NCBI GenBank assembly: GCA_017525915.1
Contig: JAFXSC010000018.1
Span: 124,001 to 188,000, forward strand
Direction of reading: 5' to 3'
Length of the DNA stretch: 64,000 bases
Source: Ruminococcus sp.
Lineage (GTDB): Bacteria; Bacillota; Clostridia; Oscillospirales; Ruminococcaceae
Shown: one piece after another, positions 1-64,000 of the stretch
Numbering within the stretch: the first letter of the stretch is position 1
Layout of the letters: each line of letters starts with the position of its first letter
Notes under the pieces: generated by a model
Databases searched by the model: none
What the model was told of the DNA's origin: nothing
What the model saw: only the letters and a program-made list of their open reading frames with translations
Program-made: the position numbers and the translations under genes

Positions 1-2
1 GC

Positions 3-110
3 GTATATGCCGGCGGAGATGCCGTTACCGGTGCGGCAACAGTTATCCTTGCAATGGGCGCAGGCAAGAAGGCTGCGGCTGCAATGGATGAATATATGCA
101 GAATAAGTGA
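3..110 (+). CDS. gltA: Glutamate synthase small subunit, C-terminal fragment
   Basis: The 35 visible residues read VYAGGDAVTGAATVILAMG and then GKKAAAAMDEYMQNK, ending at TGA. This is the characteristic C-terminus of the NADPH-dependent glutamate synthase small chain and related FAD/NAD(P)-binding oxidoreductases: GGDAVTGAATVILAMGAGKKAA contains the last dinucleotide-binding segment. The enzyme feeds electrons from NAD(P)H to the large subunit, which makes glutamate from glutamine and 2-oxoglutarate. The rest lies beyond the left edge. The gene converges on pheA across a shared hairpin. Sudoxin- or dihydropyrimidine-dehydrogenase-like paralogues share this tail, so the gene symbol is probable rather than certain. 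Confidence 0.75.
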   Translation, partial: VYAGGDAVTGAATVILAMGAGKKAAAAMDEYMQNK

Positions 111-135
111 TCAGTGTTTAGTGAATAACAGAATT

Positions 136-163
136 AAAGGGAACGCTTAAGCGTTCCCTTTTA
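136..163. terminator. Bidirectional intrinsic terminator, gltA/pheA
   Basis: The perfect inverted repeat AAAGGGAACGC/GCGTTCCCTTT is centred at 148.5, with a T tract on the plus side and A residues on the other. It lies between the convergent gltA stop (110) and pheA stop (169), so it can end transcription from both sides. Confidence 0.85.
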
Positions 164-168
164 ATTTA

Positions 169-1287
169 TCAGCTCTTGAAAGTACCGAGCAGGCGGAAGT
201 ATTCGAGGTTTTCGCTGAGGTCGCGGAGGGTAGCGGCAACGGACGGGTCGGTGAGCTTTCCGCTGAAATCGAGATAAAATCTTACATCGAAGCTGCCGTC
301 TCTGATGGGACGGTTCTCGATCTTCAGGAGGTTCATTCCGTTGACGTAGAATTTGGTCAGAAGGCGGTAAAGACTACCTTCGGTATGCGGTATCGTAAGC
401 ATGACGCTTATCGCATCTGACTGCGGATCGACCTGCAATTCGCGTGATATGCACACAAACAGTGTTCTGTTCACGGAGCAGTCGGCAATATTCTCGGCGA
501 TTATGTCCAGCCCGAGCCTGTTTGCACATTCGGGGGAGCATATCGCGGCAAATCTGTCCTCATCGGCGCTTGCGGCGACCATTTCGGCGGCAAGGGCTGT
601 ATTTGTATATTCAGAATTGCGGAAGCTGTTTACGGTCAGGAAGTCGCTGCACTGTGCAAGGGCCTGAGGGTGCGAGAATACGCAGCTCACTTCGCTGAGT
701 TTTGTGCCTTTTTTTGCGGCAAGGCAGTGGTTTATCTCGACGCAGACCTCGCTGACTGTGAATATATCATACTTTGCAAGGAGATCGTATGTGCTGTCAA
801 CTGAACCGGCAGTCGAATTGTGTACCGGCAGTACGCCGTAGTCTATATCGCCGGACTGCACCGCCTTGAATACGTCCTCGAAGGTGCGGTAGAAAATAAG
901 GTCACGGTCGCCGAAGATCATTCTTGCGGCTGTCTCGGAGTTTGCCCCCGATGTACCCTGACAGCCGATGCGCTTTGCACCGGCAAAATCCGGGGCAGGG
1001 AATACCTTCGGCTGACCGTCAAGTATCGAGCGGTTCTGGAGTATCTTGCTTATGTCCATGATGGTCGTGAAAAGCGCTGCTGTGCCATTTTCAAGCTCTG
1101 TATCGGCAGTGAGCGCCTTTATTCTGTCGATGATCTGCTGTTCTCTGCCGCTCTGGAATACGGGCATCTCGTGCTGCTTCTTGTATTCTGCAACATCCTT
1201 GCAGAGTTCCATTCTGTTCCTGAAAAGCTGTAATATCTTCTCGTCCGTAACGTCTATCTCGTTGCGGAGTTCCTGTAAATCCTTCAT
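169..1287 (-). CDS. pheA: Bifunctional chorismate mutase / prephenate dehydratase
   Basis: A 372-residue P-protein that would convert chorismate to prephenate and then phenylpyruvate for phenylalanine synthesis. The N-terminal AroQ-type chorismate mutase occupies about residues 1-90 (LQELRNEID, DEKILQLFRNRM). The prephenate dehydratase domain follows (GCQGTSGANSETAA, FSHPQALAQC), then a C-terminal ACT domain with GSLYRLL and ENRP, close to the phenylalanine-binding GALx and ESRP motifs. The start was chosen because GGAGG sits six bases upstream; longer forms begin in the leader. Two dehydratase motifs are altered: the usual ENS is HNS and the usual TRF is TLF, so dehydratase activity is uncertain. 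Phenylalanine feedback through the ACT domain is expected from the family. Confidence 0.9.
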   Translation of the reverse strand: MKDLQELRNEIDVTDEKILQLFRNRMELCKDVAEYKKQHEMPVFQSGREQQIIDRIKALTADTELENGTAALFTTIMDISKILQNRSILDGQPKVFPAPDFAGAKRIGCQGTSGANSETAARMIFGDRDLIFYRTFEDVFKAVQSGDIDYGVLPVHNSTAGSVDSTYDLLAKYDIFTVSEVCVEINHCLAAKKGTKLSEVSCVFSHPQALAQCSDFLTVNSFRNSEYTNTALAAEMVAASADEDRFAAICSPECANRLGLDIIAENIADCSVNRTLFVCISRELQVDPQSDAISVMLTIPHTEGSLYRLLTKFYVNGMNLLKIENRPIRDGSFDVRFYLDFSGKLTDPSVAATLRDLSENLEYFRLLGTFKS

Positions 1288-1351
1288 TTTATCCTCCATC
1301 GGGGTAGTTATCTGCGGCAGGGAAAGGCCTTCCGTCTGACCGCTTATACAT

Positions 1352-1380
1352 ATTATAGCAGATTTTTTTGTAAAAATCAA
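1352..1380 (-). promoter_or_regulatory. Promoter of pheA
   Basis: On the minus strand, TTGATT (1380-1375) and TATAAT (1357-1352) are separated by 17 bases, about 65 bases upstream of the pheA start. This is a near-consensus sigma-A promoter. Confidence 0.75.
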
Positions 1381-1399
1381 TAAAATAGCAATAAATATA

Positions 1400-1429
1400 T
1401 TGCAAACATGGTATAGTTTGTGTTATAAT
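1400..1429 (+). promoter_or_regulatory. Promoter of the ruvC cluster
   Basis: TTGCAA (1400-1405) and TATAAT (1424-1429) are separated by 18 bases. It is divergent from the pheA promoter and would give a leader of about 100 bases before ruvC. Confidence 0.65.
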
Positions 1430-1537
1430 AATAAAGTGTGTAGGTATGTACTCTGCCGGAATGCGCGTGCAGAGCGTCTGCGGCGGGCATCTGCGGCAGA
1501 CTGTCCGGGAAGCATGAGATGAGGCGGTGCGGCAGAA

Positions 1538-2023
1538 ATGAAAAATATACGGATACTCGGCGTAGACCCCGGATATGCGATAGTAGGCTTCGGGGTGCTC
1601 GACTACGACGGGGCAAGATTTACGCCGATAGAATACGGCGCTGTCCTCACGGATGCGGGAACACCCTTTCCGGAGCGACTTAAAGCTATCTACGAAGATA
1701 TTGAATTTATATTTGACAAATTCAAGCCCGACTGCATGGCGATAGAACGACTGTACTTCACCACGAACCAGAAAACTGCCATTGACGTTGCACAGGCGAG
1801 GGGAGTGACGGTGCTGTCTGCGGCGCGCAGAAAGGTTCCGGTCTCGGAATATACCCCCTTGCAGGTGAAGCAGTCAGTTACCGGTTACGGAAAAGCAGAG
1901 AAAAAGCAGGTCATGGAGATGACCCGGCAGCTGCTCGGACTTGCACAGATACCGAAGCCCGATGACGCAGCCGATGCCCTTGCTATTGCGATATGCCACG
2001 GACACTGCGTCCGCTGGAGCTGA
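1538..2023 (+). CDS. ruvC: Crossover junction endodeoxyribonuclease RuvC
   Basis: A 161-residue Holliday-junction resolvase of normal family length. The RNase H-like fold shows its acidic active-site residues: Asp10 in LGVDPG, Glu in MAIERLYF near residue 70, and the paired aspartates of KPDDAADALA near the C-terminus. It nicks four-way junctions held by RuvAB. The ribosome-binding site is weak (GAGGCGG well upstream). It is the first gene of a ruvC-ruvA-sseB-ruvB cluster, so resolution and branch migration are encoded together, with an unrelated gene placed between ruvA and ruvB. Confidence 0.95.
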   Translation: MKNIRILGVDPGYAIVGFGVLDYDGARFTPIEYGAVLTDAGTPFPERLKAIYEDIEFIFDKFKPDCMAIERLYFTTNQKTAIDVAQARGVTVLSAARRKVPVSEYTPLQVKQSVTGYGKAEKKQVMEMTRQLLGLAQIPKPDDAADALAIAICHGHCVRWS

Positions 2024-2170
2024 CTGTTAATTCTTAATGCATAATTATTAATTCGGAATGCGGAGTTCGGAATTCGGAATTCCGGTGTCCGATTGCGCGG
2101 ACGGATCTGAATTTAAATATTATCGCCGAAGGCGATACCACAACTGCTCACTACCCACTACTCACTATAA
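2024..2170. repeat. Intergenic repeat-like segment between ruvC and ruvA
   Basis: A non-coding stretch built of short repeated words. TTAATGCATAATT (2034-2046) occurs again in inverted orientation at 3692-3704. It is followed by tandem CGGAATTCGGAATT-like units near 2055-2085, a small TCGCCGAAGGCGA hairpin near 2123-2135 and repeated CTCACTAC units up to 2167. It resembles the degenerate intergenic repeats common in some Clostridia; that family identity is an inference. Confidence 0.45.
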
Positions 2171-2182
2171 AGGAGTGTGTTT

Positions 2183-2797
2183 ATGATATTCAGTTTAAGG
2201 GGCAAGCTTACGGTCAAGGAGCTCGGTTTTGCCGTTGTTGAATGCGGCGGAGTCGGCTACGGCTGCCGTACTTCATACAATACAGTTGCTTCGCTGGGCG
2301 ATATCGGCAGCGAAGTCATGCTCTATACTTACCTTTACGTCAGGGAGGATGTTGTCGAGCTTTTCGGCTTCGCCACCACGCAGGAGCTCAGCTGCTTCAA
2401 GCTGCTCATTTCAGTTTCCGGTGTGGGACCGAAGGCGGCTACCGCGATACTCTCGGACGTTTCTCCGGAACGCTTCGCTTTCCTTGTTGCCTCCGGGGAC
2501 AGCAAGACCTTCACCAAGACAAAGGGTATAGGTGCAAAAACAGCGCAGAGGATAGTCCTTGAACTGAAGGACAAGATATCCTCCGAAACAGTCAGCGGCA
2601 GCGTCTCGGCAGACGCGGCGGCATTCTCGGCTGTACCCTCGGGCACGGCAGGCGCTTCAGTTTCCGAAGCCCTCGAAGCTCTTATGGTACTTGGCTATTC
2701 TCAGGGCGAGGCTGCCCCGATACTCGGAAAGCTCGATCCCTCGCTCCAGACACAGGAGCTTATCAAGGAAACTCTCCGCATTATGGCGGCTAAATGA
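2183..2797 (+). CDS. ruvA: Holliday junction DNA helicase subunit RuvA
   Basis: A 204-residue RuvA. It begins with the OB-fold signature MIFSLRGKL and has two helix-hairpin-helix DNA-contact motifs (ISVSGVGPKAA and TKGIGAKTAQRI). A flexible Ser/Ala-rich linker leads to the C-terminal domain III that contacts RuvB (EALMVLGYSQGEA). RuvA tetramers hold the junction square and load the RuvB motor. ATG 2183 was preferred over the in-frame GTG at 2177 because AGGAG (2171-2175) has correct spacing to 2183 and the family starts with MIxxLxG. It is separated from ruvC by a repeat-rich gap, so independent transcription cannot be excluded. Confidence 0.95.
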   Translation: MIFSLRGKLTVKELGFAVVECGGVGYGCRTSYNTVASLGDIGSEVMLYTYLYVREDVVELFGFATTQELSCFKLLISVSGVGPKAATAILSDVSPERFAFLVASGDSKTFTKTKGIGAKTAQRIVLELKDKISSETVSGSVSADAAAFSAVPSGTAGASVSEALEALMVLGYSQGEAAPILGKLDPSLQTQELIKETLRIMAAK

Positions 2798-2851
2798 TAA
2801 ATAACATCATAACAAGAATAAAACAAATTATTACAGAAGGGAAGAATCACT

Positions 2852-3583
2852 ATGAACCTTGACGAATTATTGAAAGCGGCAATAAAAGACCCCTCCAAGA
2901 GGTCGGTCTTCCTCCAGACTCTCATCAAAAGCGATGTTTACGTTATCTGCAAAAATCCTGTAAAGCAGGAGCGTGGCAGGGCTGAGGGCGGTATCCAGCT
3001 TGAGCTTATCACGACACAGAACCCCGACGGTGATGTATTTATCCCGTTCTTCACAAGCTACCGTGCTCTCCAGCAGTTCGCAAAGCGTTATGTTGACTGC
3101 TACAAGATCAACTGTCTCCGACTTTTCGACCTTATTCAGTCGGTATCGGCAGTTCTCAACCCCAATTCCTACGGTAAGGAATTCTCCTCCCAGGAGATCA
3201 AGAGCATTCTCCTTATCGCAAGAAATCTCAAGATCAAGGCTATCTCCTACAATGAGGCTGATATCATCAACTACCGTCCCGTTGAGCATTCGGTATCCCA
3301 TATCACAAAGGCAGCAAGCAAGTTCCTCTCGAAGCAGCCGAACGTTGACCGTGCCTTCATAATGGAGATGATAAAGGGCTGCGAAAAGCCGCAGATACTC
3401 ATGGTGCTTGACATGATCGGCAGCACAAGAAAGCTCTTCGTGCCGCTCTCGAAGTACCTTTCAAAGACCGTCAAGGCGAACGAGCATCTCTGCTTCATCA
3501 GCTATGAGCAGGATATGGGCAAGAAGGCTGCCGAAACGGTAGACCCCTTCTATGTTCGCAAGAAGCGCTATTTCGAGAAATAA
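2852..3583 (+). CDS. SseB-family protein
   Basis: A 243-residue protein with the two-part layout of the SseB (enhanced serine sensitivity) family. The N-terminal domain contains VFLQTLIKSDVYVI and DGDVFIPFFTSYRALQQF, and the C-terminal domain contains PHQILMV-like KPQILMVLDM and FISYEQDMGKKAAETVDPFYV. No catalytic residues are known for the family and its cellular role is unresolved, so no activity is assigned. It has a clear GGAAG ribosome-binding region and sits between ruvA and ruvB, probably in the same transcript. No signal peptide or membrane segment is visible, so it should be cytoplasmic. Confidence 0.75.
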   Translation: MNLDELLKAAIKDPSKRSVFLQTLIKSDVYVICKNPVKQERGRAEGGIQLELITTQNPDGDVFIPFFTSYRALQQFAKRYVDCYKINCLRLFDLIQSVSAVLNPNSYGKEFSSQEIKSILLIARNLKIKAISYNEADIINYRPVEHSVSHITKAASKFLSKQPNVDRAFIMEMIKGCEKPQILMVLDMIGSTRKLFVPLSKYLSKTVKANEHLCFISYEQDMGKKAAETVDPFYVRKKRYFEK

Positions 3584-3710
3584 GGCAGCGTGACGCTGCA
3601 CCCTTCCATGTTTGCCGCTCGTAAACTCGCTTTGCTTTTGCAGACCGGAAGTCTGCTTTCGCTCACGGCTCAAAATCAATTATGAATCAAGAATTATGCA
3701 TTAAACCTAA
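3584..3710. repeat. Intergenic repeat-like segment upstream of ruvB
   Basis: Non-coding, with a GCAGCGTGACGCTGC hairpin just after the sseB-like stop. It contains AATTATGCATTAA (3692-3704), the reverse complement of a word at 2034-2046. The two copies therefore flank ruvA and the sseB-like gene in inverted orientation. Confidence 0.4.
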
Positions 3711-3725
3711 GAGGGAGGTCATGGA

Positions 3726-4790
3726 ATGATACAGACAGAGGACATGGAATTCGCCCCTAGAGTTATTGCTCCGGAGAATACCCCCGAGGACGGCGATATT
3801 GAATTCACACTGCGCCCTCAGACCCTCCATGACTATATCGGTCAGGATAAGGTCAAGGAGAAGATCGCTGTTTATATCGAGGCTGCAAAGCTCCGCGGCG
3901 AGCCCCTCGACCACGTTCTGCTCTACGGCCCTCCCGGTCTGGGAAAGACCACTCTCTCCGCGATCATCGCCCATGAGCTCGGCGTGAACCTCCGTGTTAC
4001 GACGGGTCCGGCTATCGAAAAGCCAGGCGACCTCGTTTCACTCCTGACCAGTCTAAACGACAACGATGTGCTGTTCATTGACGAGATACACCGCCTTTCG
4101 CGCGCAGTTGAGGAAATACTTTACCCTGCGCTCGAGGACAGGGTGATAGACATAATCATAGGAAAAGGTCCGTCCGCACGTTCTATCCGTATGGACCTAA
4201 AGCCCTTCACGCTCATCGGAGCCACTACCCGTGCCGGTCAGCTCTCCGCGCCGCTCCGCGACCGCTTCGGCGTTATCGAGCGCCTTGAACTCTACTCGAA
4301 GGAAGACCTCACCGATATCGTCCGCAGGAGCGCGATGATACTCGGTATCCCCTGCGAGACTGACGGTGCTGCCGAGATCGCCGGACGCGCAAGAGGTACA
4401 CCGCGTATCGCTAACCGCCTTCTGAAAAGAGTGCGCGATTTTGCCGATGTTATGGGAAACGGACAGATAACGAAGGATATTGCTTCAATTGCACTGAGCC
4501 GTCTTGAAATCGACGCACTCGGACTTGACAGCCTTGACAGGCGTATGCTCGACATGATTATCCGCGGTTACAGCGGCGGTCCTGTCGGTCTGGAGACACT
4601 TGCTTCGGCTATCGGAGAGGAGTCCGTAACGCTCGAGGATATCTGCGAGCCCTTCCTCATGCAGCTCGGTTTTCTGGGAAGAACTCCGCGCGGAAGGTGC
4701 GCCACGAAGCTCGCCTATGAGCATCTGGGCTATGCCTATCCGGAACAGTCACCTCCGCCGGCGGCTGACAGCGGACAGCTTACGTTTTAA
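3726..4790 (+). CDS. ruvB: Holliday junction branch migration ATPase RuvB
   Basis: A 354-residue AAA+ motor that pumps DNA through RuvA-bound junctions. Visible motifs are [12 protein letters not shown] near the N-terminus, Walker [10 protein letters not shown], Walker [10 protein letters not shown], sensor 1 GATTRAG with the following arginine-finger region APLRDRFG, and a C-terminal winged helix ([22 protein letters not shown]). GGAGG at 3714-3718 lies seven bases before ATG 3726. A nearer ATG at 3721 opens only a two-codon frame (atg gaa tga) overlapping the true start, which could lower initiation. Length and motif order are typical. Confidence 0.97.
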
Positions 4791-4819
4791 TTCCGAATTA
4801 ATAACTGGGGGGGACAGTA

Positions 4820-5338
4820 GTGCTCAGGGGCAGGAATATCCGTTGTAATGCGGCGTTACAGTCTCCCGAGACCGGGAAGATGATAAACGGACAGGCTCTC
4901 GGTGCAGTCTCTCAGCTGCACTACGGTCTCTGCCGCATGAGCTTCAACGGCTGTGAGGTCATAGCCGTCCACAATGCCCTCGTGTATCTGGGCATACCGC
5001 GTCCGGTCGCCGAGATAGCTGCGTATATGGAGCGTTTCCGTATGCTCTTCGGGATATTCGGATGCAGTCCCTATAAAATTGGAAAAGCCCTCGCTCATTT
5101 CGGCGCGGAAAATCAGCGCAGGAAGCTTCCGGAGGATGCGGAGGCTTTCATCATGAGCTTCTGGACGAAGCGACCCTTTCTGTCGTCGATACATACGGTG
5201 TTCTGCACCCGTGAGAAAAACGGCGTGAAGGTATGCAATCTCTACAACAACTGCAGTGAGGCAAGGATATATAAAGACATACAGAGCTTTGCCGGAAAAC
5301 GGCGTCCCATAGCAGTCTATGCTCTGGGCGCAGAATGA
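4820..5338 (+). CDS. Putative papain/C39-like cysteine peptidase-fold protein
   Basis: A 172-residue protein from a GTG start with a G-rich ribosome-binding site just upstream. The segment FNGCEVIAVHNALVYLG places Cys45 at the start of a helix, and SSIHTVFCTREKNG carries His125, followed by an Asn-rich strand end (CNLYNN). A Cys/His/Asn order of this kind is the layout of C39-like and other papain-fold peptidases. I see the residues; the fold is an inference, and the protein could be a non-catalytic relative. There is no signal peptide. It lies between ruvB and the phosphohexomutase homologue with short gaps, suggesting co-transcription. Confidence 0.45.
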   Translation: MLRGRNIRCNAALQSPETGKMINGQALGAVSQLHYGLCRMSFNGCEVIAVHNALVYLGIPRPVAEIAAYMERFRMLFGIFGCSPYKIGKALAHFGAENQRRKLPEDAEAFIMSFWTKRPFLSSIHTVFCTREKNGVKVCNLYNNCSEARIYKDIQSFAGKRRPIAVYALGAE

Positions 5339-5363
5339 ACAGATAATTACAGGAGAACAATAG

Positions 5364-6719
5364 ATGTCAAGATTATTCGGTACAGACAGCGCAAAGGGCG
5401 CTGTGGTAGCCGACCTCTCGTGTGAGGTAGCGATGCAGGCAGGACGTGCATCTGCCGCCGTTATTTCGGGAAGTCAGGAAAAACGTTCAAAGATAATAAT
5501 CGCCAAGGACGGGAGACTGTCCTCGGATATACTTGAAGCCGCTATATGCGCGGGGATATGCTCTGCCGGAGCAGACGCGGAGGGCGTTGGCACTATACCT
5601 GCCCCTGCCGCTGCATGGCTTACAAAGGAGCGCGGTGCTGATGCCTGCATAATGATCGCCGCAGCCGGCACCGACCCCAACGCAAGCGGCATACGCATTT
5701 TTTCACCTGAGGGAAGGCGCTTCGGCACCGATATCGAGGAGCAGATAGAAAGCCTTGTTTTCGGCATAGGCGCAGGCTCAGTGCTCTCACGTCCTTCGGC
5801 TGAAATGGGAAGAATGCTCCGCTATGACAACGGTGCGGAGGAATACATAGAACACGTCTGCGACCTCGTTCCCACCTGTCTTTCGGGTATGAAGGTCGCT
5901 CTCGGCTGCTCGGAGAGCTGTACCTCCGTTACTGCGGAGAAGCTTTTCAAGGCTCTCGGTGCGGAGGTGCTGATGCTTCCGGAAACGGACAGCGATTTCG
6001 ACCCTGATATCGAAACGGCTTCGACAAGCCTTGAAAGACTCATGGAGTATGTTCCGGCATACGGCTGCGACTGCGGTTTCGTCTTTGACAACGAGGGCTT
6101 TGGCTGCCGTGCTGTTGATGAGACAGGCAAGCTCACTGACGGCGATTCCCTCCTTGCGATATTCGCAAAGTCATTTAAGGAAAGGGAAAAGCTCCGCGGC
6201 AATTCTATCGTGGTGAACTGCATGAGCGGTCTCGGACTGTTCAATTTTGCGCGTGACAACGGCATAAACGTACTCACCTCCGGCGCTGCTGACCGCTATA
6301 TCCTCGACCGTATGCTTGAGGAGGAATGCTCGCTCGGCGGCGAGAGGAGCGGTCACATCATCTTCCTCGATGACTGTCCTGTCGGGGACGGTCAGCTCTG
6401 CGGCGCAAGGCTGCTCGAAATAATGAAGGTGACGAGAAAGAAGCTCAGCGAGCTTGCCGGCGAGATGCAGAAGCTTCCGCAGATAGTCCTCAATGTCAGG
6501 ATAGACCCGCGGAAGCGTGAGATATGGAAGAATGACAGCGTTATAACCGACCTTGTGAAGGCTAATGCTGAAAAACTCGGCAGCGAGGGACGTGTCATCG
6601 TCCGCGAGGCTTACGGTTCAGACCCATTCATCAGAGTAGTCATTGAGGGAAGGGACTTCGGCGAGATAAACGAAATGGCTATGGAAATTGCAAAGACTAT
6701 CAAGGCGAGATGCGCGTGA
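5364..6719 (+). CDS. Phosphoglucosamine mutase-family protein, probably non-catalytic
   Basis: A 451-residue protein with full GlmM/phosphohexomutase length and domain order. The N-terminus (FGTDSAKG), the paired sugar-binding loop GGERSGHIIF and the final phosphate-loop region (GSDPFIRVVIEG) are recognisable. The catalytic positions are not. The phosphoserine loop, normally SASHNP, reads AAAGTDP with no serine or histidine. The metal-binding loop, normally DGDADR, reads DNEGFG. A phosphoryl transfer by the family mechanism therefore looks impossible. What remains could bind a sugar phosphate or a partner protein; in other Firmicutes GlmM binds the c-di-AMP cyclase CdaA, which makes a regulatory role conceivable but unproven. 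The reading frame is intact and codon use is normal, so this is not a decaying gene. Confidence 0.85.
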   Translation: MSRLFGTDSAKGAVVADLSCEVAMQAGRASAAVISGSQEKRSKIIIAKDGRLSSDILEAAICAGICSAGADAEGVGTIPAPAAAWLTKERGADACIMIAAAGTDPNASGIRIFSPEGRRFGTDIEEQIESLVFGIGAGSVLSRPSAEMGRMLRYDNGAEEYIEHVCDLVPTCLSGMKVALGCSESCTSVTAEKLFKALGAEVLMLPETDSDFDPDIETASTSLERLMEYVPAYGCDCGFVFDNEGFGCRAVDETGKLTDGDSLLAIFAKSFKEREKLRGNSIVVNCMSGLGLFNFARDNGINVLTSGAADRYILDRMLEEECSLGGERSGHIIFLDDCPVGDGQLCGARLLEIMKVTRKKLSELAGEMQKLPQIVLNVRIDPRKREIWKNDSVITDLVKANAEKLGSEGRVIVREAYGSDPFIRVVIEGRDFGEINEMAMEIAKTIKARCA

Positions 6720-6759
6720 ATAAGGCGTTCCGCTCGCCGCATTCAGAGGGAGAATAGTA

Positions 6760-7623
6760 TTGAGAACAGCAGATAAATGGAAGGAATATTTCCTTCTTGA
6801 TACATCGGACGGCGAAAAGCTCGAAAAATGGGGAGATATCAGTCTCGTCCGCCCCGATCCGCAGATAATCTGGAAGACGGAGAGGACTGACCGTCTCTGG
6901 GAGACTGCCGACGGTCACTATCACCGCTCCGACAAGGGCGGCGGTCAGTGGGAATTCCGCAGGAAGCTTCCCGGGGCGTGGAACATCTCCTACCGCGAGC
7001 TTACCTTCAATATCCGTCCCACAGGCTTCAAGCATACCGGGCTTTTCCCGGAACAGGCTGTTAACTGGGACTTCATGGCGGAGAAGATAAAGAGTGCCGG
7101 GCGCGAGATAAACGTCCTCAATCTCTTTGCATACACCGGCGGAGCAACACTTGCCTGCGCGGCTGCCGGAGCTTCAGTATGCCACGTTGACGCATCGAAG
7201 GGCATGGTGCAGTGGGCAAGGGACAACGCTGCCGCATCGGGGCTGACCGAGAAGCCCATACGCTGGATAGTGGACGACTGCGAGAAATTCATTGCCCGCG
7301 AGATACGCCGCGGACGTAAATACGACGCCGTTATCATGGACCCGCCCAGCTACGGCAGAGGTCCCGGCGGCGAGGTCTGGAAGCTTGAGGACTGTGTTTA
7401 CGACCTCGTTAAGCTGTGCTCCGGAGTGCTCTCCGACAAGCCGCTTTTCTTCCTCATAAACAGCTATACCACCGGACTTTCACCGTCTGTTATGGGCTAT
7501 ATACTGGGAACTGTCCTCGCCGAAAAATACGGCGGAAGCGTGACCTTCGACGAGATAGGTCTTCCCGTGCAGTCTACCGGTATGACTCTGCCCTGCGGCT
7601 CGACAGCTATATGGCAGAAGTAA
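6760..7623 (+). CDS. Class I SAM-dependent methyltransferase (RlmI/RlmK-like core)
   Basis: A 287-residue protein. The Rossmann methyltransferase core shows motif I VLNLFAYTGGATLAC, an acidic SAM-ribose residue in HVDASKG, and motif IV MDPPSYGRG. The NPPF/DPPSY class methylates amino groups or C5 of bases in RNA, and the closest family by motif is the 23S rRNA methyltransferase group RlmI/RlmK. An RNA substrate is therefore likely. The N-terminal 80 residues lack the PUA domain of RlmI. The start is TTG at 6760, with AGAGGGAGA upstream; no in-frame ATG with a better site is present. It lies 40 bases after the phosphohexomutase homologue. Confidence 0.8.
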   Translation: MRTADKWKEYFLLDTSDGEKLEKWGDISLVRPDPQIIWKTERTDRLWETADGHYHRSDKGGGQWEFRRKLPGAWNISYRELTFNIRPTGFKHTGLFPEQAVNWDFMAEKIKSAGREINVLNLFAYTGGATLACAAAGASVCHVDASKGMVQWARDNAAASGLTEKPIRWIVDDCEKFIAREIRRGRKYDAVIMDPPSYGRGPGGEVWKLEDCVYDLVKLCSGVLSDKPLFFLINSYTTGLSPSVMGYILGTVLAEKYGGSVTFDEIGLPVQSTGMTLPCGSTAIWQK

Positions 7624-7641
7624 ATGCAGCGGAGGAAATCA

Positions 7642-8019
7642 ATGCAGTTTAAGAAAGGTCTGGGCTGGAAAGCCTGCTACGATGAGGAAAGAGAACTGTA
7701 TACCGCACAGAGGAGCTGGCGAGGATTCTATCAGCTATGTGAGATAGACAAAGAGACCTATGATAAGCTCGGCACTGACGAAGCTCCCGGTAAGCTTATA
7801 GACAGTGGACGTCACCTTTTCGAGTCTGACGATGATTATTACACCCCGCCGTATATCACCGTTTATGACGAAAAATATGCAGAGATAGCTCCGTGGTCGG
7901 ACGCGCTGAGAAGGGCGGCCATAAAATTACCCGAGGAACTGACCAAAACCGGAACAGAACTCCGGGACAGCGGGAAAACAAATGAACACCTCGGGAAAAA
8001 TCAGGAAAACAAAAAGTAA
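7642..8019 (+). CDS. Hypothetical protein upstream of the ECF module
   Basis: A 125-residue protein that I do not recognise. ATG 7642 follows GGAGG by six bases, so it was preferred over the ATG at 7624. The sequence is rich in aromatic and charged residues (GLGWKACYDEE, SWRGFYQLCEIDKETYD, YYTPPYITVYDEKYAEIAPW) and ends in a hydrophilic Lys/Asn tail. It has no signal peptide or membrane segment, so it is probably cytoplasmic. It sits 18 bases after the methyltransferase stop and nine bases before ecfA1, which suggests a shared transcript. Confidence 0.7.
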   Translation: MQFKKGLGWKACYDEERELYTAQRSWRGFYQLCEIDKETYDKLGTDEAPGKLIDSGRHLFESDDDYYTPPYITVYDEKYAEIAPWSDALRRAAIKLPEELTKTGTELRDSGKTNEHLGKNQENKK

Positions 8020-8028
8020 GCATCACTT

Positions 8029-8889
8029 ATGAAAAACATCATTGAAATAGAAAAACTCCATTTCAGCTATCCGGCGGAAGAAGGCAAAGAAGCTGCCGAG
8101 GTGCTGAAAGGCATCAGCCTAAGTATCAGAGAAGGCGAATTTGTCGCTGTTCTGGGACATAACGGCTCCGGTAAGTCCACGCTTGCCAAGCATATAAACG
8201 CCATTCTCCTCCCGACTGAGGGAAGGGTCACTGTTGACGGCATCGACACCGCCGATGAGGACAGGCTTTTCGACCTAAGACAGCGTGCAGGAATGGTTTT
8301 CCAGAATCCCGACAACCAGATAGTTTCCTCGGTGGTCGAGGAGGACGTCGCCTTTGCGCTGGAGAATTTAGGCGTTCCCTATGAGGAGATGCGCCGGCGC
8401 GTGGACGATGCGCTGAAAGCAGTCGGGATGTATGAATACAGGCTGCATTCCCCGAGTCAGCTCTCCGGCGGACAGAAGCAGAGGATAGCCATCGCCGGCA
8501 TCATCGCCATGCAGCCCAAGTGCATAATCCTCGATGAGCCTACTGCCATGCTCGACCCGCAGGGACGCCGCGAGGTGCTTGCGACTGTTCAGCGCATGAA
8601 CCGCGAACAGGGCATCACGGTCGTACTTATCACGCACTATATGGACGAAGCGGCTCAGTGTGACCGCGTTGTGGTCATCGACAAGGGCAGCGTCCTCATG
8701 GACGGCACTCCGCGCGAGGTGTTCTCGCAGGTGGAGCGCATAAAGGCGATAGGTCTTGACGTACCGCAGGCGACAGAGCTTGCCCATGAACTAAGGAAGG
8801 CAGGTATTGAGCTGCCGGAGGATATACTGACCGCGGAGGAATGTGCCGACGCGATAGAGGCACTGTTTACTAAGAAGGGAAGTAACTAA
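8029..8889 (+). CDS. ecfA1: Energy-coupling factor transporter ATPase EcfA1
   Basis: A 286-residue ABC ATPase of the ECF (vitamin and metal uptake) class. It has Walker [10 protein letters not shown], a Q-loop in [10 protein letters not shown], signature LSGGQKQR, Walker [14 protein letters not shown] and switch His in LITHYMDEA. The C-terminal extension ([17 protein letters not shown]) is typical of EcfA and differs from solute-binding-protein importers. It pairs with EcfA2 to power a shared EcfT that works with separate S components. No S component is encoded here, so this is a group II module serving substrate proteins elsewhere. The ribosome-binding site is weak, suggesting coupling to the gene before it. 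Confidence 0.95.
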
Positions 8890-9762
8890 TTGGCAATACT
8901 TGAAACTCAGGAGCTCACCTATACATACAGCAGGGGCACTCCCTTCGAGAAAACGGCTGTCGATCACGTCAGCCTTTCTATAAACGAGGGCGAAATAATA
9001 GGCGTAATGGGACATACCGGTTCGGGCAAGTCCACTCTTATCCAGCACTTCAACGGTCTGCTCCAGCCCACATCCGGAAAGGTGCTCCTCGACGGGCGTG
9101 ATATATGGGAAAACAAAAGGAAGATAAGAGATGTCCGCTTTCAGGTAGGACTTGTATTCCAGTATCCGGAATACCAGATATTCGAGGAGACGGTCTTCCG
9201 CGACATCGCCTTCGGTCCGAAGAATATGGGACTTGACGAGGCTGAGATAAAGCGCCGCGTGCTTGAAACTGCCAATGATATAGGACTTCCTGAGGAGCTC
9301 ATGGAGCATTCGCCCTTCGAGCTTTCCGGCGGACAGAAGCGCAGGGTAGCCATTGCAGGCGTAATGGCTATGGAGCCGAAGGTGCTCATTCTCGATGAGC
9401 CGACCGCAGGTCTTGACCCTGCCGGACGCGACCTTATCCTTGAACACATAAGGGCTTACCACCGCCGCACGAAAAACACTATCCTCATAGTCTCGCACAG
9501 CATGGAGGACATCGCGGCATTTGCGGACAGGATACTCGTCATGAACAGGGGCAGCGTATTCTGCTTTGACCGGACTGATAAGGTCTTTTCACGCGCTGAG
9601 GAGATAGCAGGCATCGGTCTTGACGTTCCGCAGGTAACAAAAGTATTCATGGAGCTGAAACGCCGGGGAATGGATTTCGGCGGTGAAGCTTACACTGTTG
9701 ACTGTGCGAAGGAGCTTATCCTCCGCAGGATAAGGGAAAGGAATGGCTCTGCACCTTGCTGA
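8890..9762 (+). CDS. ecfA2: Energy-coupling factor transporter ATPase EcfA2
   Basis: A 290-residue partner ATPase starting at TTG 8890, directly after the ecfA1 stop. It has Walker A GHTGSGKST, Q-loop region VFQYPEYQIF, signature LSGGQKRR, Walker B VLILDEPTAGLDP and His in VSHSMEDIA. The C-terminal LDVPQVTKVFMELKRRG extension matches EcfA1, as expected for a duplicated heterodimer. The stop overlaps the ecfT start, so translation is probably coupled. Confidence 0.95.
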   Translation: MAILETQELTYTYSRGTPFEKTAVDHVSLSINEGEIIGVMGHTGSGKSTLIQHFNGLLQPTSGKVLLDGRDIWENKRKIRDVRFQVGLVFQYPEYQIFEETVFRDIAFGPKNMGLDEAEIKRRVLETANDIGLPEELMEHSPFELSGGQKRRVAIAGVMAMEPKVLILDEPTAGLDPAGRDLILEHIRAYHRRTKNTILIVSHSMEDIAAFADRILVMNRGSVFCFDRTDKVFSRAEEIAGIGLDVPQVTKVFMELKRRGMDFGGEAYTVDCAKELILRRIRERNGSAPC

Positions 9763-10550
9763 AAGATATTACCATAGGACAGTATTTCCCCGGTGAGAGT
9801 ATTATCCACAGGCTCGATCCGCGTTTCAAGATAGTCATAACGCTGATATACATAGTAATGCTGTTCACGGGCGGCACTCCGCTCTGCCTCTGCATAGGGG
9901 CGCTCTATACATTCATAGCGATAGCGCTTTCGGGCGTTCCGCTGAAAATGTTCTGGAGGAGCGTGAGACCGCTGCTGCCGTTTCTTGTGATAACGGCTGT
10001 GATAAACCTGATGCTCGTCCGTTCCGGAGATGTTCTCTGGAGCTGGAAGGCGATAAAGATAACCGAGGACGGTCTGAATATAAGCGCATTCATGATAGTG
10101 AGGATATCGCTTCTCGTCATGGGTACGTCGATACTGACCTACACCACTTCGCCGGTAACGCTCACGGACGCTATCGAGAGACTGCTCTCGCCGCTGAAAA
10201 AGCTGCATTTTCCCGTACATGAGCTTGCAATGATGATGACGATAGCGCTCAGATTCATACCCACGCTCATAGAGGAGACCGACAAGATAATATCCGCCCA
10301 GAAGGCAAGGGGCGCTGAGATAGATACCGGAAGCTTCATGACCCGCGCAAAGAGCCTTGTGTCCATACTCGTTCCGCTGTTCGTATCGGCGTTCAGACGT
10401 GCTGACGAGCTTGCGACAGCGATGGAGTGCCGCTGTTACCACGGCGGTGAGGGAAGGACAAGGCTGCGTCAGCTGAAGTCAGCGCCGAGGGACTACATCG
10501 CGCTGCTGTATACCATTGGCTTCCTTGCAGCGGTGATATGGTTCAAGTGA
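9756..10550 (+). CDS. ecfT: Energy-coupling factor transporter transmembrane protein EcfT
   Basis: A 264-residue membrane protein that opens MLKDITIGQYFPGESIIHRLDPR, standard for EcfT of Firmicutes (quoted in parts: GQYFPG, HRLDPR). It has hydrophobic helices near residues 25-60, 70-90 and 105-130 and a C-terminal pair. The coupling helices carry AQKARGAE; the second Ala-Arg-Gly motif reads ECRCYHGG, keeping only the arginine. EcfT transmits ATPase motion to the S component. It starts at TTG 9756, overlapping ecfA2 by seven bases. Confidence 0.93.
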   Translation: MLKDITIGQYFPGESIIHRLDPRFKIVITLIYIVMLFTGGTPLCLCIGALYTFIAIALSGVPLKMFWRSVRPLLPFLVITAVINLMLVRSGDVLWSWKAIKITEDGLNISAFMIVRISLLVMGTSILTYTTSPVTLTDAIERLLSPLKKLHFPVHELAMMMTIALRFIPTLIEETDKIISAQKARGAEIDTGSFMTRAKSLVSILVPLFVSAFRRADELATAMECRCYHGGEGRTRLRQLKSAPRDYIALLYTIGFLAAVIWFK

Positions 10551-10578
10551 TATAAACGATTCAAAGAGAGATGGAATA

Positions 10579-13500
10579 ATGGAAACAAATCAGACAGATA
10601 ACAAAACAGAATATACTGAGGAAATAGTCGGGGAAATAGGTCTTGCGGAGCCCGTTCCGGATGAGGTGTCCTCTGCTGCAAAGCCTTCGCGGAAAAGCCG
10701 CTTCTGCGAGAAGCTGCACCGGTTCCGCTCCGGAAAATTCTGGAACATAATGTACGACAAGGGCACGCTCTACTTCGTGTTCTCGTTCCTTGTTTCCGCT
10801 GTCATCATGATGATAGCTATGAAGGAGGAGGGCATACATCCGTTCGGCGACAGGAACCAGATGCTCGTTGTAGACCTTTGGCATCAGTATTACCCCTTTT
10901 TCCGCGTTGAACGCGAAAAGCTCCTGACAGGCGGCTCGTTCTTCTATTCATGGCAGAACGGTCTCGGCTCGAACTTTCTTTCACTGATATCCTACTACGC
11001 TATGAGTCCGCTCAACTGGCTCTCGGTATTCTGGAACGGCGACCATGTGAGAGAGGCGCTCACGGTCATACTCGTTCTTAAAATAGGCTTTGCCGGAGCA
11101 TTCTTCCAGCGCTTTCTGAGATACACCTACCAGCGCAATGACTTCTCGACCTGTGTATTCTCCGTTATGTACGCGCTTTCGAGCTTTACCCTCGGCTACT
11201 ACTGGAACGTTATGTGGTTCGATACCGTAGCGCTTTTCCCACTGGTAATGCTCGGCATCGTGAAGATATGCCGCGAGGGGAAGTGGAAGACCTACACCTT
11301 CTCTCTTGCGCTCTCGCTCATCGCAAACTACTATATAGGCTATTTTACCTGCATATTCTCGATATTCATGTTCCTTGCGGCAGGCATCATTGAATTCAGG
11401 GGAGTAAAGGACTGGCTCTATAAGTTCTGGATAATGCTGCGCTCATCGGTCATAGGACTTGCTCTCAGCGCGTTCATCACCATACCTGCTTATTTTGGAC
11501 TTGAGACAACTTACAGTGCCGATGACAGGTCGATATGGAAAAAGCTGAAGGATATCCTTGCTGAGGACCCGAAGTATTACGAGAGCTGGAAGTCACTGCT
11601 CGCAAACACGATATCCTACAACGCCCCGACAAAGGTCGAGGGTCTGCCGAATTTTGCCTGCGGAATGCTTGCACTCGGACTTTTCGGCGTGTTCCTGCTT
11701 TCCACAAAGGTCAAGGTAAGGGAGAAGGTATCTTCCCTCACCATGCTGTTCATAATAGTGATAAGCTGCAATATGCGCCAGCTCAACTATATCTGGCACG
11801 GCTTCCACTTCACAAACCAGATACCCTACCGCTTTGCTTTCATATTCAGCTTCGTGCTTGCTGCATCGGCTTACCGCGCCTATACCGTGGTTCTCCGCGG
11901 CGGCATAAAGCTCAGCCACATAGCAATGCTCCTTATATGTCCGGCGTTTGTATTCTGGCTCAATTACGAGGTCAAGCGCAAGAACTACGAGGGTGCTCTC
12001 TTTGACCTTAAAGGTCTCGTGCTGACTGCCGCAGTCATCATGGCAGGACTGCTTGCGGCTGCCGGAATCATCGCTGCTGTAATCCTGCACATAAGGAAGA
12101 AGCAGCAGAAGCCCGTCCCCGATACAAAGAAGCTGTGCTTCCGGGCGGCTGTGATACTCACCGCTGCCTTCTCGGTCCTGATGATAATGCCGTGGGTAGT
12201 CCTTGTCATAAAGGAGAAGGAGTTCCGCAGGAACGAGCCGTTCTGCGATTCCCTCATAATCATGGGCGCATTCTGGCTGATATTCCTTGCCGCAAAGGTA
12301 TTCCCCTTCAGGCGCAGGGAGGTCCGCAACGCCGTTATGAGCATCGCGCTCGCGGCGGCTGTATTCAGCGAATTCTACGCTAATGCCTGCAAGGGCGTGC
12401 AGACTGTCAGTCACAGCAGCTATGACGATTACCCCACACGCTATGACGAGGTCAAATCCCTCATCAACGAGGCGCGAAAGACCGATGATGACCTGTTCTA
12501 CCGCACGGAGATGACCGAGACATGGACGCTCAACGACAGCGCCCTCTATGGCTACTACGGCGTTTCGCAGTTCTCGTCGGCGGCTAACGTTGAGGTCACA
12601 AGGCTCTGCAAGAGGCTCGGTCTCTATGCCTCCGAAGCCGGAAACCGCTACTACTACCGTACGAATACCCCCGTTACCAATGCCTTCCTTGGGCTGAAAT
12701 ACATCATAAGGCGCGGAGGCGAGCTGCACTCCGAGAGCTATGCTATGGATTTTGCCGGAAAAGCCGGCGGAAGCTATATGTACAAGAGCAAGTATTCCCT
12801 GCCGCTGGGCTTCATGGTGGATCCCGGCGTTCTGGAAATGGATAACAAGGAAGCTGTGAACCCGTTCGAGTATCAGAATGAGATGATAAAACGCGCGACA
12901 GGTACTCCGCAGGGCTGCTTCACCGCCCAGCCGGTAAACCTTGCACAGTACAGTAATATGCAGGTTACCAAGAGCGGATACGGAAATTATTCCTTCCGCG
13001 TTGAGGAAAGCTCCAAGACCGCAAGTACGCTCTATACCTTCCAGCATATCGAGGGTGGACACCTCTACGGCTATGCCAGCACGACAGGCGGCGCCTGCGA
13101 CAGCGTTACCATCAACTTCGGACAGGTCGTGATTGACAGCGGCGACCTCATAGGCAAATACCCGATCGTATTCCCGATGGGCGACGGCGCTGCCGGCGAT
13201 AAGTCCACTGTTGACATCAGACCTGCATCGGGACGCCAGTCCGGAAACTTCAAGCTCATGGTATACTCCCTCGATGAGAATTTATTCAGGGAGCAGTACG
13301 AAAAGCTTGCCGATGAGCCCCTCGAGCTTACAAGCTTCAGCGACCGCAAGATAAGCGGAACGATAACCGCGCTCAGTGACGGTGTGCTCTATCTTTCGAT
13401 ACCCTATGAAAAGGGTTGGACTGTCTATATTGACGGCAAAAAGGCCGATACCTTCCGCGTATTCGGCGCTATGACAGGCGTTAAGGTCGCGGCAGGCGAG

Positions 13501-13815
13501 CATACGGTGAAACTTGAATATACCCCCGAGGGCTTTGTCCCCGGAATTATAATAAGCGGCACGGCACTCATTGCGACAGGTGCGCTTATATGGTTCGAGC
13601 TCAGAAGAAAGAAGAAAAAGAGCGCGGCTCCTGCCGGAAATGCGGAGACGACTGCCGGTGACGACCCCGGAGATATGCCTTCGGAGGAGCTTATTACTGC
13701 CGGTGAGATATACAATCAGGCTGTGGAGGAGGTCAGACCTCAGGAGGAGGAAACTCTTCCCGGGGAGGTGAACGATGAGAAATCTGAAGGTAATGATAGC
13801 CTACAAGGGGACTAA
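10579..13815 (+). CDS. YfhO-family large membrane protein
   Basis: A 1078-residue protein. After a hydrophilic N-terminal stretch of about 60 residues there are roughly a dozen membrane helices up to about residue 620. A large extracytoplasmic region follows, then one last helix (PGIIISGTALIATGALIWFEL) and an acidic tail. NQMLVVDLWHQYYPFF and SFFYSWQNGLGSNF are hallmarks of the YfhO family, distant GT-C-like proteins linked in Bacillus and Listeria to sugar modification of lipoteichoic acid. A role in decorating a cell-wall polymer is thus likely but not shown. It lies between ecfT and truA, which are adjacent in many Firmicutes, and its last 41 bases overlap truA. Confidence 0.88.
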   Translation: METNQTDNKTEYTEEIVGEIGLAEPVPDEVSSAAKPSRKSRFCEKLHRFRSGKFWNIMYDKGTLYFVFSFLVSAVIMMIAMKEEGIHPFGDRNQMLVVDLWHQYYPFFRVEREKLLTGGSFFYSWQNGLGSNFLSLISYYAMSPLNWLSVFWNGDHVREALTVILVLKIGFAGAFFQRFLRYTYQRNDFSTCVFSVMYALSSFTLGYYWNVMWFDTVALFPLVMLGIVKICREGKWKTYTFSLALSLIANYYIGYFTCIFSIFMFLAAGIIEFRGVKDWLYKFWIMLRSSVIGLALSAFITIPAYFGLETTYSADDRSIWKKLKDILAEDPKYYESWKSLLANTISYNAPTKVEGLPNFACGMLALGLFGVFLLSTKVKVREKVSSLTMLFIIVISCNMRQLNYIWHGFHFTNQIPYRFAFIFSFVLAASAYRAYTVVLRGGIKLSHIAMLLICPAFVFWLNYEVKRKNYEGALFDLKGLVLTAAVIMAGLLAAAGIIAAVILHIRKKQQKPVPDTKKLCFRAAVILTAAFSVLMIMPWVVLVIKEKEFRRNEPFCDSLIIMGAFWLIFLAAKVFPFRRREVRNAVMSIALAAAVFSEFYANACKGVQTVSHSSYDDYPTRYDEVKSLINEARKTDDDLFYRTEMTETWTLNDSALYGYYGVSQFSSAANVEVTRLCKRLGLYASEAGNRYYYRTNTPVTNAFLGLKYIIRRGGELHSESYAMDFAGKAGGSYMYKSKYSLPLGFMVDPGVLEMDNKEAVNPFEYQNEMIKRATGTPQGCFTAQPVNLAQYSNMQVTKSGYGNYSFRVEESSKTASTLYTFQHIEGGHLYGYASTTGGACDSVTINFGQVVIDSGDLIGKYPIVFPMGDGAAGDKSTVDIRPASGRQSGNFKLMVYSLDENLFREQYEKLADEPLELTSFSDRKISGTITALSDGVLYLSIPYEKGWTVYIDGKKADTFRVFGAMTGVKVAAGEHTVKLEYTPEGFVPGIIISGTALIATGALIWFELRRKKKKSAAPAGNAETTAGDDPGDMPSEELITAGEIYNQAVEEVRPQEEETLPGEVNDEKSEGNDSLQGD

Positions 13816-14539
13816 GTACCACGGCTTCCAGCGTCAGAACAACGCTCTGACGGTGCAGGAGGTCGTTGAGCGGCACGTTTCAAAGGTGCTCAACGAGCCT
13901 GTGATAATCAACGGCTGCTCGCGGACTGATACCGGAGTTCACGCCAACAACTACTGCTTCAACGTCCACACCTCCAGCAGTATAAACTGCCGGGGCTTCG
14001 TAAGGGGCGTGAACGGACTTCTGCCGGATGATATATCCGTGCTGAGCTGCGAGGACGCTCCGGAGGACTTCCACGCGCGGTTCGACTGCGTGGGGAAGGA
14101 GTATATTTACAAAATACATTGCAGCGAGTCTAAAAACCCGTTCGCAGCCGACCTAATGTACCATTACAGGCGACCCTTTCACCAGGAAAGGGTCAGGGAG
14201 GCGGCAAGGTATTTTGTCGGCGAGCATGACTTCTCGTCGTTTTGTAGTGAGTGCTCGAAAGATTCAACACATATAAGAACAATTTATTCATTCAGAATAG
14301 AAAATAGTGGAGATTCGGTGAGGATACTTGTAAAAGGCAACGGTTTTTTGTATAATATGATTAGGATAATGGTGGGGACACTTATTGATGTCAATGAGGG
14401 CATCTTCTCACCTGACGATATCCCGGTCATACTTGCCGCAAAAGACCGTCTCCGCGCCGGAAGAACTGCAATGGCGCACGGGCTCTACCTCGACCGCGTG
14501 TTCTATTCCGAGGAGGAGCTGCTCAGAGAGGACGGCTGA
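13775..14539 (+). CDS. truA: tRNA pseudouridine(38-40) synthase TruA
   Basis: A 254-residue TruA that isomerises uridines 38-40 in the tRNA anticodon arm. The catalytic Asp lies in GCSRTDTGVHA. YHGFQRQ near the N-terminus, DFHARF and the C-terminal GNGFLYNMIRIMVGTL complete the family pattern. GGGGAGGTG lies five bases upstream of ATG 13775. The start is inside the yfhO-type gene in another frame, giving a 41-base overlap that implies translational coupling. Confidence 0.96.
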   Translation: MRNLKVMIAYKGTKYHGFQRQNNALTVQEVVERHVSKVLNEPVIINGCSRTDTGVHANNYCFNVHTSSSINCRGFVRGVNGLLPDDISVLSCEDAPEDFHARFDCVGKEYIYKIHCSESKNPFAADLMYHYRRPFHQERVREAARYFVGEHDFSSFCSECSKDSTHIRTIYSFRIENSGDSVRILVKGNGFLYNMIRIMVGTLIDVNEGIFSPDDIPVILAAKDRLRAGRTAMAHGLYLDRVFYSEEELLREDG

Positions 14540-14577
14540 CAGAAGAAAAGTATTAAACAAGACAGGAGATGAACGCT

Positions 14578-15744
14578 TTGCCGGTATACGACGCAGATGA
14601 TATCGTCGAGATGAAAAAACGCAAAAAGCGGCGTCAGAGGCTCATAAAGCTGTTTTCAGCCATCGTTGCCGCAGCTGTTGCGGCGGGGCTGTATTTTACA
14701 AGAGATACATGGTACCCCAAGCTCAGGGGCATAGGCAAGCAGTATAAGACCGTTGTCAATTCGGGACAGCTCGCTTCGGGAAAATTCCCTATCGTTATGT
14801 CCACGGGAACGGATTATCAGCTCAGATATACAGTCAAGAAGATAATGGTGCAGAGTGACACCTATCTGTATATATATGACACGAACGGCACGCTTCTGAA
14901 AAAGCGTCAGCATGACTACTCAAATACCATTCTCCGCGTCGCGAACGGCAGGGCCCTCGTCTATGAGAGCGGCGGCTACCGGTTCTCCGTCGAGGACGAG
15001 GACGATGTTTTTTACAGCAGGGAATTCGACGACAATATTCTCTTTGCAAGGCTCAGCTCTCAGGGCTATACCGCGGTAGTTACGACCTATGACAATTACA
15101 GCTGCCGTATAATCGTGTATAACCGCAAGGGCAAAGAGATATACCAGAGAAAATGTATCGACCCTGTGAGCGATATCAGCTTCATTGATGACAGCGACGG
15201 CTGTATGGTGACATATATCAAGGCTGAAAACGGCGCTCATGTCACCACTGTTCAGAAGATCGACTTCTCGGAGAGCAAGGAAGACTGGACTTCTCCGGGA
15301 CTTAATACTCTCGGGCTCGAGGTCTTCGGCTCGGACGAGGGTGCATTCGTTTACGGGCTCGATGCCTGCGGATACGTCAACAGGGACGGTCAGATAAGCT
15401 CGTTCTACAAGTATGACGGCGATCTCGTTGCCGCTGCGAGCATAAGCGGAAAGTCCGCAGTTGTCATAAACGACAGCGAGGCGCGCAAGTACAATGCCGT
15501 ACTGTTTGCGGACAACTCGTCGGAAGCACTGACGATACCGCTGAAAACGCCCGGTGTGGACGTTTCCGTGTTCAAGGGACTTGCCTATATTCTTACTCAG
15601 GATGGTATATATACCTACGACTTCAAGGGAGTGCTGAGGTCCACGGCAGCCGTCGGAGATTCCTATACCGGTTTCGTGAGAAGCGATAACCATATTTTCC
15701 TGAAGGGCTTCAACAGGATAGACCGTATCGACTATGATACATAA
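14578..15744 (+). CDS. DUF5711-family membrane-anchored protein
   Basis: A 388-residue protein with a basic N-terminus (MKKRKKRRQRL), a single membrane helix near residues 20-40 (LFSAIVAAAVAAGLYF), and a large external domain. The external part has repeated beta-strand patterns such as LYIYDTNGTLLKK, CRIIVYNRKGKEIY and GIYTYDFKGVL, suggesting a propeller-like fold. This matches the DUF5711 family, whose function is unknown. TTG 14578 was chosen because AGGAGA has correct spacing to it, while ATG 14569 overlaps that site. It lies between truA and another membrane protein with short gaps. Confidence 0.75.
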   Translation: MPVYDADDIVEMKKRKKRRQRLIKLFSAIVAAAVAAGLYFTRDTWYPKLRGIGKQYKTVVNSGQLASGKFPIVMSTGTDYQLRYTVKKIMVQSDTYLYIYDTNGTLLKKRQHDYSNTILRVANGRALVYESGGYRFSVEDEDDVFYSREFDDNILFARLSSQGYTAVVTTYDNYSCRIIVYNRKGKEIYQRKCIDPVSDISFIDDSDGCMVTYIKAENGAHVTTVQKIDFSESKEDWTSPGLNTLGLEVFGSDEGAFVYGLDACGYVNRDGQISSFYKYDGDLVAAASISGKSAVVINDSEARKYNAVLFADNSSEALTIPLKTPGVDVSVFKGLAYILTQDGIYTYDFKGVLRSTAAVGDSYTGFVRSDNHIFLKGFNRIDRIDYDT

Positions 15745-15761
15745 CAGAAGAGGGTGATATT

Positions 15762-16667
15762 ATGATGGGAGAACAATTCTGGTGGTTTTATGATATAATC
15801 GTTGTAGCAGCAATCGGCTTAAGTATGTACATATCCGGCGGAAAAGGCGCGATGAAGGCTTTTTCTACCTTTGTTGCCTATCTTGTTGCGATAGTCATGG
15901 CGCTTTCGATAAGCGCATCTGTATCCGAATCGCTCGCCGGAAATTCTATAAAGAACAGCAATGCCAAGAAGATAAGCAGAACTCTCGAATCTTACAAGTT
16001 TACTTCCAAGGTCGCCGAGCAGATATCCGGCATGGAAGATAAAGTTATAGTCGAGCCGGCACAGCTCGAAAAGATATACAAGGGTACAAAGAGCTACGAT
16101 GCAGAGATATACAAGCTCGTCAACAACAGGCGCGGAAAGAAGATATCCGACAGTCAGGAGGTATTTGCTGAAAAGCTCCACAAAGCATATGCGGAGATAG
16201 TTAAGACCATAGTTTCCGACGAACTCGGCAAGTACGCTACCGAGGTAGCATATAAGGAGGCTCTCGATGACCCCGAGTCCTTCAATACCTTCATTCCGCT
16301 CATCATCGACAAGGAAGACCGCACTCCGGCAGCCGAATACATAGCCGAGAACTATACAAAGCCGGCTTACAGGACGATCACATGGCTGATACTGTTCCTG
16401 ATACTATTTGTGCTGATACTCGTCGGTATGCTCCTGCTTGTGAATTATGTCATGGGGAACGCATACCATGAACAGAGCCTCGCCTCACATATCGGAGGAG
16501 TGTTTATCGGTATACCCAAGGGCATCATACTGAGCTTTGCGGCAGCTGTCCTTGTAAGGCTTTTCGTTGTAATGGGCAGCGATGAGATGCTTTTCTTCAA
16601 TTTTAAGGCAGTAGATAAGACATATCTTTTCAAATATCTGTATAATTATGTTGCAGACCATATGTAA
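15762..16667 (+). CDS. Membrane protein with CvpA-like layout, function unknown
   Basis: A 301-residue protein. There are two hydrophobic segments at the N-terminus (about residues 8-27 and 31-55), a long charged external region of about 150 residues, then two more helices near 205-230 and 243-268. The pairing of short N- and C-terminal helix pairs, with GGKGAMKAFSTFVAYLVA and SHIGGVFIGIPKGIILSFAAA, recalls the CvpA (colicin V production) family, but the match is weak. It follows the DUF5711 gene by 17 bases and precedes the ClpE-like gene by 44. Role unknown. Confidence 0.6.
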   Translation: MMGEQFWWFYDIIVVAAIGLSMYISGGKGAMKAFSTFVAYLVAIVMALSISASVSESLAGNSIKNSNAKKISRTLESYKFTSKVAEQISGMEDKVIVEPAQLEKIYKGTKSYDAEIYKLVNNRRGKKISDSQEVFAEKLHKAYAEIVKTIVSDELGKYATEVAYKEALDDPESFNTFIPLIIDKEDRTPAAEYIAENYTKPAYRTITWLILFLILFVLILVGMLLLVNYVMGNAYHEQSLASHIGGVFIGIPKGIILSFAAAVLVRLFVVMGSDEMLFFNFKAVDKTYLFKYLYNYVADHM

Positions 16668-16711
16668 GCAGGAAACATGAAACAAGAGAACAAACAGGAG
16701 GGATAAACCCT

Positions 16712-19033
16712 ATGATAATGTGCAGCAAATGTAAGAAGCGTCCGGCGGTGGTATTCATCACCTCGGTGCAGGGCAACGAGAAAAAGAACGAAGGGCTCTG
16801 CCTTTCATGTGCAAGAAAGAACAATATTCCGCAGGTCGCTGAGTATATGGACCGTCTTGGCATAACCGACGAGGAGATAGACCAGCTCTCGGACCAGATG
16901 ATGAGTATGCTTGACGGCGATGCCTTTGAAATGGGCGGAAGCGGTCTCATGCCCGACTTCATATCCAATATGTTCGGCGGTGCAGGCGATGAGAATTCGG
17001 CGATCCCGGACGGCGACCAGCAGAAGCAGCGCCCTGACGGTGCTGATGCCAAGGATAAGCCCGAAAAGAAGGGGCTTTTCGGAAGAAGCAAGGACAAGAA
17101 GCCGAAGGAGCTCAAATTCCTCGGAAGCTACTGCACAAACCTTTCCCAGAAGGCTGCTGACGGTCAGCTCGACCGCATTATCGGCAGAGACAAGGAGATA
17201 GCAAGAGTTATCCAGATACTCTCGCGCCGCACAAAGAACAATCCCTGCCTCATAGGCGAGCCCGGCGTCGGAAAGACTGCCATTGCCGAGGGTATCGCAC
17301 AGCGCATCAACGAAGGCGATGTGCCCTTTAATCTTGCTGACAAGAAGCTTTACCTCCTCGACCTTACCGCTCTCGTTGCTGGAACTCAGTTCCGCGGACA
17401 GTTCGAGAGCCGTGTCAAGGGACTTGTTGACGAGGTAAAGCGCGAGGGAAATATCATACTCTTCATCGACGAGGTGCATAACCTTGTCGGCGCAGGAGAC
17501 TCCGAGGGCTCGATGAACGCCGCAAATATCCTCAAGCCCGCTCTTTCAAGGGGCGAGGTGCAGGTCATCGGTGCTACGACCTTCGGAGAATACAGGAAAT
17601 ACATCGAGAAGGATTCCGCGCTCGAGCGCCGTTTCCAGCCGGTTACGGTCAACGAGCCGACCATTGAGGATACGGTTGACGTTCTTCTCGGTATCAAGAA
17701 ATACTACGAGGACTACCACAAGGTGCATATCTCCGATTATCTCGTAAGGGTATGCGCGGTGCTGTCCGAGAGATATATCACAGACCGCTTCCTCCCCGAC
17801 AAGGCGATTGACCTTCTCGACGAGGGCTGTGCAAGGGCCTGCATACGCTCGCCTGAAATTGCGGAATACGCTAAGCTCACCAAGGAGATAGAAGTCCTTG
17901 AAGGCATGGAAAAGAGCATTTCCGAGCAGACTGAGCCGGATTATCAGGCTCTCGCAGAGGTCAAGGGCAAGCTCATCCACGCCCGTGAGGACGCGGAAAA
18001 ACTGAAGGTCAAGGCTGAGAACGTGCAGGTCGAGGAGGGCGATATCACCAAGGTCGTTGAGCTCTGGACCGGTATACCTGCAAGCAAGATAGCCGAGACC
18101 GAATTCCTCAAGATATCCAAGCTGGAGGGCGCACTGAAAAAGCGTGTTCTCGGTCAGGACGAGGCAGTTGAGACCCTCGCAAGGGCTATAAAGCGCACAA
18201 GGGTACACCTCAACAAGCGCCGCCGTCCGGCATCGTTCATATTCGTGGGCCCCACCGGCGTCGGCAAGACCGAGCTCGTAAAGGCTCTTGCGGAGGAGAT
18301 GTTCGATTCGCCCGAGCCGCTCATAAGGCTCGATATGACGGAATATATGGAAAAGCACTCGGTCGCGAGAATGATAGGCTCGCCTCCCGGCTATGTAGGC
18401 TATGACGAAGCAGGTCAGCTCACCGAAAAGGTGCGCCGCAGACCGTATTCCGTTATACTTTTCGACGAAATAGAAAAGGCTCACCCCGATGTCATGAATA
18501 TTCTCATGCAGATCCTCGACGAAGGCAAGGTCGATGACGCTCACGGCAGAACGGTCAACTTCGAGAATACCATCATCTGCATGACCTCAAATGCCGGCTC
18601 TACCGACAAGAGCGTCGGTGTCGGCTTCAACCGTACAGAGAACGAGATATCCAAGGACAAGGCGATGAAGGGACTGAAGGACTTCCTGCGTCCCGAGTTC
18701 ATCAGCCGTATCGACGAGATAGTTGTGTTCAGGCAGCTCACGAAGGAGAACTTCGCACATATCGCGGCGCTCATGCTCGATGAGATGAAGGAGCCGCTTG
18801 CCGAGAAGAATATCTCGCTCACATACACTGACGAGGCATTGAAGCTCATTGCGGAGAAGTCCTACGGAAAGCCTTACGGTGCCCGTGATATCCGCCGCGT
18901 GATACGTCAGGATATCGAGGATAAGATAGCTGAAATAATCATCGAGAGAGCCTCCGCGGTAAGCACAATCGCTGTATCCGTGGACGGTGAAAGCCTTACC
19001 GTTGAGGGCAAGAAGGAGAATACCACGGAATGA
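16712..19033 (+). CDS. ClpE-like AAA+ unfoldase (Clp protease ATP-binding subunit)
   Basis: A 773-residue Hsp100 protein. The N-terminus carries a four-cysteine zinc finger (Cys4, Cys7, Cys30, Cys33), the feature that separates ClpE from ClpC. A low-complexity acidic/Lys linker follows. The first AAA module has Walker A GEPGVGKT near residue 183 and [12 protein letters not shown]; the second has GPTGVGKT near residue 512, [14 protein letters not shown] and GARDIRR. It would unfold damaged proteins for ClpP, which is not encoded here. AGGAGG lies nine bases before the ATG. No CtsR operator was identified upstream. The stop overlaps the next gene by four bases. ClpC is the alternative name some annotators would use. 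Confidence 0.88.
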
Positions 19034-19737
19034 TAAAAAGGTTTATCGCGTTCGCTGCGGCTCTGACTGCTGCGTTCACGGCAGCCGGCTGCGGTTCCGG
19101 AAGCGGGAGTTCATCGGATACCACGGCAGAAACGACTGCCGCATCGACTGAGGCTGTCCTTACACGTCCGTCCGATATAGGGCTTTTTACGAGTGAGGGA
19201 CGCTTTGACCAGGATTATGCCGGAGTGCCGGATGCTGAGGAAGGTCCGCTGCTGAAAATAAGCAACACGACCGCAAAAGCCGGAGATATTGCCAATGTCA
19301 CCGTTTCTGTCAGCAATGCTGAAGGAAAGTGGGATGCCTGCGGACTGCACATCGTTTACCCCGAAGTGCTCGAGTGTATCATGAATGAGGATACGGAAAA
19401 CGAGCCGGAGTATGAGGTCGGTGATGCACTGAAGAAGGCTGCGGCGACCGTTGCGGTAAAGTGGAGGAAGAATTTCCCGGAGGATCTGAAAAAGGAGAAC
19501 AAGGGCTCGCTTTTCTTCACGGCTATATGTCCCGAAAACGAGGGAAGGGACGGCGATATCGTGACATTCAGCTTCAGGGTACCGGAGGACGCGGCTGCCG
19601 GCACGGTCTATGAGGTGTATTTCTACTATTCGAGCAACGATCGCACGAAGGATACATTTTCAGGCACTGACGGCGGACTTTCGTTCGAGAAGTATGCCTT
19701 CACGCACTGGACCGGAGGCTCGGTCACAGTTGAGTGA
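19030..19737 (+). CDS. Lipoprotein with cohesin-like domain
   Basis: A 235-residue lipoprotein. The signal peptide ends in the lipobox TAAGC near residue 21, and a Ser/Thr-rich linker follows to about residue 60. The remaining ~160 residues resemble a cohesin/CBM-type jelly-roll: KAGDIANVTVSVSNAEG, LHIVYPEVLEC, GSLFFTAIC, GDIVTFSFRVPEDAAAGTVY and a closing GGSVTVE. In cellulosome-forming ruminococci such domains bind dockerins on secreted enzymes. Here the domain is tethered by lipid rather than by sortase. The fold call is from pattern and not proven. It overlaps the ClpE-like gene by four bases, an odd partner for a surface protein. Confidence 0.65.
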   Translation: MIKRFIAFAAALTAAFTAAGCGSGSGSSSDTTAETTAASTEAVLTRPSDIGLFTSEGRFDQDYAGVPDAEEGPLLKISNTTAKAGDIANVTVSVSNAEGKWDACGLHIVYPEVLECIMNEDTENEPEYEVGDALKKAAATVAVKWRKNFPEDLKKENKGSLFFTAICPENEGRDGDIVTFSFRVPEDAAAGTVYEVYFYYSSNDRTKDTFSGTDGGLSFEKYAFTHWTGGSVTVE

Positions 19738-19777
19738 GTACGGTTGCCATGAGAATAATGGAAACAGAATAAAAAAC

Positions 19778-19815
19778 AGCGCTTCTGTCACATTTCTGAC
19801 AGAAGCGCTTTGAAT
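19778..19815. terminator. Bidirectional terminator between lipoprotein and M23 genes
   Basis: A 13-bp perfect stem (AGCGCTTCTGTCA 19778-19790 with TGACAGAAGCGCT 19797-19809) has a six-base loop. A tracts precede it and T residues follow, serving both convergent genes. Confidence 0.88.
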
Positions 19816-19835
19816 TTGCTCTTTGAAACGGTCCG

Positions 19836-21563
19836 TTACTGTTGACCGTCTTCGTCATCTTGCTTTTTATCGGCAAAGGCGAAGTCTGTTGTATTCAGAT
19901 AGTTCGCAGGATTCTTGCAGACGCCCAGAAGCCTTACCTCAAAATGGCAGTGGTTTCCGGTGGACTGTCCGGTGGTGCCGACAAGTCCTATGAGCTGTCC
20001 GCGGTGTACCTCCTGATCGGCAACTACAAGAACTGCGCTCATATGCGCGTATACGGTCTGGTAGCCGTCCTCATGGGCTATCTGGACCACGTTTCCGTAA
20101 CCGCCGGTATTCCAGCCGGCAGCAATTACCTTTCCGTCAGCGGCAGCGTATATCTCAGTACCGCCCGGTGCTGCGATGTCAAGTCCCTTGTGGTTTCGGT
20201 CGCTCATATACGGATCGCTTACATATCCGCCCTTGACCGGCCAGCCGAACTGTCCCGAGCCGGTAAGTACAGTCGCCGGGCTGTCCGGATGTGCCGCGTA
20301 GGTTCCTATGCCTATCTGTTCAACAACAGGGTCACGGGTAACTCTTGAGTTTATCGTCTTTCGTGAACGCTCGATGCCGTCAACATAGGTTATCTCGTAG
20401 GTGGTATGCTTTTCGCCTGCAACTCCCTTGACCATTACCTGCCTTGCACCGACATTCAGCTCCGAGGTCTCGAATTCAACAGTTTCGTAGTTGAGAAGCG
20501 AGAGGGCTTCGACCTGAATGACGTACTGTATCGGGAGATAGCTCTCGGTCGAGGTGACGAAGAGCATCTGTCCGGGAGATACCGTGTTTTCGAGCGATGG
20601 ATTGAGCTTGCGGAAGTCGTCGATGTCCATATCGTACTTCCGGCATACCGAAACAACGGAATCGCCGCTCTGTGCGATGTAGACCGAACGCTTCTCAACC
20701 GATGAGGTGAGCATTTTCACCGTTTCCTTCTGGTCGAGCAGGCTTTCTGCAAGGTAGATGCCGTGCGCGAATTCGACTGTATCGCGGTAGGAGATATTGG
20801 TCACATTGCCTTCCGCGTGGAAGCTGAGGAGCCTGTTGTCAAGTGCTTCCTCGACCGGAGCTTTGTCCTTGACCGCACCGATGAAATTGCCATTGATGTA
20901 AATACCGTAAGCTTCGGTGAGTTCCTCGTCTGAGGCTTCGAGCATCTTATTGGCGAGCTGGTCGGAGTTGATTATCTGGTCACTGTCGGAAACGATCCTG
21001 AGCGAGAATTTCGGGTCGAAATCGAGATATGTCCTGCTGTCGGAGAGCGATATCCTCTGGCGCACCTCGGATTCGGCTTTGTCGAACTCCGATTCCTCTG
21101 ATATAACGCCGATCTCTCTGCCGTTGAACTGTACGCTTATGCCGTATTCAAGTCCCGAGCCGTAGCGTATCACGCCTATCAGGAAGGCGAATGACGCTAC
21201 CGGGAGCAGATAGTTGAAGGCTGTGTAGCAAATGCCGCCCTCGCCGAAAAAATACGAGCCTATGAAGTGGATGACCGCTTTTGTATAGGTCTGTTTGTCC
21301 TTTTTCCGGGCTTTGCGGACTTCCTTCTGGAGTTCGAGGTTTCTGCGGTGACGGGCACGGATGGATTCCGTGAACTCGCGGAAAAGCCATGCGGCAGCCC
21401 TGCCGAGTCCTCTTATGAGTTCCCACAGCTCGCTGAAAACGAGCTTTACTGCGGTATAGATACCGAGCAGCAGTGCCGCAAAGAATTTGACTGCGGACAG
21501 ACCTGCGCGCATCGAAAGCTCAGTGATGCGTCTGCCTGTCCGTGAGAATATGTTATCTTCCAA
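19836..21563 (-). CDS. M23 metallopeptidase with LysM and G5 domains
   Basis: A 575-residue cell-wall hydrolase. A basic N-terminal cytoplasmic part of about 120 residues contains a hydrophobic helix near 20-45, and a second membrane helix (LLPVASFAFLIGVI) leads outside. Then come a beta-rich region, a LysM motif near residue 300 (IAQSGDSVVSVCRKY, LNPSLENTVSPGQMLFV), a G5-like domain (ARQVMVKGVAGEKHTTYEI) and the peptidase. Zinc ligands are visible in HKGLDIA and HCHFEV. It should cut peptide cross-bridges in murein. The start is TTG at 21563 with a distant GGGAG; an internal ATG (MRAGLSAV) is an alternative. Confidence 0.88.
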   Translation of the reverse strand: MEDNIFSRTGRRITELSMRAGLSAVKFFAALLLGIYTAVKLVFSELWELIRGLGRAAAWLFREFTESIRARHRRNLELQKEVRKARKKDKQTYTKAVIHFIGSYFFGEGGICYTAFNYLLPVASFAFLIGVIRYGSGLEYGISVQFNGREIGVISEESEFDKAESEVRQRISLSDSRTYLDFDPKFSLRIVSDSDQIINSDQLANKMLEASDEELTEAYGIYINGNFIGAVKDKAPVEEALDNRLLSFHAEGNVTNISYRDTVEFAHGIYLAESLLDQKETVKMLTSSVEKRSVYIAQSGDSVVSVCRKYDMDIDDFRKLNPSLENTVSPGQMLFVTSTESYLPIQYVIQVEALSLLNYETVEFETSELNVGARQVMVKGVAGEKHTTYEITYVDGIERSRKTINSRVTRDPVVEQIGIGTYAAHPDSPATVLTGSGQFGWPVKGGYVSDPYMSDRNHKGLDIAAPGGTEIYAAADGKVIAAGWNTGGYGNVVQIAHEDGYQTVYAHMSAVLVVADQEVHRGQLIGLVGTTGQSTGNHCHFEVRLLGVCKNPANYLNTTDFAFADKKQDDEDGQQ

Positions 21564-21625
21564 GGCTGTCTGAGCAGCTCCCTTCTGTATCTTGTGCTTT
21601 CATTCTGATGTTCAATATATACCAT

Positions 21626-21653
21626 ATTATATCAATGGTCTGTGTAAATACAA
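21626..21653 (-). promoter_or_regulatory. Probable promoter of the M23 peptidase gene
   Basis: On the minus strand TTGTAT (21653-21648) and TATAAT (21631-21626) are separated by 16 bases, about 60 bases before the start. Confidence 0.55.
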
Positions 21654-21747
21654 CGATAATTCTGACGAAAAAACATTTTGAGCCGGATTTTTGTAGACCT
21701 GCACAAAAAGTATGATGCCTTGCCCGGCAATATGTATAGCGTTGACC

Positions 21748-22599
21748 TCAGTCTGTGCCGAAAAGTGCCGCGATGTCCTCCGGGAGCTCTGCCCTGACTG
21801 TGACAGCTTCTCCGGTATCCGGCTCTGTGAAGGTCAGCTCTCCGCAGTGCAGTGCCTGACGGCTTATGCGGATGAGACTTCCACCGTACATATCGTCCCC
21901 GGCGAGCGGATGACCGATATGCGCGAAATGGAGACGTATCTGATGAGTACGTCCTGTCTCCGGAATGACCTCTGCAAGGGAATGCTCACCGGTGCAGCGG
22001 ATACGCCTGTAACGGGTGACAGAGGGCTGACCGTCCTCCCTTATGCAGCGGAGGATTATGGACTCGCGCTCCCTTGCTATCGGCGCATCTATCACGCCTT
22101 CCGGCGGTATCGTGCCCTCTGCGGCGGCGTAGTATATCTTCCGGAATCCGCCCTGCAGAAGGCTTGCTGCGTGAGCGTCCTTTGCGATGATGCAGAGCCC
22201 GGAGGTGTCCTTGTCGAGGCGGTTGACAGGGCGGAAGGTCAGTCCCGGGAACTTATGCGCGAAGTGGTTGCCGAGGGTGTCGCCCTGATGCTTTATCGAA
22301 GGGTGTACCGGTATGCCTGCCGGCTTGTTGAATACTACGAGCCGTTCACTCTCGTAGACTATCGGTATGTCCATACCGTCCGAGGGTTCAAGAAGGCTGC
22401 TGTCGGGCAGGCGGAGGACTATCACATCGCCGGGAAGGACGGTATCTATGCTGCGTATGACCTCGCCTCGCCGCGTTATGCCGTTCTCGCAGCGCTTGAG
22501 CTTCGTCAGGAGACGCTTTGATACGCCCTTTTGCCCGACGAGAAAGCTTTGCAGGCTTACGGGAGCGCTGATGTCGGCGGTCAGTATCAGCTCCTTCAA
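21748..22599 (-). CDS. RluD-like 23S rRNA/tRNA pseudouridine synthase
   Basis: A 283-residue RluA-family synthase. Catalytic Asp lies in RPVNRLDKDTSGL. FNKPAGIPVHPS and the C-terminal ETGRTHQIRLHFAHIGHPLAGDDMYGG complete the family signature. The N-terminus resembles an S4-type RNA-binding segment. The substrate base cannot be told from sequence. The start was placed at TTG 22599 because AAGGAGG directly abuts the ATG at 22608 (zero spacing) but is nine bases from the TTG. The first part overlaps the membrane protein gene upstream by about 210 bases in another frame. Confidence 0.9.
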   Translation of the reverse strand: MKELILTADISAPVSLQSFLVGQKGVSKRLLTKLKRCENGITRRGEVIRSIDTVLPGDVIVLRLPDSSLLEPSDGMDIPIVYESERLVVFNKPAGIPVHPSIKHQGDTLGNHFAHKFPGLTFRPVNRLDKDTSGLCIIAKDAHAASLLQGGFRKIYYAAAEGTIPPEGVIDAPIARERESIILRCIREDGQPSVTRYRRIRCTGEHSLAEVIPETGRTHQIRLHFAHIGHPLAGDDMYGGSLIRISRQALHCGELTFTEPDTGEAVTVRAELPEDIAALFGTD

Positions 22600-23356
22600 G
22601 GTACTCATCCTCCTTAATGTATATGTCTATGCTTAGCGCGAAGGCTGTCTTTATACGGGCTATCGCAAAGGGCGTACCGATGACGGTAAGAGCTTCCGGG
22701 AGATATATCAGCATGAGCTTCAGCAGGACGGTCCACCTGCCGCTCATGAACCGCAGGGTGCGTATCACCGCCCTCAGAGCAGTATCCCCCGGGTATCTCG
22801 CAAGCATGAACGGAACAGCTGAAAGGCTCAGCTTTACCGTGAGCCATATCCCGACGGATATGACTGTCAGAACTGCCGCGTGTACCGTCAGGAACATCTC
22901 ACGCGCACCTCCGCCTGCCGTGAACAGTGAATATGCCGTGATGCCGAAGAATACTGCCGGCACGAGCGCAAGCAGTCCGATGAGCTTTGACCACATCAGA
23001 GCGGCAATGCTGCGGCGTATGCGTCCATTTCCGTCAAGCGCCGCAGTCAGCGGCGTATCCGGCGAGCCTTTGCAGACGGCGCAAAGTCTGTAAGCGGTGA
23101 TGTAGGAGAGGGGAGCTGCGGCTGTCCAGCGGACGGCTGTAAATCCTGCTGTTATCAGCGGCGGTATGAAATTGTCCGCGCTGAAAAGCTCAAGCGGCTC
23201 TATTCCGCCGAAATATATCATCATTGTGTAAACGCACGCTTCTGCCGCACGGAAGAAAAGCTCCGCGGCAATGGGCAGAAAGCATACGAGGGCTGTAACG
23301 GTACGTCTGCCCCGGAGAAGTCTGCCGGTATATCTGATAAGCTCCAGTACGTTCAT
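22388..23356 (-). CDS. Polytopic membrane protein with read-through tail into rluD-like gene
   Basis: A 322-residue protein from ATG 23356, which has GGGAGG seven bases upstream. The first ~250 residues contain about five or six hydrophobic helices (for example VTALVCFLPIAAELFF, LIGLLALVPAVFFGITAY, LTVISVGIWLTVKLSLSA) and an amphipathic region SGRWTVLLKLMLIYLPEAL. The pattern recalls DUF975-type integral membrane proteins, but I do not recognise the family firmly. The last ~70 residues are Arg/Pro-rich, lie wholly over the start of the rluD-like gene and look like translation past a lost stop. It is 75 bases downstream of the phosphatase gene and likely shares its transcript. Confidence 0.65.
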   Translation of the reverse strand: MNVLELIRYTGRLLRGRRTVTALVCFLPIAAELFFRAAEACVYTMMIYFGGIEPLELFSADNFIPPLITAGFTAVRWTAAAPLSYITAYRLCAVCKGSPDTPLTAALDGNGRIRRSIAALMWSKLIGLLALVPAVFFGITAYSLFTAGGGAREMFLTVHAAVLTVISVGIWLTVKLSLSAVPFMLARYPGDTALRAVIRTLRFMSGRWTVLLKLMLIYLPEALTVIGTPFAIARIKTAFALSIDIYIKEDEYLEGADTDRRHQRSRKPAKLSRRAKGRIKASPDEAQALRERHNAARRGHTQHRYRPSRRCDSPPPARQQPS

Positions 23357-23431
23357 ATTTCCGCCTCCCTGCGGAGGTATTATGTGCCGGAGCAAGGAAA
23401 ATATTCCGGGACCGAGCCTTTAAGTCAGCGT

Positions 23432-24079
23432 TCAGAAATCCTCGTCGTCGTCTGGTTCACCTATGCGGTCGTAGGGACAGTAGCCGATTATCTCGACAGC
23501 CTGCGAATTAAGCCACATCTGAGCCGTTGCGAGGACATCAAAGCCGCCGCCTGCCTCTGCGGTTATCTGCGACGGCGGATATTTCGGGAGTCCGAAGCAG
23601 CTCAGCATATTCGAAAGCACTCCGCCGTGGGTTATCAAGGCGCAGTGGGTGAGCCCTTCGTTCATCATGTCCGTGATTATGTTGTGGAGAGCCTTGTAGG
23701 TGCGTGCGGTGAGCTCCTCGATGCTCTCACCCTTCGGCGGACGGACGTCCTTGCCACCGCGGAGCCATTCGTTGTAGTCCTTCCGCTTTGCAAGCTCGTC
23801 GATGCTCTTGTTCTCGAATTCGCCGAAATTCAGTTCGCGGAGGTCGTCCACCACGCACTGTTCAGTATAGGGGAAAAGTATGTCCGCTGTTTCGGTGCAT
23901 CTCCTGAGCGGTGAGGTGTAGACCCTGTGAACAGCCGGGTAGATGAACTCGTCTGCTTTTGCTGCAAGGTCGGCTGCGCCCTTGGGTGAGAGGGGGATAT
24001 CGGTCGTACCGATGTAGAGACCCTTGTCGTTTGCCTCGGTCATGCCGTGGCGGATAATGCTTATACGATAACCTTTCAT
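23432..24079 (-). CDS. Histidine phosphatase family protein (phosphoglycerate mutase-like)
   Basis: A 215-residue protein. The phosphohistidine motif is RHGMTEAND near the N-terminus, the second catalytic His is in LITHGGVLS, and the arginine pocket is in YTSPLRRCTETA. This branch covers cobalamin-pathway CobC, acid phosphatases and small-molecule phosphatases; the substrate cannot be assigned. ATG 24079 was chosen because AGGAGG lies seven bases upstream. It is the first gene of a three-gene minus-strand run with the membrane protein and the rluD-like gene. Confidence 0.88.
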   Translation of the reverse strand: MKGYRISIIRHGMTEANDKGLYIGTTDIPLSPKGAADLAAKADEFIYPAVHRVYTSPLRRCTETADILFPYTEQCVVDDLRELNFGEFENKSIDELAKRKDYNEWLRGGKDVRPPKGESIEELTARTYKALHNIITDMMNEGLTHCALITHGGVLSNMLSCFGLPKYPPSQITAEAGGGFDVLATAQMWLNSQAVEIIGYCPYDRIGEPDDDEDF

Positions 24080-24188
24080 TAAAAATCCTCCTGAAAAAAT
24101 GCACAAAAAATGGAACTGTTTTTTGAACTTTTAGTAATTCTTACAAAAATCCACTGAAATCTGACAAATTCTTCGATAAATAATCATC

Positions 24189-24217
24189 TTTACAAATTAT
24201 ACACTTTGTATTATAAT
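24189..24217 (+). promoter_or_regulatory. Promoter of the XRE regulator gene
   Basis: TTTACA (24189-24194) and TATAAT (24212-24217) are separated by 17 bases, about 50 bases before the start. Confidence 0.7.
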
Positions 24218-24265
24218 AGAAATATATAATATTGCTTAATATTCCGGTCACAGGAGGATATATAT

Positions 24266-24982
24266 ATGAATTCCGATTTCGCAAGAATAATCACACTCCA
24301 GAGAAAGGAGCGCCATATCAGCCAGAAGCAGGCTGCAACAGACCTCGGTATCTCTCAGGCACTTCTCTCACATTACGAAAAGGGTATCCGTGAGTGCGGT
24401 CTTAATTTCCTTGTGAAGATTGCCGATTACTATAATGTATCCTGCGATTACCTGCTCGGACGTACTCCTGAGCCGGAGGGCAAGACCATCACCATTGAGG
24501 ATATCCCCGATGATGACGGAAATAACAACCTCAAAATGCCTTCGCCTGAGATCATAAACTTCAACCGAAGGATCATCAACAACTCGATAAGCCTCCTGTT
24601 CAGCCTTTCACAGAAAGCCAACAGTATCACGCTCATCAAGGAGGTATCTTCTTACCTCATGCTGTCGGTATACAAGCTGTTCAGGATAGTGTACAACGCT
24701 AACCCACATAACGACCAGAAGCTTTTCCGTATCCCGAAGGTCATTGCCAATGACAGCGCCAACGCGATGGTATCCATGAGCGAGGCGAATATCAAGGCGG
24801 CTTCGAGCGGCATAGCTCTTGACGGAAATGACTGCGTTGACAATTTTGACACACTTTACCTTACGACAGCGACACTTCAGAAAGACTATGCACAGTATTC
24901 GTCCTCACTGCTCAACCTCATAAAACGAAGCGAGGAGAGCATTTCGCGGACCCGTGCGAAGTATCGCAGCGACGGCAGATGA
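24266..24982 (+). CDS. XRE-family helix-turn-helix regulator
   Basis: A 238-residue protein. Residues 5-65 form a lambda-repressor-like HTH: LQRKERHISQKQAATDLGIS, ALLSHYEKGIRE, and the usual YYNVSCDYLLGRTPEP closing helix. The remaining ~160 residues are mostly helical and do not match a domain I know. It has no protease or membrane segment. AGGAGG precedes ATG 24266 at good spacing. It stands alone between a divergent phosphatase operon and a LysR gene, so it may act on its own promoter or at a distance; targets are unknown. Confidence 0.85.
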   Translation: MNSDFARIITLQRKERHISQKQAATDLGISQALLSHYEKGIRECGLNFLVKIADYYNVSCDYLLGRTPEPEGKTITIEDIPDDDGNNNLKMPSPEIINFNRRIINNSISLLFSLSQKANSITLIKEVSSYLMLSVYKLFRIVYNANPHNDQKLFRIPKVIANDSANAMVSMSEANIKAASSGIALDGNDCVDNFDTLYLTTATLQKDYAQYSSSLLNLIKRSEESISRTRAKYRSDGR

Positions 24983-25021
24983 CAGCAGAGCCTTAACTAT
25001 TATAACACTTTTTGAGACAAA

Positions 25022-25046
25022 TGAAAAGAGCTTTTTCAAGTTTTTT
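25022..25046 (+). terminator. Weak terminator after the XRE gene
   Basis: TGAAAA (25022-25027) and TTTTCA (25033-25038) form a short stem around GAGCT, followed by a run of six T (25041-25046). The stem is A+T-rich and weak. Confidence 0.4.
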
Positions 25047-25164
25047 GGAATATCTTTTCTGAGCGACAGAACAATTTCTGAATGCTCCGGTGACCGCAGC
25101 GCAATGCTGCACGGACGGCAGACGGCTGTCCGGAGGATGGAATTTTTTTGACAGGGGTAAAAAT

Positions 25165-26100
25165 ATGAAATTACAGCAGCTTGAGTATGTTATTGCCATT
25201 GCACAGGAGGGAAGCATCACCCGTGCGGCAAAGAAGCTTTTTCAGGCTCAGCCCAACATCAGCATCGCGCTGAAGGAGCTTGAGGAACAGCTTGGCATAC
25301 AGATATTCAACCGTACACCGAGCGGTATGGTGCTCACTCCCGAAGGTGAGGAGTTCCTTGCCCGTGCGAGGGGTATAATCGAAGACGTAAACGGACTCGA
25401 AAAGGATTTCAAGGAGCGGTCCAACCGCAGCACGGTACTGAAAATAGAGTCCTCCAGAACAGCATATCCTGCCGCGGCACTTGCGTATGTTATGAATTCC
25501 TTCCCGACCGACGACGGGGATATCACCTTTCATCTCCTTGAAACGAGTATGCCGAAGGTGCTTGAGGACGTTTCAAACGGCAAATGCGATGTCGGAGTTG
25601 TGCGTATACCTGCGAGCTATGCCGAAATGGTGCTTGAAAGAGTTCAGTCGAAGGCTCTTGTTACCAAGTCCGTAAAGGAGTATACCCTTTCGCTTATCAT
25701 GAGGGAGGATCACCCTCTCGCAAAGTATGATGACGTGCCGTTTGAACTGCTGAAGGATTACCCCGAGGTGCTCTACGGCGACGGCGAACCGGATATTTCC
25801 CGCCGTGCTTCGATTAACCAGAGCTTCGATGTGGACAGCAGCGGCAAAAAGTTCTATATCCACGACAGAGGCAATCAGCTCACGGTATTGTACAACGTAT
25901 GCAATGCGTATATGTGGGCTTCGCCTATGCCTAAATGGCTCGTTGAAAGAGTGGGGCTCGTCGTGAAGAAGTGTTCCTATGCCCATAACCTCAACAAGGA
26001 TATCATTATCTACCGCAGAAATCAGGAGGCTAATCCGCTCGTAAAGGCGTGCGTGGACGCATTCGTGAAGTTTGCGAATATGTCGGACGATTTGGGCTGA
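25165..26100 (+). CDS. LysR-family transcriptional regulator
   Basis: A 311-residue regulator. The N-terminal winged HTH is typical (QQLEYVIAIAQEGSITRAAK, KLFQAQPNISIALKELEEQLG, LTPEGEEFLARA), and the C-terminal part has the periplasmic-binding-type effector domain. ATG 25165 was preferred over the upstream ATG at 25090, because the family begins MKLQQLEYV and an AGGGG site is placed before it. LysR proteins usually act on a divergent neighbour, but the upstream gene here points the same way, so its target is not evident. Its stop is directly followed by the threonine T-box promoter. Confidence 0.9.
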   Translation: MKLQQLEYVIAIAQEGSITRAAKKLFQAQPNISIALKELEEQLGIQIFNRTPSGMVLTPEGEEFLARARGIIEDVNGLEKDFKERSNRSTVLKIESSRTAYPAAALAYVMNSFPTDDGDITFHLLETSMPKVLEDVSNGKCDVGVVRIPASYAEMVLERVQSKALVTKSVKEYTLSLIMREDHPLAKYDDVPFELLKDYPEVLYGDGEPDISRRASINQSFDVDSSGKKFYIHDRGNQLTVLYNVCNAYMWASPMPKWLVERVGLVVKKCSYAHNLNKDIIIYRRNQEANPLVKACVDAFVKFANMSDDLG

Positions 26101-26115
26101 ATTGACTTTTTACTC

Positions 26116-26144
26116 TTGACAAAGCCTGCAAAGTGTGATATATT
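26116..26144 (+). promoter_or_regulatory. Promoter of the threonine T-box transcript
   Basis: TTGACA (26116-26121) and TATATT (26139-26144) are separated by 17 bases. It starts only 15 bases after the lysR stop and drives the leader below. Confidence 0.8.
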
Positions 26145-26150
26145 AGTATT

Positions 26151-26390
26151 ACAATATCTTAAAACGATGACGAGGAAGGTATTCCGCCGCTCAGCCCTTT
26201 CAGAGAGCAGCCGTCCGGTGCAAGGCTTGCAGGGCATGGCAGTATACACACCGCCTCCGAGTGCGCCCAATAAGCGCCGGCTGCTCCCGTTACAGAGCAA
26301 TTGAGATACGGAGCTTCCGTATGAATCTGGGTGGAACCACGGTTATTATCGTCCCTTGCGCTTTTACGGCGTAAGGGGCTTTTTTGTTTT
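26151..26390 (+). promoter_or_regulatory. T-box leader, threonine-specific
   Basis: The leader has the parts of a tRNA-sensing T-box in order. An AGAGAG...GGTGCAAG distal stem-I region lies near 26204-26228. A specifier region ACACACC lies at 26246-26252, in which every in-register triplet (ACA, ACC) is a threonine codon. The conserved T-box GGGTGGAACCACGG is at 26329-26342 and pairs with the uncharged tRNA NCCA end. Uncharged tRNA-Thr would stabilise the antiterminator and let RNA polymerase read on. It lies before a small unknown gene and a transposase remnant, about 640 bases before thrS. It explains all of the 310-base gap between lysR and the next gene. Confidence 0.92.
26353..26387 (+). 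terminator. T-box-controlled intrinsic terminator
   Basis: CCCTTGCGC (26353-26361) pairs with GCGTAAGGG (26369-26377, one G-T pair) around a short loop, followed by a run of T. It is the conditional terminator of the T-box. Confidence 0.88.
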
Positions 26391-26410
26391 CCACATGGGA
26401 GGTGAGAACG

Positions 26411-26788
26411 TTGAGCAATCTTAAATACAATAAACAGGAGGAAGCCTATGAGCTGCCCTATAAGCTTTGGGAAAAAGAACAGACCGTTCGCTTCTATGTT
26501 GAGGAGGAAGCAGAGATACTGAATTCCCTTGCGGCTATCGCTGCAAAGCTCGCAAAGCTCGACAGCAGCCGCAAACTCATTGCCAAGCTCATTTGCGACG
26601 AGGGATTGTATGAAGGCAGCGATTCCGAGGCACTTGCCGATAACCTTTCCCTCGAAAACGTGTATGTCGATATCGATGACGGCGAGATAGTTGTCTGTAT
26701 AGATACCGACAGCTTCGACGGTTATATGCCCTCAGCCCTCCATATCGAGCTGTACGGCGATGATTTTGAAATAACCGGTGAAGCGTGA
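26411..26788 (+). CDS. Hypothetical protein in the thrS leader transcript
   Basis: A 125-residue acidic protein that I do not recognise. TTG 26411 follows GGGAGG by eight bases and fits better than the in-frame ATG at 26384, which lies in the terminator tail. The first half is helical (EEEAEILNSLAAIAAKLAKLDSSRKLIAKLIC); the second is a beta-rich acidic part with IDDGEIVVCIDTDSFDGYM. No signal or membrane segment is present. It is the first gene after the threonine T-box, so it should be made when threonyl-tRNA is scarce. Its stop is followed in the same frame by a transposase remnant. Confidence 0.7.
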   Translation: MSNLKYNKQEEAYELPYKLWEKEQTVRFYVEEEAEILNSLAAIAAKLAKLDSSRKLIAKLICDEGLYEGSDSEALADNLSLENVYVDIDDGEIVVCIDTDSFDGYMPSALHIELYGDDFEITGEA

Positions 26789-27016
26789 TATGGAGTATCA
26801 TATAAGAAAAAAGCATCGCCCCCTATACAGTCGGTTTCTCAGCTTGTTCGTTCGTTAAATTCTGGTAAAAAAGGAATTAGGTTTTCCCCGTGGCAGCGAA
26901 ATTACTATGACAGAATAATACGAAACAGGCGAGAGTTGCTGGATGTTTGGCATTACATCGAAAACAACCCAGTGAACTGGGAGAACGATGAATATTACAC
27001 TGCAAATATTATATAA
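26789..27016 (+). pseudogene. C-terminal remnant of a REP-associated (Y1/IS200-like) transposase
   Basis: Reading in frame from 26789 gives about 75 codons without a proper start. They include SVSQLVRSLNSGKKG, SPWQRNYYDRIIRN, VWHYIENNP and WENDEYY before TAA. WQRNYYDRIIRN followed by a helix ending YIxxNPxxW is the characteristic C-terminal part of Y1-type RAYT transposases. The catalytic HUH motif and tyrosine-containing N-terminal part are absent, so the piece is inactive. The frame continues from the stop of the upstream hypothetical gene, and the stop overlaps the thrS ribosome-binding region. Confidence 0.8.
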
Positions 27017-27028
27017 GGAGAGATATTT

Positions 27029-28969
27029 ATGATAAAATTAACACTTCCGGACGGCAGCGTCCGCGAGATCGAAGCAGCTCAGTCTGCGGCTGAGATAGTA
27101 AAGGGAATTGGCATGGGACTTTATAAGTCTGCCTGCTGTGTAAAGGTGAACGGTGAGGTCAGGGACCTCCGCACCGTTATCGACGGCGACTGCTCCTTCG
27201 AGGTCTGTACTTTTGACAGCCTTGACGGTAAGAAGACCTTCTGGCACACCTCGTCGCATATCCTTGCACAGGCAGTAAAGAGACTTTATCCATCGGCAAA
27301 GCTTGCTATCGGTCCTGCTATCGAGAACGGCTTCTACTATGATTTCGACGTTGAGAAGCCCTTCACTCCCGAGGAGCTTGAAGCAATCGAGGCTGAGATG
27401 AAGAAGATAGTGAAGGAGGAAATTGAACTTGAGCAGTTCGAGCTTCCGCCTGCCGAGGCTATCGCAAAGCTGAAGGAAATGGGCGAGCCATACAAGGTAG
27501 AGCTCTGCGAGGAACACGCTGACAAGGGCGAACCTATCTCGTTCTACAAGCAGGGCGAGTTCACAGACCTCTGTGCCGGTCCTCACCTCATGACAACAGC
27601 TCCCGTTAAGGCATTCAAGCTCATGTCCTGCACAGGCGCTTACTGGAGAGGCAACGAGAAGAACAAGATGCTCAACAGAGTTTACGCTATATCCTTCCCC
27701 AAGGCTTCAATGCTCGATGAGCACCTCAAAATGATAGAGGAAGCCAAGCTCCGCGATCACAAGAAGCTTGGCAAGGAGCTCGGTCTCTTCATGTTCGACC
27801 ATACAGCTCCCGGTATGCCTTACTGGCTCCCGAGAGGCTGGAAGCTTTTCAACGCCCTTCTCGAATACTGGAGAGGCGTTCACGAGGAGCATGAGTATAC
27901 CGAGATATCGGGTCCTGTGCTTTCAAAGAAGGAGCTCTGGGTGACTTCCGGCCACTGGGATCACTATCAGGACGGTATGTTCGTTATCCCTGCTGAGGAC
28001 GACAACGAGGTATACTGTGCAAAGCCGATGAACTGTCCTAACGCTATCAAGGTATATATGAACAAGCAGCGTTCCTACAAGGAACTCCCGCTCAAATTCA
28101 ATCAGGTAGATGTTATCCACCGCAAGGAGAAGTCCGGAGAGCTCAACGGTCTGTTCCGCGTTCAGCAGTTCAGACAGGACGATGCTCATATCCTCGTAAC
28201 AGAGGAGCAGATAGCCTCCGAGATAAACGACATCATGGAGATAGCTACCGAAATGTACAACACCTTCGGTCTTAGCTACAAGGCTGAACTTTCAACACGT
28301 CCTGACGACTTCATGGGCGATATCAAGGTATGGGACAAGGCTGAAGCTGACCTCAAGGCTATCCTCGAGGAGAAGTACGGTCCTGACGGCTATGAGCTCA
28401 ACGAGGGCGACGGCGCGTTCTACGGTCCTAAGATAGACCTCAAGATGAAGGACGCTATCGGTCGTGAGTGGCAGATGGGTACAATCCAGCTCGACTTCCA
28501 GCTTCCGCTCAACTTCAAGATGAAGTACATCGCATCGGACGGCTCCGAGAAGCAGCCTGTAATGATTCACAGAGCTATATTCGGTTCATTCGAGAGATTT
28601 ATCGGCATCATCACCGAGAACTTCAAGGGCGCGTTCCCGTTCTGGCTCTCACCTATGCAGGTTGGTATCGTGCCTATCCGCACAGAGCACAACGACTACG
28701 CAAAGAAGGTTGCTGACCTCCTCAGAAAGAACCGCATAAGGGTCGAAGTTGATTACACCGATGACAATATGAAGAACAAGATCAGAAAGTTCAAGGACTT
28801 CAAGGATCCGTATGTAGTCATCATCGGCGACAGCGAGGCTGAGAACGAGCAGATCTCTGTAAATATCCGCGGAAACAAGCAGCTCAAGAACATTCCGCTC
28901 GAAAAGTTCATTGAGATGTGCCGCACAATGAACGAGGAGCATTCGCTCGAAATTATCGACACATTGTAA
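27029..28969 (+). CDS. thrS: Threonyl-tRNA synthetase
   Basis: A 646-residue class II synthetase that charges tRNA-Thr. The layout is standard. An N-terminal TGS domain covers about residues 1-62. The editing domain has HTSSHILAQAV and CAGPHL, which remove mischarged Ser. The catalytic core has zinc-ligand Cys in PMNCPNAIKVY and motif 2 FRVQQFRQDDAHI, and motif 3 lies near the anticodon-binding C-terminal domain (LSPMQVGIVPI). AAGGAG lies nine bases before ATG 27029. It is presumably under the upstream T-box although two other segments intervene. Confidence 0.97.
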   Translation: MIKLTLPDGSVREIEAAQSAAEIVKGIGMGLYKSACCVKVNGEVRDLRTVIDGDCSFEVCTFDSLDGKKTFWHTSSHILAQAVKRLYPSAKLAIGPAIENGFYYDFDVEKPFTPEELEAIEAEMKKIVKEEIELEQFELPPAEAIAKLKEMGEPYKVELCEEHADKGEPISFYKQGEFTDLCAGPHLMTTAPVKAFKLMSCTGAYWRGNEKNKMLNRVYAISFPKASMLDEHLKMIEEAKLRDHKKLGKELGLFMFDHTAPGMPYWLPRGWKLFNALLEYWRGVHEEHEYTEISGPVLSKKELWVTSGHWDHYQDGMFVIPAEDDNEVYCAKPMNCPNAIKVYMNKQRSYKELPLKFNQVDVIHRKEKSGELNGLFRVQQFRQDDAHILVTEEQIASEINDIMEIATEMYNTFGLSYKAELSTRPDDFMGDIKVWDKAEADLKAILEEKYGPDGYELNEGDGAFYGPKIDLKMKDAIGREWQMGTIQLDFQLPLNFKMKYIASDGSEKQPVMIHRAIFGSFERFIGIITENFKGAFPFWLSPMQVGIVPIRTEHNDYAKKVADLLRKNRIRVEVDYTDDNMKNKIRKFKDFKDPYVVIIGDSEAENEQISVNIRGNKQLKNIPLEKFIEMCRTMNEEHSLEIIDTL

Positions 28970-28979
28970 TTAGTTAATG

Positions 28980-29003
28980 CAGGGACGGAAATATCCGTCC
29001 CTG
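28980..29003 (+). terminator. Hairpin after thrS
   Basis: CAGGGACGGA (28980-28989) and TCCGTCCCTG (28994-29003) form a perfect 10-bp stem with a four-base loop, 10 bases after the thrS stop. There is no T run, so it may stabilise the mRNA end or end transcription only weakly. Confidence 0.55.
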
Positions 29004-29039
29004 TACTGTAATAGCATAACTATGAACGGAGGGATTTTT

Positions 29040-29564
29040 ATGAACGAGCTTTGCATAATAATCAAGGATATGGTAATACCCAATTTCATGAATATAAGGA
29101 CTTCTCTGCGAACTTACGACAGGGACGCGCTCTGCTGCGGAGCTCCGTGCTGGCGCTGGGCTTATCACGCTATACACTCGGCGGACAAGTGGTTCATTAA
29201 TCCCTGCGTTTATGAAGAACCGTCTTTCCATGAGGAGGGTATGGACAATCCCGACAATCCGACCTCGGTCGTGCTTTCCGATGAACAGCTTCTGGAGTAC
29301 CTTGACGCTGTTGAGAAGAAAACGCTTGACTACCTCGACACGCTCACGGACGATATGCTCTATGAATGTCCCGAAAACTGTGAACATACACGGATGGAGC
29401 TTGTGCTGAGACAGTTCCGGCATATCTCATTCCATACAGGTATGCTCAACGGTCAGACTGCTCTTTCGACAGGGAAGTTCCCGATGTGGGTCTCGCAGGC
29501 TGACAAGTACGTTGACGACGGCATATTCTTCGGAAGATACCGCAAGGGTCAGGTTACAAAATAG
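29040..29564 (+). CDS. DinB-like (metal-dependent four-helix) protein
   Basis: A 174-residue protein. The histidines of AYHAIHSADKWF in the first helices and RQFRHISFHTGMLNG near residue 145 match the three-His metal site of the DinB/DUF664 superfamily. Members are thiol-dependent transferases or damage-inducible proteins of poorly known activity. ATG 29040 was chosen because GGAGGG lies seven bases upstream. It follows the thrS hairpin by about 35 bases, so it may be read from thrS. No signal peptide is present. Confidence 0.7.
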   Translation: MNELCIIIKDMVIPNFMNIRTSLRTYDRDALCCGAPCWRWAYHAIHSADKWFINPCVYEEPSFHEEGMDNPDNPTSVVLSDEQLLEYLDAVEKKTLDYLDTLTDDMLYECPENCEHTRMELVLRQFRHISFHTGMLNGQTALSTGKFPMWVSQADKYVDDGIFFGRYRKGQVTK

Positions 29565-29593
29565 AAATGCCGATTACAATTCTGTAATTATGC

Positions 29594-29621
29594 TTTACAA
29601 ATGCTTTATGTGTGCTATAAT
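29594..29621 (+). promoter_or_regulatory. Promoter of the lipoprotein gene
   Basis: TTTACA (29594-29599) and TATAAT (29616-29621) are separated by 16 bases, about 40 bases before the start. Confidence 0.65.
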
Positions 29622-29664
29622 GGGAGCATAGACAAAGCTATTTGGCTTGAAAAGGAGAATAATT

Positions 29665-30585
29665 ATGAAAAAGAAGATAATAGTATTAACTGCATTTCTC
29701 ACAGCCCTTGCCTCATTCACAGCCTGCGGAAGCACTTCAAGCTCCTCATCCGAAAAGGCGGCAACTACTTCTGCAGCGACTTCCGAGGCTTCCTCAGACG
29801 CTTCCACAGAGGCTTCGACCGAGGAAAAGACTACGGCAGCAACCACCACAAAGGCTCCCGAGACGACTGAAAAGCCTGCCGAAGCCGACGCTCCCAATAT
29901 CGACATTGCCGATCTTGCCGGAAACTGGATATATGAGCTGCAGGATGCCGGTGCAGGTCCGGAATTTGTGGGCACTCCCAAGGGCAGCGTTGTAATATCA
30001 GCGAACGGCACATATACTTACAATAACGGCAGCTACACCGAAAACGGCACACTGAAAGCCAGATATGAGGAGTTCGCGGACGGCTCAAAGGTTCCCTTCC
30101 TCGCATTTAACAAAGAGTCAGGCGAGATGTGGATAGGCTGCTATATAAACGATATGGCAGATACCTCAAAGTACCTCTATATCGGAAACGGCGGTACTGA
30201 ACGCTTAGTGCGCGACAACGGTGCAGAGCCCAATTTCTACGGCTTCTATGAGTACACTGAGCCTATGCGCGAGGGCGCGGCATTCAACTCCGTGAAGTCC
30301 CTTGAAGGCGAATGGCTGCACGGTCAGTTTGTGCTCACCTTCTCAGAGTGTGACACATATATGGGCGGTTTCCACGACGAGAACGAAGACGGCGAGTTCG
30401 TCGGCACAGTACGCCTTGAGTATTCCAATAACGCCGACGGTACTCAGCAGCTCTGGTACAACCTCTATACAAATGACGGCGGCCTTTACAAGAGCTTCAA
30501 GGTAACTCAGGATATCCCGCTCGACTCTATCACTGACGAGACGCAGTACGGCATTGAGCATACACGCATTATTCGTGACGAATGA
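29665..30585 (+). CDS. Predicted lipoprotein, function unknown
   Basis: A 306-residue protein. A short signal peptide (MKKKIIVLTAFLTALASFTAC) ends in lipobox SFTAC; Cys is the anchoring residue. A Ser/Thr/Glu/Ala-rich linker covers about residues 22-70. Two similar beta-rich segments follow, beginning IADLAGNWIYEL and SVKSLEGEWLHGQFVLTF, each with a Gly-Xaa-Trp opening; this points to a lipocalin-like or repeated sandwich fold. I do not recognise a family. AAAGGAG precedes the ATG. It lies alone between its own promoter and a double hairpin, so it is probably monocistronic. Confidence 0.75.
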   Translation: MKKKIIVLTAFLTALASFTACGSTSSSSSEKAATTSAATSEASSDASTEASTEEKTTAATTTKAPETTEKPAEADAPNIDIADLAGNWIYELQDAGAGPEFVGTPKGSVVISANGTYTYNNGSYTENGTLKARYEEFADGSKVPFLAFNKESGEMWIGCYINDMADTSKYLYIGNGGTERLVRDNGAEPNFYGFYEYTEPMREGAAFNSVKSLEGEWLHGQFVLTFSECDTYMGGFHDENEDGEFVGTVRLEYSNNADGTQQLWYNLYTNDGGLYKSFKVTQDIPLDSITDETQYGIEHTRIIRDE

Positions 30586-30635
30586 TAACGCAAAGTTCTG
30601 ATCTGTTACAGAATTTGCGTACAATTTGCTTGCAG

Positions 30636-30670
30636 GGGACGCCGCCCTCGGCGTCCCGGAACAATTCTTT
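30636..30670 (+). terminator. Hairpin after the lipoprotein gene
   Basis: GGGACGCCG (30636-30644) pairs with CGGCGTCCC (30649-30657) around CCCT, with a short T-rich stretch 10 bases later. It is 50 bases beyond the lipoprotein stop. Confidence 0.6.
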
Positions 30671-30681
30671 TGACGCACTTT

Positions 30682-30712
30682 GATGCACTGCCTTTGCAGT
30701 GCATCTTTTTTT
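30682..30712 (+). terminator. Intrinsic terminator, second after the lipoprotein gene
   Basis: A 10-bp perfect stem (GATGCACTGC 30682-30691, GCAGTGCATC 30696-30705) with loop CTTT is followed by seven T. Confidence 0.88.
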
Positions 30713-30721
30713 AACTGCCTG

Positions 30722-30750
30722 TTGCTATTTCTGGAAATATGTGTTATAAT
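30722..30750 (+). promoter_or_regulatory. Promoter of the flippase gene
   Basis: TTGCTA (30722-30727) and TATAAT (30745-30750) are separated by 17 bases, 33 bases before the start. Confidence 0.65.
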
Positions 30751-30782
30751 GAAAAAAGAACAAAAAAATGGAGAGCTCACAA

Positions 30783-32216
30783 ATGAATAAATATAAAAAA
30801 TTAGCGTTCAATACAGTCATATTCGCTATCGGCAGCTTCGGTTCAAAGATACTTGTAATGCTGCTGACGAGGCTTTACACAAAGAACATAAGCCCGTCAG
30901 ACCTCAGCACCAAGGAACTCCTCGAGATAACTGCGAACTTCCTTCTGCCGATCTTCACCTTCTCGATGACGGAAGCGATAATCCGCTTCGGTCTCGATAA
31001 CAAGTACAATAAAGCCGAGGTATTCACCACCGCAACTGTCCTCAATACTATGGGACTTGTTCTGATGCTGGTGCTTTCTCCGATATTCCGGATAATATCC
31101 TTCCTCGACTTCATTGACGGGTATACGATACTGCTTCTGATATACGTCTGCACATCGGCGTTCCGGTCACTATGCTCGCAGTTCGTCCGGGCGAGGGGTA
31201 TGGTAAAGCTGTTCTCGCTCGACGGTATCCTCGCAACGATAACCCTGCTGATCTTCAGCATACTCTTTATCTCCCACTTCCACTGGGGCGTAAAGGGCTT
31301 CATGCTTTCGGTAATACTCTCGGACTTCTGCTCGGCGGTGTTCCTGTTCATCGTGGCGGGCCTTCACCAGTATCTCAGTCTCGGATGCTATAACAAGCGC
31401 CTTGCAACGAGTATGATGAGATTTGCGGTGCCGCTGATACCGACTGTCGTAATGTGGGTTATAACCGGCTTTTCGGACAGACTTTTCATACGCTATATGC
31501 ACAGCGGCAAGGTCGAGCTCGGTGAGAGCGCGGCAGGTATCTACGGACTTGCTACGAAGGTGCCGAATCTGATATCAATGGTATCGACCATATTCTTCCA
31601 GGCGTGGAATATGTCCGCTATCATGGAGAACGACTCCGACGACCGCAGCAAATTTTACGAGAAGGTCTACGGCGCGTATGAGGCTCTGCTGTTCATAGCC
31701 TCGGCGTTCCTGATAGCCGGAGTGCAGATAGTCACCCCGATATTTGTAAGCACGGCACGTTTCGGCGAATACGGTCAGGTGTACAAATATACCCCTGTGC
31801 TTGTGGTAGCGGTGCTGTTCATGTGCCTTGACCAGTTCCTCAGCAGTATATATACGGCTACAAAGCATACCAAGAACTCGTTCTGGACGAGCTTTGCGGC
31901 AAGTATGGCGAACCTTGTGCTGAACTTCTTCCTCATACCCGAATGGGGCATTCACGGTGCAGCGATAGCGACCTTCCTGAGCTATTATCTCTGCTTCTGG
32001 GCAAGAATAATCGACGCGAGGTACTATGTTCCGTTCAGGTTCGATGCGGTGAAGTCTCTGATAAATACGACAGTCCTGCTCATAATGTGCTGGGTGATAA
32101 TCGACAAGCCGGCGCTTTACGGATTCTGGCTCACGGCGATGATATTCGGCGAGATAGTCATTAATTACAGGGCATTTGGTCTTACGATAAAGAAAGTGTT
32201 CCGCAGAGGAGCGTAA
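30783..32216 (+). CDS. Polysaccharide flippase (Wzx/MVF-type)
   Basis: A 477-residue membrane protein with about 12-14 hydrophobic helices. The opening LAFNTVIFAIGSFGSKILVML and the repeated pattern of GRL-like loops (LLTRLYTKNI, MTEAIIRFGLDN) fit the oligosaccharide flippase family of the MOP superfamily. It would move lipid-linked sugar units across the membrane for cell-surface polymers. ATG 30783 was chosen because GGAGA is eight bases upstream; ATG 30768 has no ribosome-binding site. No sugar transferase genes are adjacent, so it is an isolated copy whose cargo is unknown. Confidence 0.82.
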   Translation: MNKYKKLAFNTVIFAIGSFGSKILVMLLTRLYTKNISPSDLSTKELLEITANFLLPIFTFSMTEAIIRFGLDNKYNKAEVFTTATVLNTMGLVLMLVLSPIFRIISFLDFIDGYTILLLIYVCTSAFRSLCSQFVRARGMVKLFSLDGILATITLLIFSILFISHFHWGVKGFMLSVILSDFCSAVFLFIVAGLHQYLSLGCYNKRLATSMMRFAVPLIPTVVMWVITGFSDRLFIRYMHSGKVELGESAAGIYGLATKVPNLISMVSTIFFQAWNMSAIMENDSDDRSKFYEKVYGAYEALLFIASAFLIAGVQIVTPIFVSTARFGEYGQVYKYTPVLVVAVLFMCLDQFLSSIYTATKHTKNSFWTSFAASMANLVLNFFLIPEWGIHGAAIATFLSYYLCFWARIIDARYYVPFRFDAVKSLINTTVLLIMCWVIIDKPALYGFWLTAMIFGEIVINYRAFGLTIKKVFRRGA

Positions 32217-32222
32217 ATAACA

Positions 32223-32252
32223 GCGGCCGTCCGACATGGACGGTCGCTTTTT
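32223..32252 (+). terminator. Terminator after the flippase gene
   Basis: GCGGCCGTCC (32223-32232) pairs with GGACGGTCGC (32238-32247, one G-T pair) and is followed by five T. Confidence 0.85.
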
Positions 32253-32266
32253 GCTTATACTTTCTA

Positions 32267-32295
32267 TTGACAAATGCGCGAAAGTGTGTTATAAT
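32267..32295 (+). promoter_or_regulatory. Promoter of the marR-ABC exporter operon
   Basis: TTGACA (32267-32272) and TATAAT (32290-32295) are separated by 17 bases. This is an exact consensus sigma-A promoter. Confidence 0.88.
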
Positions 32296-32302
32296 CATAA
32301 AC

Positions 32303-32324
32303 GGTTAACTATTAAACGTTTAAT
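32303..32324 (+). promoter_or_regulatory. Putative MarR operator
   Basis: GGTTAACT is followed by the perfect 14-base palindrome ATTAAACGTTTAAT (32311-32324). The element begins eight bases after the -10 box and covers the expected transcription start. The position suits self-repression by the MarR protein encoded next; the pairing is an inference. Confidence 0.6.
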
Positions 32325-32364
32325 GAAAGGAGGGGTATTTACGGAAAACAGGGAAATTACCGGT

Positions 32365-32847
32365 ATGCTGGAGAATATACATCTTCTGAGAAAGCTTTTC
32401 ATCATCAGAACGAGCGGAGATTCACCCATACACTTCGGACAGATAGCAATTATGAAAACTATCGAGCAGTACGAGAACTGCACTCAGGCGGATATTGCTG
32501 AACGCCTCGGCGTTTCTGCGGCATCGGTCGCGACCTCGACCAAGCGCCTGCAAAAGGCAGGACTTATTACAAAGACGGTAGATCAGGACAATCAGCGGTG
32601 CAAGCGGCTCGCGCTGACCGATAAGGGCAGGGAGGCAATCGAAAAGCGCATAAGCCTGTTCGAGGAGTACGACAGGCTGATATTCGGCGAATTTTCGGAC
32701 GATGACAAGCTCACTCTCCTGAGACTGCTCAGCAGGCTCGCTCTGAAAATGCAGCAGGTCGAGGGTATCGAGGAAAACTTCTCAACGCCGCTTGAACTCT
32801 GCCATGAGCTGAGAGCAAGGCTCTACGGCGACAATAATGAAAGGTAG
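32365..32847 (+). CDS. MarR-family transcriptional regulator
   Basis: A 160-residue winged-helix repressor of the family that controls efflux and stress genes. The HTH is QADIAERLGVSAASVATSTKRL with the wing QRCKRLALTDKGREA (quoted in parts under the length limit). The start is uncertain. The strong site AAAGGAGGGG at 32326-32335 has no ATG, GTG or TTG at proper distance, only an in-frame ACG at 32341; ATG 32365 has a poor site, and ATG 32323 lies within the operator and before the strong site. It precedes two half-size ABC exporters with overlapping starts, so it most likely represses a drug-efflux operon. Confidence 0.85.
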   Translation: MLENIHLLRKLFIIRTSGDSPIHFGQIAIMKTIEQYENCTQADIAERLGVSAASVATSTKRLQKAGLITKTVDQDNQRCKRLALTDKGREAIEKRISLFEEYDRLIFGEFSDDDKLTLLRLLSRLALKMQQVEGIEENFSTPLELCHELRARLYGDNNER

Positions 32848-32855
32848 TGACACTA

Positions 32856-34583
32856 TTGTACAGAACTATATTCTCAAACGTTGGACAATACAGGAAACAG
32901 GCGATACTTACCCCGATAACGATAATCGGCGAAGTAATCATGGAGGTAACTATCCCCCTCGTCATGGCTCATATCATTGACGACGGCGTATCCAGGGGAC
33001 GTATCGGATATGTTGCAGGCCTCGGCGGTCTGATGGTGGTTATGGCGCTCTTTTCACTGGCGTTCGGCGCTCTTGCCGGAAGATTCAGCGCAGTCGCCGG
33101 CATGGGCTTTGCCAAGAATCTCCGCAGCGCGATGTTCAGGAAGGTACAGTCCTTCTCGTTCGCAAACGTGGACAAATTCTCGACCGCCTCGCTCACGACA
33201 AGGCTCACAACGGACGTCACCAATATCCAGAACGCCTTCATGATGTTCATACGAATGGCGTTCCGTTCGCCTATAATGCTAATATGTGCAACTATAATGG
33301 CTGTCCGCACTAACGCAAGGCTCTCATTGGTATTCCTTGCGGCGATACCCCTCCTCGGCGGCGCGGTGTTCTTCATTATCAGCAAGGCACACCCGAGATT
33401 CCGCAAAATGCTCACGCAGTACGACGATATGAACGCAAAGGTGCAGGAAAACCTCATCGGCATCAGGGTAGTAAAGGCTTTCGCCCGTGAGGACTATGAG
33501 AAGAAGCGCTTCAAGGACAACACGGACAGCGTTCGCCGCGCTCAGTTCATGGCGGAAAAGCTCGTCATACTCACCATGCCTATCATGCAGCTCGTTATGT
33601 ACGGAAGCATAGTCGCTATCATGTGGTTCGGCGGAAATATGGCTGTTGACGGTGATATCAAGACCGGCGAGCTCTCCAGCTTCATCATGTACGTTTCTCA
33701 GATACTTATATCTCTCATGATGCTTTCTATGCTGTTCATCATGTTCGTGATCTCCCGTGCTTCAATGCAGAGAGTCGCCGAAGTTCTCGAGGAGGAGCCT
33801 TCTATAAAGGACAATGAGACCGCGGAAACAATGCCGCAGGACGGCTCGATAAGCTTCCGTAATGTAAGCTTCAGCTACTATAACGATATGGCAAATCTTG
33901 CGCTCGACCACATTGACCTCGATATCCGTTCGGGCGAGACTATCGGTATCATCGGCGGTACAGGCTCGTCGAAGTCAACGCTGGTGCAGCTCATTCCGCG
34001 CCTTTATGAGGCGACTGAGGGAACTGTCACAGTCGGAGGTCACGATGTCAAGGAGTATTCGCTCGATACTCTCCGCAGTCAGGTCGCAATGGTGCTTCAG
34101 AAGAACGTTCTATTCTCGGGCACAATCCGCGATAACCTCCGCTGGGGCAACGAAAAAGCTACCGATGAGGAGATAATCGCAGCCTGCAAGTCCGCCTGCG
34201 CTCACGATTTCGTTGTGAGCTTTCCGGACGGATATGACACCGACCTCGGACAGGGCGGCGTGAACGTTTCCGGCGGTCAGAAGCAGAGGCTATGCATCGC
34301 GCGAGCACTTCTGAAAAAGCCGCGCATAATCATTCTTGACGATTCCACGAGCGCGGTCGATACCGCTACCGACAGCAGCATACGCGCTGCCTTCCGCAGA
34401 GACCTTGCCGATACTACTACTATCATCATCGCACAGCGCATAACCTCCGTCATGGACGCCGACCGTATAATAGTAATGGATAACGGCAAGATCACCGATA
34501 TCGGCACCCACGATGAGCTCATGCAGAAAAGCAGCATATACCGCGAGGTATATGACTCGCAGCAGAAAGGAGCTGATGAATAA
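32856..34583 (+). CDS. Heterodimeric ABC exporter subunit A (ATP-binding/permease)
   Basis: A 575-residue half-transporter. A six-helix membrane domain covers about residues 15-310. The nucleotide-binding domain follows, with Walker A GGTGSSKST, signature VSGGQKQR, Walker B IIILDDSTSAVDT and switch-region IIAQRI. Walker B ends in Asp (LDD) rather than Glu, the degenerate site typical of one half of BmrCD/TM287-288-type exporters. The start is TTG 32856, or the in-frame GTG 32847 that overlaps the marR stop by one base; AAAGG is placed better for TTG. Its stop overlaps the next gene by one base. Confidence 0.9.
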   Translation: MYRTIFSNVGQYRKQAILTPITIIGEVIMEVTIPLVMAHIIDDGVSRGRIGYVAGLGGLMVVMALFSLAFGALAGRFSAVAGMGFAKNLRSAMFRKVQSFSFANVDKFSTASLTTRLTTDVTNIQNAFMMFIRMAFRSPIMLICATIMAVRTNARLSLVFLAAIPLLGGAVFFIISKAHPRFRKMLTQYDDMNAKVQENLIGIRVVKAFAREDYEKKRFKDNTDSVRRAQFMAEKLVILTMPIMQLVMYGSIVAIMWFGGNMAVDGDIKTGELSSFIMYVSQILISLMMLSMLFIMFVISRASMQRVAEVLEEEPSIKDNETAETMPQDGSISFRNVSFSYYNDMANLALDHIDLDIRSGETIGIIGGTGSSKSTLVQLIPRLYEATEGTVTVGGHDVKEYSLDTLRSQVAMVLQKNVLFSGTIRDNLRWGNEKATDEEIIAACKSACAHDFVVSFPDGYDTDLGQGGVNVSGGQKQRLCIARALLKKPRIIILDDSTSAVDTATDSSIRAAFRRDLADTTTIIIAQRITSVMDADRIIVMDNGKITDIGTHDELMQKSSIYREVYDSQQKGADE

Positions 34584-36475
34584 TGCCGCCTAAAGCAAAT
34601 ATGCGTCCCCCCGCCAAGCCCCGGAACGCCTTCGCTTCGCTGAAAAGGATATTCAGCTATATGTACGGCTTCAAGCTGCACATGACATTTGCCGTTATCG
34701 GCATAATCCTCAGCGCCGCTGCCGGTGTAGTCGGCACGAATATGCTCAAGCCCATTATCGACAACATCGACGATGCGCTGAAAACAGGCGACTGGGACAA
34801 AGATGCCTTCATAGGGCTCCTTGTCGTGCTTTCAGCGGTGTATGCCATGGGCGCTGTATCGACGTTCGTCTACCAGCGCGTCATGATGAAGGTCTCGACC
34901 ACCACCCTCATGCGTATCAGGAACGACCTGTTCGACAAAATGGAGTCGCTTCCCGTGCGCTTCTTCGATAAGCACACCCACGGCGAGCTCATGAGCCTTT
35001 ACACGAACGACACCGATGCGATACGCGAAATGCTCAGCAACAGCGTCGCACAGTTCATAAGCTCGGCAGTTACGATAGCAGGCGTACTCATCTCGATGAT
35101 AATACTTAGCTGGAGACTTACGATACTCGTTATCGTGATGTTCTTCCTTATGATAAAGATAGTCGGATTCATCGGTTCGCACAGCAGCAAGGGCTTCATC
35201 GCACAGCAGAAGGCTCTCGGCACGGTAAACGGCTATATCGAGGAGATGATAGACGGTCAGAAGGTAGTCAAGGTGTTCTGCCGCGAGGACAAGGCTGATG
35301 AGGAGTTCGATATCCTCAACGAACAGCTCTGCCAGGCGGCTACAAAGGCTAATACCTTTGCTAATGTCCTCATGCCGATAATGAACAACCTGTCCTACCT
35401 GCACTATGCAGCTACCGCTATAATCGGCGGTATCATGGCTGTCAAGGGCATCGGCGGAATGACTGTCGGTACGGTTGTTGCCTACCTCCAGCTCACAAGG
35501 TCGTTCTCGCACCCGATAACTCAGGTATCCCAGCAGCTCAATTCCGTACTCACAGCGCTTGCTGGCGCAGAGCGTATCTTCAATGTGATAGACGAGCAGC
35601 CGGAGTCTGACGACGGATATGTCACCCTTGTCAATGCGGATATCACTCCCGACGGCACTATCACCGAGGCTCCACGCCGCACAGGCAGATGGGCATGGCG
35701 TCACCCCCACAAGGCTGACGGTACCGTCACCTATACCGAGGTGCACGGAAACGTTGAATTTGACGATGTATACTTCGGCTATGAGCCGGAAAAGACCGTC
35801 CTCAACGGTATAACTCTCTATGCCCATGCCGGTCAGAAGATAGCCTTCGTCGGCTCTACCGGCGCAGGCAAGACCACGATAACCAACCTCATCAACCGCT
35901 TCTACGATGTTCCCGACGGAAAGATACGCTATGACGGAATCAACATAAACAAGATAAAGAAGGACGACCTCCGCCGTTCGCAGTCGATAGTATTGCAGGA
36001 TACCCACCTTTTCACCGGAACTGTCATGGAGAATATCCGCTACGGCAAGCTCGATGCTACCGACGAGGAGGTCTATGCTGCCGCCAAGCTCGCAAACGCC
36101 GACACCTTTATACGCCATCTCGAAAATGGCTATGATACGATGCTCACGGCTGACGGTGCAAATCTCTCGCAGGGTCAGAGACAGCTCCTTGCCATTGCAA
36201 GAGCGGCTGTTGCCGATCCGCCCGTGCTTATCCTTGATGAGGCGACAAGCTCTATCGACACACGAACGGAAGCCCTCATCGAAAAGGGGATGGACAGCCT
36301 CATGGAGGGCAGAACGGTCTTCGTTATCGCTCACAGGCTTTCGACTGTCCGCAATTCCAATGCGATCATGGTGCTCGAACACGGTAAGATAATCGAGCGC
36401 GGCTGTCACAGTGAACTTATTGCTCAGCACGGCAAATACTACCAGCTCTATACGGGTATGTTCGAGCTGAGCTGA
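34583..36475 (+). CDS. Heterodimeric ABC exporter subunit B (ATP-binding/permease)
   Basis: A 630-residue partner half-transporter. Six membrane helices cover about residues 25-330. The nucleotide-binding domain has Walker A GSTGAGKTT, signature LSQGQRQL, Walker B LILDEATSSIDT and HRLSTVRN, with the catalytic Glu present. Between the two domains there is an extra ~50-residue insert (EAPRRTGRWAWRHPHKADG) seen in this subfamily. Together with subunit A it should export drugs or lipids, regulated by the MarR protein. AAAGGAG precedes the ATG. Confidence 0.92.
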   Translation: MPPKANMRPPAKPRNAFASLKRIFSYMYGFKLHMTFAVIGIILSAAAGVVGTNMLKPIIDNIDDALKTGDWDKDAFIGLLVVLSAVYAMGAVSTFVYQRVMMKVSTTTLMRIRNDLFDKMESLPVRFFDKHTHGELMSLYTNDTDAIREMLSNSVAQFISSAVTIAGVLISMIILSWRLTILVIVMFFLMIKIVGFIGSHSSKGFIAQQKALGTVNGYIEEMIDGQKVVKVFCREDKADEEFDILNEQLCQAATKANTFANVLMPIMNNLSYLHYAATAIIGGIMAVKGIGGMTVGTVVAYLQLTRSFSHPITQVSQQLNSVLTALAGAERIFNVIDEQPESDDGYVTLVNADITPDGTITEAPRRTGRWAWRHPHKADGTVTYTEVHGNVEFDDVYFGYEPEKTVLNGITLYAHAGQKIAFVGSTGAGKTTITNLINRFYDVPDGKIRYDGININKIKKDDLRRSQSIVLQDTHLFTGTVMENIRYGKLDATDEEVYAAAKLANADTFIRHLENGYDTMLTADGANLSQGQRQLLAIARAAVADPPVLILDEATSSIDTRTEALIEKGMDSLMEGRTVFVIAHRLSTVRNSNAIMVLEHGKIIERGCHSELIAQHGKYYQLYTGMFELS

Positions 36476-36496
36476 TGTCCCGCTCAGGAGGATAAT

Positions 36497-37267
36497 ATGA
36501 AAAATCTGTTATTTGTAGGCGATGTAGTCGGAAAAAGCGGCTGCGACTTCCTGAGCAGCAAGCTCAGGCTGATAAAGCAGCAGTTCAGTGTAGATGTCAC
36601 CGTAGTGAACGGCGAGAATTCCGCACAGGGCAACGGCATTACCCGCGCATCAGCCGATATGATATTCAATGCCGGTGCTGATATCATCACTACCGGTAAC
36701 CATGCTTTCCGCCGCAGGGAACAGCTCGGGCTGTTTGATGACGACTTCATTATCCGCCCTGCGAATTACCCGGAGGGCGGTGCTCCCGGAAAGGGCGTGT
36801 GCGTCCTCGACTGCGGAGCTTACTCCGTTGCTGTGGTAAATCTCATGGGAACAGCACTCATGGAACCGCTCGACAACCCCTTCACCGTTATTGACAGTAT
36901 ACTGCCGGATATTGACGTTCCGAACGTCTTTGTGGACTTCCACGCGGAGACTACCTCAGAGAAAAAGGCTATGGGCTTCTACCTTGACGGCAAGGTAAGC
37001 GGAGTTTTCGGCACGCATACCCACGTCCAGACTTCGGACGAGTGTATCCTTCCCGGCGGTACCGCATATATCACCGATGCCGGCATGACGGGTCCGGAGC
37101 TCTCATGCCTCGGCGTTGAGCCGGCGGACGTCATCAGCTCGTTCAGATTCCGCACTCCGGCAAGATTTACCGAAGCAGCAGGGGATTGCTTCCTATGCTG
37201 CATTGTGGTGGAATTTGACGAGAAATGCGGCAAATCGTACAAAATTGAGCGGTTAATTATAAGATAA
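36497..37267 (+). CDS. ymdB: YmdB-type metallophosphoesterase
   Basis: A 256-residue enzyme of the TIGR00282 family. Metal and catalytic motifs are visible: FVGDVVGKSG, VVNGENSAQG, TTGNHAF, VDFHAETTSEK and FGTHTHVQT. In Bacillus subtilis YmdB hydrolyses 2',3'-cyclic nucleotides and influences the choice between biofilm and motility. It lies 21 bases after the exporter gene and is followed by spoVS, the conserved Firmicutes pairing. GGAGG precedes the ATG. Confidence 0.93.
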   Translation: MKNLLFVGDVVGKSGCDFLSSKLRLIKQQFSVDVTVVNGENSAQGNGITRASADMIFNAGADIITTGNHAFRRREQLGLFDDDFIIRPANYPEGGAPGKGVCVLDCGAYSVAVVNLMGTALMEPLDNPFTVIDSILPDIDVPNVFVDFHAETTSEKKAMGFYLDGKVSGVFGTHTHVQTSDECILPGGTAYITDAGMTGPELSCLGVEPADVISSFRFRTPARFTEAAGDCFLCCIVVEFDEKCGKSYKIERLIIR

Positions 37268-37289
37268 TATACAAAAATTGCTCTGACCT

Positions 37290-37318
37290 ATTGCTTTTTT
37301 CATTGTATTGGTGTATAA
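37290..37318 (+). promoter_or_regulatory. Promoter of spoVS
   Basis: TTGCTT (37290-37295) and TATAAT (37313-37318) are separated by 17 bases, about 60 bases before spoVS. The -10 is consensus for vegetative sigma A. No sigma-H pattern was evident. Confidence 0.65.
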
Positions 37319-37380
37319 TGTTGCTATGCAATACGGCATTACCAGTATAAACCAAACACTAATAACAGGAGGGCTATATC

Positions 37381-37641
37381 ATGGAGATCCTAAAAGTTTC
37401 ATCACATTCATCACCTAATTCAGTTGCAGGAGCTATTGCCGGTGTGATCAGAGAACAGAAGGCTGTTGAAGTACAGGCAGTTGGCGCTGGCGCTGCAAAT
37501 CAGGCTATCAAGTCAATAGCTATCGCCAGAGGATATCTTGCTCCTATCGGCGTAGACCTTATCTGCGTCCCTGCCTTTGCAAATATCACTATCGACGGCG
37601 AAGAGAGAACAGCCATCAAGCTCATCTGTGAGCAGAGATAA
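37381..37641 (+). CDS. spoVS: Stage V sporulation protein S
   Basis: An 86-residue Alba-fold protein, highly conserved in length and sequence across spore formers: EILKVSSHSSPNSVAGAIAG, VQAVGAGAANQAIKSIAIARG and a basic C-terminus. In Bacillus subtilis it is needed for progress past stage V of sporulation and affects septation. Its presence supports a spore-forming or spore-derived lineage. AGGAGG lies before the ATG. It has its own promoter and terminator, so it can be expressed apart from ymdB. Confidence 0.97.
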   Translation: MEILKVSSHSSPNSVAGAIAGVIREQKAVEVQAVGAGAANQAIKSIAIARGYLAPIGVDLICVPAFANITIDGEERTAIKLICEQR

Positions 37642-37663
37642 GAGTATTATTTATATAACTGTT

Positions 37664-37689
37664 AAGGGCGGATATTCCGCCCTTTTTTT
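37664..37689 (+). terminator. Terminator after spoVS
   Basis: AAGGGCGGA (37664-37672) and TCCGCCCTT (37676-37684) form a 9-bp stem with a TAT loop, followed by a T run. Confidence 0.9.
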
Positions 37690-37771
37690 GCTTTTTGGCA
37701 AGCCTTCAGACAACGCGGTATCTGTGTGAAGGTTCGGGCATAGTCACACCATGAACCGGCGAATGACATAA

Positions 37772-37804
37772 AAAACTGCCGCTGTGCAATACAGCGGCAG
37801 TTTT
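37772..37804 (-). terminator. Terminator of trpB2
   Basis: A perfect 14-bp stem (37772-37785 with 37791-37804, core ACTGCCGCTGT/ACAGCGGCAGT) has loop GCAAT. On the minus strand it is followed by a T run (A tract at 37771-37775 plus). Confidence 0.88.
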
Positions 37805-37826
37805 CATATCTTTCAGTGATCAGAGA

Positions 37827-39203
37827 TCAGCCGTTTACCTTGGGGAGCTTTGCGATAGAAGCAGCTATTTCCTCATCAGTAGGGATATAGTCGCTCATCG
37901 TACCGTCATTGTAAGCGGCATAAGCATACATATCGAAGTAGCCTGTACCTGTGAGACCGAAGAGGATGGTTTTCTCCTCGCCTGTTTCCTTGCATCTGAG
38001 TGCCTCGTCGATAGCGGCACGGATAGCGTGGCTGCTCTCCGGAGCAGGAAGGATTCCCTCAACTCTTGCGAACTGCTGTGCTGCCTCGAATACTGAGGTC
38101 TGCTCAACGGAACGTGCTTCCATAAGACCCTGATCGTAGAGCTCGGAGAGGATAGCGCTCATACCGTGGTAACGGAGACCGCCTGCGTGGTTGGGTGAGG
38201 GCATGAAGCCGCTGCCGAGAGTGTACATCTTCTGGAGCGGGCAAACCTTACCTGTATCGCAGAAGTCGTAAGCGTAGGTACCTCTTGTGAAGCTCGGGCA
38301 TGAAGCCGGCTCAACTGCGATGAAACGGTAGTCAGCTTCGCCGCGGAGCTTTTCGCCCATGAAGGGTGAGATGAGACCGCCGAGGTTTGAACCGCCGCCT
38401 GCACAGCCGATGATCACATCGGGCTTGATGCCGTACTTGTCCATAGCTATCTTTGCTTCCATACCGATAACGGACTGGTGGAGGAGTACCTGTGAGAGAA
38501 CGCTTCCGAGAACGTAGCGGTAGCCTTCCTGAGTTGTAGCAGCCTCAACAGCCTCAGAGATAGCGCAGCCGAGGCTTCCGCCTGTCTCGGGGAATTCAGA
38601 GAGTATCTTTCTGCCGACCTCAGTAGTCATTGAGGGGGAAGGAGTTACCTTTGCACCGTAGGTACGCATAACCTCGCGGCGGAAGGGCTTCTGCTCGTAG
38701 GATACCTTTACCATGTATACCTGACAGTCGAGGTCGAGGTAAGAGCAAGCCATTGAGAGAGCTGTACCCCACTGACCTGCACCGGTCTCGGTAGTTACGC
38801 CCTTGAGCCCCTGCTTCTTGGCGTAGTAAGCCTGAGCGATAGCGGAATTGAGCTTGTGTGAGCCGCTGGTGTTGTTGCCCTCGAACTTGTAGTATATCTT
38901 TGCGGGAGTGCCGAGCTTCTTTTCAAGGCAGTAAGCTCTTACGAGCGGTGAGGGACGGTACATCTTGTAGAAGTTGAGTATTTCGTCCGGAATGGCGATG
39001 AAGCGGTCAGTTTCGTTGAGCTCCTGCTTTACGAGCTCATCGCAGAAAACGTGGCTGAGCTCCTCGGCTGTGCAGGGCTTGCCGGTGCCGGGATTAAGGA
39101 GCGGAGCGGGCTTCTTCTTCATATCGGCGCGGACGTTGTACCACTGTGTGGGCATTTCATTTTCTTCAAGATAGATCTTGTAGGGGATAGTATTATTGGA
39201 CAT
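37827..39203 (-). CDS. TrpB2-type tryptophan synthase beta-like enzyme
   Basis: A 458-residue PLP enzyme of the TrpB2 group (longer than classical TrpB, with an N-terminal extension). The PLP lysine is in GSHKLNSA. TETGAGQWGTAL and the phosphate-binding CAGGGSNLGG are present. It would join indole and serine to make tryptophan. No trpA or other trp gene lies nearby, which fits TrpB2 acting alone in indole salvage, or an unlinked pathway. ATG 39203 was chosen because AAGGAG lies eight bases upstream. It has its own promoter and terminator. Confidence 0.92.
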   Translation of the reverse strand: MSNNTIPYKIYLEENEMPTQWYNVRADMKKKPAPLLNPGTGKPCTAEELSHVFCDELVKQELNETDRFIAIPDEILNFYKMYRPSPLVRAYCLEKKLGTPAKIYYKFEGNNTSGSHKLNSAIAQAYYAKKQGLKGVTTETGAGQWGTALSMACSYLDLDCQVYMVKVSYEQKPFRREVMRTYGAKVTPSPSMTTEVGRKILSEFPETGGSLGCAISEAVEAATTQEGYRYVLGSVLSQVLLHQSVIGMEAKIAMDKYGIKPDVIIGCAGGGSNLGGLISPFMGEKLRGEADYRFIAVEPASCPSFTRGTYAYDFCDTGKVCPLQKMYTLGSGFMPSPNHAGGLRYHGMSAILSELYDQGLMEARSVEQTSVFEAAQQFARVEGILPAPESSHAIRAAIDEALRCKETGEEKTILFGLTGTGYFDMYAYAAYNDGTMSDYIPTDEEIAASIAKLPKVNG

Positions 39204-39255
39204 AGAAATTCTCCTTTTCGTTCCGGTTTTTACCGAGCTGTAATCAAACACCATA

Positions 39256-39284
39256 ATTATACCATATGGAGATAATATTGTCAA
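39256..39284 (-). promoter_or_regulatory. Promoter of trpB2
   Basis: On the minus strand TTGACA (39284-39279) and TATAAT (39261-39256) are separated by 17 bases. This is an exact consensus promoter. Confidence 0.88.
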
Positions 39285-39369
39285 GCATTTGCGCTGATGT
39301 GCTGTGGTAAAAGCATTTACTTATCCGGGGCTTTTCGTGCTGAAGTAAAGAAAAACTGTTCAGCCTTCT

Positions 39370-40254
39370 TTATTTATTCGATACCGAGAATATATCCGCG
39401 ACCTCGGTGAGCGTGATATAGGCGAGAGGGTCGTTCCGCTGTACGATGTCCTTCATCTTCATTACCTGAAAACGGTTCACCACGAAGTACAGAAACTTCC
39501 TTTCCGTGCCGGAAAATCCGCCCTTTGCGTCTATCAGCGTGACTCCGCAGCCGAATTCCTCCATGAGCTCGCTGCATATCTCGTCCGGCTTTGAGGTTAT
39601 GATGATAGCCGCCTTCGAGCGCTGCAAGCCTTCAACTATGAAATCGACCGTCCTGAGCGCGGCATAGTAGGTCACTATCGAGTATAGCGGCAGTATCCAG
39701 CTGTTTATGGAGATGCCGCAGACTATGTACAGAAGGACGTTGTATATCATCACAAACGAGCCGACCGACAGCCCGAGCCGCTTTGCAAATATAACAGCCA
39801 TGACCTCAACGCCGTCCATAGCGCCGCCGAAGCGAAGCGCAAATCCGCTGCCGACGCCCGATATCACACCTCCGAAAAGGGCGCAGAGCAGGAGGTCTGT
39901 TCCGGCGAGGGGAGAGGCGATGCTCACATCGACCGGCAGCACATCGGTTATCAGCCACGCGGTGACGGAGTATACCGCAACGGTATATATCGAGCTTGCG
40001 GTGAAGCGCTTTCCCTGCTTTTTCAGACCGTAAAGAAAGAGCGGAACGTTCAGGACGATGAGGAATACCGAGAGCGAAAGTCCGGAGGGCGTGAGCTGGG
40101 AGAGCAGCATAGATGTTCCGGAAACGCCGCTGTCATAGAGCTTTACCGGCATGAGGAATATGGTTATGCCGAAGGCGTTGACAATCCCGGCAAGGGTCAG
40201 CATTAAGATGCTGAGCGGGTCGGTGTTCGTGAGAGCGGATAGCAGCTTTTTCAT
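39370..40254 (-). CDS. YitT-family membrane protein
   Basis: A 294-residue protein. Five or six hydrophobic helices occupy residues 15-205 (ILMLTLAGIVNAFGITIFLMP, VFLIVLNVPLFLYGL, LLLCALFGGVISGVGSG). A cytoplasmic C-terminal DUF2179 domain follows (IITSKPDEICSELMEEF, FVVNRFQVMKMKDIV). GALRFGG-like ALRFGGAMDGVEVMA is a family hallmark. YitT proteins are widespread in Firmicutes; their function is not established. It lies upstream of trpB2 on the same strand but separated by about 165 bases containing the trpB2 promoter. Confidence 0.9.
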   Translation of the reverse strand: MKKLLSALTNTDPLSILMLTLAGIVNAFGITIFLMPVKLYDSGVSGTSMLLSQLTPSGLSLSVFLIVLNVPLFLYGLKKQGKRFTASSIYTVAVYSVTAWLITDVLPVDVSIASPLAGTDLLLCALFGGVISGVGSGFALRFGGAMDGVEVMAVIFAKRLGLSVGSFVMIYNVLLYIVCGISINSWILPLYSIVTYYAALRTVDFIVEGLQRSKAAIIITSKPDEICSELMEEFGCGVTLIDAKGGFSGTERKFLYFVVNRFQVMKMKDIVQRNDPLAYITLTEVADIFSVSNK

Positions 40255-40266
40255 AATGCTCCTTTC

Positions 40267-40301
40267 AAAAAACAGCGGGACACTGCCGAAACAATGCCCC
40301 G
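40267..40301 (-). terminator. Terminator of the 62-residue protein gene
   Basis: On the minus strand CGGGGCATTG (40301-40292) pairs with CAGTGTCCCG (40285-40276) with two wobble pairs, then a run of T. It lies between the small gene and the yitT-like gene. Confidence 0.6.
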
Positions 40302-40307
40302 TTGCAA

Positions 40308-40496
40308 TTACTTCTTGATCTTGCTGATAACGTCCTCGACCTTGTCCTTGACGTCGTCAACTGAAACCTTGGAGGAAACTTCCTTTACGACCTTGTTGAT
40401 CTTGTCGTCCGGAAGATCGATACCGGTAACTTTTTCTACTGCCTTTACCGGGTCTTTTTCCTTAGCTATTGCGTCTGCTGCTTTTTTGAGATCCAT
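40308..40496 (-). CDS. Small acidic/basic helical protein, 62 residues
   Basis: The sequence is lysine/aspartate/valine-rich and appears fully helical: KKAADAIAKEKDPVKAVEK, TGIDLPDDKINKVVKEV and a repeated VDDVKDKVEDV pattern. I do not recognise a named family, though similar short proteins with a DPVKAVEKLTGIDLPDD-like core are common in related Clostridia from memory. Consensus-spaced promoter, a GAAGG site and a terminator on the same strand all support a real gene. It has no signal or membrane segment. It is the only small gene here with full expression signals of its own. Confidence 0.7.
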   Translation of the reverse strand: MDLKKAADAIAKEKDPVKAVEKVTGIDLPDDKINKVVKEVSSKVSVDDVKDKVEDVISKIKK

Positions 40497-40532
40497 AATG
40501 GAGCCTTCTTTCCGTAAAAATATTGTACATAT

Positions 40533-40561
40533 ATTATATCACATATTTTGTGAAAATGCAA
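40533..40561 (-). promoter_or_regulatory. Promoter of the 62-residue protein gene
   Basis: On the minus strand TTGCAT (40561-40556) and TATAAT (40538-40533) are separated by 17 bases, about 37 bases before the start. Confidence 0.7.
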
Positions 40562-40595
40562 TAGTTTTATGAAAAACTTTTATTGTCTTCTGAAG

Positions 40596-41588
40596 CTATC
40601 CCACAAGTCCAGACCGCTCAATGCCTTCGGTGAAGTATTTCTGGAGGAAGGTATAAAGTATCAGCAGGGGCGTTATCGAGAGCAGACAGCTTGCCTGTTT
40701 CCAGACTATCTGTTCGCGCGGGCTCATTTTTATCGTGGCATCACCAAACATTCTCAGCGAGAGCTCGCTGTCGAGGTTGTAGAGCATCGTGGAGACCGTT
40801 CTCGTGTTGTGGAAGAACATCGTGCTGACATAGTAATCGTTCCAGTACCATACTATTGAGAACAGGAATACCGTGAGGAAAGCTGGAATGGCGTTAGGTA
40901 TCATCACGCGGACAAAGGTCATGAACGGTCCGCAGCCGTCGATATAAGCCGCGTCCTCAAGCTCGCGGGGAAGTCCGCGGAAGAACTGGCGGAATATCAG
41001 TATCATCAGTCCCGAGCGTATGCCGTTTGCGGTCATAGCCGGGAGGTACATCGTCCATACGCTGTCTATTAGGTTCCTGCTGAACACTCCCTTTATGCCG
41101 AAAAATCTGAACTGGAAGAAAAGCGGCAGCGATATTATCTGTGTCGGGACGAGCATCATGAGTATGACTATGCCGAACAGCAGCTTCTTTCCGCGGAAGC
41201 TGAACCGTGCGAAGCCGTAGCCGGTCAGGGCGCAGGAGGCTACCTGCATGAACGAGCACCCGACATTGATAACGAGCGTGTTCCGCAGAGCGTTCCAGAA
41301 GTCCATAGCCTCAATGGTATCTTTAAGTACGCTCAGGGTCGGGTGGCGCGGTATCCAGAGCACCGTCGGGTCAGTCATGTCGCTCCGGTCGCGGAAGGTG
41401 CAGCTTATCATGTAGAGCAGAGGGTAGAGTATAATGAAGCCGAGCCCGAAAAGTATCAGGAACCGGAAGAACCGCCAGAGCCGGTCGGCGGCATTCCTGC
41501 GGCGTATATAGCTCCGTTCTGCGCGCGGCAGGGACTTCATTCGGAGCCTGCTCCGTTCTTTTGCGCTCATAGTGTTCTTTTCAGCCAT
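40596..41588 (-). CDS. Carbohydrate ABC transporter permease (MalG-like), second pair
   Basis: A 330-residue permease. A basic N-terminal tail of ~40 residues precedes six membrane helices. The EAA coupling motif, which contacts the ATPase, reads ELEDAAYIDGCGPFMTFVRV near residue 225. It is the last gene of the eight-gene run and pairs with the permease gene before it. No ATPase is present in the locus, so a shared multi-sugar ATPase such as MsmX encoded elsewhere is likely to serve it. The C-terminus ends GIERSGLVG, close to the usual GLTSGAVKG-type end of MalG proteins. Confidence 0.88.
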   Translation of the reverse strand: MAEKNTMSAKERSRLRMKSLPRAERSYIRRRNAADRLWRFFRFLILFGLGFIILYPLLYMISCTFRDRSDMTDPTVLWIPRHPTLSVLKDTIEAMDFWNALRNTLVINVGCSFMQVASCALTGYGFARFSFRGKKLLFGIVILMMLVPTQIISLPLFFQFRFFGIKGVFSRNLIDSVWTMYLPAMTANGIRSGLMILIFRQFFRGLPRELEDAAYIDGCGPFMTFVRVMIPNAIPAFLTVFLFSIVWYWNDYYVSTMFFHNTRTVSTMLYNLDSELSLRMFGDATIKMSPREQIVWKQASCLLSITPLLILYTFLQKYFTEGIERSGLVG

Positions 41589-41625
41589 TGGATACTCACC
41601 CCGCTTTCATGTGTTTTCTGATGTG

Positions 41626-42558
41626 TTATTCGTTTTCGTAATATATGAACCGGCTTATCACCGCTGAAAGTATGCCCACTGCTATGAGAACCACCGCAAA
41701 GTATATCCATGCCATTGCCGCGGCAAGACCGTAGTTCATATCCTCGTTCTGGAAGGTCATTATCCTCCGCATGACCTTGTTCATCGGGTTCGTGAAGGAG
41801 TCTATGACCGTGAAAATAAGGTTTGCAAGTATGAACGGACTGACGCAGGGAAGGGTTATCTTCCAGAAGTATTCCCATGAGGTCGCACCCTCGAGCTGCG
41901 CCGCTTCTCTTGCGGAGGATGGGATATTCTGCAAAGCCGCAAGGAACAGGAGTATCTGTATGCCGGAGCTCCAGACTATCCCGAATACATTGTCTGCGAC
42001 TGCGGTGATGAAGTTGGTTATCCTTCCGCTCATGCCGTATACCCCGAGGAACTGCATGAGGTCGCCGACGAGGTCCGTCCTGAACATTGTGGAGAACTGC
42101 GCCGCGCCGGTATTGCCGGTGGACTTGATATCGCCGCTGATTATCTCATATACCGGACCTGTCGCTATGATGACAGGGAGGAAGAATATCGCACGGGAAA
42201 GAGTTCTTCCGCGAAATTTCTGGTTCAGCACGACTGCGATGAACAGCGAGAATATGAGTATGAGCGGAGTTTTCCACAGCGTTTCGATGAGCGTTTCTTC
42301 GAGGAGGTCGGTATACTGCGGGTCCTTGCTGACCGCATGGCGGTAGTTGCTCAGACCCGCCCATTCAACTTTGAGATTTCCGGGCTCGATAGATACCGAG
42401 CTGAAAGAGTAAATCATCGACTTTACGAGCGGTATAAGGAAGAACAGCAAAGTGCCGACAAGCCACAGACTTATGAAGCCGTAGCCGTACCGCGCCTTTC
42501 TCTTTTCGTAGGAGCTGCGCGGTCTTCTGCGTTGCTTTTTGGTTATCTCAGCCTTCAT
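41626..42558 (-). CDS. Carbohydrate ABC transporter permease (MalF/UgpA-like), second pair
   Basis: A 310-residue permease with a basic N-terminal tail (KKQRRRPRSSYEKRK) and six membrane helices. EAA motif: SAREAAQLEGATSWEYFWKI near residue 220. ATG overlaps the stop of the DUF5696 gene by one base, a sign of translational coupling. The large loop after the second helices (EIISGDIKSTGNTG) is longer than in the first-pair homologue, so the two pairs are not recent copies of each other. Together with the downstream permease it forms a second import channel of the locus. Confidence 0.88.
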   Translation of the reverse strand: MKAEITKKQRRRPRSSYEKRKARYGYGFISLWLVGTLLFFLIPLVKSMIYSFSSVSIEPGNLKVEWAGLSNYRHAVSKDPQYTDLLEETLIETLWKTPLILIFSLFIAVVLNQKFRGRTLSRAIFFLPVIIATGPVYEIISGDIKSTGNTGAAQFSTMFRTDLVGDLMQFLGVYGMSGRITNFITAVADNVFGIVWSSGIQILLFLAALQNIPSSAREAAQLEGATSWEYFWKITLPCVSPFILANLIFTVIDSFTNPMNKVMRRIMTFQNEDMNYGLAAAMAWIYFAVVLIAVGILSAVISRFIYYENE

Positions 42559-45413
42559 CAGAAGCTCACGCCTCCTTCCCTTGCGGCTTCTTCAAAATTT
42601 ATCACAGTGCCGTTGAAAGCCACGGTCTTTTTGTCAAGATTGACCTTCACGACAGTACCGTTTGAGTAAGCCGTTGTTATGAGCCTTCCGCCGTTTTCGG
42701 CAGTATAAGCGGTAATAGTGCTCGTGCTTATGCTGCTGAGCAGAGGCTTTAGGGTCCTGTATGCGGCAGCGGCGGTATCTATCCAGCCGGCAGCGTTTGC
42801 GTAGTAGTAGATGTCAAATTCGGTATCTTTAAGCCCGTAGGCGTCCTCACAGAGCATATCGTAGCAGAGCTCACTTCCGGTCGCCGCCGCCATGAGTATC
42901 ATTTCAAGCCCCTCCGGAGAAGCGTTCACGGGAGCGGTGGAATAGGGGATAAGCCCATGCATTACCATCTGGAAGAAGGGAATATCCTCGTCGAAAAGGT
43001 CGAACCGGCTCGATGAGAGCGGAACGTTCCGGATATGGCTGACATAGGGCAGAGCGTAGGCATTTGCGTTGTTGGCAAGTATGCCTCCGCCGAGGCTCTC
43101 GTTTATATCCGCATAGGCGGACACAAGGTCCTGCATCGCGTCATACCGCGAGATGTCCTTCTTTCCGTAGTCGCCGTAAATGGAGGTCGTAAGGCTTGCG
43201 ATATCCACGCCGGAGAGCCCTGCACTGTCGTAACTGCCGGCTGTCTTGCCGAGCACCTTGCCGAAATAGTCCGGCGAGAGCAGGGACTTGTTCTTCCGTG
43301 AGCCGTCCTGTACGCCGTAAGCCCTGTCGTAGCTGACGATGCGTGAGTAGGAACCGGAAATCCTCACGGCAGTTCCGGTGAACGAGTAATAGCCGTTGCC
43401 GGAGCGGAAATCACGGTTGTCGGAGACAGGGTAGAGCTCGAAGCCGTTTTCGTCCGCGTAAGCCTTCAGCGACTTGAAATCGCGCTTTCCGCCAAGTGTA
43501 TTCGAGGGCTTTGCGCCGGTATCCACCTTGTTCTTTATGCCGTCGTTCGTCCAGTTGGCGTAGGAAATGACCATATCCTCAACGCCCCTGTCAAGGAGCT
43601 GGTTGAGTATATCCTCTGCTTCATCGAAGGTAGTTATGGCTGCCTTCATGTTCACAGGTATGCCGAGTATCGACTTTTTCCGCATAACTCCGCCGAAAAG
43701 GTCAACATAGAGCTGAGAGGTGTTCTCTTTGGTCTTCTGTGTGACACCTGCATCTTCTGTGAGGTACTGGCGGTATCTTGCGGCGATATCGGTATAGTCC
43801 GCGCCCTTCTTGGATATCGGATAGAATTTCAGCTCGATATCGTCGGAGTTTATTTCGCCGCGCTCGAACACGGTGAACTCCTGATTGCTGCCGGACATAT
43901 AGTATGTATCTGTTCCGCGGACAATAAATCTGAATCCGCAGAGATTGTAGTCTGTGTTGGACTGCTTCGAGACCTTTGCGGTCAGGAGAGCGTTGGAATC
44001 GCCCTTTGAAGCCACAACGAGCATGGCATTGTCCTCCTTGACTATGCCGTAGACCGGGAGGTATATCTGTTCGGAGAGCGCTCCGCGCGAGGTCGGGACG
44101 ACAGTCGTATCTCCGCCGTAGACCCTCTGCTGATAGGACGAAGCGCCCATATTCTTCCCGTTGTTGAAGCGTATCAGTGCGCCGCTTCCGTCGGGAATGA
44201 CGAAATAGCCTTCCTCCGCCGATGAAGCCGCACCGAAACTGCCGAGGAGAGTTATCTGTGTGGCGATGTGGGCTTTGTTGGTCTCGGTGATGTCGGAGAC
44301 GTTCAGCCGTGCTTTCATGTGGTCGCCCTCAAGTGTGTATTCCACGGGGTATCTGAATCCGGCACGGGAAAAGTCATAGCTCACCCTTATGCCGCCGTCG
44401 ATATCGGTGACGGTCATTTTGCAGTCGGACTCATGTGCCGAGCGCAGGAGATTGTTATTGTTGCGTGTTTCGGGAACGCCGTAGTTGAGAGTGCTCGATG
44501 AACGCAGCTCATCCACGAGAAGGTCGGTCGCGTATGTATCCTGAGTTGCTCCGAGCGGCGAAGACCACCATATATAGCCGGTATCCTTGTTCTCGATGCC
44601 GAAGACCGCATTCCTGTGATCGACTATCATGCGGAAGTATTCATTCTCTGCACCGTCCGAGAAAGAGCCGTAGTAATGGCTGCCGTCCGCAGATACCCAC
44701 GCCTCCTCTGTGCCGGAAGCGTTCGCGTATATCTTCATGCCGTCCTCTGTGCGCTTGTAGGTATAGCTCTCGTCGAGTGACTTGTTATCTCCGGACATGA
44801 GATCGAGGTACTTCCCGCCGTTTCGGAAGAATGCGTTGGGGCTGTCGAGGGTGGAGACTATCTTCCGGACAGTCAGGAGCTTTCCGGTATCCTTTGAAAC
44901 GGTGACGAGAAATCTTCCCTTTCCGCTTATATAGCTCTGCTCGCCGTCTTTTAGGGCAAGCTTCTTGAACGAAGCGGCAGGTTTACGGCTGTCGGTATAT
45001 ACCGCGGCAGCATCTCCGGCAGAACTTACCTGCCTTATTTTTTCCTCCGCAGCCTCCGCATCAGCCTTTTGCTTTTCCGTAAGCCCGGAACGTCTTCCGG
45101 GGTCGCCGTCAGGGAAGCCGTACTCAGCCCAGATTCGTCCCTCAAAGCTGTCGTTTCTGAGATAGAAGCTGATACCCTCCGAGCTTCCGGCAGGAGAATA
45201 GTATTTCTCAACGAGCTCCGGGTCGAAGTCAGCCTTTTCGGCGGCTTCGGAACGCTTGCCGCGCGCTGTCTTATCTGCCGTATCGTCTTCTGTTTCAGCC
45301 GGCAGCGATGTAAAATCGGTCTTGCTGCCGTCGTCCGCATATGCAGCACTTCCGGCTGTCAGCATGAGCACGCTGACCATGCACAGAAGCGACCGTTTTA
45401 TCCTGATATCCAT
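42558..45413 (-). CDS. Secreted DUF5696 protein, probable glycosidase-like fold
   Basis: A 951-residue exported protein. The Sec signal peptide (LLCMVSVLMLTAGSAAYA) is followed by an acidic linker. A beta-rich middle follows (residues ~90-520), with RFLVTVSKDTGKLL, GYIWWSSPLG and GSGALIRFNNG. A region of about residues 560-900 looks like a TIM barrel: MVISYANWTNDGI, FELYPVSDNRDF, GLSGVDIASLTTSIYGD, GILANNANAYALPY, HGLIPYSTAPVNASPEG. This is the DUF5696 family. The barrel layout and partners suggest an enzyme or lectin acting on a surface glycan; catalytic residues cannot be named. The start is at ATG 45413; the GTG at 45422 is an alternative. Confidence 0.78.
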   Translation of the reverse strand: MDIRIKRSLLCMVSVLMLTAGSAAYADDGSKTDFTSLPAETEDDTADKTARGKRSEAAEKADFDPELVEKYYSPAGSSEGISFYLRNDSFEGRIWAEYGFPDGDPGRRSGLTEKQKADAEAAEEKIRQVSSAGDAAAVYTDSRKPAASFKKLALKDGEQSYISGKGRFLVTVSKDTGKLLTVRKIVSTLDSPNAFFRNGGKYLDLMSGDNKSLDESYTYKRTEDGMKIYANASGTEEAWVSADGSHYYGSFSDGAENEYFRMIVDHRNAVFGIENKDTGYIWWSSPLGATQDTYATDLLVDELRSSSTLNYGVPETRNNNNLLRSAHESDCKMTVTDIDGGIRVSYDFSRAGFRYPVEYTLEGDHMKARLNVSDITETNKAHIATQITLLGSFGAASSAEEGYFVIPDGSGALIRFNNGKNMGASSYQQRVYGGDTTVVPTSRGALSEQIYLPVYGIVKEDNAMLVVASKGDSNALLTAKVSKQSNTDYNLCGFRFIVRGTDTYYMSGSNQEFTVFERGEINSDDIELKFYPISKKGADYTDIAARYRQYLTEDAGVTQKTKENTSQLYVDLFGGVMRKKSILGIPVNMKAAITTFDEAEDILNQLLDRGVEDMVISYANWTNDGIKNKVDTGAKPSNTLGGKRDFKSLKAYADENGFELYPVSDNRDFRSGNGYYSFTGTAVRISGSYSRIVSYDRAYGVQDGSRKNKSLLSPDYFGKVLGKTAGSYDSAGLSGVDIASLTTSIYGDYGKKDISRYDAMQDLVSAYADINESLGGGILANNANAYALPYVSHIRNVPLSSSRFDLFDEDIPFFQMVMHGLIPYSTAPVNASPEGLEMILMAAATGSELCYDMLCEDAYGLKDTEFDIYYYANAAGWIDTAAAAYRTLKPLLSSISTSTITAYTAENGGRLITTAYSNGTVVKVNLDKKTVAFNGTVINFEEAAREGGVSF

Positions 45414-45451
45414 AAACATCACCGCCGTTCTCAGAAACGTCCGGAAGAGGG

Positions 45452-46081
45452 CTATACCCTCAGCCTGTAAGTTATCTCAGTGTAAATAGTTGAAAGGAAT
45501 ACCCATATCTGCTGTATCAGCGACAGGAACAGCACCAGCAGGAACAGCATCACGAGCATTGCCGCCGCCGTCAGGACTATCGCAAAGCAGGTCTTGCCGG
45601 GGGAATACTGGTGCACCGACCTCACCGCCGAGAATATCAGTATCGCCGACCAGCCCGTGCCTATCAGCTCTACCGCGTCCATGAACACCTTTTCGTCCTG
45701 TATAAGTATGTGCGAAAGCAGGACGTTTATCAACAGCTGTGCGATGTAGGGTATGAGGGCGTAGGCACTGTAAATACATATATTCCGGGCAGTACCCTCG
45801 CCGTCGAGGAGGGTGCATACCGCCCAGTTCCCGGCTACCCACGCCGCAAAGATCACAACGCTCCTGACGAGATAGGGGACAATGCTGAAGGTCTTTTCAG
45901 CCGGCATCCCGAACTGGAAGCCGTAAAGTCTGCTGTGGGCTATCTGTGCGAAAAAGAGCAGTAGGACTATGAGAAGCGCTATCCTCATCGAGCCGGAGCG
46001 TTTCCAGCGCATATCCTCAAAGCCCTCGACAGGGTGGGTAACTGCGTGCCTGACCCACTGCCGCTCAGTCAGATCCATCAT
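45452..46081 (-). CDS. YIP1-family membrane protein
   Basis: A 209-residue protein with five hydrophobic helices after a 28-residue hydrophilic head: IALLIVLLLFFAQIAH, VVIFAAWVAGNWAVCTLL, ICIYSAYALIPYIAQLLINVLL, ILIFSAVRSVHQY and a long last helix. The Ala-Tyr-Ala-Leu-Ile-Pro pattern is typical of the YIP1/DUF1282 group. Bacterial members have no firm function. It overlaps the NHL-protein gene by 17 bases and precedes the DUF5696 gene by 38, so it belongs to the same run, perhaps as a membrane anchor or assembly factor. Confidence 0.78.
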   Translation of the reverse strand: MMDLTERQWVRHAVTHPVEGFEDMRWKRSGSMRIALLIVLLLFFAQIAHSRLYGFQFGMPAEKTFSIVPYLVRSVVIFAAWVAGNWAVCTLLDGEGTARNICIYSAYALIPYIAQLLINVLLSHILIQDEKVFMDAVELIGTGWSAILIFSAVRSVHQYSPGKTCFAIVLTAAAMLVMLFLLVLFLSLIQQIWVFLSTIYTEITYRLRV

Positions 46082-47576
46082 CGGACTGCTCCTCCTTTTC
46101 TTTGTTATTGCCTGCCGCAGAACGCCTGCGTCTGCGCCTTCCGCGGAGTATGAGAGCCGCAGTTGAAATCATGATAACTGCGGCGATAGCTGCAAAATGC
46201 TTCTTTATGAACTCGCGGCGGTATCCCTCGAATGCCTTGTTGTAGATGTCGGGAGAGCCTGCGCGTTTTGCATACTTCATCGAGCCCTTGTAGTCGCCTT
46301 TTCTGAGGAGGGCTGAAGCTACGCCGATATTTGCGCGTTTATAGCCGCTGTCGCGCCGCAGCACCTCGTACCATGGTTCAAGGGCTTCCTCATAGTATCC
46401 GGCATTGTAAAGAGCGGTCGCCTTGTGGACTGCCGCTCCGAAATCCGTCTCGCGGAACACAGTAACGGTATCCTTCACCGAATCGACCACATAGAGCTTG
46501 TTCGCGTGAGATTCGAGAGCAGCCGCTGAGGTGAATCCGCCGAGCTGATTTGCTTTTGCACCGGCAATGAACAGTAGGTTGCAGTCCTCGTCGTACTGGA
46601 AAATGCGCCCGGTGGTATAGTCAAGGCAGTTTATGCAGCCGTCCTCTGATATGTCGATATCGGTTATCGCAGGGGAAAAGACGGTATTCTGGTAGGAATC
46701 GTATATCGGGGTGTAGTCGCCGATGACAAGCGGAAGATTTGCAAAGATATTCTTTCCGGCGGCGTTGAGCTTCTTTACCGTGTCAGTTTTCTGGGAAGAT
46801 GACGAAGTGCAGGTGAAAATGAAATCCCCGTCGATGTCGAAGCTCGTTATGCCGGTCGGGACGTTCCTTGTTCTTCGCGCCTTCTTTTCCTCGGTAAGAA
46901 AAAGACTGCGGAAGAACGTGCCGATTATCTCCTTTGTCGGCTGAACTCTGTTTGCGCCGTAGAAACCAATGAACTTTCCGTCCGGACTGAACATTGCTGC
47001 GCCTGTGGTGATATTTCCGAGAACGGTATAGACGTTGCCGGCTTTGTCTGCGAGAACTCTCAGGGGCTTGAAGGTAGGGGCGTTGTAGACCGGATCGTCC
47101 GGACGGGTGATCTCGCTGATGTAACCGCCTTCCCTTGTGGCGATGAGTACGCGGTCGTTTTCGCTGTCGGCGATGTACATATATCCCGTGTACTGCGAGA
47201 CATACACGCCCTTTGGCTTGTCGAGAGTTGTTTTTGAGCCGTCAGGCTTTGTGAAGCTGCTGTACACCTTCACTGCGGAGGTGAACTCCTCATCAACGGC
47301 TACGATACGGTCATTTTTGGTATCGGCGATGTAGAACAGACCGTCCCATGCACAGAAAATATCGCTCGGAGTATCGAAGCTCCCCACACCGAGGTCGCTG
47401 CCGGAGACCGAACGTTCGGCGGCATAGCCTGCCTGCGATGGGACAGCCTCGTTCCAGCGGTCGTAGTTGTAGGATTCGGAGGGCTCGCCTGCATTGGCAG
47501 CCGACGGTATGACCGAGCCTGCAAAAATAACTGCGGCACAGAGAGCTGCCGCGAGCCTGCGCTTATTCTTCTTCAA
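46065..47576 (-). CDS. Exported NHL-repeat/TPR protein with C-terminal anchor
   Basis: A 503-residue protein. A signal peptide (AALCAAVIFAGSVIPSAANA) is followed by a beta-propeller region of NHL type in residues ~60-390: FDTPSDIFCAWDGLFYIADTKNDRIV, LDKPKGVYV, GYMYIADSENDRVLIAT and KLYVVDSVKDTVTVFR (each quoted in part). Residues ~395-455 read as TPR helices (ATALYNAGYYEEALEPWYEVL). A single membrane helix near 463-480 and an Arg-rich tail fix it in the membrane with the propeller outside. It may organise the surface complex or bind ligand; no enzyme site is visible. Confidence 0.82.
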   Translation of the reverse strand: MKKNKRRLAAALCAAVIFAGSVIPSAANAGEPSESYNYDRWNEAVPSQAGYAAERSVSGSDLGVGSFDTPSDIFCAWDGLFYIADTKNDRIVAVDEEFTSAVKVYSSFTKPDGSKTTLDKPKGVYVSQYTGYMYIADSENDRVLIATREGGYISEITRPDDPVYNAPTFKPLRVLADKAGNVYTVLGNITTGAAMFSPDGKFIGFYGANRVQPTKEIIGTFFRSLFLTEEKKARRTRNVPTGITSFDIDGDFIFTCTSSSSQKTDTVKKLNAAGKNIFANLPLVIGDYTPIYDSYQNTVFSPAITDIDISEDGCINCLDYTTGRIFQYDEDCNLLFIAGAKANQLGGFTSAAALESHANKLYVVDSVKDTVTVFRETDFGAAVHKATALYNAGYYEEALEPWYEVLRRDSGYKRANIGVASALLRKGDYKGSMKYAKRAGSPDIYNKAFEGYRREFIKKHFAAIAAVIMISTAALILRGRRRRRRSAAGNNKEKEEQSDDGSD

Positions 47577-47600
47577 TGCCGCACCTCCCTGCGGAAAATG

Positions 47601-48479
47601 TTACTCCTTTATGCCGGAGTGAGCCATGGTTTCGATAACGTGTCTCTGTGCGAGGGTGAACACTATCACGGGCGGCACAAGTATGAATACGGATACCGCG
47701 CTCGCAACGCCTGCCCTTGCCATTCCCGAGGCGGCGACCTGTGAAGCGGCAGTGGTCAGTGTCTTGTACTGCTCCTGAAATACGAGCGAGCCGGACTGTA
47801 TGTTCCATGCGCCCTGAAACGCGAATATTATGAGCGTCATGAGCGCCGGTTTCTGGTTGGGTATGACTATCTGCCAGCATATCCGGAAAAGCCCTGCGCC
47901 GTCCACCTTTGCTGCCTCTATCATGGAATCCGGCATCTGCGCCATTGACTGACGCATGAGGAACAGTCCGAGAGGAGAAGCTACCGACGGCAGTATAAGC
48001 GCAAGAGGGTCGTCGATAAGGTGCAGCTTAGCCATGACGATATACTGCATGATGTATATGACATTGCTCTGATACAGCAGTGATATGACGATGATGCTGT
48101 TGATTATCCTGCTGCCGGGAAATCTGCATTTTGCGAGCACGAACGCCGCCATTGATGCAAAAAGCACCTGTAAGACGGTAACGGATACCGTTACTGCGAC
48201 GCTGTTGAAGACATAGCGCGAGAACGGGACGCGGTTACGGTGCATCGCCGCAAAGAGGTCGCGGTAGTTGTCGAGCGTGGGGCGGAGGACATAGAGCTTC
48301 GGCGGGAATATGAACAGTTCCTCCACCGGCTTGACCGACATCACCAGTGCGAGATATATCGGGAAAAGCATGAACGCTCCGAGAACGAGCAGGAACAGGA
48401 ATATAGCGACTGTTCCGCCTATCTTCCTTCCGGCGCGCCTGTTTGAAGCCTTGAGCTTAGCGGTATTTATCTGAGACAT
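47601..48479 (-). CDS. Carbohydrate ABC transporter permease (MalG-like), first pair
   Basis: A 292-residue permease with six helices and the EAA motif MIEAAKVDGAGLFRICWQIV near residue 195. ATG 48479 was chosen because GGAGG lies six bases upstream; an earlier ATG in frame runs through the upstream gene end. It follows its partner permease by 11 bases and precedes the NHL-protein gene by 24. Confidence 0.9.
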   Translation of the reverse strand: MSQINTAKLKASNRRAGRKIGGTVAIFLFLLVLGAFMLFPIYLALVMSVKPVEELFIFPPKLYVLRPTLDNYRDLFAAMHRNRVPFSRYVFNSVAVTVSVTVLQVLFASMAAFVLAKCRFPGSRIINSIIVISLLYQSNVIYIMQYIVMAKLHLIDDPLALILPSVASPLGLFLMRQSMAQMPDSMIEAAKVDGAGLFRICWQIVIPNQKPALMTLIIFAFQGAWNIQSGSLVFQEQYKTLTTAASQVAASGMARAGVASAVSVFILVPPVIVFTLAQRHVIETMAHSGIKE

Positions 48480-48490
48480 TGCCGCCCTCC

Positions 48491-49402
48491 TTAATCCATA
48501 TACCGGCTCAGAGCCTTGCTTATGAGGCGGCTGAGAAGGTACATGGCAATGAACAGCAGCATACATATCGCCGAGGCGTAGCCCATCTCATAGCGTACCC
48601 ACCCGTAGTCGTAGGCGTGGGTCATGACGGTATGTGCGCTGTAATCCGTACTCGGGAAGCCGACAAGGTTCTGTGCGACTGCTCCGGCTGTGAAGGAAGC
48701 GACTATCTGCATTACTGCCGCAAACATGAGCTGCGGTCCCATAGAGGGGATAACGATGTATATTAGCTCCTGCCAGCGTGTGCTGATGCCTTCGATAGCA
48801 CCGGCTTCATAGAGGGCGGGATCGATGTTCTGGAAGCCTGCACGGAGCGCAAGGAAGCCTGCTCCGAGGGATATCCAGAGCTGTACGATTATCGTGACTT
48901 TAAGTATATATTTCGGGTCGGTGAGCCACTGTACGGGCGAGGTCACTACTCCGAGCCTTATCAGGAGGGAGTTGAGATAGCCGTTCATATCTCCGCTGAA
49001 AATTATCTGCCATACGAAGTAGATGCTTGCCATTGACGGTATATAGAATATCAGCGTGAAAAACGTCCGGAGCTTCGGGGGCAGCTCATTTATGAGCCAC
49101 GCAAGCAGGAAGCAGAGCACATAGCTCACAGGACCGGTAACTATCGCAAATATGAGAGTTATCCTTATCGACTTTATGAACACCCTGTCCGAGAGGAAAA
49201 GAGTCGTGTAATTGGAGAGCCCGACGTATTTCGGCGGCTGTACCATATCGAAGTCGGTGAAGCCCATAGGCAGTGACATCACGACCGGCACAACTGTGAA
49301 TATTATAAAGAATATCATGAACGGCGCGAGCATGAGATAACACGCCTTGCTGCGCTTTATCGAACTCCACAGACTGCGGTGCCCGGCAGTATTCTTTGCC
49401 AA
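48491..49402 (-). CDS. Carbohydrate ABC transporter permease (MalF/UgpA-like), first pair
   Basis: A 303-residue permease with a hydrophilic head, six helices (CYLMLAPFMIFFIIFTVVPVV first) and the EAA motif ALYEAGAIEGISTRWQELIY near residue 205. The start is TTG 49402: AAGGAGG is eight bases from it but overlaps the in-frame GTG at 49411. It lies 30 bases after the solute-binding gene and is the natural partner of that protein. Confidence 0.9.
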   Translation of the reverse strand: MAKNTAGHRSLWSSIKRSKACYLMLAPFMIFFIIFTVVPVVMSLPMGFTDFDMVQPPKYVGLSNYTTLFLSDRVFIKSIRITLIFAIVTGPVSYVLCFLLAWLINELPPKLRTFFTLIFYIPSMASIYFVWQIIFSGDMNGYLNSLLIRLGVVTSPVQWLTDPKYILKVTIIVQLWISLGAGFLALRAGFQNIDPALYEAGAIEGISTRWQELIYIVIPSMGPQLMFAAVMQIVASFTAGAVAQNLVGFPSTDYSAHTVMTHAYDYGWVRYEMGYASAICMLLFIAMYLLSRLISKALSRYMD

Positions 49403-49432
49403 TGGCTTCACCTCCTTATTTGTGTTTCGGAA

Positions 49433-52369
49433 CTAAGAACTGAGATTTTTCCGCTTGCGCTCTATCTCCTCGTTTATGTCGCGGTCGTACCAGATAAGCG
49501 TATCGCGCGGATTTGCCATATTGTTGACCGTTTCGCGGAAGGCGTTCATGATGTTCCTTGTAACGGCGTATGACGAGGGCAGGACTGGTATCTCCGCAAG
49601 CTCGTCCTGCTGTGCGCGGAGACGTTTCAGTTCGTCCTCCGACCAAGAGAGCTGACCGAGAGCCTCGACATTTGCGGTATCGAACCTTCCGAGAACGCCG
49701 AGAAGTCCTTCGGTCTGGGTGCCGTACTGCACCTGTGTCTCTGCTGAGGTGAACCATTTTATGAACTCCCAGCAATTCTCCTTGTTGTCTGCCTTGCTGA
49801 AGATTATCGCTCCCGAGCCCGAAGAATTTGCGGCATGGGATATAGTGCCGTCAGCGCGGGGAGTGCCGGGAACAGGGCAGAAGGCCCACAGTCCCTTTAT
49901 CTCCGGAGCGGCAGCTTCAAGCTGGTTGCAGAAGGTATAATTTGCGATAACGAGCGGATATTCGCCTGTGCGGAAGCGGTTGAAGGCGTCGTAGGTCTGC
50001 TCAAAGCTGTATTTCGTGTAGAAGTCCGTCCACTGCTCAAAGGCCTGTACTGCCTCCGCCGAGCTGAAGGTCGTGGCGGTCTGTTCATCGTTGTAGTAGT
50101 TCATGCCCTTCTGGAGAAGGAGCATTGCAAAGGTATGTCCGGCTTCCGTTGCAGGGGAGATATTTGTAGGCGGAAGGATAAGACCCACGGACATATAGCT
50201 GCGCTGTATGGCAGGGAGCATATCTATGAGGTCCTGCCATGTTTCAGGCGGATGCGTAAATCCAAGCTCTGACAGGACGTCCGTCCTGTAAAACAGCATC
50301 GGGAAGGTCTGGCTTATCGGCAGACCGTATACCCCGCCGTTGTAGGAATACTGGGTCATGGCGTTCTTCTGGAAGCGCTGTGAGACCTCGCCGTAGTCGC
50401 TGAACTGCGCCACATCGGTGAGCAGTCCTCTCGCGGCAAGGTTCACGGGGAATTCTCCGCCGACGAACAGCGCGACGTCAGGACCTTTTCCGGCAAGTGA
50501 AGCTTCTATTATTCCGCCTGAGACAAGCTCGACGGAGACTGGAATGCCGCTTTCCGGCGTGAATTGGTTCTTTGTGAGCTCACTGACTACCTGCGCCTGA
50601 TCGCGTCCGAGCGCCACCCATACCTCTACCGCACCCTTTCCGCTCACGTCGGAAACGGTGGTGTAGTCATCGAGGAACGAGCCTATGAAGGCATCAAAGC
50701 CGAATTTCAGGGACTTTGTGACCTCCTTGCGGCAGCTTGTGAAATTCTCGCCTGCTGAAACGAATTCTATGAAATCGACCTCAAGGGGCTGACCGCGGTA
50801 ATCCCTCATCCATGCGGATACTGAGGTGAGGTCGTCCTTTATGCGGGGAAGGTAAGACGGTATTTTAAGCGGCTTTTTCACGCATTTGCGGAGTATTACC
50901 GCCATTCTTTCAAGCACGGAGGCCTCCGAGCCGGCAGCACCGGAAAGGTCCTCGATGCCGTCCTGAATATCTTCGAGGTCACCGGCAATGCGGCTGAACT
51001 CCCCGACGAGCTCGGGTATGCGCTCATGGACGTAATAATCGGTATAGGTGTCCGGTACGGGACCGGTTATCATCAGTATCCTGCGGTAAAATTTATTGAG
51101 GTCGGCAACGGAGCTGTCAAGGCGCCGCATAAAGCTGCCTATCTCGCCGGGAACAGCTTCCAGCGTTATGGTGTGGTCGCGCGAAGCGTCGAGGTAGACG
51201 TAGATGTCCTCGCCGTCCTCAGTTTCGAGCGTTTTCATCTTCCAGTCCTTGCCGTAGGAGAATCCTACGCTGTCAAGCTCCTTGCAGATGACTTTTCCGT
51301 CAATATATATCCTTCTGTTCGAGTTAAGTCCTCGCATCTGGTCCTGGCGGTACTTTATGCCTATGCGGTACCAGCCGGAATTGCCTATATCTTCGCGTGT
51401 GACTGTCCATGTGATACTCTGGAGGGCTTTGCTCCAGTTCGAGCCGCCTATACTATTGTACAGTATCTTTCTCGGGTCGGCGGGCGACATGAGGTAGGTC
51501 GTATTGTCATATGCCGGGCAGAGCGAAGCATCGGTCTTGAAGGCAGCGTTCTCGCCTTCGATACGAAATTTCCGGTCGGGAGTGCTCTCCGGCGTCCGTT
51601 CTGCTTTTACAGAAGCGGTATATTCGCTGTATGACGGCAGTCCTGCCGGATTGCAGAAGCGGAAGCTGTCTATCGCGACCTGCGCTCTGCCGGAGGTGAA
51701 GGTGATATCGTGGCTGCCCTTTTCGAGGTAGAAGAACAGCGGCTCGCTGAACAGACCGTCGGTATCCCCGAAAAGCCTGTCCTGCCACATTTCCTTCTGC
51801 ACCTGTGCCGGGCGCACCTGATTGCCGCGTGAGTCCTTGTATATCGGCTGTTCGTTGACCCATACCCTCGGGAGACTTATTCTGGCGGCAGTTTCATACG
51901 GAACTTCCCCGTCGACAGCAACGGAGAGTTCAACAGCCGAACTGCCGGACTTCATGCCGCAGTAGGTCACTCCGAGGCAGTAAATACCGGTCTCGGGTAT
52001 CTCGAACCGGTAGCTGACCGAGCCGGAGGCACTTTCCCAGACGAGAGCGTTCTTGTGGGTAACTCCGTCAGCGGTGTAGTCGCCTGTTGTGATATCGCCC
52101 TCCGCGGAGGTATAGTCGCTGCCCCTGACTGTAACTGTGGCGTCGGGACGGGGACAGCCGCTGTATATGTCATAGTAGCTGCTGAAGGTCATGAGGTCGG
52201 CAGCGGAAGGGTCGAAGGAGTAGTAATCGTCCTCCATTGCGGCAAGGGTGAGCTCGGATACGGCACTGCCGTCATCGTCCGCCGCAAATGAGGGGACTGA
52301 GCTTCCGGCAGCGATAACGAGGGCGAGAAGCCCGGATGTAAGAGCTACGGCGAGCTTTTTTATTCTCAT
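49433..52369 (-). CDS. Solute-binding protein fused to two beta-sandwich (CBM-like) domains
   Basis: A 978-residue exported protein, over twice the size of a normal sugar-binding protein. A Sec signal ends SVPSFA near residue 27, with no lipobox cysteine. Two beta-sandwich segments follow, at about 40-245 (YRFEIPETGIYCLGVTYCG, HDITFTSGRAQVAIDSFRF) and 265-405 (KFRIEGENAAF, GWYRIGIKYRQ, HTITLEAVPG). Both look like CBM6/35-type modules. A helical linker leads to a MalE-type binding protein from about 576 to the end (GPDVALFVGGEFPVNLAARG, YGLPISQTFPMLFYRTDVL, WEFIKWFTSAETQ). It is the first gene of the eight-gene run. ATG 52369 has GGAGG eight bases upstream. Confidence 0.82.
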   Translation of the reverse strand: MRIKKLAVALTSGLLALVIAAGSSVPSFAADDDGSAVSELTLAAMEDDYYSFDPSAADLMTFSSYYDIYSGCPRPDATVTVRGSDYTSAEGDITTGDYTADGVTHKNALVWESASGSVSYRFEIPETGIYCLGVTYCGMKSGSSAVELSVAVDGEVPYETAARISLPRVWVNEQPIYKDSRGNQVRPAQVQKEMWQDRLFGDTDGLFSEPLFFYLEKGSHDITFTSGRAQVAIDSFRFCNPAGLPSYSEYTASVKAERTPESTPDRKFRIEGENAAFKTDASLCPAYDNTTYLMSPADPRKILYNSIGGSNWSKALQSITWTVTREDIGNSGWYRIGIKYRQDQMRGLNSNRRIYIDGKVICKELDSVGFSYGKDWKMKTLETEDGEDIYVYLDASRDHTITLEAVPGEIGSFMRRLDSSVADLNKFYRRILMITGPVPDTYTDYYVHERIPELVGEFSRIAGDLEDIQDGIEDLSGAAGSEASVLERMAVILRKCVKKPLKIPSYLPRIKDDLTSVSAWMRDYRGQPLEVDFIEFVSAGENFTSCRKEVTKSLKFGFDAFIGSFLDDYTTVSDVSGKGAVEVWVALGRDQAQVVSELTKNQFTPESGIPVSVELVSGGIIEASLAGKGPDVALFVGGEFPVNLAARGLLTDVAQFSDYGEVSQRFQKNAMTQYSYNGGVYGLPISQTFPMLFYRTDVLSELGFTHPPETWQDLIDMLPAIQRSYMSVGLILPPTNISPATEAGHTFAMLLLQKGMNYYNDEQTATTFSSAEAVQAFEQWTDFYTKYSFEQTYDAFNRFRTGEYPLVIANYTFCNQLEAAAPEIKGLWAFCPVPGTPRADGTISHAANSSGSGAIIFSKADNKENCWEFIKWFTSAETQVQYGTQTEGLLGVLGRFDTANVEALGQLSWSEDELKRLRAQQDELAEIPVLPSSYAVTRNIMNAFRETVNNMANPRDTLIWYDRDINEEIERKRKNLSS

Positions 52370-52426
52370 GAGCCTTGCCTCCTTCCTTGTCATAAAGCTT
52401 ACATAATTGCATAGATAGCCAATATA

Positions 52427-52455
52427 AGTATATCAAAATACTGGCGTTATGTCAA
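52427..52455 (-). promoter_or_regulatory. Promoter of the eight-gene transport locus
   Basis: On the minus strand TTGACA (52455-52450) and TATACT (52432-52427) are separated by 17 bases, about 58 bases before the solute-binding gene. It is the only strong promoter seen for 11.8 kb. No obvious regulator gene adjoins it. Confidence 0.8.
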
Positions 52456-52502
52456 GAATAATGAACGGCTTTTCCTGTGCCGCGAGGTTAAGTGTAAAAC
52501 TG

Positions 52503-52531
52503 TTGACAAACGTTCACTGTTGTGGTATCAT
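52503..52531 (+). promoter_or_regulatory. Promoter of the ABC-2 exporter operon
   Basis: TTGACA (52503-52508) and TATCAT (52526-52531) are separated by 17 bases, about 60 bases before the ATPase gene and divergent from the transport-locus promoter. Confidence 0.75.
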
Positions 52532-52591
52532 TTAACCATAGAGCCCCCGCTTACGCGGAAAACTTATCGTTAAAAGGAGCTGATAGCTGAA

Positions 52592-53332
52592 ATGTCAGAT
52601 GTACTTGAGGTCAGAGGACTCACCAAGCAGTATTCAAAGGTGCTTGCTGCGGACAAGGTGAGCTTCACGATCGGCGAAGGAGAGATATTCGCTCTCATCG
52701 GTCCGAACGGTGCCGGAAAAACTACCACGATACGCATGATCTCCACCCTGCTTATGCCAACTGCCGGAGATGCGATAGTCGCAGGCCACAGCGTCGTCAA
52801 GGAACCTGCAAAGGTGCGTGAGTGCATAACCTACCTCCCCGACGAAGCCGGTGCTTACAAGAATATGACCGGTCTGAGATACCTGCGCTTCATGGCAGGA
52901 CTTTTCGTCTCGGATATCGACGGTATCAATGCTGCCGTTGAACGTGCAAAGGAAATGTGCGGGCTCGGCGACCGCCTTGAGGACAAGATAGGCAGTTACA
53001 GCCGCGGCATGATAAGAAAGCTCCTGCTCTCACGCGCTGTAATGACACGTCCGAAGCTTGCCATACTTGATGAGCCGACCAGCGGACTTGACGTTCTCAA
53101 CGCTATTGAAATAAGAAAGATGATAAAGGAACTTGCCGAAAAGGAGAAGATGTCCTTCCTGCTTTCGTCGCACAATATGCTCGAGATAGAATTCGTTTCC
53201 GACCGCGTAGGCATAATCACAGGCGGTCATCTCATGGTGACCGGAAGCGCGGACGAGCTCAAGGAGCGCTACGGTGCGAACAACCTTGAAGAAGTGTTTG
53301 AAAGGGTGGTGAAAGAGCATGAAGTTCATTAA
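52592..53332 (+). CDS. ABC transporter ATPase (NatA-like)
   Basis: A 246-residue ATPase. Walker A is GPNGAGKTT, signature SRGMIRKLLLSRA, Walker B LAILDEPTSGLD and His in LSSHNMLE. The signature loop SRGM (not SGGQ) is usual in the NatA/CcmA class that pairs with ABC-2 permeases. Its stop overlaps the next gene by 14 bases. Exported substrate is unknown; NatAB homologues export Na+ or small peptides/antibiotics. Confidence 0.92.
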   Translation: MSDVLEVRGLTKQYSKVLAADKVSFTIGEGEIFALIGPNGAGKTTTIRMISTLLMPTAGDAIVAGHSVVKEPAKVRECITYLPDEAGAYKNMTGLRYLRFMAGLFVSDIDGINAAVERAKEMCGLGDRLEDKIGSYSRGMIRKLLLSRAVMTRPKLAILDEPTSGLDVLNAIEIRKMIKELAEKEKMSFLLSSHNMLEIEFVSDRVGIITGGHLMVTGSADELKERYGANNLEEVFERVVKEHEVH

Positions 53333-54677
53333 CCTTCTGAAAAAGGAGCTTTCCGAGCTCATAAACCTCCAGATGATACTGGGGCTGGTCGTGGCTCTCG
53401 GCATATTCATGGTTCTCGGCGGCATCATGGACACTACCATCGACGAGGCAAAGGAGGAGACCACCAACGTCACCATACGCCTCTGCGACCGCGATAATAC
53501 GGAGTATACGAAGTCACTGATAGAATCAATAAAGAAGGACGGCAATAAGGTCAAGATATTCGAGACATCCGGCAGCGACTATGCAGCTATATTGGATGAG
53601 AACGACATCAAGGACCTCATAATCATACCGGAGGGCTTTACTGCTGCCCTTGAAAAGAGCGAAAGGCCTGAGATAATCACGGTCTCAAGAATGAAATCTG
53701 CTGCAACTCTCTCAAACCTCAATGTCGGAACATCGAGCGGTCTTTCAATAATAAAGGACAAGATAGCCGCTGATGTTGCTTCAAGGAACGGAATGAGCGC
53801 GCAGGATTATTCCATTATCGAGACACCTGTACAGGTACGGGAGAATACCGTTGTTGACGACAAGTCCGCGGAGATAGCTCCCGGGGACATCATGAGCAAG
53901 ATAGCGCTTCAGAACAGCATCATGCCGCTAATAGTCTTCGTACTTATTATAATGACCTCGCAGATGCTCATGAGTGCCGTTGCAAATGAAAAGACCGACA
54001 AGACTCTTGAAACTCTCCTCTCTGCACCTGTTTCACGCGGCGCGGTCATCGGTGCAAAGATGCTTGCGGCTGCTATAATCGCACTTATCAATGCCGGTGT
54101 GTATATGTTCGGCTTCACCTTCTTCGTAAGCGGCGCGACAGATACAGTAGCAGATGCGGCGAAAGAACTCGTTGAAAGCTCGCTCTCAGTCGATGAGGCT
54201 ATCAGCAAGCTCGGACTTACGCTCGGAGGCCTCGACTACTTCCTTGTAGGCTTGCAGCTGTTCTTCACTATCATGATATGCCTTTCCGTATCGCTCATAC
54301 TCGGTGCTCTTGTGAACGACTCAAAGAACACCCAGAACATGATAATGCCTATCATGATGCTTGCAATGATACCTTACATGATATCCGTGCTTGCAGATAT
54401 AAACGGACTTCCTGCTGTATTCAGATATATCGTCTACGCTATACCGTTTACACATACCTTCTCGGCGATACCCAATCTCATGTTCGGAAACAGAACGCTT
54501 TTCTTTGCCGGACTTATCTATCAGATGATAGTATTCGCAATATGTATGTTCTTTGCACTCAGACTGTTCATGTCCGACAAGATATTCACGATATCCCTCA
54601 ACTTCGGTCAGAAGTCGAAATACAAGTCCAGGAAGCGCAAGGCTGAAAAGGCTGCCGCTTCCAAAAAGGAGGAATGA
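53319..54677 (+). CDS. ABC-2 type permease (NatB-like)
   Basis: A 452-residue permease. One helix near residues 18-38 (MILGLVVALGIFMVLGGIM) is followed by an external domain of ~160 residues (TNVTIRLCDRDNTEYTKSLI) and then about five helices from residue 190 to 430, with FLVG- and NDSKNTQNMIMPIMMLAM-type sequences of the ABC-2 class. The tail is Lys/Arg-rich. It forms the membrane half of the exporter with the ATPase before it and ends three bases before deoD. Confidence 0.88.
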   Translation: MKFINLLKKELSELINLQMILGLVVALGIFMVLGGIMDTTIDEAKEETTNVTIRLCDRDNTEYTKSLIESIKKDGNKVKIFETSGSDYAAILDENDIKDLIIIPEGFTAALEKSERPEIITVSRMKSAATLSNLNVGTSSGLSIIKDKIAADVASRNGMSAQDYSIIETPVQVRENTVVDDKSAEIAPGDIMSKIALQNSIMPLIVFVLIIMTSQMLMSAVANEKTDKTLETLLSAPVSRGAVIGAKMLAAAIIALINAGVYMFGFTFFVSGATDTVADAAKELVESSLSVDEAISKLGLTLGGLDYFLVGLQLFFTIMICLSVSLILGALVNDSKNTQNMIMPIMMLAMIPYMISVLADINGLPAVFRYIVYAIPFTHTFSAIPNLMFGNRTLFFAGLIYQMIVFAICMFFALRLFMSDKIFTISLNFGQKSKYKSRKRKAEKAAASKKEE

Positions 54678-54680
54678 TGT

Positions 54681-55388
54681 ATGTCCACACCTCACAATAA
54701 CGCTAACAAGGGCGATATCGCCCGCACTGTCCTCATGCCGGGCGACCCGCTCCGGGCAAGGTTCATCGCAGAGAATTACCTCGATTCACCAGTGTGCTAC
54801 AACGAGGTTCGCGGTATGCTCGGATATACCGGCACTTACAAGGGCGTAAGGGTATCGGTGCAGGGAAGCGGAATGGGTATACCTTCCATAGGCATATACT
54901 CATGGGAGCTTTTCAATGAGTACGGCGTTGAGAACATCATCAGGGTCGGCACAGCCGGAGCTGTTGCGGACGATGTTCAGCTCAGGGATGTTGTTATCGG
55001 AATGAGCGCGAGCACGAATTCCGCTTATGCAAGCCAGTACAGGCTGCCGGGAACTTACGCGCCGACGGCTTCGTGGAAGCTCCTGAGAGCGGCTGCGGAG
55101 GCTGCCGAAAGGAGCGGAAAGAGCTATCGCGTGGGGAATATCCTTTCGAGCGATACCTTCTACGATGATGCGGACAGCCTTGCACAGTGGCAGAAAATGG
55201 GCGTGCTTGCCATAGAAATGGAAGCCGCTGCGCTTTACATGAACGCTGCCCGTGCCGGAAAGAACGCGCTCTGCATACTCACCGTTTCGGACTGTCCCCT
55301 CAGAGGACTTTCCACGAGCGCAGAGGAGCGTCAGACTACCTTCCGTGACATGATGGAGATAGCCCTCGATACGGCTGCCGGAGTGTGA
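54681..55388 (+). CDS. deoD: Purine nucleoside phosphorylase DeoD-type
   Basis: A 235-residue phosphorylase of the hexameric class. MPGDPLRARFIAENYL is the phosphate-binding start, IRVGTAGAV the second phosphate/ribose segment, EMEAAALY the sugar-binding motif, and Asp in LTVSDC the catalytic acid. It splits inosine, guanosine and adenosine to base and ribose-1-phosphate. It lies three bases after the permease gene, so it is probably co-transcribed with the exporter and ended by the hairpin at 55411. Confidence 0.95.
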   Translation: MSTPHNNANKGDIARTVLMPGDPLRARFIAENYLDSPVCYNEVRGMLGYTGTYKGVRVSVQGSGMGIPSIGIYSWELFNEYGVENIIRVGTAGAVADDVQLRDVVIGMSASTNSAYASQYRLPGTYAPTASWKLLRAAAEAAERSGKSYRVGNILSSDTFYDDADSLAQWQKMGVLAIEMEAAALYMNAARAGKNALCILTVSDCPLRGLSTSAEERQTTFRDMMEIALDTAAGV

Positions 55389-55410
55389 ACGGATAACAAG
55401 CATACCATTG

Positions 55411-55453
55411 CCCCTGCACGGAGATACATTTCGCCGCAGGGGTTTGTTTTTTC
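55411..55453 (+). terminator. Terminator after deoD
   Basis: CCCCTGC (55411-55417) pairs with GCAGGGG (55436-55442) around an 18-base loop that may fold further, then T-rich sequence (TTTGTTTTTT). Confidence 0.75.
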
Positions 55454-55493
55454 ACGGAAATATTTTTCAATACCGTGTCACAAAACCGTGACC

Positions 55494-55522
55494 GGAAGCG
55501 TTATATTATATGAGACGTCTCA
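55494..55522 (+). promoter_or_regulatory. Candidate ECF-type promoter and palindrome before sigma gene
   Basis: GGAAG (55494-55498) and CGTC (55516-55519) are separated by 17 bases, a layout like ECF sigma-factor promoters. The -10 part lies in the perfect 12-base palindrome TGAGACGTCTCA (55511-55522). An A+T-rich TATATTATA between them could also serve the housekeeping factor. Self-activation by the sigma factor downstream is an inference. Confidence 0.35.
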
Positions 55523-55537
55523 AAGGCAGGTGATATA

Positions 55538-56059
55538 ATGGAACAGAATGATTCGAGAAAGCTGGAAATGCTGTATGAGCTCTATGAGCAGCCGATGTAC
55601 CGCATTGCGTATGCCTTTCTGCATAACAGGGAACAGGCTGAGGATGCCGTTTCTGATGCGTTCATAAGGATAATAGGCAAGCTCAGAAAGATCGGCGACC
55701 CGGATTCCCCTAAGACCAAGGGGTATATAGTCAAGGTCATAAAAAGTACATCTGTTTCGATATATCGCCGCAACAAGCGAAGATTCTCACACGAAATGCC
55801 TGTGAGCAGTGAAACCATGCAGATACCCGACCCGTTCAGTGCGGTGGAGGACAGCGTCCTCGCGGCTGATGCAGCGAGGGTTCTTGAAGGCGTGGACGAG
55901 GACGACCGGAGGATACTCCTTCTGCGTTGCAGCTGCGGTATGCAGTGGAAGGAGGTCGCAGAGCGCACATCGCTCAGCGAGGCTGCCGTCCGGAAACGCT
56001 TTGAACGGGCGAGAAAGAGAATTATCAAAGCAAAAGGAGGAAATAACGATGAAAACTGA
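55538..56059 (+). CDS. RNA polymerase ECF-type sigma factor
   Basis: A 173-residue sigma-70 family protein. Region 2 covers YRIAYAFLHNREQAEDAVSDAFIRII, with the usual aromatic and acidic DNA-melting positions. Region 4 is the C-terminal HTH (LRCSCGMQWKEVAERTSLSE, AAVRKRFERARKRI). It lacks region 3, as ECF factors do. AGGTG lies before the ATG. It overlaps the anti-sigma gene by 11 bases, the usual arrangement of an ECF pair. The signal it answers is unknown. Confidence 0.9.
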   Translation: MEQNDSRKLEMLYELYEQPMYRIAYAFLHNREQAEDAVSDAFIRIIGKLRKIGDPDSPKTKGYIVKVIKSTSVSIYRRNKRRFSHEMPVSSETMQIPDPFSAVEDSVLAADAARVLEGVDEDDRRILLLRCSCGMQWKEVAERTSLSEAAVRKRFERARKRIIKAKGGNNDEN

Positions 56060-57803
56060 CTGGAAAAAGATCACAGATGAGGCTTTCAGCTCTGATGAGA
56101 AGCATATTTTCTCCGACAGTTACTGCCGCCGCCGTGCGGAGATACAAGGAGGTCTCAATATGGACAAAAAGCGTGAAAGAACAAGGACAAGAAGGTTCAA
56201 TATAGGTATTGCTGCAACTGCTGCGGCATTCATTCTCATTCCCGTGGGTACGGTAGGAGCCCTGCATTTTGCAGGCGGCGGCAGCAAGGCTGGAAGCCCT
56301 GCTGCGGACGTAAGCAGCACTGAGTATTACACTGAAGCTGCGACACAGCTGTATGTCGGTGCGGTGGACATTGCTCCCGTAGCTACACAGATATATTCGG
56401 ATAAGTATTGCGTCATGGAGCTCGAATACGATACCTGCTATGATAATGTCCCGGTGAGGATCTTCAAGCAGAGGGGCTGCTGTGCATTTGAGTACAGGGA
56501 GAGCGGAGATATGAATATCATCACTCCGGGCATCGTGAAGTACAATGATTTCGACAAAATGCTGACTTCACTGACCAGCTATGGCGACATGACCTCATCT
56601 TACAGCACGGACGGATACATTACAAATAAAGACGGTCAGGAATGGCACATATATATAGGTCACAAGGCAGATGTGCTCGGCGCACAGCCCGGACAGTATC
56701 CGACCAGGAATCTCGTTGTGAAGTACGGCGATACTGGCTATGCACAGGTATTCTCGGTATATGATAATGTAACTGACGAAGACCTGAAAGCTTTTGCGGA
56801 GAGTCTCAGCATCAAAAAGCTTGATGAGCCGCAAGAGCGTATACTTCCTGCGGAGAACGTTCCGGAATATGCCGTTGTTGCCAGAAGCTTCGACGCGGCA
56901 TCGCGTGCTCAGGCGGATTATTACTACTTCCCCGAGGGATACAGACTGACGAATACGGCTGACAGCTTCAAAGCCGGCGGATACTACTACAACACGGTCG
57001 ATCTCATCAACGTGGAGGGCTCTGAGATAAACGCGTGCCTTTCATATTACGGAAAAGAGGACGAGTTTGAAGGCTTCCTCACTGATGTATTCAATGCGAA
57101 TGCAGTCCAGAGGGGCGGCACATGCCTCGATCCGATAACGGTAGGCGAGGGAAGCCAGAAGAAGACTGTCTACATCAGCAAGCGCAAGGAAGGTCCCTGC
57201 GATGGCGAGGACGAAGAAGGCTGGGAGGTTCGCCGCAATACCGACTGGTACGACAGAGATGTTGTTATCAGGTTCGACGGAACAGGTTTTGCAGTGCAGT
57301 TCTGCGTATTCCATGACCTTCCCGAGAAAGAACTGTTAAAATTTGCTGAGGGCATTGAGCTGAAGCTCACAGAGACAGACGATATTGCTGCTGAGAGCGA
57401 AACAGAGGTGACTTCTGAGGCTGAAACTGAAACCGTTCCTGCGGACGGTGTAAGATATCAGCTCACATTTGCAAATATACCCAAAAGTTACTCACACGCT
57501 GACGGCATCAATGCGGTGAACGAGACTACCGGCGGCTGTGTTACGCTCGGAGAAGCAGGAAAGCTCGATGAGCTTGAGATCACTATTGAAAATGAGCTTG
57601 GTTCAACTCTGTTTGAGCGCACACTTTCAAACTACGGTTATGAGAGGAAGGTTTACTATACTCCTGTTGACGGCGGCGGTACTGACGCTGCGATAGTGTT
57701 CAAGGAAGCAGGACTGATCGGCAAGGTACACATCAACGGCAAGGTGAGCGAGGACGAGATGTGGGCGATACTCAGCGAGATCAACATAGCTACGCTGAAA
57801 TAA
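56049..57803 (+). CDS. Probable anti-sigma factor with triple DUF4367-like external repeats
   Basis: A 584-residue membrane protein. Residues 1-49 are cytoplasmic (KKITDEAFSSDE, basic DKKRERTRTRR), a single helix spans about 50-75 (FNIGIAATAAAFILIPVGTVG), and ~510 residues lie outside. The external part has three copies of one pattern, each closing with an acidic helix: DEDLKAFAESLSI near 242, EKELLKFAEGIEL near 425 and SEDEMWAILSEINI near 566. This matches DUF4367-type repeats seen in anti-sigma partners. ATG 56049 follows AGGAGG and overlaps the sigma stop. Binding and release of the sigma factor are inferred. Confidence 0.8.
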   Translation: MKTDWKKITDEAFSSDEKHIFSDSYCRRRAEIQGGLNMDKKRERTRTRRFNIGIAATAAAFILIPVGTVGALHFAGGGSKAGSPAADVSSTEYYTEAATQLYVGAVDIAPVATQIYSDKYCVMELEYDTCYDNVPVRIFKQRGCCAFEYRESGDMNIITPGIVKYNDFDKMLTSLTSYGDMTSSYSTDGYITNKDGQEWHIYIGHKADVLGAQPGQYPTRNLVVKYGDTGYAQVFSVYDNVTDEDLKAFAESLSIKKLDEPQERILPAENVPEYAVVARSFDAASRAQADYYYFPEGYRLTNTADSFKAGGYYYNTVDLINVEGSEINACLSYYGKEDEFEGFLTDVFNANAVQRGGTCLDPITVGEGSQKKTVYISKRKEGPCDGEDEEGWEVRRNTDWYDRDVVIRFDGTGFAVQFCVFHDLPEKELLKFAEGIELKLTETDDIAAESETEVTSEAETETVPADGVRYQLTFANIPKSYSHADGINAVNETTGGCVTLGEAGKLDELEITIENELGSTLFERTLSNYGYERKVYYTPVDGGGTDAAIVFKEAGLIGKVHINGKVSEDEMWAILSEINIATLK

Positions 57804-57815
57804 GCTCCAAAGCTC

Positions 57816-57844
57816 TTGACAGATACAAGGATATGATATATAAT
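57816..57844 (+). promoter_or_regulatory. Exact consensus promoter after the anti-sigma gene
   Basis: TTGACA (57816-57821) and TATAAT (57839-57844) are separated by 17 bases. The start site would fall in or just before the hairpin at 57848-57872. It could be a distal promoter of the S10 operon or drive a short RNA. Confidence 0.65.
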
Positions 57845-57847
57845 TTT

Positions 57848-57872
57848 CAGGGGACGGTGTATTCGTCCCCTG
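57848..57872 (+). terminator. Hairpin after the anti-sigma gene
   Basis: CAGGGGACG (57848-57856) pairs with CGTCCCCTG (57864-57872) around GTGTATT; downstream sequence is A+T-rich but has no clean T run. It may end the sigma operon or cap a transcript from the promoter just upstream. Confidence 0.55.
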
Positions 57873-57965
57873 AGCTTATTATATTAATAGCACATGATAA
57901 GTTAAAACAAAATTATCGTTAACAAAAAATTTACAAAATATTTTCTCCCATTCTTCTTCAAACAG

Positions 57966-57994
57966 TTGCAATTTGTGGCAAAGTGTGGTATAAT
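57966..57994 (+). promoter_or_regulatory. Proximal promoter of the S10 operon
   Basis: TTGCAA (57966-57971) and TATAAT (57989-57994) are separated by 17 bases, preceded by a long A+T-rich stretch (57875-57960) that could act as an UP element. Together with the leader below it accounts for the 509-base gap before rpsJ. Confidence 0.8.
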
Positions 57995-58000
57995 TGTCAA

Positions 58001-58312
58001 TGTTGAGCGCACTGACAGTGCGCTGACTGCAAAAGATATGCGTTGAAACGGAAGGTTGCTGCCGGTATGGCAGGGAATTTCCGTGGAGTATGTCCGATTT
58101 TAAACCGGGCGAATGGGATAAGGGACACAGTTTGTGGTTTGTAACACGCAGCTTGCGTATGCGCTGTTATACTGTATTTGTGTCCGTATTAGTCTGCCAG
58201 TGTCCGGAAACCAGTGGTTTTCCGGATTTTTTTATCAGTACGGCAGGAAACACGCGGAAACGTGTGAAGTCCCAGAAAGCGTCCCCGTAAATTTATCAAG
58301 GAGGCGAAAATC
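58001..58312 (+). promoter_or_regulatory. Structured S10-operon leader with attenuator
   Basis: The ~310-base untranslated leader folds on inspection into several hairpins: AGCGCACT/AGTGCGCT (58006-58024), ACGGAA/TTCCGT with an inner CTGCC/GGCAG (58048-58084), TGTCC/GGACA (58091-58127), and a terminator (58203-58233). GGGACAC at 58122-58128 can also pair with GTGTCC at 58180-58185 or at 58200-58205; the last choice would break the terminator stem. The layout is that of a transcription attenuator. In Escherichia coli the S10 operon is attenuated by protein L4; whether L4 acts here is not known. Confidence 0.65.
58203..58233 (+). terminator. Leader terminator upstream of rpsJ
   Basis: TCCGGAAACCA (58203-58213) pairs with TGGTTTTCCGGA (58215-58226), followed by seven T (58227-58233), 80 bases before rpsJ. 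As a full intrinsic terminator inside a leader, it must be bypassed for ribosomal protein expression. Confidence 0.82.
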
Positions 58313-58627
58313 ATGGCAGTCAACGAAAAGATCAGATTCAAGATCAAGGGTTACGATCACGCTACTGTTGATATCGCAGCAGCTAAGATCGTTGAGGCAG
58401 CTAAGAGAAGCGGTGCGAGAGTTTCAGGTCCTATCCCGCTCCCCACTGACAAGGAGGTAGTTACTATCCTCCGTGCTGTTCACAAGTACAAGGACAGCCG
58501 CGAGCAGTTCGAGATGAGAACTCACAAGAGACTCGTAGACGTTATCCGTCCTACTGAGAAGACAACTGCTGCTCTTGACAAGCTTGAGATCCCCGCAGGC
58601 GTAGACGTTGTAATGGAAGTTAAGTGA
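58313..58627 (+). CDS. rpsJ: 30S ribosomal protein S10
   Basis: A 104-residue S10, standard length. [14 protein letters not shown] starts the protein, and GPIPLPTD and [15 protein letters not shown] are conserved. It sits in the 30S head and, as NusE, takes part in transcription antitermination. AAGGAGG precedes the ATG. It is the first gene of the operon and is separated from rplC by 108 bases holding three hairpins. Confidence 0.98.
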
Positions 58628-58652
58628 TTCCATACAGCAAAGTCTGGAAATA

Positions 58653-58709
58653 CCGCTCGGGAAGCGGAATGGCGGTAGTCCGCCGGTCATGTTGACGACC
58701 TTCGTCAAC
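58653..58709 (+). other. Three consecutive hairpins between rpsJ and rplC
   Basis: CCGCT/AGCGG (58653-58667), GGCGG/CCGCC (58671-58684) and GTTGACG/CGTCAAC (58691-58709) follow each other closely, without a T run. The other gaps in this operon are short, so this structured spacer stands out as a possible regulatory or processing site. Confidence 0.6.
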
Positions 58710-58735
58710 CAATAACCTAACAGGAGGAAAACGAT

Positions 58736-59368
58736 ATGCAGAAAGGTATTATCGGCAAGAAGATCGGTATGACACAGATCTTCGACGAGGCAGGAAAGGT
58801 AGTTCCTGTAACAGTAGTAGAAGCCGGTCCGTGCGTTGTTGTACAGAAGAAGACTGTTGAGAACGACGGATACGCAGCTCTCCAGCTCGGCTACGGCGAT
58901 GTTAAGATCCAGAGAGTGAACAAGCCTATGAAGGGCCACTTCGACAAGGCAGACGTTGCCTGCAAGTCAACCCTCAAGGAGTTCAGACTCGACGACTGCG
59001 ATTCTCTCAATGTCGGCGACATCATCAAGGCTGATACTTTTGCAGTAGGCGACGCTATCGACGTTGTCGGCACAAGCAAGGGTAAGGGCTACGCCGGTCC
59101 TATCAAGCGCAACAATCAGCACAGACTCAAGGAAACTCACGGTACTGGTCCTGTTCACAGACAGGCTGGTTCAATGGGTGCTTGCTCTTCACCTTCAAGA
59201 ATCTTCAAGGGCAAGATCCTCGCTGGTCACATGGGCGCTGAGCAGGTTACTGTACAGAACCTCGAAATAGTTAAAATAGACGCAGAGAACAATCTCATCG
59301 CTATCAAGGGCGCTATCCCCGGTCCTAAGGGCGGTATCGTTTGTATCGTTGACAGCGTTAAGGCTTAA
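58736..59368 (+). CDS. rplC: 50S ribosomal protein L3
   Basis: A 210-residue L3. [15 protein letters not shown] is the standard start, and the extended loop SGKGYAG-like [12 protein letters not shown] and [20 protein letters not shown] reach toward the peptidyl-transferase centre. Gln in that loop is the usual methylation target in some bacteria. AGGAGG lies before the ATG. Confidence 0.98.
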
Positions 59369-59385
59369 GGAAGGAGGAAGCGTAA

Positions 59386-60009
59386 ATGTCTACAATTTCA
59401 GTATTTGATATGACAGGTAAGCAGGTTTCCGAGACAGAGCTCAACGACGCAGTATTCGGAATTGCTCCCAACGAAGCTGTTATGCACGCTATGGTAGTAA
59501 ACTACCTCGCTAACCAGAGACAGGGCACACAGTCCACTCTTACAAGAACAGAAGTAAGCGGCGGCGGCAGAAAGCCCTGGAGACAGAAGGGTACAGGCCA
59601 TGCAAGACAGGGCTCGACCCGTGCTCCTCAGTGGGTTCACGGCGGTATCGCTCTCGGCCCGAAGCCCAGAGATTACAGATACGCACTCAACAAGAAGGTA
59701 AGAAGACTTGCAATGAAGTCTGCTCTTTCTACTAAGGTGCTCGACAACAACATGATCGTCCTTGATGCTCTCACTCTTGACAGCTACAAGACAAAGACCG
59801 TTGTTGAAATGCTCAAGGCTCTCGGCGTTGAGGGCAAGGCTCTCATCGTTACAGCAGAGGCTGATGCAAAGGTTATCAAGAGCGCAGCTAACATCCCCGG
59901 TGTTAAGACTGCTGCTGTAAATACTCTCAATGTATACGACATACTCAACTACGACAAGTTCATCGTTGTTAAGAATGCCGTTGGAAAGATCGAGGAGGTA
60001 TACGCATGA
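59386..60009 (+). CDS. rplD: 50S ribosomal protein L4
   Basis: A 207-residue L4 lining the exit tunnel. The conserved extended loop is RRQGT-like [34 protein letters not shown] in part, with GTGHARQGS and [10 protein letters not shown]4 binds the S10 leader in enterobacteria, which makes it the first candidate for autoregulation of the leader here. Its stop overlaps rplW by four bases. Confidence 0.98.
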
Positions 60010-60302
60010 TAAAGACAGCTCAGGATATCATCCTCAAGCCTGTTATCACTGAGAGATCCATGGATGATCTCCAGACAGGCAAGTACACCTTCAAGGTTGC
60101 GACCGATGCCAACAAGACAGAGATCAAGAAGGCTGTTGAGCAGCTTTTTGATGTCAAGGTCGCTAAGGTAAACACCCTCAACGTTAACGGCAAGGCCAAG
60201 AGAGTCGGCAGATACGCCGGCAAGACTTCCGGCTGGAAGAAGGCTATCGTTACTCTTACTGAGGACTCAAAGGCTATCGAGTTCTTCGAGGGTATGGTTT
60301 GA
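60006..60302 (+). CDS. rplW: 50S ribosomal protein L23
   Basis: A 98-residue L23 at the tunnel exit, docking site of trigger factor and [19 protein letters not shown] and [23 protein letters not shown] are typical. The ATG overlaps the rplD stop. A 64-base gap follows before rplB. Confidence 0.97.
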
Positions 60303-60366
60303 TAAACAGTCAGACCTGTTATGGGAGTAATGCTCCCGCGAAAAATGCATTAAAGGAGAAATTATC

Positions 60367-61200
60367 ATGGCTATAAAGACTTATAAGCCTACGACACCTT
60401 CGAGACGTCAGATGACAGTTACTGATTACTCGATCCTGTCAAAGGTTGAGCCGGAGAAGAGCCTTCTCGAACCCATGAAGAAGAAGTCGGGAAGAAACAG
60501 CTACGGCAGAATCACCGTTCGTCACAGAGGCGGCGGAAACAGAAGAAAGTACAGAGTAATCGACTTCAAGAGAGACAAGGACAATATGATCGCCGTTGTC
60601 AAGACTCTTGAGTATGATCCTAACAGATCCGCTTTCATCGCTCTCGTTGAGTACGAGGACGGCGAGAAGAGATACATCCTCGCTCCTAACGGCCTCAAGG
60701 TAGGCGACAAGATCGAGTCCGGTTCCGAGGCTGATATCAAGCCCGGCAACGCACTCAAGCTCGAGGATATCCCGGTTGGTACATTCATCCACGCTATCGA
60801 GCTTTATCCCGGCAAGGGCGCTCAGCTCGTAAGAAGCGCCGGCAACCAGGCTCAGCTCATGGGCAAGGAGAACGGCTACGCTCTTATCAGACTTCCTTCC
60901 GGCGAGATGAGAAAGGTACCGGTAGGCTGCAAGGCTGCTATCGGTCAGGTATCAAACATCGACCACGAGAACGTTAACTACGGTAAGGCCGGTCGTGTAA
61001 GAAATATGGGCTGGAGACCTACTGTCCGCGGTTCAGTTATGAACCCCTGCGATCACCCGCACGGTGGTGGTGAAGGTAAGTCACCTGTCGGACGTCCCGG
61101 ACCTGTAACTCCGTGGGGCAAGCCTGCTCTCGGTTACAAGACCCGCAAGAAGCACCACAGAACCGACAAGTTCATCGTAAAGCGCCGCAACGGCAAGTAA
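60367..61200 (+). CDS. rplB: 50S ribosomal protein L2
   Basis: A 277-residue L2 of the normal length. [17 protein letters not shown], the central SH3/OB-like region ([22 protein letters not shown]), and the C-terminal [19 protein letters not shown] with the conserved His residues near the peptidyl-transferase centre are all present. AAAGGAG lies before the ATG. Confidence 0.98.
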
Positions 61201-61221
61201 TCTGAAAGGAGGAACTGTTAA

Positions 61222-61506
61222 ATGAGCAGAAGCATCAAAAAGGGACCTTATGTCCAGGAAGTTCTCCTGAAGAGGGTCGTTGCAATGAACGAGGCAGGCG
61301 AGAAGAAGGTTCTCAAGACATGGAGCCGTTCTTCAACAATATTCCCTGATTTCGTAGGTCATACATTCGCTGTACACGACGGACGCAAGCACGTTCCGGT
61401 ATACGTTACTGAGGATATGGTAGGTCACAAGCTCGGTGAGTTCGCACCTACAAGAACCTATAAGGGCCACGCAGGCTCCAAGACATCCAATAACGGTAAG
61501 AAATAA
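61222..61506 (+). CDS. rpsS: 30S ribosomal protein S19
   Basis: A 94-residue S19 of the 30S head. [41 protein letters not shown] and [17 protein letters not shown] are family standards. AAAGGAGG is placed well before the ATG. Confidence 0.98.
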
Positions 61507-61524
61507 GCGGAAGGAGGAGCTGAA

Positions 61525-61860
61525 ATGGAAGCAAGAGCTTATTTAAGAAATGCTCGTATATCACCCAGAAAGGTGCAGATCGTTCTCGATCTCATCAGAA
61601 ACAAGCCCGTTGACGTCGCTTTGGCTACTTTAGATCTTACTCCTAAGGCTGCAAGTCCTGTCGTTGCAAAGCTTGTAAAGTCCGCTCAGGCAAACGCTGA
61701 GAACAATTTCAGCATGAACAGGGACGACCTTTACGTTGCAGAGTGCTTCGTAACTCCCGGCCCTATAATGAAGAGGATCATGCCGAGAGCACAGGGCAGA
61801 GCATTCAGAATTTTAAAGAGAACATCACACATCACAGTTGTTCTTAAAGAAAAAGAATAA
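61525..61860 (+). CDS. rplV: 50S ribosomal protein L22
   Basis: A 111-residue L22, whose hairpin reaches into the exit tunnel. [32 protein letters not shown] and the loop [27 protein letters not shown] are typical in order. AGGAGG precedes the ATG. Confidence 0.97.
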
Positions 61861-61879
61861 TCCCAAGGAGGTTTGAGTA

Positions 61880-62662
61880 ATGGGCCAGAAAGTTAATCCG
61901 CACGGTCTCCGTGTCGGCGTTATAAAGGATTGGGATTCTCGCTGGTATGCCAACAAGGCAGACTTCGGCAACACACTCGTTGAGGATTACAACGTTCGTA
62001 ACTTCATCAAGAAGAGCTTATATGCTGCTGGTGTTCCCAGAATTGAGATCGAGCGTTTTGCCGATAAGGTTAGAATCCACATACACTGCGCTAAGCCCGG
62101 TATCGTTATCGGCAGACAGGGCGCAGAGATCGAGAAGCTCAGAGTACAGCTCGAGAAGATGATGGGCAAGCAGGTATTTGTAAACATCATCGAAGTTAAG
62201 CAGCCTGATATGGATGCTCAGCTCGTTGCTGAAAAGATCGCTCTCGACCTCGAGAACAGAGTATCCTTCAGACGTGCTATGAAGCAGTCTATCGGCAGAA
62301 CAATGCGTCTCGGCGCAAAGGGTATCAAGGTCAAGGTTTCCGGTCGTCTTGCCGGTGCTGAGATCGCAAGAAGCGAGAGCTACCACGAAGGTACTATCCC
62401 GCTCCAGACTATCCGTGCTGACATCGACTACGGCTTCGCTGAGGCTGATACAACATACGGAAAGCTCGGCGTTAAGGTATGGATCTACAAGGGCGAAGTT
62501 CTCAAGGGCGATGCTGCTAAGGCTGCTGCTCAGAGAGAGAAGATCGAGCGCAAGGGTACAGATCAGAAAAAGTTCGACAAGCGCCGCAATGAAAGAGCTA
62601 AGGACAATCGCAGAGATTTCAACAAGGCTCGTTCAGTTAAAAGAGAAGGAGGTAATCAGTAA
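61880..62662 (+). CDS. rpsC: 30S ribosomal protein S3
   Basis: A 260-residue S3. [22 protein letters not shown] opens the protein, the KH domain has [16 protein letters not shown], and the C-terminal domain has [12 protein letters not shown] and [17 protein letters not shown] Lys/Arg-rich tail of ~45 residues ([23 protein letters not shown]) is somewhat longer than in many bacteria. It forms the mRNA entry site. The stop overlaps rplP by one base. Confidence 0.98.
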
Positions 62663-63087
62663 TGCTGCTTCCAAAAAGAGTAAAGTACCGCAGAGTCCAC
62701 AGAGGACGTCTCAAGGGTAAGGCATACAGAGGAAACGTAGTTACTTACGGTGATTACGGTCTCCAGGCTCTCGAGCCCGCTTGGATCACTTCCAACCAGA
62801 TCGAGTCTGCCCGTATCGCTATGACACGTTATATCAAGAGAGGCGGTCAGGTATGGATCAAGATATTCCCTGACAAGCCTATCACAGAAAAGCCTGCTGA
62901 AACACGAATGGGTTCCGGTAAGGGTTCACCTGAATACTGGGTTGCAGTAGTTAAGCCCGGCAGAGTTCTCTTCGAGATCAAGGGCGTTTCAGAGGAAACT
63001 GCAAGAGAAGCTATGCGTCTCGCAATGCACAAGCTTCCTATCAAGTGTAAGTTCGTTACCAAGGCAGAGCAGGAGGTGGAGCAGTAA
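62662..63087 (+). CDS. rplP: 50S ribosomal protein L16
   Basis: A 141-residue L16 near the A site. [44 protein letters not shown] and [19 protein letters not shown] are diagnostic. Start and stop both overlap neighbours (rpsC and rpmC) by one base, so translation is tightly coupled. Confidence 0.98.
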
Positions 63088-63287
63088 TGAAGGCATCAGA
63101 GATAAGAGAGTTATCAGTTGATGAGCTCAACGAGAAGCTCACCAGCCTGAAGGAAGAGCTTTTCGCGCTCCGCTTTCAGCACGCTATACATCAGCTTGAT
63201 AATACAGCCAGACTCAAGGCTGTAAAGAAGGATATTGCCCGCATAAAGACTACTCTGCGCGAGGCAGAGCTCAGTGCAGAGCAGTAA
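63087..63287 (+). CDS. rpmC: 50S ribosomal protein L29
   Basis: A 66-residue two-helix L29 at the tunnel exit. [33 protein letters not shown] and [13 protein letters not shown] are typical. The start overlaps the rplP stop by one base. Confidence 0.97.
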
Positions 63288-63306
63288 GAAAGGGAGGATT
63301 TAGCTA

Positions 63307-63567
63307 ATGTCTGCTGAGAGAAACCTTAGAAAAACAAGAGTAGGTAAGGTAGTTAGCGATAAGATGGATAAGACCGTCGTAGTTGCTATCGCTGATAACG
63401 TTAAACACCCGCTTTATAAGAAGATCATCAAGCGCACCGTAAAGCTCAAGGCTCACGATGAGAACAATGAGTGCAGGATCGGCGACCGCGTTGAGGTCAT
63501 GGAAACACGTCCGCTTTCCAAGGACAAGAGATGGCGTGTAACCACAATCATTGAAAAGGCTAAGTAA
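63307..63567 (+). CDS. rpsQ: 30S ribosomal protein S17
   Basis: An 86-residue OB-fold S17. [43 protein letters not shown] and [22 protein letters not shown] mark the family (each quoted in part). GGGAGG precedes the ATG. Confidence 0.97.
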
Positions 63568-63607
63568 TTTTTGATAGAAGCTTTATGCTTGAAAGGAGGA
63601 ACTCGCT

Positions 63608-63976
63608 GTGATACAGATGCAGACTTATCTTAAAGTCGCTGATAACACAGGCGCTAAGGAGCTTATGTGTATCAGAGTTCTGGGAGGTACACGCCGCAGA
63701 TATGCTAATATCGGCGATGTTGTAGTTGCTTCAGTAAAGAAAGCAACACCCGGAGGCGTTGTAAAGAAGGGCGATGTTGTAAAGGCAGTTATCGTTCGTT
63801 CGGCAAAGGGTCTCAGAAGAGAGGACGGAACATATATCCGCTTCGATGAGAACGCAGCCGTTATCGTAAAGGAAGATAAGAACCCCAAGGGTACCCGTAT
63901 CTTCGGACCGGTCGCTAAGGAGCTCCGCGAGAAGGAGTTTACCAAGATCCTCAGCCTCGCACCGGAAGTTCTTTAA
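63608..63976 (+). CDS. rplN: 50S ribosomal protein L14
   Basis: A 122-residue L14, exact family length. It starts at GTG 63608, seven bases after [28 protein letters not shown] and the C-terminal [20 protein letters not shown] (in part) are standard. It lies at the 30S contact face of the large subunit. Confidence 0.98.
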
Positions 63977-63994
63977 TGGAGGTGTCATTCGATT

Positions 63995-64000
63995 ATGAGT
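63995..64000 (+). CDS. rplX: Probable start of ribosomal protein L24
   Basis: ATG AGT at the very end of the window follows a GGAGG site by 12 bases and stands where rplX is expected after rplN. Only two codons are visible, so the call rests on operon order. Confidence 0.5.

Follow-up and report, generated by a model that had tools for sequence, protein, structure and literature searches.

The closest described counterparts of the locus analyzed here are CUT1 carbohydrate importers (MalEFGK2 type), including those powered by a shared MsmX-type ATPase, and the polysaccharide utilization loci of Gram-positive bacteria, which combine a glycosidase, an ABC importer, and a regulator. We examined a 64,000-nucleotide stretch of a Ruminococcus sp. 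contig (JAFXSC010000018.1, positions 124,001 to 188,000; hereafter the window) carrying a cassette of eight minus-strand genes (40596-52393), composed of a module A (giant binding protein, permeases P1a and P1b) and a module B (NHL protein, YIP1 membrane protein, DUF5696 protein, permeases P2a and P2b). The cassette resembles CUT1 importers in its SBP_bac_1/8-type sugar-binding protein and its BPD_transp_1 permease pair, but differs from them by its two permease pairs, its binding protein of 986 aa that bears a stalk and a CBM35-like part, and its NHL, YIP1, and DUF5696 proteins. As in Gram-positive polysaccharide utilization loci, glycosidase genes adjoin a Butyrivibrio cassette and loci with module B only, whereas the Ruminococcus run includes neither a glycosidase nor a regulator. 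The best reading is that the importer is of an already known kind and that the accessory subunits are new. Open-access literature yielded no functional study of this accessory set (NHL, YIP1, and DUF5696 in an importer) and no study of YIP1 and NHL in such a role in transport, and a full-text search for DUF5696, with most subscription journals outside its scope, returned no paper.

The original prediction described eight genes running in one direction from a promoter, separated by short gaps or overlapping, with two permease pairs and no ATPase or regulator inside the run. Our reading of the sequence agrees on each of these points, with a promoter-like site as the promoter, and no ATPase, regulator, or glycosidase was found among the eight genes (Table 1). 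With the likely starts of P1b (preceded by the ribosome-site-like sequence AAGGAGGG) and of the DUF5696 protein at 48479 and 45413, the intergenic distances are, in order, 21, 11, 24, -17, 38, -1, and 37 bases. Ribosome-site-like sequences were also recognized by eye ahead of P1a, NHL, YIP1, and P2a, i.e., before five of the seven inner genes including P1b. Taken together, the short gaps (11-38 bases), the two overlaps (1 base and 17 bases), and these ribosome-site-like sequences fit a single transcript. All four permeases exceeded the Pfam BPD_transp_1 cut-off, P2a by the smallest margin.

Table 1. Coordinates of the cassette genes and of nearby promoter- and terminator-like sites in the window.
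Feature	Position	Strand	Description
Giant binding protein (module A)	49433-52393	minus	986 aa; open reading frame; clear Pfam SBP_bac_8 match
Permease P1a (module A)	48491-49411	minus	open reading frame; BPD_transp_1 over Pfam cut-off
Permease P1b (module A)	47601-48566	minus	open reading frame; BPD_transp_1 over cut-off; likely ATG at 48479
NHL protein (module B)	46065-47576	minus	open reading frame; 503 aa; secreted; NHL/TPR-like
YIP1 membrane protein (module B)	45452-46081	minus	209 aa; Yip1 (PF04893) 56.8 bits, cut-off 28.6
DUF5696 protein (module B)	42558-45422	minus	954 aa from GTG; 951 aa from ATG at 45413
Permease P2a (module B)	41626-42558	minus	BPD_transp_1 26.7 bits, barely over cut-off of 26.4
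Permease P2b (module B)	40596-41588	minus	open reading frame; BPD_transp_1 over cut-off
Promoter-like site	52455-52427	minus	TTGACA-17-TATACT, a TG preceding the second hexamer; 11/12; by consensus alone
Second promoter-like site	52503-52531	opposite direction	on the side of the ABC-2-type pair; 11/12 consensus
Terminator-like site after the last gene	40301-40276	minus	longest hairpin; by consensus alone

The promoter- and terminator-like sites come from a scan whose totals were near chance expectation, with 12 promoter-like sites against 10.3 expected and 17 terminator-like sites against 12.3 expected. A weak terminator-like hairpin at 47552-47533, within the start of the NHL gene and between the two modules, could set the ratio of module A to module B, sites of this kind being near chance number. 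The neighbors of the run are ABC-2-type exporter-like, YitT-like, and TrpB-like genes, all named by eye. The ABC-2-type ATPase and permease pair (52592-54677, identified by eye) is divergent and head to head with the cassette, and takes the same divergent upstream position in 17 of 33 same-genus loci.

The giant binding protein comprises a signal segment, two beta-sandwiches (residues ~87-247 and ~275-414), a helical stalk (~418-533), and a MalE-type domain (585-986), the latter recognized by fold search. The second beta-sandwich is CBM35-like, its profile matching 5x7g (E 1.1e-8) in a part that we take to be a CBM35, and the first is weakly so. Since this front part lay outside the coverage of the fold search, its likeness to CBM35 rests on sequence, and its top profile match, obtained through the stalk, was a designed coiled coil. 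Among 18 members of the binding-protein family, Pfam CBM_35 matched 7 at E ≤ 0.1, Golvesin_C matched 11, and GH115_C matched 3; in the window protein itself, CBM_35 was absent and the sole such match, below cut-off, was to Golvesin_C. A viral fold search gave no usable match. As compared to known CBM35 modules, the CBM35-like part here precedes a transport binding domain. This architecture, along with the two permease pairs, supports a system for the capture and import of a surface glycan, as had been proposed. In two related loci, a module A gene is split into two frames, namely the giant binding protein of L033 (~13969-16926, cassette orientation) and P1a of L044 (~7538-8475, cassette orientation), which may reflect either sequencing errors or broken genes.

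The NHL protein had been described as an anchored NHL/TPR propeller. The NHL assignment holds by a narrow margin (20.6 against a Pfam cut-off of 20) and anchoring is consistent with a single membrane segment close to the C-terminus in its relatives, but the TPR part was not sustained, as TPR_16 scored 18.2 against a cut-off of 32.7. A fusion of NHL and YIP1, defined as a YIP1 domain detected within the NHL protein or a length >600 aa, was found in 28 of the 77 loci with NHL, and a C-terminal YIP1 domain was present in all ten long NHL proteins inspected.

Next, we evaluated how widely the cassette is conserved, by mapping it with profiles made from the window proteins and their relatives. DUF5696 was detected in each of the 35 other genomes examined from the genus, apparently once each (as two pieces in G011 and G014), in 13 of 24 other genera within the order, and over the Pfam cut-off in 30 of 299 genomes of a phylum sample (own genome counted). 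Two of these 30 genomes, G332 and G353, had marginal DUF5696 matches and no cassette within the stretch retrieved. The 79 loci retained comprise 51 from the genus and order, excluding contig-edge pieces (those of G005 and G014), and 28 of the 45 strong phylum matches outside G000 and G053, the other 17 not being in the sample. The original prediction was open to the objection that these genes might rarely co-occur. This was not what we observed: NHL was found in 77 of the 79 loci (in the two exceptions, the contig stops 127 and 257 bases upstream), the P2 pair in 78 (the exception ends 1 base downstream), and modules A and B together in 62, i.e., 47 with a separate YIP1 and 15 with fused NHL-YIP1. 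Module B was found without module A in 12 loci (L186, L187, L188, L192, L193, L195, L199, and L203-L207), for which the sequence covered extends 4.0-9.1 kb upstream of DUF5696 and 3.9-7.0 kb downstream and a module A farther away is possible, and the 5 other loci are cut by contig ends. The order of genes varies: in L063 the binding protein comes after the P2 pair, and in L201 module A comes after module B. A separate scan retained 80 named relatives, mainly Ruminococcus flavefaciens strains (including FD-1 and 007c) and rumen or gut Ruminococcus MAGs: 62 of their loci had all eight genes separate, in one order and on one strand, 3 had a long NHL protein and no separate YIP1, and 15 were without one or more genes, many of the contigs in this last group being short. 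The grouping is kept down to 24% identity and in other families of the phylum, and together the synteny counts place it beyond chance. Within the same order, a 1.8-Mb genome (G045) carries six DUF5696 loci (L061-L066).

To describe the company kept by module B, ten proteins from six B-only loci were scanned, with the binding protein alone scanned in L193. Plant-glycan enzymes were found in five of these six loci, with matches over cut-off to GH106 (L186), GH42 (L187), GH31 (L188), a GH27-type melibiase (L203), and both GH28 and PcRGLX-like domains (L204), the latter of which we take to represent a rhamnogalacturonan lyase. Binding proteins were over cut-off in L186, L187, and L193, and slightly under it in L204. 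These neighbors tie module B to the import of plant glycans. The cassette of Butyrivibrio fibrisolvens D1 is carried by a 243-kb plasmid (pNP243, L230), whose annotation places a GH43 gene in front of it and two binding proteins behind it. The expectation that similar sets exist in Paenibacillus-like genomes was borne out by one example, a plasmid of Paenibacillus cellulosilyticus (L231) annotated with a ugpC ATPase directly before the cassette, in which a single 719-aa YIP1 family protein replaces NHL and YIP1. Behind this cassette (16952-26175) are genes for two binding proteins and four LLM-class flavin-dependent oxidoreductases, a hint that the substrate there is unusual. By comparison, we found no evidence for the host glycans or mucin that had also been considered: the relatives are rumen and gut Ruminococcus, and the neighbors of module B point to plant glycans.

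The original prediction further proposed that both channels share an ATPase. In the own genome, a search for the OB_MalK domain, blind to ATPases without it, gave a single match, a 379-aa ATPase gene located away from the cassette among unrelated-looking genes. Eleven permease-domain matches were detected, including the four of the cassette, three more pairs that each adjoin their own binding protein with no MalK in the stretch read, and one remaining match that adjoins its own ATP-binding gene. With one OB_MalK ATPase for five carbohydrate-type permease pairs, all five, those of the cassette among them, would seem to share it, in line with the proposal. At least three binding-protein genes are located on permease-free contigs (L255:2476-3765, which adjoins signaling-like genes, L256:2368-3753, and L257:2391-3896). 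Among the six own binding proteins compared, a set to which two further weak matches on C32 do not belong, only the paralogues L256 and L257 matched binding proteins flanking the cassette or module B elsewhere (in L182, L189, L230, and L186), i.e., four of six reference proteins, with E-values of 1e-7 to 1e-16 in a 13-sequence set. The flanking binding protein of the Paenibacillus locus matched L228 instead, and the second one of the Butyrivibrio locus had no match among the six. Matches to L256 and L257 were found in 58 and 59 of 60 genus genomes, respectively (own included), and in 34 of 34 of the best genomes; at the ortholog level, L256 was present in 57 of 60 (not G004, G029, and G016) and L257 in 55 of 60 (not G029, G001, G005, G021, and G460; partial in G004 and G455). 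Judging from this kinship, the L256 and L257 products are likely partners of channel 2 (P2a and P2b), although they could instead serve the other three permease pairs.

The DUF5696 protein (PF18952, 529.8 bits against a cut-off of 25.6) was predicted to process the captured glycan. Its residues 255-949 adopt a GH129 glycosidase fold, with a beta-sandwich, a (beta/alpha)8 barrel, and a C-terminal beta domain in the GH129 arrangement, and this fold is closest to two activity-proven enzymes. Compared with the GH129 and GH129-like glycosidases NagBb (5wzn) and DagB (5opq), it stands apart in its low identity (~13%), in its position as an importer-cassette gene, and in D330 of NagBb, which is not kept; processing is a candidate role. 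The Asp of the 'LDGW' motif, which is the residue altered in the NagBb quadruple mutant 5wzq and presumably the one numbered D330, corresponds to column 622, which is Ala in the window; Asp is absent from the nine residues most common there, which account for 152 of 160 sequences. A further catalytic residue is D435 in NagBb and D486 in DagB, and of the two catalytic residues of NagBb, active DagB is reported to retain just one (PMC5698469). Neither enzyme itself aligned with DUF5696 around D435/D486 in the profile alignment. Pfam Glyco_hydro_129 (PF11308) gave no match to the window protein at E-values up to 1; it matched none of 149 and none of 299 phylum genomes, and as the control also matched nowhere, this is not evidence of absence. 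A tblastn search of the plasmids with pieces of DagB and NagBb returned no match and two weak ones.

We then aligned the DUF5696 profile to six references with hhalign (probabilities of 91% for L211, 85% for L254, 15% for L247, 3% for L251, and 1% each for L245 and L250, the first two being significant and the other four not), and read the active-site columns by eye. The strand-4 Asp of the references falls on column 737 with L211 and on column 742 with L254, five columns apart and with no acid kept at either; with L245 and L250, neither of them significant, it falls at ~745 and 747. In the L211 and L254 alignments, D751 pairs with a second reference Asp. The strand-5 Glu falls on column 784 (L254, and also L247) or on 786 in the non-significant L245 alignment. 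In a residue table of 160 sequences that is redundant (L072-L151 partly duplicate L021-L053), D751 is Asp in 149 and column 784 is acidic in 120, with Asn in the window, while column 740, which the model places where barrel strand 4 ends, holds Ser, Ala, or Cys in 144, with Asp in the window. These alignments do not prove DUF5696 to be a dead enzyme. The L211 protein (4622-7237, 871 aa), encoded in another Bacillota genome, appears to bridge DUF5696 and the GH129-like enzymes and has an Asp at the apparent end of strand 4; used as a query, it found matches in 3 of 398 genomes. GH101 was found in 4 of 249 genomes, and the L251 and L254 proteins, both from G135, have GH101-family matches (75.9 and 64.1 bits). 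The same genome holds four DUF5696 matches, including L192, a locus with module B only. Weak DUF5696 matches in L210, L211, and L212 were excluded from every count.

Taken together, these observations make it probable, if well short of certain, that the cassette encodes a CUT1-type oligosaccharide ABC importer with two channels and accessory proteins, served by one common MalK-type ATPase. The CBM35-like part, on its helical stalk, would hold a polymer or long chain, from which the MalE-type domain would pass an oligosaccharide to channel 1 (P1a and P1b). Module B would represent a second importer, in which channel 2 is joined by two accessory subunits, one being the membrane-anchored NHL protein coupled to YIP1, and the other being DUF5696, which may use its GH129 fold to bind or trim chain ends close to the channel. 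Channel 2 would be fed by a conventional lipoprotein binding protein, encoded next to the cassette in some genera and elsewhere in the genome in Ruminococcus (two candidates), and both channels would be powered by one MalK-type ATPase. Contact between modules A and B is suggested by their linkage. With neither a glycosidase nor a regulator in the Ruminococcus run, we infer its catabolic role from other genera, and a housekeeping role would also fit the presence of DUF5696 throughout the genus.

The contribution of each part can be read differently. Modules A and B may be independent importers co-expressed from one operon, with accessory proteins for channel 2 alone, a reading that falls slightly below an even chance: the B-only loci and the altered orders of L201 and L063 argue for it, whereas the joining of both modules in most loci across great divergence argues against it. 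Somewhat less probably, DUF5696 could be an active exo-glycosidase that clips an alpha-linked sugar of the galactose type off the captured glycan beside the channel. Its fold next to two activity-proven enzymes, the conserved D751, the mostly acidic column 784, and the example of active DagB, which likewise keeps one of two NagBb catalytic residues (PMC5698469), are consistent with activity; however, the reference strand-4 Asp meets no conserved acid and D751 pairs with a second Asp instead, column 740 is mostly non-acidic (though not in the window), the window has Asn at column 784, and module B is found in loci for differing glycans.

A role in recycling or monitoring glycans of the cell's own surface (teichoic acid, capsule, or sheath), as opposed to glycans taken up as food, is unlikely for the system. 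The apparently single-copy DUF5696 in every other genus genome and a window run adjoining no glycosidase or regulator would suit such a function, but the plant-glycan genes around module B, the GH43 gene heading the Butyrivibrio cassette, and the several copies in some genomes, including the six of the 1.8-Mb genome, do not. That the eight genes are unrelated neighbors has nothing in its favor and can be considered vanishingly improbable, since the grouping persists at low identity and in other families of the phylum, and a chance neighborhood was ruled out by the synteny counts. More tentatively, and on balance doubtfully, the preferred importer may be extended to a new build of Gram-positive complex, in which two channels, fed by three binding proteins and powered by one shared ATPase, are combined with DUF5696 as an ex-glycosidase turned glycan receptor and with an NHL-YIP1 scaffold. 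If true, this complex would be a monoderm functional counterpart of the outer-membrane glycan-capture complexes of Bacteroidota.

Overall, this analysis places DUF5696 next to the glycosidases of family GH129 and suggests that NHL-YIP1 proteins may act as accessory subunits in sugar import. Relatives of Ruminococcus flavefaciens are major rumen fiber digesters, and the DUF5696 of the cassette was found in all 36 genomes of the genus examined. For these bacteria, the cassette supplies candidates for the uptake of fiber breakdown products, namely the capture protein, both channels, the two binding proteins encoded away from the cassette, and the single MalK-type ATPase.
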